32,581 bases of DNA from IMG/VR virus record IMGVR_UViG_3300012032_000006, positions 1 through 32,581 of that record; one strand, 5' to 3'. The translations under genes and the position numbers were made by a program. Position 1 is the stretch's first letter. The number at the start of each line of letters is the position of its first letter. The notes below the pieces were generated by a model, which had not been told where the DNA came from, made no database searches, and worked only from the letters and a program-made list of their open reading frames with translations. Shown here one piece after another: positions 1 to 32,581 of the stretch. This DNA is from a virus.

Positions 1-3000
1 GAATCTATCTTGAATGGAACGAGTACACTAATCTAAACAGAATCAACAACAATAGTACTTCAGATGTATTTGAACAGATTGTTCCGTTTGGAGATGTAAA
101 CACAGATGTCACCGATGTAATAGACGTTGAGTTTATTGAAAAAGGTCACGATATTGTTCGTAAGGTAGACAATATCCTATACATTGATCAAGCACAATCG
201 CTGCCATCTGTCGGCGATACTGTAACAACAGATTCAGGTTCAGGCGTTGTATACAAGAGATTCCAACAGGACTTTGACCTAGTACTTTACCTTGTTGATG
301 TTCAAGGTTTCATTGATGTTACTGATTCGCTGTTCTTTGAAGGTGACCTAGTTGGAACATATACACAGCCAGGAACTACTATCAATCCAGAACTAGGCGG
401 ATGGTGGTACATTGAGACAGATTCTGGTGATTCATCAGAATCTGTATATACAAACTCAGAAGCAGATGCATCTATCGATGACTTTGGCGATCAAGCAGTT
501 GGTTTAGTGTATCAAGACTTTATTCAAGTACGAGCCGAAGCGCCAAACCGTGCAGTCAACAAGTTCTACAACATAGCAGACGAATTAGGCGAGCTGGGCG
601 ATACTGAAATCAGAAGCTTCATAACCAGCTTGTCGTTTGTTGGGGACATTCAACAAACCAGCGGACAAACTGTTTACGAAGACTCACGTTGGGTTATCAG
701 ACTGCCTGCAGACCAAACTGTACAGCAGGAACTAATTTCTGCAGGCGAATTCCAGTTGTGGGTTAACAACAGTTTGGTTAGCGACGATGTTACTGACTAC
801 GGGTTTGACTACAGTTACTTGAACGGTGTACAAGGCCTGTCGCCAGTAACTCACACAATTGAAGAACTGTGGGATGGTTATATTGACTTTGACTTTACTG
901 TTACACAAACACAAGACATTGACGGTGACGGCACAGTCGGTGACTTCTATGAACCAGACGGTTCGCTAGGCATTGACCCAGCAACAGTGTTTGACGACGT
1001 TACTATAGCAAGAGCAGAAGTTGTTTACTATCAAAAGCGTGCACAAACCAAAGGTAGGATTTACGTTAAACTAAATGCAAACAACCAGTCTCTTGGTAGA
1101 GAGTTTACAGTAAACAACATAATAAGAGTGGACACTGTTGAAGGCAGTATCCCAAGTAATCGTATTATGGGTGTTATTACTGACGTATCAGTGGTTGACA
1201 ACGGCCTAGGACCGTTAGCAGTTATTGATAAAGGAACCCCGTTTGAAATAGCAGCAAGCGAAGAAGCTGATAGGTTCTCCAATCCTTACAACGACTATGC
1301 ACTAGTTAACGGCGAGTACTGGTTCTATGATGTCAATGCAGAAACAGGCAGAGACAGAGCAGCTAAGTATCCTAGTTCAAGTAGTCGTGACTGGTCTCAG
1401 GTATTTAACATTCCGGTCCTTACTACTAAGGATCCTAACGGTATACCAAACCAAGGCGTTTTTGATATCTTTGAAAGAGCGGGAAACAACTGGGTATGGG
1501 TATCTTCTTATTTCGTTCCGCTCACAGGACAAGATTCTAATGCAGGTAAAGAACTACAATTTGCAAAAGAAGGCAACTTATATAGACTATTTGTTTCTAC
1601 AGAAGACAAGGTTTACGTATTTAAAAACGGCTTTGATGCAGACGGTGTCGAATACAAATGGGCGCTGGACACTGACCCAAGATACAGAGGAGAGCTAGGA
1701 GCTATTCCAAGTTCTGTGCAGATTAGTACCGGAGACATTGTAAGATTTGACGATACTCTCTACACAGCAAAGACAATTGTAACTAGTAACGAAACTCCTG
1801 CAACACTTGGTTCGACTAGCAAATGGGAACTATCAGGCAACAACGTTGTAGTTGAAAGCTTCTTGCCGCACACAGCAACAGAAGATCTTTACGGAGACAG
1901 CACGTTCACTGATGCAGGTGTACTAGAGTTTGCAATCACAACAGCAGTTTCTAGCACAGGTCAAGTAGTTGCGATCACAGTAGAAACCGATAGTCAAGAT
2001 TTTACAGACGAGGACTATCGTGTTCTAGTATATCGTCAGCAGAACAATAGATATGTTCTGTCACAGATTATTGATCCTGAAAGAGCAGGCACAAGGTTTG
2101 GTACTAGTATCTCATTATCACCAGACGGCAAAACTCTAGCAATTGGCGAACCAGATAACGACGAAGTAGCTGACAACCAAGGTCTAGTAAGTGTTTACAA
2201 ACTAGCCAACGGTCAGTTCGAGCTTGCTCAAATTGTTGAATCTTCAGCTAACGAAAGAGCAGTAAGATTTGGCCAGCAGGTCAGCCTAACCAGCAACTTC
2301 CTAGCTGTTAGCAGTTCAATATCTGATATTGTATTGCCTACAGACTTTACTGACAGTACAGTCTTTGATAACGGCTTCACTACTTTCTCAGAAAGATGGA
2401 ATAACATTGGCGGCGTTACACTTTACGAGTTAATTGACGGCACTTACTTATACGCTGATCAGTTAGAATTCGATAACGCAAACGTTTCGCAGTTTGGCGA
2501 TGTCTTGCTAGCTGTGCGAAATCACGTTTATGTAGGCGCACCTGATCTAACAGTTGATGACCGTTTGGGCGCACTAATCGACTTCAGACGGTCACAGGGC
2601 GTTAGTGCTTGGAATAAGATAAGAGAGCCAAAGCCGGTTATTGACCTGAATAAAATCAAGGAAGTTTATCTGTTCGACAAGCGTACAAATCAGCTAGTCA
2701 CCTACCTTGATTACATCGATGTACGCCAAGGCAGAATAGCAGGCACAGCAGCGCAGGAAATTAACTATAGAACATTTGTTGACCCTGCTCGTTACAATAT
2801 TTCAAATCAAGAAATACTGCTTGACACTGTTAACAATTGGGAAGAAGAAAACGTTGGCAAAACTTGGTGGGATCTAAGCACAGCAAGGTTTGTGCATCCA
2901 TACCAAGGCGATCCAGTATTCCAGAGCACAAATTGGAACAGCTTGCTTCCAGGCGCATCTATAGACGTGTACGAATGGGTAGAGACTGATATCCTACCTT

Positions 3001-6000
3001 CACGTTGGGATGAAATAGCTGATACGTCCGAAGGAGTCGCAAGAGGCGTTAGTGGACAGTCACGCTATGGTGATAGCGTGTTCTCACAGAAGCTCAAATA
3101 CGATCCTGTTGCAGGCAACTTCAGCAATGTTTATTACTATTGGGTGCGTAATAAGTTTACTGTGCCTAACATAGAAAGCAGAAAGATCAGTGCAGGTAAC
3201 CTTGCTAGGCTAATCCAGGACCCAAATCAAGAGAACTATCAATACGCAGCATTTACTAGCGACAACCGTTTTGTTGTGTATAACATAGACAGCTTGCTTT
3301 ACAGCGACGATATTGTACTGGCTGTAAACCAGTATACGCTAGAAAATCAAGAACAGAATGTTCACGCAGAATATCAGTTGATATCTGAGGGACTAGAAAC
3401 TAGTCTTCCTAAGCGTGACATTGAACGTAAGTGGTTCGATAGTTTGGTCGGCGCCGACGAAAGAGGTCGTGCAGTGCCTGATCCAGACCTTAGCCCAAGA
3501 CAGAAGTACGGTACATTATTCCGTCCTCGGCAGAGCTGGTTTGTGAATCGCCGTGAAGCACTCAAGCAGGTTATCGAACGTGCTAACATTGCACTAGCGT
3601 CTCAACCAGTAGTTGATAGCAAAGACTTAACAAAATTGTTGTCAGCAGAACCAATGCCTGGAACAGAAACAAGACTGTACGATTATGCAATCGATACTAT
3701 TGAAGAATTGCGTTTCATTGGTACTAGTCGTGCAGTGCGAGCTACACTAGACGCTACTGTCGTAGATGGAAGAGTAGTTGACGTTGACGTTGTAAGTCCA
3801 GGTCGATCTTACAAAGACCCAACGTTCGATAATTCATCCGGTGGCCAGCGTCGAGGACCGTCTGTTACAGTACTAGGAAACGGTGAAAACCTACAAGTTG
3901 AGCTGTTCATCGATAACCTAGGCAAAGTCTCAGGCGTAGATATCATCGATGCAGGCGAAAGCTATACTGGCAACATTACTTTGTTAGTAAGACCGTTGTC
4001 AGTGCTGGTACGTGCTGATTCTACAATCGGTGGACGTTGGGCAATATACGAATGGAACAGCGGCACGGGTGAATGGCAGCGTTCTAGCACACAAGATCAT
4101 GATGTGAAAAACTTCTGGGATTATGCCGACTGGTATGCCGAAGGGGTGAACCAGTTCACACTGGTAAACTTTAGAGTTGACCAAACATATCAGCTGCCAT
4201 CAATTGATGACGATATAGGCGATGTAGTTAGAGTTGAAAACGTCGGTACTGGCGGCTGGTTACTGTTACGAAAAATTAACGACTTTGATACTAACGACAC
4301 TACTCTTAATTACGAGACCATTGGTCGTGAAGATGGCACAATTCAGTTGAACACATTGTTGTATGACAACAGTCTAAACGGCGTTGGTTTCGACAGAGCA
4401 AGTTATGACAACAAGTTCTTCGATGCAGAACCAGCTATTGAAACTAGAATAGTTATGCAGGCTCTTAAAGAAGACCTGTTGATCGAAGAACTAGCAGTTG
4501 AATATAACGCACTGTTCTTCACGAGCCTGCGTTATGTATTCTCTGAGCAGTTGAACGTAGACTGGGCGTTTAAGACCAGCTTTGTTAAGGCTAAGCACAA
4601 TGTAGGCGGACTTGATCAAGACATCACATTCCGCAATAACACGTTGCCAAGCTACAACGATTATGTAGAAGAAGTGAAGCCTTACAAGACCAACATTAGG
4701 GAGTATGTAAGTGCACTAGAAAGAGTTGAAGACACAAATTCTGTAGTTACAGATTTTGATCTTCCGCCTCGCTACGACGAAGCACAAGACAGAATTATAC
4801 CACGTCAGGTTACTGTTGTTGACAACAACCTAATAGGACTTGATGCAACGTTCGACGAGTATCCAGATAAGAACTGGACAGACAACGTTGGGTTCAAAGT
4901 AACCGAAATTCAAGTGTCAGACGGCGGCTCGAGATATTTATTTGCTCCAAAGGTTACAATTACCGGCGGAGGCGGAGCCGGCGCAACAGCACAGGCGTTT
5001 ATCAGCAAAGGAAAAGTAAGAAGAGTTCAAGTCCTAACGGCTGGTAATGGCTACTTAGGAGCACCAACAGTTACACTAGCTCCACCAAGCAACCAGGAAG
5101 GCGTAACAGCAAATGCCAGTGCTACAATAGGTGAGTCTGTTGTGCGTAGTATGCGAGTTGAGATCAAGTTTGATAGAATCGCAAAGCGTGCCGCTATACT
5201 TACTCTTGACGAGAAGCAGACGTTCATTGGAACAGCAGTTAACACAGAATTTGCACTTAACTGGCCAATGAGTTTGTCAGACAGCACAGTTACTATTACT
5301 ATAGATGGTCGCGAAGCACTAAGAAGCGAGTATACCTTTAGAAACGTTACTGACAACAGCTTGTCTTATGAAAGACAGCATGGCGTTATTGAGTTCTCAG
5401 CACCACCTGCTCTAGATGCAAACATTGTTGTGAATTACAAAAAGGATTCTTCAATCCTAACTGCACCTGAGCGTATTGACTATCTTTACAATCCTACTTC
5501 AGGCATGATAGGTAAAGACATTAGTCAGCTAATGACTGGCGTAGACTACGGCGGCGTAGAAGTACGCAGCTTTGATTTTGACACAGCAACAGGCTGGGAC
5601 AACGACGAGTGGGCAACATCACCTTGGGACTTGTATGATACAACCTACGAAGATCTTGTGTTTGAATTAGATGGCAGCACAACACTTCTAGAACTTGCTT
5701 CACCGTTAGAAGACGGTGTTGTCTACAACGTTTATAAAGACAGCGAGAGTAACTACACAGGCGGAGCAGTTTTTGGCGCATACTATAATGCTGTTAGAAT
5801 TGACGATCCTGACTATGACGGTTCAACAGTAATTGACAACTCAAACGCTGTGATGGAAAGTATCACAGGTGACGGTGCACAAACAATTATTGATCTAGAC
5901 GAACTAGGTGTGTCAACTGTTGACGGCGACATTCTTATTATACGTAAGAGCACAAGTGACGGTAGCTTGCTGCCAGATACTACTAGCTTTGATACACAGC

Positions 6001-8156
6001 TTGACGGTGGTAGCTTAAACTACGGCAACGCAACTGGTCTAAATGCTGAAGATATTATAGTTGACGGTGACTTGTTTGTTACTCCTATTACAAGCGGCGG
6101 CCCTGAAGAATTAGTTCCAGGTCAAGTACTTGATTCAGTAGACGTTACAGTTTACGAAAGAGTAGGTGACGGCCAGGCCGAAATATTCAATCAGAACTAT
6201 GTTACTGATGGAGTAACTTTAGAGTATACACTAGGTATTAAGCCAAGCAGCGTCGACGGCGTAATTGTAAAACTTGGAGAAACAATTGTACCAGAAACCG
6301 AATACGAAATAGATATTCAGAACAATACATTAGAATTTAACGACGCACCTTCAATAGGACAGAAGTTAACTATCCTAACTGTTGGGCTAAGTGGTAATAA
6401 TGTTCTTGACATTGGAACAGTTGTGTCTAATGGTGCAGAAAAGATTATTGAAACTTCTGTAACTTTACGTGCTGACGTTTCTACACTGTTGCTAGTTAAT
6501 GGCGAAGTTCAAGGTAGCACAGATGTTCTAGTACTAGAAAGAAACGGTCTAGTAGCGTTCGAGTTCGCTGTTGCACCGGTACAAGGAGCAGTAATTGACT
6601 TTGCTGTATTCGTACAGCCGGAAGACGGTATACAGACGTTTAGTCGTGTGTTGAGAGACACGTTTACAGGTGACGGTAGTACCGCAGCTTACACGCTGTC
6701 ACAGGCACCAGGCGCACAAGACCCAGTTGAGTTCTTTACTTTGGTAAATGTTGATAATGTTATTCTTAGCCCGGGCTATAACAAGCAGTTTGTTATTGAC
6801 AACACAACTCAGCTAGAGTACAGCTTCGATAACTTCCAGATACCAGACTTTACTATTGACCCTGCACAAGTTAGAGTCTTTGCAGACGGTAATGAACTGG
6901 TACGTGGTCGAGATTATCTAGTAACAATTGCAAACAGTAGCTTTAGACTAGATCCTGCTTTCTTAATTGAAGGCACAGTAATCGAAGCATATTACACTGC
7001 TGATGCAGACTACTTTATTGATGATAACATCATTACGTTTGCTACTACACCTGATATGGACAAGTCTATTGATGTGTATCAGTTTACTAATCACGATGTA
7101 CTGGATCCAGAGCGTATCAGTTACGATATTACAGCAAGAAGTCATCTTGTTCCTGGAACAGACGAGTTTACAACTTATCACAACTTGCGTGGCGGCAAAG
7201 TCATACTAAGAAGTGCTGCCGCAGGTGTCCAATATGTTTGGGTAGTTGTAAATGGCAAATTGCTATCACCGTCAGATGATTATACGTTATCTGTTGACAA
7301 CAAGATAGTTTATCTTGTAGAGGAGCCTGAAGTAGGTGATTCTGTTGATGTGTTCCACTTTGCAGCACCTGTGCGCACACCTCGTATGGCGTGGAGCAAG
7401 TTTAAGGACATTCTCAACAGGACTCACTACAAGCGTGTTGATAATGCAACCGGTCTTTCACTTGCACAGCCTTTAAACGAGTACGATTTGCGCATTGAAG
7501 TAAATAACGCAACGTCGTTAGCAGTGCCAAGTAAAAGCAGAAATGCACCAGGCATTATCTTTATCGACGGTGAGCGTATTGAATACTTTGTTAAAGACGG
7601 TAATACACTGCGTCAACTACGTCGTGGCACACTGGGTACAGGTGTAAAAGAAACTTACCCAGCCGGCACTACAGTAATTAACAACAGCAGTAGCAAAAAT
7701 ATACCGTATCAGGACAAAACTGTTACGCAGGTAATTGAAAACGACGGTAGTTCAACTAGCTACGAGACACAGTTTAACCTAGGCGGTATAGTACTGAAAA
7801 GTAGTCAGACTTACAGAGACTTTTTTGAAGTGTTTGTAGGCGGTCGCAGGTTGCGCAAGAATGCTAGACAGGAATACCAGTTTGATATGGTTGATGAAGA
7901 TGGCAACATTGTTCAAGCAATTGCACCAGATTCACCCGCAGGCGACATAGAAGTCGACAGAGAGTTTGACATTGTAGTGGATTCGGCAACTAAGGATGTT
8001 ACCTTAGAGCTAGCAGAGTTGCCGTTAGAGAATGAAAGCATTGTAATAGTAAGGAAGACAGGTAGACTTTGGAGCGATCCAGGCACTGCATTGAAGGATG
8101 CTGATAATTCTATTGGCGATTTCTTAAGAAAAAGCATAAGTGAATTACCTGAATAA
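1..8156 (+). CDS. Giant multidomain virion structural protein (5'-truncated by the window)
   Basis: The frame read from base 3 is open from the left edge to the TAA at 8154-8156, so at least 2,717 residues are encoded and the true start lies upstream. The in-frame GTG at 507 is internal. Regions by DNA position: about 1890-2620, FG-GAP/beta-propeller-like repeats (FGTSISLSPDG, LAIGEPDND, RFGQQVSL); about 2630-3660, a module I recall from large marine T4-like phage proteins (WWDLSTARF, VDVYEW-like, KWFDSLVGAD, RPRQSWFVNRREALK); 3730-4000 and 4900-5130, Gly-rich repeats (VTITGGGGAGATAQA); 5200-7380, several fibre-type beta modules of the pattern GDGSTxxYTL...VxVNG...YT...IxF...P..G; about 7560-7640, the IDGERIEYF...LRRGTLGTG motif; and a C-terminal segment (RLWSDPGTALKDADNSI...FLR...LPE). 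No membrane segment or enzyme motif was seen. A baseplate or proximal tail-fibre role is inferred from composition and from the fibre genes downstream. Confidence 0.85.
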   Translation, partial: IYLEWNEYTNLNRINNNSTSDVFEQIVPFGDVNTDVTDVIDVEFIEKGHDIVRKVDNILYIDQAQSLPSVGDTVTTDSGSGVVYKRFQQDFDLVLYLVDVQGFIDVTDSLFFEGDLVGTYTQPGTTINPELGGWWYIETDSGDSSESVYTNSEADASIDDFGDQAVGLVYQDFIQVRAEAPNRAVNKFYNIADELGELGDTEIRSFITSLSFVGDIQQTSGQTVYEDSRWVIRLPADQTVQQELISAGEFQLWVNNSLVSDDVTDYGFDYSYLNGVQGLSPVTHTIEELWDGYIDFDFTVTQTQDIDGDGTVGDFYEPDGSLGIDPATVFDDVTIARAEVVYYQKRAQTKGRIYVKLNANNQSLGREFTVNNIIRVDTVEGSIPSNRIMGVITDVSVVDNGLGPLAVIDKGTPFEIAASEEADRFSNPYNDYALVNGEYWFYDVNAETGRDRAAKYPSSSSRDWSQVFNIPVLTTKDPNGIPNQGVFDIFERAGNNWVWVSSYFVPLTGQDSNAGKELQFAKEGNLYRLFVSTEDKVYVFKNGFDADGVEYKWALDTDPRYRGELGAIPSSVQISTGDIVRFDDTLYTAKTIVTSNETPATLGSTSKWELSGNNVVVESFLPHTATEDLYGDSTFTDAGVLEFAITTAVSSTGQVVAITVETDSQDFTDEDYRVLVYRQQNNRYVLSQIIDPERAGTRFGTSISLSPDGKTLAIGEPDNDEVADNQGLVSVYKLANGQFELAQIVESSANERAVRFGQQVSLTSNFLAVSSSISDIVLPTDFTDSTVFDNGFTTFSERWNNIGGVTLYELIDGTYLYADQLEFDNANVSQFGDVLLAVRNHVYVGAPDLTVDDRLGALIDFRRSQGVSAWNKIREPKPVIDLNKIKEVYLFDKRTNQLVTYLDYIDVRQGRIAGTAAQEINYRTFVDPARYNISNQEILLDTVNNWEEENVGKTWWDLSTARFVHPYQGDPVFQSTNWNSLLPGASIDVYEWVETDILPSRWDEIADTSEGVARGVSGQSRYGDSVFSQKLKYDPVAGNFSNVYYYWVRNKFTVPNIESRKISAGNLARLIQDPNQENYQYAAFTSDNRFVVYNIDSLLYSDDIVLAVNQYTLENQEQNVHAEYQLISEGLETSLPKRDIERKWFDSLVGADERGRAVPDPDLSPRQKYGTLFRPRQSWFVNRREALKQVIERANIALASQPVVDSKDLTKLLSAEPMPGTETRLYDYAIDTIEELRFIGTSRAVRATLDATVVDGRVVDVDVVSPGRSYKDPTFDNSSGGQRRGPSVTVLGNGENLQVELFIDNLGKVSGVDIIDAGESYTGNITLLVRPLSVLVRADSTIGGRWAIYEWNSGTGEWQRSSTQDHDVKNFWDYADWYAEGVNQFTLVNFRVDQTYQLPSIDDDIGDVVRVENVGTGGWLLLRKINDFDTNDTTLNYETIGREDGTIQLNTLLYDNSLNGVGFDRASYDNKFFDAEPAIETRIVMQALKEDLLIEELAVEYNALFFTSLRYVFSEQLNVDWAFKTSFVKAKHNVGGLDQDITFRNNTLPSYNDYVEEVKPYKTNIREYVSALERVEDTNSVVTDFDLPPRYDEAQDRIIPRQVTVVDNNLIGLDATFDEYPDKNWTDNVGFKVTEIQVSDGGSRYLFAPKVTITGGGGAGATAQAFISKGKVRRVQVLTAGNGYLGAPTVTLAPPSNQEGVTANASATIGESVVRSMRVEIKFDRIAKRAAILTLDEKQTFIGTAVNTEFALNWPMSLSDSTVTITIDGREALRSEYTFRNVTDNSLSYERQHGVIEFSAPPALDANIVVNYKKDSSILTAPERIDYLYNPTSGMIGKDISQLMTGVDYGGVEVRSFDFDTATGWDNDEWATSPWDLYDTTYEDLVFELDGSTTLLELASPLEDGVVYNVYKDSESNYTGGAVFGAYYNAVRIDDPDYDGSTVIDNSNAVMESITGDGAQTIIDLDELGVSTVDGDILIIRKSTSDGSLLPDTTSFDTQLDGGSLNYGNATGLNAEDIIVDGDLFVTPITSGGPEELVPGQVLDSVDVTVYERVGDGQAEIFNQNYVTDGVTLEYTLGIKPSSVDGVIVKLGETIVPETEYEIDIQNNTLEFNDAPSIGQKLTILTVGLSGNNVLDIGTVVSNGAEKIIETSVTLRADVSTLLLVNGEVQGSTDVLVLERNGLVAFEFAVAPVQGAVIDFAVFVQPEDGIQTFSRVLRDTFTGDGSTAAYTLSQAPGAQDPVEFFTLVNVDNVILSPGYNKQFVIDNTTQLEYSFDNFQIPDFTIDPAQVRVFADGNELVRGRDYLVTIANSSFRLDPAFLIEGTVIEAYYTADADYFIDDNIITFATTPDMDKSIDVYQFTNHDVLDPERISYDITARSHLVPGTDEFTTYHNLRGGKVILRSAAAGVQYVWVVVNGKLLSPSDDYTLSVDNKIVYLVEEPEVGDSVDVFHFAAPVRTPRMAWSKFKDILNRTHYKRVDNATGLSLAQPLNEYDLRIEVNNATSLAVPSKSRNAPGIIFIDGERIEYFVKDGNTLRQLRRGTLGTGVKETYPAGTTVINNSSSKNIPYQDKTVTQVIENDGSSTSYETQFNLGGIVLKSSQTYRDFFEVFVGGRRLRKNARQEYQFDMVDEDGNIVQAIAPDSPAGDIEVDREFDIVVDSATKDVTLELAELPLENESIVIVRKTGRLWSDPGTALKDADNSIGDFLRKSISELPE

Positions 8157-8159
8157 ATA
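8152..8159 (+). promoter_or_regulatory. T4-type late promoter octamer (AATAAATA)
   Basis: AATAAATA matches the T4 late consensus TATAAATA at 7 of 8 bases and overlaps the stop codon of the giant virion gene. The ATG of the next gene is 25 nt beyond it, leaving room for a start site about 6 nt downstream and a short leader. Similar octamers sit in the same place before three other plus-strand genes in this window. AT-rich stop-codon junctions can produce such matches by chance. Confidence 0.45.
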
Positions 8160-8184
8160 CACTAACGAAATGGAATAATCACAC

Positions 8185-8793
8185 ATGGTAAACGAAACTA
8201 ACGGCGTGTTCATACAGGGACACATCAAAATACACGATCCTGAAACTGGTGAGGTTCTTGTCAACAAAAAGAATGCTATCCATTATGAGAATATGAGTAT
8301 TGCCCTTGCACAGAGCTTGGGCAACGAAGGCAACGGTCCTATATCTGAAATGAGCTTTGGTAACGGAGGCACTAGTATTGATCCTACAGGTGTTATTACG
8401 TATCTTACTCCTAATTCAACAGGCACTAATGCTAGTCTCTATAATCAAACATTCAGTAAAATTGTCGACGACAGAAACGCTAACAATTTGGATCCGAATA
8501 GAAACAAGATAGAAACAAGACACGTAAGCGGTACGAACTACACTGACGTTATTGTTACTTGTTTGTTAGACTACGGCGAGCCAAATGGGCAGGATGCGTT
8601 TGATACAGCAGCTTCAACAGACGCTCCGTTTGTGTTTGACGAACTAGGACTGCGTAGTGCACCGGTTGCAGGACAGGAAAGAGGCAGATTGCTAACTCAT
8701 GTTATCTTCCATCCAGAACAAAAGTCACTCAACCGGTTGATACAAATTGATTACACCGTCAGAGTGCAGAGTCTCAGTGGAGGTAATACCTAA
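8185..8793 (+). CDS. Conserved virion (tail/fibre-associated) protein, 202 aa
   Basis: A 202-residue protein without a signal peptide or membrane segment. The N-terminus (GVFIQGHIKIHDPETGEVLV, then NAIHYENMSIALAQSL) and the GNGGTSIDPTG turn resemble small phage tail and fibre-associated proteins. The second half (FVFDELGLRS, LLTHVIFHPEQKS, IQIDYTVRVQS) is beta-rich and resembles a C-terminal pattern common in tail-fibre assembly regions. I recognise the type rather than a named family. It lies 28 nt after the giant virion gene, and its TAA overlaps the next ATG by one base (TAATG), which suggests translational coupling to the first fibre paralogue. It could be an adaptor between baseplate and fibre; that role is inferred from position only. 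Confidence 0.7.
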   Translation: MVNETNGVFIQGHIKIHDPETGEVLVNKKNAIHYENMSIALAQSLGNEGNGPISEMSFGNGGTSIDPTGVITYLTPNSTGTNASLYNQTFSKIVDDRNANNLDPNRNKIETRHVSGTNYTDVIVTCLLDYGEPNGQDAFDTAASTDAPFVFDELGLRSAPVAGQERGRLLTHVIFHPEQKSLNRLIQIDYTVRVQSLSGGNT

Positions 8794-10883
8794 TGCCGTA
8801 TGAGGTTCGATTTACTGATGAGATTAACAAAGGCGTAATCGTTGTTGAAGACAGAGAAATTAACAGCGACGCAACTAGCCTAAGTTTTCCTGGCAGAGGT
8901 GTAACAAATTACGGCAAGGTTATTGCCGAAAACTTGTTACAGATGCTCGAAAACTATGCGTTTTCAGTTCCGCCAGACAATCCTGTCGAAGGCCAAACAT
9001 GGTATGACAATACCTCAGGTATTGATCAGCTAAAAATTTATGACGGCACTCGCTGGATTCCTGCTAGTGGCATCTTTAAAGGAGCGTCTGCGCCAGAAGT
9101 TGCGTCAGCAATAGCCGGCGACCTTTGGGTAGATACTGATAGTCAACAGTTATACCTAAACAGTGGTGCTGGTTGGATACTTGTAGGTCCTGAGTTTTCA
9201 GGAGGTTCTGCTACAGGTCCTAGATCTGCACTACTAACTGGTACTGATAACATTAACTATACAGTATTAATACTAGATGTCAATCAAATTCCGATTGTTA
9301 TTCTTTCAGGCAACGAATTTACACCTAAAACAAATATTGCAGGTTTTAACACTATTAGACAAGGTGTTAATTTAAGCACTAGAACGCTGAATGGCAGCCA
9401 ATTAAAATACCGCGGCATTGCAGAATCTGCTGAAACACTGCGTATAGGTAATAATAACGTTAACAGCATTAACTTTATGCGATCTGATCTTGATACTTCT
9501 ACTAGCGGACAGTTAAGTGTTCGTAACAACAGAGGGATTCAAGTCGGTGATAACAACCAAATTGCAATGTTTGCAGCAGGCGAACGTGGTGTTATCAGAA
9601 ACAACTTTAGCGGATCTAGCCTAGACCTAGAAGTAAAACAAGGAACCAACTTTTTAAGCGGATTGCGAGTTACTACTGATGCAATAACTGGTAACTTAGA
9701 TGTTAGGGTCGGTAATCCAGCAAATCCAACTACAACGTTAGACGTCTACGGCGTTTTGAACGTAGAAGATAGTGCGGTTGTCAAGTCAACTGCTGAAACT
9801 ACTGAGTTAAACGAAGGTGCTTTACAAGTATCTGGTGGTGCTAGTGTTGCAAAGAATGTTCAAATCGGCGGCGCTTTAACTGTTGCCGCCGGGATAACGT
9901 TAGAAGATGACATTACAGGTAATTCATCTGATCTTATCGACTTTAATACTATTACAGCAAACAGCTTTATTGGTAACCTACAGGGCAGTGTTGTTGGTAC
10001 GTTACAAGGCAGTGCGTCAAGTGCAACTAGGCTAATAAGTGCAACCAGTTTTGAGATCACAGGCGACGTTACTGCTTCACCTATTTTATTCGACGGAACA
10101 GGCGACCTAACAAAAGTATTTGATACTACACTAAGCAACGACTTTATTGCTGGCAAACAGTCAGTACCTAACCCGCAGCGTGATGACGAGATTATTATCA
10201 ACCGTATTTCGGGCGACACAGGGTTGTATAAGATTGCTCAGCGAGACATAATCAAGAACATACCGACTAATCCGATAGGCATGTTTGTGCCGTTCGGTGG
10301 ACAAACACCTCCGTCAGGATGGTTGTTGTGTGACGGAAGCATTGTTAACAAGTCTGATTATCAAGATTTGTTCGATATTATAGGTTATGCGTTCTTGGAC
10401 GAAGTAGAAGTCGGCAATAGAGGCTTTACACCGTCTAACCAGTTCTTTGCTCTACCTGATCTTAGAGGAAGATTTCCACTTGGTCTTGACAGCATGGGCG
10501 GTATTGCAGCAGACAGAGTTACTGACCTAGCTGCTGATACACTAGGTAATACCGGCGGCACAGAAGTTAAAGACGTAAGTACAAGTAACTTGCCAGCACA
10601 CGAACATAATTTAAGATCGTCAGGATTAAATGCCAAACAATATTTTGCAATCAGAGATGTTGAACTTGACACACAAAACGATTCACCGGAAGTAACTGAT
10701 CTTAGTATTTCTACAGGTACTAGCAATGTTTCTGGCATACCAACAAGCGGTGGTATAATAGGCGGCGGTGTATCGGGTAACGGCGACTACAGAACAGTAG
10801 CTGGCGAAGAGCTTGGCGTACCTCTAGGGGTAATGAACCCTTATGTAGCTGTTAATTACATAATTTGGACCGGGGGCTTGTAA
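8793..10883 (+). CDS. Tail fibre protein with C-terminal phage tail-collar domain
   Basis: A 696-residue fibre. Residues about 25-135 form a module shared with the next two genes: NYGKVIAENLLQMLENY, then two copies of the G-x-x-W-Y/V-D...QL-x-x-Y/L...G-x-x-W pattern (GQTWYDN...LKIYDG, GDLWVDT...LYLNSG). The middle holds typical fibre-shaft repeats (LDVYGVLNV, VSGGASVAKNVQIGGALTV, SFIGNLQGSVVGTLQGSASSATRL). From about residue 490 there is a phage tail-collar domain (PIGMFVPFGGQTPPSGWLLCDGS, FALPDLRGRFPLG, GNTGGTEVKDVSTSNLPAHEH), as in T4 gp12-like short tail fibres and many adhesins. The C-terminus (MNPYVAVNYIIWTGG) is the usual collar-domain ending. It starts at the TAATG overlap with the preceding gene. 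It is likely a trimeric virion adhesin or fibre; receptor binding is inferred from the family. Confidence 0.85.
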   Translation: MPYEVRFTDEINKGVIVVEDREINSDATSLSFPGRGVTNYGKVIAENLLQMLENYAFSVPPDNPVEGQTWYDNTSGIDQLKIYDGTRWIPASGIFKGASAPEVASAIAGDLWVDTDSQQLYLNSGAGWILVGPEFSGGSATGPRSALLTGTDNINYTVLILDVNQIPIVILSGNEFTPKTNIAGFNTIRQGVNLSTRTLNGSQLKYRGIAESAETLRIGNNNVNSINFMRSDLDTSTSGQLSVRNNRGIQVGDNNQIAMFAAGERGVIRNNFSGSSLDLEVKQGTNFLSGLRVTTDAITGNLDVRVGNPANPTTTLDVYGVLNVEDSAVVKSTAETTELNEGALQVSGGASVAKNVQIGGALTVAAGITLEDDITGNSSDLIDFNTITANSFIGNLQGSVVGTLQGSASSATRLISATSFEITGDVTASPILFDGTGDLTKVFDTTLSNDFIAGKQSVPNPQRDDEIIINRISGDTGLYKIAQRDIIKNIPTNPIGMFVPFGGQTPPSGWLLCDGSIVNKSDYQDLFDIIGYAFLDEVEVGNRGFTPSNQFFALPDLRGRFPLGLDSMGGIAADRVTDLAADTLGNTGGTEVKDVSTSNLPAHEHNLRSSGLNAKQYFAIRDVELDTQNDSPEVTDLSISTGTSNVSGIPTSGGIIGGGVSGNGDYRTVAGEELGVPLGVMNPYVAVNYIIWTGGL

Positions 10884-12733
10884 TGAGTTATATTTTAAAT
10901 AAGACAGATGGATCTATCTTAACAGAGCTTGTAGACGGCATCCTTGATACAGACACAACTGATATTTCACTAGTTGGTAGGAACTATACTGGCTATGGTG
11001 AGTTTATCAATGAAAACTTTATTCAGATGCTGGAAAACTTCTCTAATACCAATCCACCAGTAAGCCCACTAACAGGACAAATTTGGTACGATACGAACAT
11101 CGATAAGCTAAAGGTATATGATGGCGAAGAGTTTGTTCCGGCTGCGGGTAGCTTTGTTTCTCCGGATAGACCACAGGATCCAACAACAGGTGATACATGG
11201 TATAAGTCAGACGACGATCAACTTTACTTGTACGACGGCAACGATTTCAGGCTAATAGGACCACAGTTTAATGCATTGCAAGGGCAAAGTGGCGTAATTG
11301 TTCGTACAATCCTTGACAACAATTTGAACGCGAGAACTGTACTCGAGTTAAGAGTCGGCACTTCATTGCAGGCAGTCATTTCAGCAATAGACTTCATCCC
11401 AAATAACACGCCCGGAAACATAATTCCGCAGCTAGTTACTACGCAAAACCCAACCGGCCGTATTAGAGAAGGATTTAATATAATAGATCCGGTTAACTTT
11501 GTATTCAGAGGCAGCGTTTCAACAACGGAAGCTCTTATTGCACCAGACGGCGAGCAGATCTTGCCTACACAGTTTTTACGTAACGACGAAAACGGCATCT
11601 TACTAGGCAGCCTAAGTGTAAGAAGTGCAGCAGGTATCATCTTAGGCCCTAGTCAGAACACACGATTTATCGTTTCTGATGGTTTGACAATACAGAACAC
11701 GCAGGTCGACGACAACATAAACTTTGTTGTAAACAGTTCTACCAGCGGTCTAAGTTCTACACCAGCACTTACAATACGAACACAAGAACAAGCGGTTGGT
11801 ATTTTCACAGGAAACCCTCAATATACACTAGATGTAAACGGTGATGCTCGCATTACAGGCGACTTACTAGTTGAAGGTGACACAGTAACCGTTCAAGTAG
11901 AAACATTACAGGTTGAAGACAAGAACATTGAGCTCGCAGTTAGTGCTACACCAACTGATTTAATAGCAGACGGTGGCGGCCTAACACTTAGAGGTGACAC
12001 TGACAAGACTATTAATTGGGTTAATGCTACAGCAGCATGGACGTCAAGTGAAGACTTCGATTTAGCTAACACAAAAGAGTATCTAATCAACGGAACTCCT
12101 GTTCTTGGTGCTAATAGGTTGTATGACGGTATTACACAAGCCACTGGTCTAACACAAATAGGTACACTTACTAGCTTAACAGTTGATACAATTACGTTGG
12201 ATAACTCTACAATAGGAAGGACTGGTTCAAACACCGGCTTGACAATTGCAGCTAACGGTGGCGACATCAGTGTAACCAATAGTAACATAACACAGGTTGC
12301 TAATCCTACACAACTAGACCATGCAGCAAACAAATCTTACGTCGATCAGCAGCTAAGAGTTGATCCGTTAGTGTTTGCACTTGACGTTACAGGATGGGTT
12401 CAGCCTGACATAAGAAACGAAAGAATCGAAGCGTACCTAGAACAGGTATTCCCAGCTACTACGACTATTAACGGAAAAACGGCAAACGTTATCACGTTCT
12501 ACTACGAAGATCAGCTGGTTGAGAACATCGACGTTGCCGCAAACTCTAATAAAGTGTTTGAAGAAGTAGAAGTAAACGCAGCGGCTGGCGGTACTGTTAC
12601 TGTACTAGAGGATATTGGTCTACCTAACAACTTAACAGGTACTTATACGCCGACCGTAACAAGAGAAACAAGAACATTCGAGATCGTAGGAGGCGCTTGG
12701 AAATTCCAGGGACCACCGCTGCCAACACCGTAA
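10883..12733 (+). CDS. Second tail-fibre paralogue, 616 aa
   Basis: The start is set at the ATG of the TAATG overlap at 10881-10885, preceded by a GGGGG tract; an in-frame TTG at 10865 is less likely. The N-terminal module matches the neighbours: GYGEFINENFIQMLENFSNT, GQIWYDT...LKVYDG, GDTWYKS...LYLYDG, then a beta region ending FVFRGSVSTTEAL. The middle carries the shaft motif TLDVNGDARITGDLLVEGDT, followed by LQVEDKNIELAV at about residue 343 and GGGLTLRGDTDKTINW, which I associate with marine myovirus fibres. The last 120 residues (from VDPLVFALDVTGW to PPLPTP) match neither neighbour and form a unique distal end. No collar domain or catalytic motif was seen. It is presumably a virion fibre that shares an attachment site with its paralogues but has a different tip. 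Confidence 0.82.
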   Translation: MSYILNKTDGSILTELVDGILDTDTTDISLVGRNYTGYGEFINENFIQMLENFSNTNPPVSPLTGQIWYDTNIDKLKVYDGEEFVPAAGSFVSPDRPQDPTTGDTWYKSDDDQLYLYDGNDFRLIGPQFNALQGQSGVIVRTILDNNLNARTVLELRVGTSLQAVISAIDFIPNNTPGNIIPQLVTTQNPTGRIREGFNIIDPVNFVFRGSVSTTEALIAPDGEQILPTQFLRNDENGILLGSLSVRSAAGIILGPSQNTRFIVSDGLTIQNTQVDDNINFVVNSSTSGLSSTPALTIRTQEQAVGIFTGNPQYTLDVNGDARITGDLLVEGDTVTVQVETLQVEDKNIELAVSATPTDLIADGGGLTLRGDTDKTINWVNATAAWTSSEDFDLANTKEYLINGTPVLGANRLYDGITQATGLTQIGTLTSLTVDTITLDNSTIGRTGSNTGLTIAANGGDISVTNSNITQVANPTQLDHAANKSYVDQQLRVDPLVFALDVTGWVQPDIRNERIEAYLEQVFPATTTINGKTANVITFYYEDQLVENIDVAANSNKVFEEVEVNAAAGGTVTVLEDIGLPNNLTGTYTPTVTRETRTFEIVGGAWKFQGPPLPTP

Positions 12734-12735
12734 CA

Positions 12736-12743
12736 GATAAATA
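12736..12743 (+). promoter_or_regulatory. T4-type late promoter octamer (GATAAATA)
   Basis: GATAAATA matches the late consensus TATAAATA at 7 of 8 positions and lies 3 nt after the stop of the second fibre paralogue. The following gene starts 29 nt beyond it, with an AAGGGG ribosome-binding site at 12756-12761. The placement resembles the octamers at 8152, 14265 and 30123. Confidence 0.45.
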
Positions 12744-12772
12744 ATAAAAGTACACAAGGGGTTACAAAACAC

Positions 12773-14269
12773 ATGGCTTATCAGATAGATAGATACAACA
12801 GATCTCTATTAACAGTAGTCGAAGATGGAACAATTGACGAAACAACAGATTTACGTTTTATCGGTAAAAATTACGCAGGATACGGCGAAATTCATAACGA
12901 GAACTTTTTGTTCTTGCTTGAAAACTTCTCAAACGCCAATCCACCACCACGTCCACTTAGTGGCCAGCTTTGGTTTGACAGCGGTCAGAACAAGCTAAAA
13001 TTTTATGACGGAACTAACTGGCGTTCAACAGGCGGCTCAGAAGTATCTGGTAACCAGCCAGTCGGATTAACCATTGGCGACTTTTGGTGGGATAGCTCAA
13101 ATGACCAGCTTTATGTGTACAACGGCGCATCATTTGTTCTAGTTGGACCTCAGAACGCAGGCGTAGGTACAACACAGCTAGTAAGTCAGACTATTCTTGA
13201 CACTGACAGTAACCCAAAAAATATCATTGTTGCAATTGTTAACGACGGAACTATCGACGTACCTGTTGCAGTGTTTTCATCAGACGAAGCATTTACAATT
13301 CTTAGCGATCCAGGCAACAGCTTAGACGGTTTTGACAGAATCTACGAAGGTATCACTCTAAGAGATCTTGACAACGGCGGCGTGTCGACTGAAAACAACA
13401 GTTCAGCATTTAGATTCCGTGGCACAGCAACAGATTCTAGTAGACTAGGCGGTGTTGTTGCTTCAGCGTATGTTCAAGCAGCCAACCCAACATTTACTTC
13501 ACAGATCGTTGCAAACAACAACGGTATATCTATCGGCAGTGACTTTGTTCTTTCTACAAACTCAGTAGGACTAGATCCTGCTTATGGCGAAGTTAGAAAT
13601 AACAGCGGCGCCGAAAACGAAATTCGTTTTGTTACAAAAGACGCTAGCAGTGCTGATGCATTTCCGTTGACACTAACCTACGAAGGGCTGTTCCCAGGAG
13701 CTAACTCAGTTTATAACCTAGGCAGCAGCAGTCTTAGGTTTAATGAGATATATGCAGATTCGTTTGTTGGCGGTTCTGCTCAGGTTGCAGATCAGCTAGA
13801 CGTAGACGGTACTCCTCGTACAGCAGATACTGATGCAACACCAAACACAATAGCAGCCCGTGACGGTAATGCTGACCTCTATGCAAATGAATTTGTTGGT
13901 ACAGCTACTAGCGCAAAGTTTGCTGACTTGGCAGAAAAATACACAACTGATCAAACGTATCCAACAGGCACAGTAATGGCAGTTGGTGGTCCTATGGAAA
14001 CTACCGCAGCACCGCGCGGCGACCTAGTAGTTGGCGTAATTTCTGCAGAACCTGCCTTTTTAATGAATAAAGACATCGACGGTCAGGCTATTGCACTAAA
14101 AGGACGAGTTCCTGTGCGTGTTGTAGGCGAGGTTAAGAAAGGTGGCACAATTTATTCAAACGGTAACGGTGTAGGAACTGCTGATCTTTCTCCTAATATA
14201 GTTGGAATAGCGTTAGAAAGCAAGAGCTCACTCCAAGAAGCCCTAGTTGAGTGTGTGCTCAAGGTATAA
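12773..14269 (+). CDS. Third tail-fibre paralogue with Peptidase_G2-like C-terminal domain
   Basis: A 498-residue fibre. The shared N-terminal module is clear: GYGEIHNENFLFLLENFSNA, GQLWFDS...LKFYDG, GDFWWDS...LYVYNG, VLVGPQN, then a stretch ending SAFRFRGTATDSSRLGG. Near residue 315 is the shaft motif YNLGSSSLRFNEIYADSFVG, seen before C-terminal processing domains in phage fibres. The last 115 residues (FADLAEKYTTDQTYPTGTVM, LVVGVISAEPAFLMN, ALKGRVPVRVVGEVKKGG) follow the layout of the Peptidase_G2-type autoproteolytic/chaperone domain at phage tailspike C-termini. That assignment is by pattern only and the catalytic residues were not confirmed. The gene has its own late-type octamer and ribosome-binding site and is followed by another octamer. 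Confidence 0.82.
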   Translation: MAYQIDRYNRSLLTVVEDGTIDETTDLRFIGKNYAGYGEIHNENFLFLLENFSNANPPPRPLSGQLWFDSGQNKLKFYDGTNWRSTGGSEVSGNQPVGLTIGDFWWDSSNDQLYVYNGASFVLVGPQNAGVGTTQLVSQTILDTDSNPKNIIVAIVNDGTIDVPVAVFSSDEAFTILSDPGNSLDGFDRIYEGITLRDLDNGGVSTENNSSAFRFRGTATDSSRLGGVVASAYVQAANPTFTSQIVANNNGISIGSDFVLSTNSVGLDPAYGEVRNNSGAENEIRFVTKDASSADAFPLTLTYEGLFPGANSVYNLGSSSLRFNEIYADSFVGGSAQVADQLDVDGTPRTADTDATPNTIAARDGNADLYANEFVGTATSAKFADLAEKYTTDQTYPTGTVMAVGGPMETTAAPRGDLVVGVISAEPAFLMNKDIDGQAIALKGRVPVRVVGEVKKGGTIYSNGNGVGTADLSPNIVGIALESKSSLQEALVECVLKV

Positions 14270-14272
14270 ATA
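14265..14272 (+). promoter_or_regulatory. T4-type late promoter octamer (exact TATAAATA)
   Basis: An exact match to the T4 late-promoter consensus TATAAATA, overlapping the TAA of the third fibre paralogue (14267-14269). The next start codon is 24 nt downstream, with AAGGA at 14286-14290 as ribosome-binding site. It is the strongest of the four plus-strand octamers in this window. Confidence 0.6.
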
Positions 14273-14296
14273 ACCTAAAACAATCAAGGATTTAAT

Positions 14297-15307
14297 ATGG
14301 CAGTTAATGTAGGCGATTTAATTACAGCCGCAGACTACAACAGTTTACAAGGCAGAGTGTCAAACGTCTTAGGTAACGGCTCTAACGAATTTGGCTACGG
14401 CCAGTCGTTAGACAGCAGTCAAACAAGTATAGGAACTATTGTTACAGCACAACGTCTTTTGAACCTTCGTGCAGATATGAACGACGTCTATACACACCAA
14501 ACAGGCAACCCGATTCCACTTGATCCGATTGCTACTGGCAACGTTATTGGCGCAGACGAGTCCGAAGGAAATGTATCCAAGGGCTTTAACGACTATCTTA
14601 CGCTGATGGCAACGTTGGAAAACAATAAGTTTGACATTGCGCTAACACAGCAAGCAGTTAATAACAGTATTGAATCGGACACTAGAACAAGTCAGTGGAG
14701 TTATGCTTCTATTATTACTGAGTTTACTGTTTCGTTTACCTCTGTAAACGCTCGCAGGTACTTTTTTAACTCCGGCGGACAGATAAGAGTAAGCGGTGCT
14801 GTATCTAACCTTGCTTCGGGATCACAGAGCTTTCAGCGTAACCTCGGCTGGCAAGACATGGTTGAGAACCCAGGTGTAGTATTGTATGGCATCGATTATG
14901 TCGACGTAACAAACACATCAGCGTTAAACGTTTCGTTTCCAGGTACGTTGGCTCCACCTGGTCCAGGCGGAAACCCGTTTCGCCCGGGCGATCCTGGTCC
15001 TGGCCCGGGCGATCCTGGACCAGGTGGAGCCAACGGCGAAGAAGATATCACATCAACCTACCAAACTATTTTCAGAAAGGATGCTGACGCAGGCGTTTAC
15101 GAAAATAGTTACTGGACAGTCGAAGCAAGAAACGACAGCAACACAACAATTAGGTACAGAGTTACGCTTGTAGACAGCGGCCCAGAAACAGGACCAATTC
15201 AAGAACCAGTAACTGCTGATATCACTATCAACTCTGGTGCACGCCGATCGGCAGGTGCAGTTGAGATTCCATTCCCTGCTTTTGCAGTAACAAATCTTTT
15301 CGAATAA
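14297..15307 (+). CDS. Virion structural protein with Pro/Gly-rich linker, 336 aa
   Basis: The N-terminus (VGDLITAADYNSLQGRVSNV, LGNGSNEFGYGQ, LLNLRADMNDVYTHQTG) is of a type frequent in marine phage fibre regions. The next part (GFNDYLTLMATLENNKFDIA, SVNARRYFFNSGGQIRVSG, QRNLGWQDMVENPGVVLYG) is beta-rich. Residues about 216-247 are a Pro/Gly-rich linker (APPGPGGNPFRPGDPGPG, with PGDPGPG twice). It resembles collagen in composition, but the period is seven, not an unbroken Gly-X-Y. A C-terminal domain of about 85 residues follows (YQTIFRKDADAGVYENSYWT...AVTNLFE). It starts with ATG after AAGGA, behind an exact late-type octamer. It is probably a distal or accessory virion component. The DNA of the linker contains a perfect 22-bp inverted repeat, annotated separately. 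Confidence 0.8.
   Translation: MAVNVGDLITAADYNSLQGRVSNVLGNGSNEFGYGQSLDSSQTSIGTIVTAQRLLNLRADMNDVYTHQTGNPIPLDPIATGNVIGADESEGNVSKGFNDYLTLMATLENNKFDIALTQQAVNNSIESDTRTSQWSYASIITEFTVSFTSVNARRYFFNSGGQIRVSGAVSNLASGSQSFQRNLGWQDMVENPGVVLYGIDYVDVTNTSALNVSFPGTLAPPGPGGNPFRPGDPGPGPGDPGPGGANGEEDITSTYQTIFRKDADAGVYENSYWTVEARNDSNTTIRYRVTLVDSGPETGPIQEPVTADITINSGARRSAGAVEIPFPAFAVTNLFE
14946..15035. repeat. Perfect 22-bp inverted repeat inside the linker-coding DNA
   Basis: The left arm is 14946-14967 and the right arm 15014-15035. The arms are perfect reverse complements over 22 bp with a 46-nt spacer, and pairing fails at the next base on both sides. Each arm contains a shorter palindrome (CCTGGTCCAGG or CCTGGACCAGG). 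The repeat lies wholly inside the preceding coding gene and spans its Pro/Gly linker. If the spacer is read inverted, the frame stays open and still encodes Pro/Gly-rich sequence (GSPGPGPGSPGRNGFP). Confidence 0.9.
14983..15018 (+). repeat. Two 15-bp direct repeats encoding PGDPG
   Basis: CCCGGGCGATCCTGG occurs at 14983-14997 and again at 15004-15018, a 21-bp period that encodes the seven-residue repeat PGDPGPG. The second copy runs into the right arm of the 22-bp inverted repeat. It looks like a small in-frame tandem duplication within the linker. Confidence 0.85.
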
Positions 15308-15310
15308 TAG

Positions 15311-15339
15311 TTGACAAGCTCTCCTTTAGGTTATATACT
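15311..15339 (+). promoter_or_regulatory. Sigma70-like promoter (TTGACA, 17 bp, TATACT)
   Basis: TTGACA at 15311-15316 is a perfect -35 box and TATACT at 15334-15339 is a 5-of-6 -10 box, with the ideal 17-bp spacing. The expected start is near 15346, about 16 nt before the ATG at 15362. It stands right after the last virion gene and before the glycosyltransferase cluster, so it could drive 15362-20270 independently of late transcription. Part of it lies inside a hairpin, annotated next. Confidence 0.75.
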
Positions 15340-15356
15340 ATTGTAATCTAAAGGAG
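15321..15356 (+). promoter_or_regulatory. Hairpin that would sequester the ribosome-binding site of the next gene
   Basis: CTCCTTTAGGTTA (15321-15333) pairs with TAATCTAAAGGAG (15344-15356): 12 Watson-Crick pairs and one G-U, extendable by two more pairs to leave a 6-nt loop. The 3' arm contains the whole AAGGAG ribosome-binding site (15351-15356), 5 nt before the ATG at 15362. A transcript begun at the promoter above would start near 15346 and lack the 5' arm. A read-through transcript from the fibre genes would form the full stem. No U-tract follows, so an intrinsic terminator is unlikely. Confidence 0.7.
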
Positions 15357-15361
15357 ATCTT

Positions 15362-15712
15362 ATGGACGAACGACTAGAAAAAGCATTAGGTTTTTCTAAC
15401 TATATGGTCACGCTCAATAACCAAAAGCGTGTACTCAAAGAAAAATTCCGCGAACAAACAATCTACTATTACAAAGGCAGCCAGTTCACCGTAAGCAAAG
15501 AGCTAATGACTTTTGTAAACATGCTGGTTTACAAAGGAATGCACGAAGCAGTTCTTGTTGATGACAACGAGACTCCGACAATGGTTGACGATTTAACTGA
15601 TTTCAACGACAACCTCTTTGACGTGTACTTTACTGCTACAAACACATTTCACGCAGCATACGAAGAGCTAAAGAAAAACAGGTCAGTGGAGAAACTTACT
15701 GACTATGAGTAA
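15362..15712 (+). CDS. Small conserved marine-phage protein of unknown function, 116 aa
   Basis: A 116-residue, charged, probably soluble and mainly helical protein without signal peptide or membrane segment. Visible segments are ALGFSNYMVTLNNQKRVLKE near the N-terminus, a central MLVYKGMHEAVLVDDNETPT, and a helical C-terminus (YFTATNTFHAAYEELKKNRS). I believe similar small proteins occur in marine T4-like phages, but I cannot assign a function. It has a strong AAGGAG ribosome-binding site that is the 3' arm of a hairpin, and a consensus-like promoter just upstream, so it is the first gene of the transcription unit that continues into the glycosyltransferases. Its last 8 nt overlap the next gene (ATGAGTAA). 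Confidence 0.75.
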   Translation: MDERLEKALGFSNYMVTLNNQKRVLKEKFREQTIYYYKGSQFTVSKELMTFVNMLVYKGMHEAVLVDDNETPTMVDDLTDFNDNLFDVYFTATNTFHAAYEELKKNRSVEKLTDYE

Positions 15713-16589
15713 AGGCGTCCTAGTTTTTGCTCGCAACAACTCCCATATTGACTACGTAAAGCAAGCGTATTTTCTAGCCCAGCGAGTAAAAGAATACCTC
15801 GACCTTCCTACGGCAATTGTTACTGACAGTTTAGAATACCTTTACGACAATTTTCCAGACGCAGACAGTGTGTTTGACAAAGTGATAAAAATTGTTTGGA
15901 CAGAAGAAAACCTAAACGACAGTGCAGTGATGTCAAACAGCGAAGACCATAAACTCAAGAATTTCCATGATGGCAGCATTTCAGTTAAGAAGCTAGAGTG
16001 GAAAAATGAAATGCGAACTACAGCGTACGACGCTTCGCCATACGACGAAACTCTTGTGCTGGACACTGACGTTGTAATCTGCAACGACAAGTTCTTAACG
16101 TGTTTCGCACAGCATCAAGATCTTCTTATGTACAGAAATTGTTTTGATCTCGCAGGTATTGATAGAGGCCAAGAATTTGACTTCGTGTCTGAGACAGGGG
16201 TCGACTTTTATTGGGCTACCGCTGTGTTTTTTAGAAAGACGCCGGCGAATAAGACATTTTTTGGGTTGGTACAGCATATACACGATAACTGGTTGCACTA
16301 TGCCTATATTTTTCAGTTAGCGAATTCGTTGTACAGAAATGATTATGCGTTCAGCATAGCTGCTCATATCATGAACGGATACCAAAGAGGCAGTTTAGTA
16401 GCAGACATGCCAGGTACGCTTTACTATGTAACCGATAAAAGTATCCTGTGGCAAATTGAAGGCAATAGTCTGTTTCTACTTCTAGAGAAAGACAAGTACA
16501 AAGGCGAGTATGTTCCGCTGCGAACTAAAGACGCTAACGTCCATGTAATGAACAAGTTTAGTTTAAATAGGTGTATTGATGATCAATAG
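15705..16589 (+). CDS. GT-A-like glycosyltransferase, 294 aa
   Basis: It has the layout of small GT-A-fold nucleotide-sugar glycosyltransferases: an N-terminal strand with FARNNSHIDYVKQAYFLAQR, a second strand with TAIVTDSLEYL, and a metal-binding DxD at residues 120-122 in YDETLVLDTDVVI. Downstream elements (VDFYWATAVFFRKTP, NDYAFSIAAHIMNGY, ANVHVMNKFSLNR) fit acceptor and product-side segments, including a C-terminal His. It is a paralogue of the next gene (shared YVKQAY, FDKxI, SPYDxTxVLDxD). It is presumably cytoplasmic; donor and acceptor are unknown. The ATG overlaps the preceding gene by 8 nt, so translation is probably coupled. Confidence 0.75.
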   Translation: MSKGVLVFARNNSHIDYVKQAYFLAQRVKEYLDLPTAIVTDSLEYLYDNFPDADSVFDKVIKIVWTEENLNDSAVMSNSEDHKLKNFHDGSISVKKLEWKNEMRTTAYDASPYDETLVLDTDVVICNDKFLTCFAQHQDLLMYRNCFDLAGIDRGQEFDFVSETGVDFYWATAVFFRKTPANKTFFGLVQHIHDNWLHYAYIFQLANSLYRNDYAFSIAAHIMNGYQRGSLVADMPGTLYYVTDKSILWQIEGNSLFLLLEKDKYKGEYVPLRTKDANVHVMNKFSLNRCIDDQ

Positions 16590-17415
16590 AGGATTTTTAA
16601 TCTACGCAGAAGGTGCCGATTACGTAAAACAGGCGTACCTTTGTGCGCTGAGTATTCAGTCGGCATTTAACTCGTATCCGATTAGTGTTGTTACAAACGA
16701 CACTGTGCCTGAAGAATACAAATGGGTATTTGACAAGATAATTTCTATTCCGTGGTACGAAGAAACATCATCGCGTTTTAAGACAGAGCATCGTTGGAAG
16801 TTATATCACGCCACTCCGTACGAAAATACAATTGTCTTGGACGCAGATACATTAGTGCTAGACGACTTAGCAACTTTCTGGGATTTCCTTAAAAACTACG
16901 AAGTCTACTTTCCCTGCAGAGTGTTTACATACAGAAACGAACTAGTCAACGAAGAAACCAACCCGTACCGCGGAGCGTTTAGAGACAACGAGCTTCCGAA
17001 CTTCTATAACGCTGTGCACTACTTTAAAAAAGGCGAAACAGCAAAAGAGTTTTATGCGTGGGTTGAGCTTATCACTAAGAACTGGGAACTGTTCTACGGC
17101 AGCTTCTGTAAAAATCATTTCCCTAAAGAACCCAGTATGGATATTACTACAGCCATTGCTAGTCGCATTATGGACATTGACGATGACATTTCCAATAGAG
17201 GTTACTCGGATCCCCACGTCACACACATGAAGCCGGGCATCCAGAATTGGTCGTCAGATCCTAACAAGTGGCAGCAAAAAGTAGGTGCGTATCTCACAGA
17301 CGATTTGAAACTAAAGATAGGCAACTATACCCAGTATGGCGTTTTCCATTATGTAGAAAACGACTTTGTAACAGACGAAATAATAAGGAAGTATGAAACA
17401 TGGCTGAAACGTTGA
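16579..17415 (+). CDS. GT-A-like glycosyltransferase, paralogue of the preceding gene, 278 aa
   Basis: I chose the ATG at 16579 over a TTG one codon upstream. The protein begins MINRGFLIYAEGADYVKQAY, continues with ISVVTNDTVPEEY and FDKIISIPWYEE, and carries the DxD motif DAD at residues 88-90 in ATPYENTIVLDADTLVLDD. The C-terminal part has NFYNAVHYFKKGETAKEFYA, SMDITTAIASRIM and VTHMKPGIQNW. It shares its N-terminal half with the gene before it at the level of motifs, so the pair looks like an old tandem duplication. It is likely a retaining or inverting sugar transferase acting on a phage or host glycan; the substrate cannot be read from sequence. The 11-nt overlap with the preceding gene suggests coupled translation. 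Confidence 0.75.
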   Translation: MINRGFLIYAEGADYVKQAYLCALSIQSAFNSYPISVVTNDTVPEEYKWVFDKIISIPWYEETSSRFKTEHRWKLYHATPYENTIVLDADTLVLDDLATFWDFLKNYEVYFPCRVFTYRNELVNEETNPYRGAFRDNELPNFYNAVHYFKKGETAKEFYAWVELITKNWELFYGSFCKNHFPKEPSMDITTAIASRIMDIDDDISNRGYSDPHVTHMKPGIQNWSSDPNKWQQKVGAYLTDDLKLKIGNYTQYGVFHYVENDFVTDEIIRKYETWLKR

Positions 17416-17981
17416 TGCATGTAGAGTTTGACCAGAACACCGGCGACGTTAAAGCAGTTGCTCCGTATCCTACAACCGACGGCAACTCTATTCCTGTTCC
17501 GCTTACAGATGTGATACCTATTCTCAAAGGCATAGAGCCTGCTAGTCGATTTCAGGTAATCTACAACCCCAAGCTAAAAGAAATGGAATTTTCTAACAAG
17601 AACGAGACTGCACTGCGATCGGATTCTATTACTGATCACATTTTTGAGATTCCTACATACGAGCAAGACGATCCCGACTTTATCGTTTATCAAGACCAAG
17701 TCAATACTTGTTGGAAGTTCTTTCTTAGCAAGCGTTTGCAGCAGAGTTTAAAAGAAAGCAACGTTGTTCTTTACCAAGAGATGATGTTTAGCGTAACAGC
17801 AAAAGGTGACCCCAACGTGCTGTACAAAACTCTTTTTGTTAACCTCAGAGAGATAATGGTCAATAACTATGTAGTGTTACCATTTACGATGCAGTTTGAG
17901 TGGGAAAACGTAGATGTCAGCGTGTACACCCCGAGAAAGTTTGATACGTATCAGTTTGTTAGGAGATTAAATGAGCAATAA
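17400..17981 (+). CDS. Unknown protein, 193 aa
   Basis: I do not recognise a family. The 193-residue product has no signal peptide, membrane helix or known catalytic motif. It is mixed alpha/beta: an N-terminal strand region (MHVEFDQNTGDVKAV), a middle segment (RFQVIYNPKLKEMEFSNKN), and a C-terminal half rich in aromatic and beta-type sequence (VLPFTMQFEWENVDVSVYTP, RKFDTYQFVRRL). It overlaps the preceding glycosyltransferase by 16 nt and the next by 11 nt, so it belongs to the same translation-coupled unit. It could be a small virion protein or an accessory to the glycosyltransferases; nothing in the sequence decides between these. Confidence 0.65.
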   Translation: MAETLMHVEFDQNTGDVKAVAPYPTTDGNSIPVPLTDVIPILKGIEPASRFQVIYNPKLKEMEFSNKNETALRSDSITDHIFEIPTYEQDDPDFIVYQDQVNTCWKFFLSKRLQQSLKESNVVLYQEMMFSVTAKGDPNVLYKTLFVNLREIMVNNYVVLPFTMQFEWENVDVSVYTPRKFDTYQFVRRLNEQ

Positions 17982-18870
17982 GATTAGAGTAGTAGACCAA
18001 GACATCATATTTTTAAGCTATGATGAGCCCAATGCAGAAAAGAACTATGCGGATCTATGCTCTAAGATACCATGGGCAAAGCGTGTACACGGTGTCAAAG
18101 GCAGCGATGCAGCCCATAAAGCCTGTGCAGCTCTAAGCGAAACTGAATACTTTGTAACAGTAGATGCTGACAACATCATCTCTCCTGAATTCTTGAACAT
18201 TGAAATTGACCTAGGCGAACTAGGATTAACTGCAAGTCACGTGTTTAGTTGGTGCGGCAAGGTGCATGTTAACAGCTTAATGTATGGCAACGGCGGACTT
18301 AAAATGTGGACGCGAGAATTTGTCAACAACATGCGAACACACGAAAACTCCGACGGCGAAGATCATCGCAGTGTAGTAGAATTCTGCTTCGACAATCGTT
18401 ACTACCAGTTTAACGACAACTACAGCACGAGCTACACAAATGCCACACCGTTTCAAGCATGGCGAGCAGGGTTCCGTGAAGGCGTAAAGATGAGTTTAGA
18501 TCAAGGAGTAAAAGTACAAGACATACGTTCTGTGTGGTGGCAAAATTATGACAGGCTGCTGATTTGGTGTAACCTAGGCGCCGACGTCGAAAACGGCATC
18601 TGGAGCATCCTGGGTGCTCGCGAAGGATGCTGGCTGACTAACTGTTCCGACTGGGACTATTCTCAAGTGCGTGACTTTGAGTACCTAACCAATTACTGGG
18701 AAAGCAAGACTAATATCAAAGACGAAGACGACGCTACCGACGAAGCAGCTTACTTTGGAAGAGAGTTGCGTGAAAAGTTAGGAATCGAAGTAGCAGACAT
18801 GGATGCAAACTCATCAAAGTTTTTTAAACAGGTGTACGCTAACTCACCAAGAATTCTCAAGAGGACATAA
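17971..18870 (+). CDS. GT-A-like glycosyltransferase (SYDEPNAEKNY type), 299 aa
   Basis: The N-terminus has DIIFLSYDEPNAEKNYADLC, then AKRVHGVKG, AHKACAALSETEYFVTVDAD with the DxD at residues 65-67, the layout of GT2-like GT-A enzymes. The middle segment (CGKVHVNSLMYGNGGLKMWT) is a likely acceptor-side loop, followed by TPFQAWRAGFREGVKMSL and a Trp-rich stretch with WCNLGADVENGIW. The same core (SYNEPNANKNY, RVHGIKG, VVDGD, YGYGGVKLLPS, FSTWRSAFRECAKL) forms the C-terminal half of the gene at 30150, so the two are paralogues. It is probably cytoplasmic; the donor sugar is unknown. Its stop and the next ATG share one base (TAATG). Confidence 0.75.
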   Translation: MSNKIRVVDQDIIFLSYDEPNAEKNYADLCSKIPWAKRVHGVKGSDAAHKACAALSETEYFVTVDADNIISPEFLNIEIDLGELGLTASHVFSWCGKVHVNSLMYGNGGLKMWTREFVNNMRTHENSDGEDHRSVVEFCFDNRYYQFNDNYSTSYTNATPFQAWRAGFREGVKMSLDQGVKVQDIRSVWWQNYDRLLIWCNLGADVENGIWSILGAREGCWLTNCSDWDYSQVRDFEYLTNYWESKTNIKDEDDATDEAAYFGRELREKLGIEVADMDANSSKFFKQVYANSPRILKRT

Positions 18871-20270
18871 TGAACGACGAATTAGAAAATATTAAGAACA
18901 TAATTCCTACTACCAATGCAGAAATTAGTCCGACGTTCTGCATGGCCAAGTGGCATCATACTACTATCTACCTGCAGACCGGCGAGACTCATAGTTGCTA
19001 CCATCCAGCACCTCATAAAATTCCGCTTGAAGAGATTATAGACAATCCGAGTGCGCTACACAACACCAAGCAGAAAAAAGCCGAGCGCAAAGAAATGATG
19101 TGCGGTAACAAGCCGGGCGGCTGTAACTACTGCTGGAACATTGAAGCAATGGGCGAAGAGTATGTGAGTGATAGGCATATAAAAACGGCGTCTATCTATA
19201 CGCCCGAACGTCTAGAAGAAATCAAACAAGGCGGCGCCGAATACAACGTTAACCCAGAGTACATTGAGATTTCGTTTGCCAACGAATGCAACTTCAAATG
19301 CGGCTACTGCCATCCTAAAGCTAGCAGCAGATATTGGCAAGAGATTAAGAAACACGGTCCCTACGATATGTCTACCGATCACAGGCAAGATATTGACTGG
19401 TTCAAAGTGTTCCATCGTGAAGACGAGAATCCGTATGTGAAGGCATGGTGGGCATGGTGGCCTGAAGTGTCCAAAACCCTAAACATTTTGCGTATAACAG
19501 GGGGTGAGCCACTTATGCACAAAAGCACATGGGAACTGTTTGAACGTCTTGACAAGGATCCTAAGCCTCACATGCAGTTAGAGATAAACTCTAACCTGGG
19601 TGTAAAGCCTGCTCTTGTTAAGAAGATGACGGATACGCTCAAGCGTCTTAAAGACGAAGACAAAATCCGCAGCTTTAAGCTATACACCTCTATCGACACA
19701 TGGACAGACAGAGCAGAATATACACGAACAGGTCTTGACATAGACCTATGGGAACAGAACCTAGACTATTTTCTAAGAAACACAGGATGGCCGGTGACGT
19801 TCATGATTACGTTTAACCTGTTTTCGGTAACAAGTTTTGATACACTACTTGAGAAGATATTGGAATGGCGAGAGAAGTACAACGATGATTCTAATTCTAC
19901 TCAATGGCAGAGAATCAGATTTGACACACCGCACCTTAAAGAGCCAACGATATACGACATGAACATTCTGCCCAAAGCAGAGTTTATGCCGTTTATGAAT
20001 ACTCATCTTGATTTCTTTAAGCAGAATCTAGATGACTCAGATAGAACGAAGTTCACGTCACTAGAATATGAGAAGTTTAAGCGTGTTGTTGATTATATGG
20101 AATCAACTTATTATGACAACGTTGCGTTGAAGACAGCTCGTATTAATTTTTACAATTGGTTCAATGAACACGACCGTCGTCGTGGAACTAACCTAGTGCA
20201 CACGTTTCCTGAACTACAGAACTTTTATGAACTGTGCGAAGACCTAACTCATTCTGCAAGAGTTTTGTAA
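18870..20270 (+). CDS. Radical SAM protein with N-terminal auxiliary Cys region, 466 aa
   Basis: The radical SAM cluster motif CxxxCxxC is at residues 140-147 (ECNFKCGYC), followed by the SAM-binding GGEP at 211-214 and LYTSIDTW further on. Before it, residues 24-88 hold five further cysteines (C24, C43, C78, C85, C88, as FCMAKWHH, HSCYHP, MMCGNKPGGCNYCW), a pattern like the twitch/SPASM auxiliary iron-sulphur region but placed N-terminally. Marine phages often carry radical SAM proteins labelled twitch-domain proteins; their substrates are unknown. It should produce a 5'-deoxyadenosyl radical and modify a peptide or sugar substrate. It is the last gene of the plus-strand unit and overlaps the convergent minus-strand gene by 22 nt. 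Confidence 0.82.
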   Translation: MNDELENIKNIIPTTNAEISPTFCMAKWHHTTIYLQTGETHSCYHPAPHKIPLEEIIDNPSALHNTKQKKAERKEMMCGNKPGGCNYCWNIEAMGEEYVSDRHIKTASIYTPERLEEIKQGGAEYNVNPEYIEISFANECNFKCGYCHPKASSRYWQEIKKHGPYDMSTDHRQDIDWFKVFHREDENPYVKAWWAWWPEVSKTLNILRITGGEPLMHKSTWELFERLDKDPKPHMQLEINSNLGVKPALVKKMTDTLKRLKDEDKIRSFKLYTSIDTWTDRAEYTRTGLDIDLWEQNLDYFLRNTGWPVTFMITFNLFSVTSFDTLLEKILEWREKYNDDSNSTQWQRIRFDTPHLKEPTIYDMNILPKAEFMPFMNTHLDFFKQNLDDSDRTKFTSLEYEKFKRVVDYMESTYYDNVALKTARINFYNWFNEHDRRRGTNLVHTFPELQNFYELCEDLTHSARVL

Positions 20271-21475
20271 AAGTTATAGAGCTTGGTCTTTGTATAGCGA
20301 GACTCTACTAGTACGTTGTAGTTGTACATTAGAGTTTCGCTGTACTTAAATCTCCATTCTATTTGTTCTTCTCTAGTCATTGACCTAAGCATATCACAGG
20401 TATCTTCGATAGTCTTTAGCAACATTTTGTATCGCTTTCTTGGGTCTATTTCGTTGTCGAATGACAAGTCAAAGTATTCGTCAAGCGGCTGATAACCTAA
20501 CGTTTCTAGTTGCCTATTACAACCAGCCTGCCCCCAGATTAAAAACGGCTGACACAGCATCAAAGGTCTGAACGTTTTTTCACTGTAGAAGAGTGCAGTT
20601 CCTTGATGGTTGTTTACATGAGTCTCGTTAACGATATGAAATACAGTCTGTGCGTATAGATCAGAGTAGTCTGTGTGAACAGCCCAGTTAGTTCGAAAGT
20701 CTGATCTGTCAATAGTTAGAGGTAAGCACTTCTGCCATTCGGCAGTTTGTTCTTTAGTTACGCCCATTGGGCCTACCAAATGGTTTAGAGCATACAGATC
20801 GCCGTCAGATAGTACGTCGTGACTTACTAGTCCTTCGTCCTTTATTTTACTTGTAGTTAGAAAGTAAGTAGACATCGTGCGATAAGGTCTATTCACTCTG
20901 CTTAGACTGCTAAAGAATTTTCCGGTATACATCTCTTCGACTTGGTTCTTGATAATCTTTAACTGAGACTGTTTTGGCCTAGTTGAAACGTCTGCAATAG
21001 GAGGTAATACTGCGTTTTCAAACGCAGGAAAGGGGAACACATGAATTGGCACTGTGTTCTTTGTAGCACAGTACCTTTTAATGTTCTCTTCGTCTTTTAA
21101 GTTGCTACTGAGATAGATTACCATTTTCGGGTCTATGTTGTATTCTTTGCAGTTGTGATAAACCGCGTCGAAGAAAGGGAATTCGAAAAACGGGCTATAT
21201 CCTTCGTTGCTTGCATCAAAGATAAAGTAGCATTTGCCTTTTCTTATTTTATTAAGCATCTTAGGTTTAATGTATTTGAAAATGTCAGTAGTATGCGTCC
21301 ACTTGCCATAGTCCATCAACACATATACAAACTCTTTATTCTGTAGAAAACTAAGTTCATTTTCTGTATGATAGAACATGTGATCGAAAACTAAATTATG
21401 ATAGGTGAGATAGTTAGAGAAATCTATCTCTCTCATAAAAGGATTACTGAATATTGCGCTTGTTCTGAATTTCAT
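20249..21475 (-). CDS. GT-B-like glycosyltransferase candidate, 408 aa
   Basis: The recognisable part is C-terminal: FYSEKTFRPLMLCQPFLIWG at about residues 297-315, followed by CNRQLETLGYQPLDEYFDLS. An E-K pair followed by PF and Gly resembles the donor-binding signature of GT-B enzymes such as alpha-fucosyltransferases (TEK...P...G). Upstream is SSLSRVNRPYRT (residues 189-200), matching NRPRSHR and NWRYAAHR in the related proteins at 24234 and 28781. The N-terminal half (FVYVLMDYGKWTH, CYFIFDASNEGYSP) is specific to this gene. No signal peptide was seen. The ATG overlaps the stop of the aminotransferase upstream by 4 nt (ATGA), so the two form an operon. The glycosyltransferase assignment rests on motif similarity only. 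Confidence 0.55.
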   Translation of the reverse strand: MKFRTSAIFSNPFMREIDFSNYLTYHNLVFDHMFYHTENELSFLQNKEFVYVLMDYGKWTHTTDIFKYIKPKMLNKIRKGKCYFIFDASNEGYSPFFEFPFFDAVYHNCKEYNIDPKMVIYLSSNLKDEENIKRYCATKNTVPIHVFPFPAFENAVLPPIADVSTRPKQSQLKIIKNQVEEMYTGKFFSSLSRVNRPYRTMSTYFLTTSKIKDEGLVSHDVLSDGDLYALNHLVGPMGVTKEQTAEWQKCLPLTIDRSDFRTNWAVHTDYSDLYAQTVFHIVNETHVNNHQGTALFYSEKTFRPLMLCQPFLIWGQAGCNRQLETLGYQPLDEYFDLSFDNEIDPRKRYKMLLKTIEDTCDMLRSMTREEQIEWRFKYSETLMYNYNVLVESRYTKTKLYNFYKTLAE

Positions 21476-22089
21476 TGCTGTCCTTGAAACACTGACATCA
21501 TTGTTAGGTTAGGGTAGTTCCTCCAAGACCACATTTCTGGACTAGTTCGTTTTGCTTCGTCGAGCATGTCTAGTCCTAGTTGTGCTGTTTCAGGAGTCAT
21601 GTAGTAGTGATAGCCGATTGTTGATATATCTTGCGTAGCCCAAGGTAATCCTGGCATTCTACCGTCGTAGCTCATTTTCTTTAGTTCCAAGTAGTCGCTG
21701 TAGTTGTCACAGAGTATTGCGCCTCCTCTGCCTAACTTGAGATGCTTCTTGTATTGGAAGCTCAGGCACATAAAGGTACTAGAAATGTAACCTCTCTGCT
21801 TCCAAAATACAGCAGCGTCTATGATGTTTGGACTAAGAAAATAATAGTCAGCCCATTCAACGTTTTTCCAATCCCAATCTATGCCCAGCTTCTCAGCAGT
21901 AAACGGCACGGAAATATAAGTGTGCGAAGGGATTGACAAGAACTCAGTTTGAGTGTATCGTATTGATAGTTCTATAGCGTGTGTGCAGCTATCAGTGGCC
22001 ACAGCATAAGGTGCACCAAAATATTCTGCTATCTGTTTTTCGAAATCAGCGACTGTACTAAACAAGGTAACTCCTTTATTTGCGTACAT
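21472..22089 (-). CDS. Compact DegT/DnrJ/EryC1-type sugar aminotransferase, 205 aa
   Basis: It aligns by motif with PLP-dependent sugar aminotransferases but is about half the usual length of 370 or so. The N-terminus (FEKQIAEYFGAPYAVATDSC) is the family start; FLSIPSHTYISVPFTAEKLG is the substrate and PLP loop; D91 in NIIDAAVFW would contact the PLP ring nitrogen; K115 in SFQYKKHLKLGRGGAI is the probable PLP lysine. GYHYYMTPETAQLGLDML matches the segment where the large domain normally ends, and almost nothing follows. Such enzymes convert a keto sugar nucleotide to an amino sugar. Whether this short form is active is unclear. No ribosome-binding site is visible before the ATG. It is followed by the GT-B-like gene with an ATGA overlap. 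Confidence 0.7.
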   Translation of the reverse strand: MYANKGVTLFSTVADFEKQIAEYFGAPYAVATDSCTHAIELSIRYTQTEFLSIPSHTYISVPFTAEKLGIDWDWKNVEWADYYFLSPNIIDAAVFWKQRGYISSTFMCLSFQYKKHLKLGRGGAILCDNYSDYLELKKMSYDGRMPGLPWATQDISTIGYHYYMTPETAQLGLDMLDEAKRTSPEMWSWRNYPNLTMMSVFQGQQ

Positions 22090-22152
22090 TATTTAGTCAG
22101 AACGTTAAATAGCAGATACAAAAACGTATAACTACAGTAAATTGAGGTAGAT
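22090..22152. other. Divergent intergenic region
   Basis: These 63 bp separate the minus-strand aminotransferase from the plus-strand dehydrogenase. On the plus strand GTTAAATA (22104-22111) matches the late octamer at only 6 of 8 bases, and TTGAGGT near 22142-22148 supplies a ribosome-binding site. On the minus strand ACTAAATA abuts the ATG, too close to act as its promoter. No convincing sigma70 boxes were found in either direction, although some divergent promoter must lie here or upstream. Confidence 0.35.
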
Positions 22153-22896
22153 ATGAAAGAGCAGTTTGGAATTATCGGATACGGTATCGTTGGCACTGCA
22201 ACTAATTTGTCAATCTGTGATGGTGCTGCGGTTGTGCACGACATCGCTCTTGATACAAAGTTTGAAGATCTAAAAGACTGCACAGTAGTTTTTATCTGTA
22301 TTCCTACAGAACACAAGTCAGACATTAACAAAGTGTTTGAACTATCAAGAAAAATTAAAGAACAGAACGGCGATTGTAGAATAGTTATCCGCAGCACACT
22401 ACCTGTGGGTACTTCTGCTCGTATACAAATTGAAATCGGAAGGAAGATAATTTACCTGCCAGAGTTTCTACGCGAAAGACATTGGTCGGAAGACTGCAAG
22501 CATCGTCCACTGGTAGTGGGTACACAGTTGTTTGACGTTCCTGCGTTTTTAAAAGAACAAGGATTCTATGCGTGTAGCCTTGAAGAAGCAGAAACACTGA
22601 AGATGTTCAACAACAACTTGTCAGCTCTTAAAACAGTGTTTGCAAACCACTTCTACGACTTATGCAATAAGATAGGGGCCGACTACAACACAGTTCTGCA
22701 GATGCATGAACTAACAAAACATGATCAAAGCTATCTCAAAGTAAACCAAAATCTAAGAGGGTTTGGAGGCAAGTGCCTGCCTAAGGATTTAGACTTTATC
22801 ATTAACACGTTTGATACTGCTGACCTAGATCAAATGTTGTTTACAGCGATGAAGGAAGACAACAGTCAATGGCCAACGACCGTAAGAAAATCTTAG
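22153..22896 (+). CDS. Short UDP-glucose/GDP-mannose dehydrogenase-type protein, 247 aa
   Basis: The Rossmann motif GIIGYGIVG (residues 6-14) begins the protein. IRSTLPVGTS and IYLPEFLRERHW (compare PEFLREG of UDP-glucose dehydrogenases) follow, then the central-domain signature with AETLKMFNNNLSALKTVFAN and the catalytic-cysteine motif GFGGKCLPKD (C208, K211). The family normally runs to 380-450 residues; this protein stops soon after the catalytic motif and lacks the C-terminal UDP-binding domain. It could be a minimal sugar-nucleotide dehydrogenase forming a uronate, or it may need a partner; a full-length paralogue lies at 25190. Its 3' end overlaps the epimerase gene by 28 nt in another frame. 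Confidence 0.75.
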   Translation: MKEQFGIIGYGIVGTATNLSICDGAAVVHDIALDTKFEDLKDCTVVFICIPTEHKSDINKVFELSRKIKEQNGDCRIVIRSTLPVGTSARIQIEIGRKIIYLPEFLRERHWSEDCKHRPLVVGTQLFDVPAFLKEQGFYACSLEEAETLKMFNNNLSALKTVFANHFYDLCNKIGADYNTVLQMHELTKHDQSYLKVNQNLRGFGGKCLPKDLDFIINTFDTADLDQMLFTAMKEDNSQWPTTVRKS

Positions 22897-23768
22897 TTAC
22901 AGGATCTAGTGGACTAATCGGCAGACCACTCTACGAGCGATTAGTGGCCGAAGGTCATGAAGTAGTAGGAGTTGACAACAACTCACGCTTTCCTGAGCGC
23001 GTTCCTCCCTACGCAACTAATGAACTTGGTCTTGTTGAGTACCTCTCCTTAGCTAAAAACGACTTTGATGTAATCTATCACATGGCAGCTATCAACGGCA
23101 CTAGTAACTTCTACAGCCGTCCAAACGAAGTTGCCCAAAATAACATTGCTTGTGATATGGCGCTGATACAGTTTGCGCTACAAAATTGTGCTACGAAGCT
23201 TGTGTACGCTAGTAGCAGCGAATTAGTAGCGGGCACTGGCACAATTCCCTCGCCAGAAGAGAGCACAGTTACAATAGAGGATATACACAACCCGCGTTGG
23301 AGTTACAGACTGCCAAAGATTGTTGCAGAAAATTACCTTGTGAATAGCAGTATAGATTACGTGATAGTTAGATACTTCAACGTTTATAGTGAACTGTCAG
23401 GAGCAGGTCATTTTGTGCGCGACGTAGCTGACAAGGTAAAAGACAAACGGTTTGAAGTCGACAGTCCTTATGAGACTAGATCGTTCTGTTATGTTGATGA
23501 TGCGATAGATGCAACAATTCGACTAGCAGACACACAGAGTAAACAGATTTTTAACGTTGGTAGTGATGAAGAGTTGCGGGTGATAGACGCAGCAAACGTT
23601 ATTGCAACAGCACTAGGAGAAAGTTCAGTAAACTGGGTAACACACTCAAGCAAACCAGGCAGCTCAAAAAGACGATGTCCTGATCTTACTAAAACAAAAA
23701 CAGTATTAAAAAACTTCAGCCCTCGCACGTTTGGCGAGGTAATAGAGGAGATAAAAGATAAACTATGA
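22869..23768 (+). CDS. NAD-dependent sugar-nucleotide epimerase/dehydratase (extended SDR), 299 aa
   Basis: It begins with the nucleotide-binding TGSSGLIG (residues 11-18), then HMAAINGTSNFYSRP, the active-site serine region YASSSELV (about 113-120), and the catalytic YxxxK at Y146-K150 in WSYRLPKIVAENY. IVRYFNVYSELSGAGHFVRD and RSFCYVDDAIDATIRLA are typical of GalE-like extended SDR proteins, as is the ending with a candidate substrate-binding region (SSKPGSSKRRCPDLTKTK). The length of about 300 is normal. It should epimerise or dehydrate an NDP-sugar, using NAD as cofactor; which sugar cannot be said. It lies between the dehydrogenase and an oxygenase gene with 28-nt and 4-nt overlaps, so it is part of one operon. 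Confidence 0.82.
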   Translation: MANDRKKILVTGSSGLIGRPLYERLVAEGHEVVGVDNNSRFPERVPPYATNELGLVEYLSLAKNDFDVIYHMAAINGTSNFYSRPNEVAQNNIACDMALIQFALQNCATKLVYASSSELVAGTGTIPSPEESTVTIEDIHNPRWSYRLPKIVAENYLVNSSIDYVIVRYFNVYSELSGAGHFVRDVADKVKDKRFEVDSPYETRSFCYVDDAIDATIRLADTQSKQIFNVGSDEELRVIDAANVIATALGESSVNWVTHSSKPGSSKRRCPDLTKTKTVLKNFSPRTFGEVIEEIKDKL

Positions 23769-24268
23769 TGACGGGTCGTATACCGATAGAATGTGATTTG
23801 TCAGAATTTCACAACCTTGATTACAAAGCAGCTACAATTGACGAGATTTATTTGTCTAAGTTTATTGAAGCAGGGCATAACTACGAACAGATACAATTGT
23901 TTAACTACTTTGAACCCAACCCTATGCCAAAGGTAGTTGAGGAAATAAAAAGTCATTTTTCGTACTTGAAACACCTAACCGCAGCAGTAAATTTTGTTCC
24001 GCCTGGCAATTATCTACCTCTTCACGCCGACTTATATCAGAGGTGGCGCGAAGTATTCCAAGTCTCAGACGTAAACAGCGTTCATCGATACATAGTTATG
24101 TTAGGTAAGAGCAGTCCAGGACAGATTTTACAAGTAGGTAATAGGTGCTACTCGACTTGGGAAGCAGGAGACTACTTTGGTTGGACAGGCAGTAAAGAAC
24201 ATGCAATTTATAATTTTAGTTTAGGATACAGATATGCTATTCAGCTTACGGGATGTCATGGAAAATAA
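23765..24268 (+). CDS. 2-oxoglutarate/Fe(II) oxygenase-like (aspartyl hydroxylase-type) protein, 167 aa
   Basis: A short jelly-roll candidate. NYLPLHADLYQRWREVF gives the HxD iron-binding pair (H87, D89). VHRYIVMLGKSSPGQILQVG and WEAGDYFGWTGSKEHAIYNF supply the middle strands and the distal H146, and RYAIQLTG gives R156 for binding 2-oxoglutarate. This order is the aspartyl/asparaginyl beta-hydroxylase pattern. It would hydroxylate a protein side chain or a small molecule; the substrate is unknown. It is more distant from the three oxygenase-like proteins at 26409-28204 than these are from each other. Its start overlaps the epimerase stop (ATGATG/TGA); a second ATG directly follows the first. 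Confidence 0.65.
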   Translation: MMTGRIPIECDLSEFHNLDYKAATIDEIYLSKFIEAGHNYEQIQLFNYFEPNPMPKVVEEIKSHFSYLKHLTAAVNFVPPGNYLPLHADLYQRWREVFQVSDVNSVHRYIVMLGKSSPGQILQVGNRCYSTWEAGDYFGWTGSKEHAIYNFSLGYRYAIQLTGCHGK

Positions 24269-25208
24269 AGTACAAAAATGGAGAATATGGGATCAAGGCG
24301 CTAAAACTCTAGAAGACCTCTTAAGTTCAGTAAACCCTGACGAAAGGGCTATTTTGTTCTGTCCAGAGGAGTTTGAGATAGCATGGGACTATGACTATAG
24401 TAAGCTAGACTTTTTAAACTCGTGCGAAATAATTTTCGGTGCATATCGAAAGAACGAATATGGAAGTCGTTCGAAGTTGTTTGAGACAAAGAAACTAAGA
24501 ATAACACTTTGGCCAGATTACTTTCTGTACCACGCATTTCTCAACGGTGACCTAACTAAAACCAAAGAAACTAAGGCGCCTACAAAGTTGTTTACGTGCA
24601 TGAACAATCGTCCTAGATCGCACAGATTAATGATGATGGATATGTTGGCAAAACACGAACTACTGAGCGATAACTATTATAGTTGGTGCCAAAAAACACC
24701 TCGAGACAATTACAAACTCAAACACTGGAACGGTGCTAGAAAAAAATTAGATGGTAAGTTCTCAGGATGGAAGCAGCACATATTTCCAGACCAAATGTAC
24801 GATTCTGTAATTGACATGGTCACAGAAAGCACAACAGAGTTTCCCTTTATTACTGAAAAAACATTCAACGCTGTACTGTTTAAGAAACCGTTTATTATTT
24901 ACGGTTATCCTGGTATACATGAAAAGATGAGACAGATGGGGTTTAAACTTCCTTCTGACGTTATTGATTATAGCTTTGACAAGGAACCTGACGACTTAAA
25001 AAGAGCAGAGCAAATTGCGTTAGAACTTAAAAGGTTGTCGACACTAGATTTTAATTGGTTGAACGAACAGATGCAACCGTCGGTGACCTACAATTATATT
25101 CTAGCTTACAGTAAGCTAAAAGAAATGAAAGGCATACCACAGTCAATAAAAGAAGACACGTATTACAGTAAAATTTTAGAGGATATCAAATGCAAGTTGG
25201 ATTCATAG
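24234..25208 (+). CDS. GT-B-like glycosyltransferase candidate, 324 aa
   Basis: It carries the same signature as the genes at 20249 and 28781: LFTCMNNRPRSHRLMMMDML (about residues 119-138) and FPFITEKTFNAVLFKKPFII (203-222), then GYPGIHEKMRQMGFKLP. The TEK...PF..YG part resembles the donor-binding site of fucosyltransferase-like GT-B enzymes. No membrane segment is visible. I chose the ATG at 24234 because AGGA stands 7 nt before it; an ATG at 24258 (MENKVQKW) is the alternative and would shorten the overlap with the preceding gene from 35 to 11 nt. The substrate is unknown. The protein sits in the nucleotide-sugar operon, which supports a role in sugar transfer. Confidence 0.58.
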   Translation: MLFSLRDVMENKVQKWRIWDQGAKTLEDLLSSVNPDERAILFCPEEFEIAWDYDYSKLDFLNSCEIIFGAYRKNEYGSRSKLFETKKLRITLWPDYFLYHAFLNGDLTKTKETKAPTKLFTCMNNRPRSHRLMMMDMLAKHELLSDNYYSWCQKTPRDNYKLKHWNGARKKLDGKFSGWKQHIFPDQMYDSVIDMVTESTTEFPFITEKTFNAVLFKKPFIIYGYPGIHEKMRQMGFKLPSDVIDYSFDKEPDDLKRAEQIALELKRLSTLDFNWLNEQMQPSVTYNYILAYSKLKEMKGIPQSIKEDTYYSKILEDIKCKLDS

Positions 25209-26407
25209 GTGTAGGAAAACTAGGCATGCCATGTGCAGAAGCAATGGCAGCCAAAGGACACACAGTAACAGGGTACGATGTTGCTGAGGTTAGTAGCGAA
25301 ACAGTTGGCATTGCTTCCACTATTAGTGAGTGTGTCGTAGGCAAGGACATTGTGTTCATAGCAGTGCCAACTCCTCACGACCCTGCGTATGACGGTAGTA
25401 CTCCGTCCTCACATTTGCCTCCCAAGGACTTCAGTTATGACATAGTCAAGAACGTTCTTGCGGAAGCAAATGAGCACATGAATAAGAACCAGCTTCTTGT
25501 TCTAATCTCGACGGTGTTACCAGGTACTACTAGACGAGAGTTTGTAGAACTTACTGGTAACACACGTTTTGTATACAACCCTTATCTTATTGCCATGGGC
25601 TCAGTATCTTGGGATATGGTTAATCCAGAGATGATAATGGTCGGCACTGAAGACGGCGAAGCTAACGGTGATGCCAAACAGCTAGTCGACTTCTACAAAA
25701 CAGTAATGGACAACGAGCCGAGATATGTTATAGGCACCTGGGACGAATGCGAGTGCATCAAAGTATTCTACAACACATTTATTTCGACTAAGATCGGCCT
25801 AGTAAACATGATTCAGGACGTAGCAGAAAAGCAGGGCAACATAAATGTAGATGTAGTCACAAAAGCACTAGCAGAATCTACTATGCGCATCATGAGCCCG
25901 CAGTACATGACAGCAGGCATGGGCGATGGCGGCGGCTGTCATCCTCGTGATAATATTGCGCTGAGATATCTTGCAGAAAAGTTAGATCTAGGTTACGACT
26001 TGTTTGACGCAGTGATGTCGTCAAGAGAAGTGCAAGCTAAAAACCTTGCTACAAGGCTTGTTGATCTTGCTGAAAAGAACAATATGCCAATCTATATACA
26101 TGGGAAAGCATACAAGCCCAAGGTTCCTTATATAGACGGTAGCTACAGTTTGTTGGTAGGGCACTACTGCCAAGAACAAGGATACTCGCCAATCTACATT
26201 GATCCTTACACCGGTGATGACTATCAGCCAGAACGGTCAGGTGTATTTTTAATGGCGCACTCAGCAGACATCACCTATAAATACACAGGAAAGCAATCAG
26301 AAGATGAATTGTACTGCTCGATACCACCTTTTAGTATTATAGTTGATCCGTGGAGAAAGATGGTGTCGAGTGTAAGCGAAGTAGTTTACTACGGAGATAC
26401 GCGATAG
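25190..26407 (+). CDS. Full-length UDP-glucose/GDP-mannose dehydrogenase family protein, 405 aa
   Basis: All three family regions are present. The N-terminal Rossmann domain starts with VGFIGVGKLGMPCAEAMAAK and contains IVFIAVPTP and VLISTVLPGTTR. The central domain has CECIKVFYNTFISTKIGLVN and the catalytic-cysteine loop GMGDGGGCHPRDN (C250). The C-terminal domain has IYIHGKAYKPKVPYIDGSYS. The loop reads H-P-R-D where many homologues have PKD, a conservative change. Such enzymes oxidise a UDP- or GDP-hexose to the uronate in two NAD-dependent steps. Together with the short paralogue at 22153 the island encodes two members of this family. It overlaps the preceding gene by 19 nt and ends one base before the next ATG. 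Confidence 0.85.
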   Translation: MQVGFIGVGKLGMPCAEAMAAKGHTVTGYDVAEVSSETVGIASTISECVVGKDIVFIAVPTPHDPAYDGSTPSSHLPPKDFSYDIVKNVLAEANEHMNKNQLLVLISTVLPGTTRREFVELTGNTRFVYNPYLIAMGSVSWDMVNPEMIMVGTEDGEANGDAKQLVDFYKTVMDNEPRYVIGTWDECECIKVFYNTFISTKIGLVNMIQDVAEKQGNINVDVVTKALAESTMRIMSPQYMTAGMGDGGGCHPRDNIALRYLAEKLDLGYDLFDAVMSSREVQAKNLATRLVDLAEKNNMPIYIHGKAYKPKVPYIDGSYSLLVGHYCQEQGYSPIYIDPYTGDDYQPERSGVFLMAHSADITYKYTGKQSEDELYCSIPPFSIIVDPWRKMVSSVSEVVYYGDTR

Positions 26408-26408
26408 T

Positions 26409-27002
26409 ATGGCAATGGCTGAACAGATGCAGCTTCCTCAGCTGCCAGAGTACTTAAAACAACAACTTATAGACTTTTGTCATGAAAGATATGAGTTATA
26501 CAAGAAGAATTTTTGGCCATCAGATGATCCCTGGCAGCTATCAGGAATCGGCTACACAGTTTTTCCAAAGCCGCTGTTCAAGCTAGTTTGGGAGTTCTGT
26601 GAAGACACCTGGCAGCTATCAGGTAATAGATACTACTCTTTACAGATTGTTACGCCTGGCCGGTTTCTATCTCCGCACATTGATGACCCAGTGAATGGAT
26701 CGTTTTATAGACTAAGTAATAGTAAGAAGAAGACTTATTGTAGTCTTAATTATTTGTTGTCAACAGGCGGCGAATATGTAACAACTTCGTGGTGGCGGTT
26801 TAAAGATGAATATAAACATCATTTACTAAAACAAGGCCGCCCGGACTCTCAAAAGACGCTGTCGCTGGATAAGATAGAGCGTATAGAACGGCATGTACTT
26901 AATAAAGATAGATGGTACAATATGCAACTCGATGAAATACATAGTGTAGAGAATGTGCAGACTTTAAGAACAGCATTAATTGTGAGGTACAACAATGAAT
27001 GA
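26409..27002 (+). CDS. 2-oxoglutarate/Fe(II) oxygenase-like protein 1 of a tandem trio, 197 aa
   Basis: LSPHIDDP gives the HxD metal pair (H90, D92); SLNYLLSTGGEYVTTSWWRF is the central strand pair; WYNMQLDEIHSVENVQTLRT gives the distal H178 and R187, followed by ALIVRY. These are the four residues expected of 2-oxoglutarate/Fe(II) dioxygenases in the expected order. The next two genes repeat the same scheme (NYLLxxGG, HSVxNIxS), so this is a tandem family. Two ATG codons (26409 and 26415) are possible starts. Within the gene a 16-bp direct repeat encodes WQLSG twice. The substrate is unknown; protein side-chain or sugar hydroxylation are both possible. Confidence 0.65.
   Translation: MAMAEQMQLPQLPEYLKQQLIDFCHERYELYKKNFWPSDDPWQLSGIGYTVFPKPLFKLVWEFCEDTWQLSGNRYYSLQIVTPGRFLSPHIDDPVNGSFYRLSNSKKKTYCSLNYLLSTGGEYVTTSWWRFKDEYKHHLLKQGRPDSQKTLSLDKIERIERHVLNKDRWYNMQLDEIHSVENVQTLRTALIVRYNNE
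26530..26623 (+). repeat. 16-bp direct repeat inside the first oxygenase-like gene
   Basis: CCTGGCAGCTATCAGG occurs at 26530-26545 and 26608-26623, 78 bp apart and in the same reading frame, encoding WQLSG both times (DPWQLSGIG and DTWQLSGNR). The neighbouring codons differ. It may be a remnant of a local duplication or chance. Confidence 0.7.
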
Positions 27003-27636
27003 CAGCGACAACTATTTGAGAAACCTGTCTTTTCCGCGAGACAATCACCAGATGATTACAGAGTACGACCTTCCTCCGTTGCCGCCGCAGCTTAAACATC
27101 ATCTTCTCGAACATGCAAAAAGACTTTATTACAATATTGATAATGCAGCAACATTGCATCAGACGTATGATTTAGATGATACTGAAGAAACAGCTAGTGT
27201 TTCTTATTTTGCATTAAACAGTGCCGAATTAATGAAATACGTAGCTATGTTTTTAAATTCAGTGCCAGCCTTGTCTAAGTTTCGTTACTTCTTTCTACAT
27301 ACTATTCATGACGGCACACAGTTTGATTTGCACTTTGATCACTGTGATTCAGAAATTTTTAGACTGCACTATGTATTAGATACCGGAGGTGATGATGTAA
27401 TAACTCACTACTGGAAAGTTAAAGAAGAGTATCAGGGTAGATATTTCTATCCAGTAAGAACGTTGCCCGAGTATATGTTTGATAAGGTACAAACGCTAAA
27501 ACTCCAAGAAGATCATTGGTACCATCTGCCAATGACCAAAGTTCACAGTGTTGATAACATAGAGTCTCCTAGAATTGTGTTAATAGTTAGGTTTTGGAAG
27601 GAGCAAGACTTTAAAGGAAAGCCAATTGCTTTGTAA
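26995..27636 (+). CDS. 2-oxoglutarate/Fe(II) oxygenase-like protein 2 of a tandem trio, 213 aa
   Basis: This is the second copy of the tandem family. QFDLHFDHCDSEIFRLHYVL contains the metal pair H113 and D115; LDTGGDDVITHYWKVKEEYQ matches STGGEYVTTSWWRFKDEY of the first copy; HWYHLPMTKVHSVDNIESPR contains H184 and R193, followed by IVLIVRF. The N-terminus has an extra 20 residues relative to the others (MNDSDNYLRNLSFPRDNHQM) before the common DLPPLPPQLKHHLLEHAKRL segment. It starts with an ATG overlapping the preceding stop by 8 nt. The low identity to its neighbours, seen by eye, suggests an old duplication or separate acquisitions rather than a recent copy. Confidence 0.65.
   Translation: MNDSDNYLRNLSFPRDNHQMITEYDLPPLPPQLKHHLLEHAKRLYYNIDNAATLHQTYDLDDTEETASVSYFALNSAELMKYVAMFLNSVPALSKFRYFFLHTIHDGTQFDLHFDHCDSEIFRLHYVLDTGGDDVITHYWKVKEEYQGRYFYPVRTLPEYMFDKVQTLKLQEDHWYHLPMTKVHSVDNIESPRIVLIVRFWKEQDFKGKPIAL
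27614..27618 (+). promoter_or_regulatory. Ribosome-binding site that fixes a TTG start
   Basis: AAGGA lies 7 nt before the TTG at 27626. No ATG or GTG occurs in that frame until the Met-Met of FFMMPDS, 50 residues later, which would cut off the conserved N-terminal helix region. The combination supports TTG as the genuine start of the third oxygenase-like gene. Confidence 0.6.
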
Positions 27637-28204
27637 AAAACTGGATATACCGAAACTGTCTAAGGAACTTGCACAAGAACTGATTAGTTTTGCTGAAAAC
27701 AAGTTTTATAATGAGAGCAACGACTTCAGTGAGTCTTACAGCGATAAAGACAACAATGGTGCAGTTGTGTCTTTCTTTATGATGCCAGATAGTCTACACA
27801 AGAAAGTAGAAGACGCTATCGGCGATCATCCTTTGCTGTCGAATTACCGTCGTTTTTATGTACAGCTAGTTTACGGTGGCAATGAAGTACCGTTGCATAC
27901 AGACGAGTATTCTCAACGTCGTGTGGGTGTTAATTATCTTCTCAAAGACGGAGGTAATGTAAAAACAACTTGGTGGGAACCAAAAGAGCACTACAAAGAT
28001 ATGGATATTCCTTGTAGTACTCTATTGGACAAAGAGTTGTTTAAACCAATTGAAACTTATACTATGGAAGAAAACAATTGGTATAGGATGACTTTTGATC
28101 ATCCTCATAACGCAGAAAATATTGAATCGCTGCGGCTTAGTCTTGCTGTTCTGTTTTATGACCTAGGGGATCCGCAGAGGAACTTGTCAGACGACGAGCA
28201 CTAG
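27626..28204 (+). CDS. 2-oxoglutarate/Fe(II) oxygenase-like protein 3 of a tandem trio, 192 aa
   Basis: It starts with TTG, supported by AAGGA 7 nt upstream. The N-terminal helix (KLDIPKLSKELAQELISFAE) matches the LPQLPEYLKQQLIDF and LPPLPPQLKHHLLEH segments of its neighbours. NEVPLHTDEYSQRRVGVNYL gives H91 and D93; LLKDGGNVKTTWWEPKEHYK is the central strand pair; WYRMTFDHPHNAENIESLRL gives H161 and R170, followed by LAVLFYD. The last 12 residues (GDPQRNLSDDEH) have no counterpart in the other two. The 3' end overlaps the convergent acyltransferase gene by 68 nt, and the conserved final strand of this protein lies antisense to the tail of that one. Confidence 0.63.
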   Translation: MLCKKLDIPKLSKELAQELISFAENKFYNESNDFSESYSDKDNNGAVVSFFMMPDSLHKKVEDAIGDHPLLSNYRRFYVQLVYGGNEVPLHTDEYSQRRVGVNYLLKDGGNVKTTWWEPKEHYKDMDIPCSTLLDKELFKPIETYTMEENNWYRMTFDHPHNAENIESLRLSLAVLFYDLGDPQRNLSDDEH

Positions 28205-28781
28205 TGCCTACGTACACACCTGGTTCAGGTATGTCCTTTCTTACGTTAGTAAATGCTCCTACGACTACATTGTCGCATATAGTAAGGCTGTTGAGAACAG
28301 ACGATCTAAAATTAAACAAGCAATTGTTTCCGATCACTGTCTTACCGGCAATCATTGTACCAGGGTGAAGTATGCAATTGCTGCCCAGTGTTGTGTTGTG
28401 TGCAACCAAACAATACGCATCGATCATACAGTGATCACCTATTACTGCACCGTGCATAATTGTGTTGAAACTAAAAATAGCTGTGCCCTTGCCAATCTTT
28501 GCACCAGGGTGTACTTCGCAGTTCTCATTGATATAACTCATACATTCTAGATCTAATTCGTCTAGCACTTTTATAATCTCAGCACGTTCTTGCAGATCTA
28601 AACAAACGCCAACGAAGTATTGATATTTGTCTTTGTTCTCGAGTGCAAAAAACTCTTCAGGTTCGATCACAACTACCTCGCCAGGTATTAGAGTTACAGC
28701 TACTTCCACAATGTCTTGAGTGAATTGCGCATTCTTGTAACCAATAATTCGTGCATCTTTATTTTCGTTAACTACTTTCAT
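28137..28781 (-). CDS. NeuD/PglD-type sugar O- or N-acyltransferase (left-handed beta-helix), 214 aa
   Basis: The N-terminal part (DARIIGYKNAQFTQDIVEVA, YQYFVGVCLDLQERAEIIKV) resembles the small domain of PglD/NeuD-like proteins. From about residue 80 hexapeptide repeats of left-handed beta-helix acyltransferases follow: HPGAKIGKGTAIFSFNTI, HGAVIGDHCMIDAYCLVAHN, TTLGSNCILHPGTMIAG, KTVIGNNCLFNF, LTICDNVVVGAFTNV. The His in IMHGAVIGD or LVAHNTTLG could be catalytic. The usual ending (GVYVGTSARRL) is followed by a tail of 15 residues or so that runs antisense into the oxygenase gene. It would acetylate or otherwise acylate an amino or hydroxyl sugar. It is coupled to the upstream minus-strand gene by a TAATG overlap. 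Confidence 0.8.
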   Translation of the reverse strand: MKVVNENKDARIIGYKNAQFTQDIVEVAVTLIPGEVVVIEPEEFFALENKDKYQYFVGVCLDLQERAEIIKVLDELDLECMSYINENCEVHPGAKIGKGTAIFSFNTIMHGAVIGDHCMIDAYCLVAHNTTLGSNCILHPGTMIAGKTVIGNNCLFNFRSSVLNSLTICDNVVVGAFTNVRKDIPEPGVYVGTSARRLTSSSADPLGHKTEQQD

Positions 28782-30091
28782 TATAACCTCTTTTCTTCTT
28801 TGTGCAGCCTATCATATTCTATGATAAGATCTCTATTGTGTTCTAATATAGGTTTCATTTCTTGATGCAGTTCAGTTAGTTCTTCAAGTGACTTAGCTCC
28901 TATCCAGTCTATTAGTTTGAATATTTGTTTCATGCGTTCGTATGGACATTCTATAGTGTCGTAACCTTCGTCCCAAAAGTCAGAAAAGGTCTTGAACCCG
29001 TAAGACCGCAACAATTCTAAGTGTCGAGGCCCTGCCACACAAATAAAAGGACGTTCGTTCATAAACGGCCACACCGACTTCTCTGTAACTGAAGCAAACG
29101 GTTGTGCGTACTTAGTTTCTGTAATAATCGAGACAAATGCTTCTCTGCAAAAGTCCGCAGGATTAGATTCGTGTGGGTGCACAATATATTTTAAAGAACC
29201 GATTGGCAAGGGCGTGTCTATTCTAATATCCATGTTAATTGGGGTTAGTTCTTTTAATCGCTCAGCGCCTTTTTCGATAGCAGGCCAGTACTCGTTAAAT
29301 TTCTCATGCGTGTGATAAAGCGACTCTTTTAGTAGCTCGGACGAACTGGGCCGCACCCAGGATATATTCATGTCGTCAAACGAATATTGGTTTATTAGGT
29401 AACTGGCCATAATATGACGATGAGCAGCGTATCGCCAGTTGCCACACCAGAACTTTTTAGTGAGCTCGACGTTGTTGTCGTCGGGGTTATACCCTTCTGG
29501 TACTGTATAGTTTCTACCTATTACACCGTACTGGGTTCTTAAGCATTTGTAAACGTCTTTGAAGTAGGGGTCGGTGTTTGTTTCAATACAGTGAACGGTG
29601 ATGTTATCAAGCCCGTTTGCGTTTGCAAACTTTTCTATACTGTCTAGTTCAAATGCTCGATATTGTATGTCTCTAGAGAGGCTGTCTGAACTAATAACCT
29701 TGCCGCTGCCGGAGATCGGAATCCAGTTCCAGTATTTGAACACCTTGTTAAACTCGTATGCAGTGCCGGATTCTGGCTGTTCACCCAAATGGTCTTCTAC
29801 GCAGTACAAGGTCAATGGCTCCCAAAGGTAAATGTGCAGGCCTTTTTTGTTTAGCTTCCTGATCCACTTCTTGTCGTCTATAAGATTAGCGTCGTCAAAG
29901 TAAGGTATCTCGCCAACCCTTGGGTAGAGCACAACATTACGACTTTCGCGTTCTAAGAACTTCCAATAAGGATTGTTCTTCTTAAACCTACCCCACGAAA
30001 ACCATGTGTTCTCCGCCGGAATTGCTTCTATGTTAGGTCCTAGGTAGCAATTACAGTACAGCTTTCCGTAGAAGTATAGTTCTTTTCTCAT
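28781..30091 (-). CDS. GT-B-like glycosyltransferase candidate, 436 aa
   Basis: I chose the ATG at 30091 (MRKELYFYGKLYCN). An in-frame ATG at 30160 would add 23 residues but would overlap the divergent gene's start. Neither has a visible ribosome-binding site. The signature shared with the genes at 20249 and 24234 is present: WCGNWRYAAHRHIMASYL (about 215-232), then FVSIITETKYAQPFASVTEK (319-338) and SVWPFMNERPFICVAGPRHL, ending LRSYGFKTFSDFWDEGYD. Repeated E-K, PF and G positions resemble GT-B donor-site motifs. The N-terminal half is unlike the other two members. It forms an operon with the acyltransferase downstream (1-nt overlap), which supports a role in building an acylated glycan. The family assignment is tentative. 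Confidence 0.58.
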   Translation of the reverse strand: MRKELYFYGKLYCNCYLGPNIEAIPAENTWFSWGRFKKNNPYWKFLERESRNVVLYPRVGEIPYFDDANLIDDKKWIRKLNKKGLHIYLWEPLTLYCVEDHLGEQPESGTAYEFNKVFKYWNWIPISGSGKVISSDSLSRDIQYRAFELDSIEKFANANGLDNITVHCIETNTDPYFKDVYKCLRTQYGVIGRNYTVPEGYNPDDNNVELTKKFWCGNWRYAAHRHIMASYLINQYSFDDMNISWVRPSSSELLKESLYHTHEKFNEYWPAIEKGAERLKELTPINMDIRIDTPLPIGSLKYIVHPHESNPADFCREAFVSIITETKYAQPFASVTEKSVWPFMNERPFICVAGPRHLELLRSYGFKTFSDFWDEGYDTIECPYERMKQIFKLIDWIGAKSLEELTELHQEMKPILEHNRDLIIEYDRLHKEEKRL

Positions 30092-30149
30092 ACCGTATTT
30101 ATAGTAGTAGTTAACTCCAACAAATAAATACTGACACAAAGAGGTAGCA
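30092..30149. promoter_or_regulatory. Divergent promoter region with mirrored late-type octamers
   Basis: On the plus strand AATAAATA (30123-30130) matches the late consensus at 7 of 8 bases, 19 nt before the ATG at 30150, with GAGG at 30141-30144 as ribosome-binding site. On the minus strand an exact TATAAATA occupies 30103-30096 but is only 4 nt from the ATG at 30091, so it cannot serve that start in the usual geometry. The two octamers form an 8-bp inverted repeat (GTATTTAT at 30095-30102, ATAAATAC at 30124-30131). Confidence 0.5.
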
Positions 30150-31475
30150 ATGTACGACATCGTTTATATTGGCACCAATTCAGAAGATTGGCAAAAATTA
30201 AAATCAAGATTCCCTACAGCAAAACGAGTAGACACGTTTGCTCGAGCTCGCGAACTAGTGTTTACGAAAATGTTCTGGATAGTGTGGGACGATCTAGTTG
30301 TGCGAAACTCCTTCGACTTTTCCTACCAGCCGGACGAGTGGAGCATGGATTACATTCACGTTTTTAAGAACAGCGACGGCGAAAACGGGATAGTTCTGTG
30401 CCCTAAGAAATCAACTGTTAGTCAAAACGAAATCAACTATAGATTTTTCTTAAACAAAAAGGACATCGACATAGTAGCTAGTGACACTCGCTTGTACGAC
30501 AGTTTCAACATCACAACCTACGACGACTACCTAGCAGCTTTTGACAACACTACAACGTCTATGTTTTGGGGTGTTCCTGCTGATGTTACAGTAAGTGACA
30601 GTTTTGATTTTACTTTTAAGCCGTTGCGTAACGATGAGCAGTATACACACTGTTTTCTCAACAGCGACGAGTACAACGGCATAGTTCTTTTCAACACGCA
30701 AAGGAAAGTCAGCAGGAACGAGTTCAATTATCACGCCTATCTGAACAACAAGAAGGTTGACGTTGTTGCATCACATCCTTGCGGGTTCGACGTGGTGTTC
30801 ATTTCTTATAACGAGCCCAACGCAAACAAGAACTATCGCAATCTCTTAAAAGTTGCGCCTAGAGCAAAAAGAGTACACGGAATTAAAGGAATACACCAAG
30901 CACACATCGAAGCAGCCCGCCAAGCTACTACTGACATGTTCTGGGTAGTAGACGGCGATGCAGAAATTTTAGACGGGTTTGACTTTGAATTCAAAGTGCC
31001 GCGGTGCGAAAGAGACTGTGTACACGTATGGCGTAGCAAAAATCCTGTAAATGACTTGACTTATGGTTACGGAGGTGTTAAACTATTACCCTCAGAGCTA
31101 ACAAAATGCGTAGACGTGGAGTCAGCAGATATGACAACTAGTATCAGCAACAAGTTTGTGGCGATGACGGAGGTGTCAAATGTAACAGCTTTCGATACAG
31201 ACCCGTTTTCAACTTGGCGCAGTGCATTTAGAGAATGTGCAAAATTAGCCAGCAACGTGATAAGAGGACAAATAGATGACGAAACAAATGCAAGACTTGA
31301 TCGATGGTGCAATTCCAGTGGAGAAGCAAGTTTATATGGAGCATTTGCTCGACGTGGCGCTTGCGCGGGCCGTGAATTTGGGCTTTCTTCTGAGTCTAGC
31401 GTTCAGTTGGGCAAGATAAACGACTATGACTGGCTGTACGAAAAGTTCCAGGAGGACTCAAGTGCAGCTAGTTAA
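30150..31475 (+). CDS. Glycosyltransferase with two degenerate N-terminal copies of its own core, 441 aa
   Basis: Three related units are visible. Unit 3 (about 213-441) is a GT-A-like domain paralogous to the gene at 17971: DVVFISYNEPNANKNYRNLL, AKRVHGIKG, TDMFWVVDGDAEILDGFDFE with DxD at 268-270, YGYGGVKLLPS, FSTWRSAFRECAKLA. Unit 1 (about 1-110) has AKRVDTF, TKMFWIVWDDLVVRNSFDFS and HVFKNSDGENGIVLCPK; unit 2 (about 113-208) has TSMFWGVPADVTVSDSFDFT and CFLNSDEYNGIVLFNT. Both end with the same pattern (VSQNEINYRFFLNKKDIDIV; VSRNEFNYHAYLNNKKVDVV). Units 1 and 2 lack a proper DxD and the acceptor half, so only unit 3 is likely catalytic. The start has a GAGG ribosome-binding site behind a late-type octamer. 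Its 3' end overlaps the next gene by 14 nt. Confidence 0.72.
   Translation: MYDIVYIGTNSEDWQKLKSRFPTAKRVDTFARARELVFTKMFWIVWDDLVVRNSFDFSYQPDEWSMDYIHVFKNSDGENGIVLCPKKSTVSQNEINYRFFLNKKDIDIVASDTRLYDSFNITTYDDYLAAFDNTTTSMFWGVPADVTVSDSFDFTFKPLRNDEQYTHCFLNSDEYNGIVLFNTQRKVSRNEFNYHAYLNNKKVDVVASHPCGFDVVFISYNEPNANKNYRNLLKVAPRAKRVHGIKGIHQAHIEAARQATTDMFWVVDGDAEILDGFDFEFKVPRCERDCVHVWRSKNPVNDLTYGYGGVKLLPSELTKCVDVESADMTTSISNKFVAMTEVSNVTAFDTDPFSTWRSAFRECAKLASNVIRGQIDDETNARLDRWCNSSGEASLYGAFARRGACAGREFGLSSESSVQLGKINDYDWLYEKFQEDSSAAS
31450..31455 (+). promoter_or_regulatory. Ribosome-binding site that fixes a GTG start
   Basis: AGGAGG, the full Shine-Dalgarno core, lies 6 nt before the GTG at 31462. An in-frame ATG at 31426 would add 12 unremarkable residues (MTGCTKSSRRTQ) and has no such site, so the GTG is the better start of the second radical SAM gene. 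Confidence 0.75.
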
Positions 31476-32529
31476 GAGCATTAGAACACTTCATTTAGAG
31501 CTAACAGACAAGTGTCAAGCACAATGTCCTATGTGTGCTCGCAACTATCACGGTGGAGCAACTAGACCTTTTATACGCAACGGGGATATCTCTCTTGACG
31601 TGTTTCAAGCCTGGTTCCCACCTGAGTTCTTATCACAGCTAAACAATGTCTATAGTTGTGGAAATTACGGCGACCCTGCATTCGCTCGTGATTGTCTAGA
31701 AATATTTGAATACATTAGAGAATGTAATCCAACGGCGCGTTTGGCTATACATACCAACGGCGGCATGCGCTCGCCTGACTGGTGGGCTAGACTAGCTGGT
31801 ATTATAGGATCTGTATCTAATAGTGAGGTTGTGTTTGCGGTAGACGGGTTCTCAGGTAAACACGAACTTTATCGCCGTAACACTAAATTTGAGAAAGTAA
31901 TAGAAAACCTAGAAGCATATATTCAAGCAGGTGGCGTGGCTAAAGTTGATAGTCTTGTATTTGCGCACAACGAACATGAAACTAAAGAGCTCGAAGAGTA
32001 CTTACTAGGCATCGGTGTAGCCAACGTCAGTTTTGTAAGCACCAAGCGTTTCTATGAGATGAAAGAGTTTGAAGTACAGAACGTACAAGGTGAGGTTGAA
32101 TACGCAATTAAACCAGCACAGTTACCTGAGTTCAAGCAAACTCCTAACAAGTCGCTCGAAGGACTCCTAAACAAAGAATTTAGAGCTTCTGTAGTATCAC
32201 AAAGTACCATTAAACCTCAGTGTGAAACAGAGAACGGAATTTACGTAGACCCTTATGGTAACGTTTTTCCTTGCTGCTGGATTGGAGGAGATTATTTAGA
32301 GCAACCTGTAAAGGAAACTCTGCCTATTCACAAACTAAGAAACATAGCAGTACAACGTTCAAAAGACATGCTCGAAGACATTGGCATTCCTAATTGTAAT
32401 GAAGGAGTCTTACATACAGACGAAGCACTATGGCGGAAGATAGAAACTCATTGGCAAGGCCCAGATAAATGTTTAACGTGTGCAAGACAGTGCTCAACAA
32501 TGGTTTATGGAAACCCCACAAAGAAATGA
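31462..32529 (+). CDS. Radical SAM protein with C-terminal SPASM-like cysteines, 355 aa
   Basis: From the GTG start the protein reads MQLVKSIRTLHLELTDKC, with the radical SAM CxxxCxxC at C18, C22 and C25 (KCQAQCPMCAR). Supporting segments are YSCGNYGDPAFARDC, LAIHTNGGMRSPDWWARLAG, EVVFAVDGFSGKHELYRRNT and a binding-loop-like KVDSLVFAHNEHETKELEEY. The C-terminal part has GIYVDPYGNVFPCCWIGG and DKCLTCARQCS, the pattern of SPASM/twitch auxiliary clusters, here in the usual C-terminal place, unlike the radical SAM protein at 18870. It overlaps the preceding glycosyltransferase by 14 nt and the following gene by 4 nt. The target is unknown; SPASM proteins often modify peptides or sugars. Confidence 0.82.
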   Translation: MQLVKSIRTLHLELTDKCQAQCPMCARNYHGGATRPFIRNGDISLDVFQAWFPPEFLSQLNNVYSCGNYGDPAFARDCLEIFEYIRECNPTARLAIHTNGGMRSPDWWARLAGIIGSVSNSEVVFAVDGFSGKHELYRRNTKFEKVIENLEAYIQAGGVAKVDSLVFAHNEHETKELEEYLLGIGVANVSFVSTKRFYEMKEFEVQNVQGEVEYAIKPAQLPEFKQTPNKSLEGLLNKEFRASVVSQSTIKPQCETENGIYVDPYGNVFPCCWIGGDYLEQPVKETLPIHKLRNIAVQRSKDMLEDIGIPNCNEGVLHTDEALWRKIETHWQGPDKCLTCARQCSTMVYGNPTKK

Positions 32530-32581
32530 CCAGTTACCAAGATATCCCCTTCCAAGACATTACAAGTTTTGGTCAACAGAC
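32526..32581 (+). CDS. Start of a further gene, cut by the right edge
   Basis: An ATG at 32526 overlaps the stop of the radical SAM gene (ATGA) and the frame stays open to the window end, giving MTSYQDIPFQDITSFGQQ. The junction type is the same as at other real gene pairs here, so it is probably the next gene of the operon. Too little is present to assign a family. Confidence 0.5.
   Translation, partial: MTSYQDIPFQDITSFGQQ

Follow-up and report, generated by a model that had tools for sequence, protein, structure and literature searches.

As a rule, the timing of phage gene expression is attributed to the choice of the active promoter. In the insertion sequences IS10 and IS50, transcripts that originate outside of the element fold and hide the start site of the transposase gene, whereas RNA started at the promoter of the element itself does not fold in this way. 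In bacteriophage T4, the Shine-Dalgarno (SD) sequences of the lysozyme gene e, of soc and of gene 49 are hidden in long early RNA and free in RNA derived from late promoters that reside in the hairpin's 5' arm (PMC3014915), and for gene e a 100-fold effect has been reported (PMC3014915, PMC2988022). Equally, hairpins sequester the ribosome-binding site (RBS) of homing endonuclease genes such as T4 I-TevI, I-TevII, I-TevIII and segB and Aeh1 mobE (PMC2988022). The original prediction on the locus described here, made from sequence, had correctly named the precedents e, soc and 49, to which I-TevI can be added (PMC3014915, PMC2988022). In the Rak2-like jumbo phage CBB, a late motif ATAAATA is located 5' of structural genes, and for CBB-type phages no description of a promoter-embedded RBS hairpin was found (PMC5259590). 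A limited literature search equally found no description of a sigma70 version of the T4-type RBS-hairpin switch.

The window and its gene neighbourhood

The window, that is the whole stretch of DNA analysed, is a 32,581-base IMG/VR virus fragment from an incomplete record and derives from a large, marine-type phage. A PHROG family of virion structural proteins is matched by the product of its long first open reading frame, a quarter of which also aligns, at about 30% identity, with structural proteins of jumbo phages such as PA5oct, 121Q/PBECO4 and CBB; the kinship of the window to such phages is distant. A run of tail-fibre and structural genes extends up to the locus of interest (Table 1), where the three genes 15362-15712, 15705-16589 and 16576-17415 overlap in series, with radical SAM and nucleotide-sugar enzyme genes beyond. 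This nucleotide-sugar cassette 3' of the fibre genes (18870-20270, 20249-21475, 22153-26407 and 31426-32529) encodes radical SAM proteins, a DegT-type aminotransferase fragment, UDP-glucose/GDP-mannose dehydrogenases and an NAD-dependent epimerase. A second, strong inverted repeat is present at 14933-15035 within the fibre gene 14297-15307; its two arms, each about 20 pairs long, have their ends near 14968 and 15013. It encodes a Gly-Pro-rich stretch (PGPGGNPFRPGDPGPGPGDPGPGGAN) and by plain pair count outscores the promoter hairpin at 15316-15361.

The first of the overlapping genes encodes a 116-aa protein that has no Pfam or PHROG match. Its confident AlphaFold2 model (pLDDT 90.6) consists of a helix, a beta hairpin, a helix, a second beta hairpin and a final helix, with a 104-aa uncharacterised phage protein as the best match in BFVD (TM 0.82), followed by DUF4376 proteins. 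A search of the PDB with the model gave no significant match and no recognisable DNA-binding fold. The topology is prefoldin-like, but a role as a prefoldin-like fibre chaperone, which was considered, is not supported by the scores.

Table 1. Position of promoter, hairpin, genes and late-type motifs in the window
Feature	Position	Strand	Remark
Late-type motif AATAAATA	8152..8159	+	5' of gene 8185-8793
Late-type motif GATAAATA	12736..12743	+	5' of structural gene 12773-14269
Late-type motif TATAAATA	14265..14272	+	5' of the fibre gene directly before the hairpin
Directly upstream gene	14297..15307	+	in tail-fibre/structural gene run
-35 element TTGACA	15311..15316	+	sequence; conserved in relatives
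Hairpin 5' arm	15316..15335	+	core 15320-15335, outer pairs 15316-15318; anti-SD CTCCTTT in promoter spacer
-10 element TATACT	15334..15339	+	17-base spacer from -35
Hairpin 3' arm	15342..15361	+	core 15342-15357, outer pairs 15359-15361
Predicted transcription start	15346	+	7 bases past -10, by spacing rule
Shine-Dalgarno AAGGAG	15351..15356	+	every base paired in long RNA; belongs to ATG at 15362
Controlled gene	15362..15712	+	116-aa protein MDERLEKALGFSNYM...
Next gene, 294 aa	15705..16589	+	overlaps stop of controlled gene

Promoter and hairpin in front of the 116-aa gene

The original prediction described a TTGACA-17-TATACT promoter overlapping with a stem of 13-15 bp, the 3' arm of which holds the AAGGAG of the gene at 15362. 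Promoter and SD are located as proposed, the promoter at 15311-15339 being the single match to TTGACA-N16-18-TATACT in the window and the top sigma70-like site between 10 and 20 kb, where sites scoring 9/12 occur as a class at chance level. The stem is equally real, but longer than proposed: the hairpin at 15316-15361 comprises 19 pairs around a 6-base loop, 16 contiguous ones between 15320-15335 and 15342-15357 and three outer ones (15316-15318 with 15359-15361) across one mismatch. Computed at 37 C for the RNA in isolation, as were all fold energies, its stability amounts to -22.9 kcal/mol (z -7.3) with none of 200 dinucleotide shuffles equally stable, and a z of -7.2 is obtained upon shuffling of spacer and leader alone with -35, -10 and SD kept. 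The exact repeat TCTCCTTTAG...CTAAAGGAGA occurs once in the window at a chance expectation of 0.00, and the single occurrence of the exact promoter pattern equally exceeds chance expectation. A chance palindrome was rejected on the basis of these shuffles and of the permutation across homologues.

The promoter overlaps the 5' arm in such a way that RNA from the predicted start would lack the entire arm. In the long transcript, opening of the SD costs 14.5 kcal/mol versus 2.6 kcal/mol in the short transcript from around 15346, with 4.1±1.6 kcal/mol upon shuffling of the upstream sequence, and the fold of the long RNA assigns the SD a paired probability near 1. In silico and with a predicted start site, both transcripts thus behave as the original prediction had it, the short one without the 5' arm leaving the SD accessible and the read-through RNA folding over it.

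No U-tract follows position 15361 (TTATGGACG), and a terminator scan lists neither the hairpin itself nor, from 12365 up to it, any terminator-like site of the + strand, on which grounds an intrinsic terminator was rejected; a search of the window against Rfam gave 0 matches at gathering score. The hairpin might nevertheless terminate or stabilise the late fibre mRNA as a terminator or exonuclease block at its 3' end, with incidental pairing of the SD. Such a function would be in line with a very stable hairpin right behind the fibre stop, which is located 3 bases before the -35 element. Apart from the missing U-tract and terminator call, however, there is no need for a 3' block to take in the SD, and the covariation described below is limited to the spacer and the SD-bearing leader and is absent in the 23 bases 5' of -35, so that we regard this function as very unlikely.

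Conservation of promoter and pairing among homologues

Relatives of the 116-aa protein are encoded by at least 538 stretches in IMG/VR. A tblastn search for cultured relatives among 50,697 phage records gave no match for either the 116-aa or the subsequent 294-aa protein, and the homologues of the 116-aa gene derive from metagenomes. A fibre-gene homologue precedes the 116-aa homologue at 161-164 of 172 loci, and a homologue of the 294-aa gene is found downstream in all 151 readable relatives. The promoter had been judged to be host-sigma70-like, an assessment with which the relatives agree: among 46 distinct homologous upstream regions, drawn from the first 80 loci, 39 score at least 10/12 for sigma70, compared to 8 of 400 other open reading frames at the same loci. 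The conserved core of the upstream region is thus the sigma70 promoter, with the hairpin as a second layer. Upstream regions of L032, L056, L072 and L078 have kept the -10 element and lost TTGACA; L032 and L072 have TTTCTTAC(C/G)ACTT in common further upstream, perhaps indicative of an activator-dependent promoter.

Compensatory change in the stem, for which a comparison of relatives had been proposed, was assessed in 48 non-redundant homologues, none of which was picked by motif, by comparing, independently of a structural alignment, the duplex energy of own versus permuted combinations of spacer with -10 element and leader (+1 to ATG). Own pairs reach -8.56 kcal/mol versus -5.52±0.28 kcal/mol for permuted pairs, with 0 of 50,000 permutations as low, while the 23 bases upstream of -35 used in place of the spacer as a control give no signal (fraction 0.71). 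Pairing is kept despite differing arms, as in L002 (GTCTCCTAGTGTCAT/ATGACTAGGAGAC), L010 (GCCCCTATTCAT/ATGAATAGGGG, also written CCCCTATTCAT/ATGAATAGGGG), L017 (CTCCTATTAGT/ACTAATAGGAG) and L242 (CTCCTATGACT/AGTCATAGGAG, also written ACTCCTATGACT/AGTCATAGGAGT). That pairing is kept in quite different sequences suggests a real control device. In the homologues the predicted start always follows the 5' arm, and the SD is covered by the 3' arm; in cases with a hairpin the SD is found 8-18 bases past -10, and the anti-SD shifts in the spacer to match.

A different function for the inverted repeat that spans the promoter would be that of a DNA operator, bound by a repressor such as the 116-aa protein or another factor, with RNA pairing as a by-product. 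Operators typically have a near-perfect dyad such as the one centred here on -10, and some bacterial toxin-antitoxin-like matches harbour a full palindrome in the spacer (L316, TACTCCTTTAGGAGTATA). On the other hand, the arms differ in close relatives without a half-site consensus beyond the complement to the SD, the SD is located within the 3' arm of the called hairpins, and the model of the 116-aa protein matches no recognisable DNA-binding fold. Moreover, the centre of the dyad relative to -10 ranges over 7 bases (-2.5 to +4.5) with a variable unpaired middle, whereas an operator for a dimer would fix half-site and spacing. A fixed operator is disfavoured because half-site sequence and spacing vary while pairing of the SD stays, and has, in our assessment, only a slight probability.

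Of 79 distinct homologues, 36 have the hairpin, and the other 43 possess promoter and SD without a stable hairpin. Homologues that keep the SD without the pairing arm, which the original prediction had named as evidence to the contrary, consequently do occur, yet the arms covary family-wide. On a protein tree of few columns, the state of the hairpin changes at least about 10-14 times; L003, the closest sibling of L002, has lost the hairpin together with its CTCC block. Because about half of the homologues keep the SD without the pairing arm, the hairpin is an optional, repeatedly gained or lost layer over a conserved promoter, with the pairing selected where present, yet dispensable. An anti-SD located further upstream in hairpin-less homologues was considered and rejected, as the 23 bases 5' of -35 do not covary; it is also disfavoured by the L045 group, in which opening costs of the long transcript are near the shuffled values.

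Late-type motifs and proposed mechanism

At the homologous loci, 8-mers of the T4 late-promoter type (GATAAATA, TATAAATA) are enriched 5' of genes, and the three late-type motifs of the window (8152, 12736 and 14265) are located 24-30 bases before structural genes. In 45 of 80 cases the NATAAATA motif is found 5' of the fibre gene that precedes the target, and 67 of 589 other genes have it on their 5' side, while it precedes the target gene itself in 0 of 77 distinct relatives. A gp55-like sigma factor is encoded by 9 of 10 large records reached via homologues of the 116-aa protein, with weak matches (E 1e-6 to 1e-7) which could represent another sigma-family protein. In four of these records (G001, G002, G006 and G012, which are the records of L074, L062, L072 and L071, respectively), a perfect sigma70-like site is present about 490-520 bases upstream of the gp55-like match. 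Because of the motif positions and the gp55-like sigma, the sigma70 site is read as an early-type promoter of the gene itself, with late-type transcription presumably entering from upstream.

These observations would be integrated by a switch in which the origin of the transcript decides about translation. Host-type RNA polymerase with sigma70 would start from the 15311-15339 promoter to produce a leader of about 16 bases with an exposed AAGGAG, and this short mRNA would permit translation of the 116-aa gene and probably, via the overlap 15705-15712, also of the next gene. RNA started upstream, above all late fibre transcripts from TATAAATA-type promoters (14265), would carry the promoter as RNA, in which the spacer would pair with the SD as an anti-SD and prevent initiation of translation. 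A ribosome terminating at the fibre gene would halt with about 12 bases left to the main stem and is not expected to hold it open. The 116-aa gene would thus be read from own-promoter RNA only, on as long as sigma70 transcription runs early, with the read-through RNA silent late. Early on and late off is the best reading because late-type motifs precede the fibre gene and never the target; this timing we infer from promoter type and neighbouring motifs only. Start site, read-through RNA and translational repression are deduced from the sequence.

The switch by transcript origin, as originally proposed, is favoured by all sequence-level tests run (promoter conservation, covariation, arm position and late motifs) and is probably the best explanation for the overlap of promoter and hairpin. 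Against it count that the sigma70 site could be active throughout infection, that 43 of 79 homologues are hairpin-less, and that about 5 of the 111 perfect sigma70 sites in eight large relatives, one in front of a homologue of the 116-aa gene, carry an SD hairpin. If true, the start point of the RNA, encoded in the same about 50 bases as the promoter, decides about translation, which would explain an early gene inside a late operon without late expression and without the need for a regulator protein. The signature, an anti-SD in the promoter spacer, would be searchable from sequence alone and would provide a compact part for expression control. Covariation in uncultured phages is evidence of an unusually direct kind that such a device is under selection.

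Distribution of the layout

The viral sequences were scanned with the pattern TTGACA-N5-CTCCT-N7-TATANT-N5-25-AGGAG, and with TCCTC replacing CTCCT as a control. The pattern retrieved 88 stretches versus 23 for the control, from about 44 versus 16 gene families, and the z of the hairpin is below -3 in 73 of the 88 matches versus 6 of the 23. These figures bear on the possibility that only the sigma70 promoter matters, the hairpins arising where an A+T-rich spacer happens to complement the SD leader, neutrally or through its composition. A promoter better conserved than the hairpin, the many hairpin-less homologues and L003 without the CTCC block as the nearest sibling of L002 would agree with neutrality, but permutation and composition-preserving shuffles exclude chance pairing for the family as a whole and the CTCCT spacers outnumber the control, so that this is the least probable of the explanations considered.

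The layout precedes genes for B-family DNA polymerase, ATP-dependent DNA ligase, dCMP-deaminase-like proteins, metallophosphoesterase and UvdE. Polymerase, ligase, dCMP-deaminase-like and UvdE genes have functions that are classically early, which speaks in favour of the transcript-origin switch. The genes preceding the matches of the pattern are mixed, including RNR, UvsX-like, endonuclease, methyltransferase, virion structural protein and head-tail adaptor genes. Because the upstream gene is often not late in other families, it is safer to speak in general of expression from the own promoter only than of an early/late switch. Dense arrays of sigma70 sites in G005 (219-231 kb) and G003 (1-7 kb) are mostly without an SD hairpin, with some folding without pairing of the SD.

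The same hairpin might also insulate the gene from any upstream transcription, as a control of dosage or noise without an early/late switch. Outside of the 116-aa family, early or metabolic genes frequently come before the layout, and a co-directional stop closely precedes the hairpin promoter in 26 of 30 families, compared to 32 of 65 in an unmatched set (p 0.0006). The preceding genes of the 116-aa family, however, bear late-type motifs, and the matched comparison of co-directionality (26/30 versus 13/22) is marginal with p 0.049. Hairpins occur at 42 of 134 co-directional sites versus 6 of 32 others in a set that was itself selected for hairpins, and the association of the hairpin with a co-directional upstream gene is suggestive only. 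Insulation without a switch appears unlikely to us for the locus.

In bacterial genomes, 82 matches to the pattern were found, which are more heterogeneous and partly resemble operators of toxin-antitoxin-like genes. Matches on contigs L301, L289, L310, L316, L302, L324, L349, L355, L291, L356, L314 and L351 precede members of a repeated family, YHGSxxIIEKPxxGYGKPYNDYGLGFYCT, and AbrB- and Phd-like genes, named by reading the sequence. Several of them have the whole palindrome within the -35/-10 spacer, as L316 does, and are closer to a toxin-antitoxin operator.

Returning to the transcript-origin switch, its extension to several phage lineages can be envisaged as a general device that permits expression from the own promoter only, in which the 17-base spacer of a host-sigma promoter serves as the anti-SD of the gene it drives and silences, in read-through RNA, early genes located behind other genes. 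In the 116-aa family these other genes would be late ones, and the T4 gene e switch would thereby be mirrored as early on, late off. This generalization is tentative, and we hold it to be somewhat more doubtful than not.

Comparison with known systems

With T4 gene e, the locus shares that promoter DNA encodes the 5' arm, that own transcripts would lack this arm, that SD and leader constitute the 3' arm and that the long polycistronic RNA is silent, as predicted here from sequence. In contrast to gene e, the translatable RNA of which starts at a T4 late promoter (TATAAATA) while its early RNA is silent, such RNA would start here from TTGACA-17-TATACT; the late-type motif precedes the upstream gene, the expected time order would therefore be reversed, and the genes are not homologous. 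With the I-TevI group, the locus has in common an RBS-hiding hairpin, a promoter near the gene start and a gene that lies within a different transcription unit. Those genes encode homing endonucleases and have mostly late or middle promoters, whereas the conserved gene for the 116-aa protein is unrelated to them and has a promoter of host type. With CBB, the window shares the late-type motif 5' of structural genes (PMC5259590). In IS10 and IS50 the arms derive from the terminal inverted repeat, while here the arm is the promoter spacer itself. By its defining promoter type the locus would be placed outside of the T4 late-switch set, but it would work like a T4 switch. Known is hence the anatomy of T4 gene e and I-TevI, and new would be a host-type promoter in place of the late promoter.
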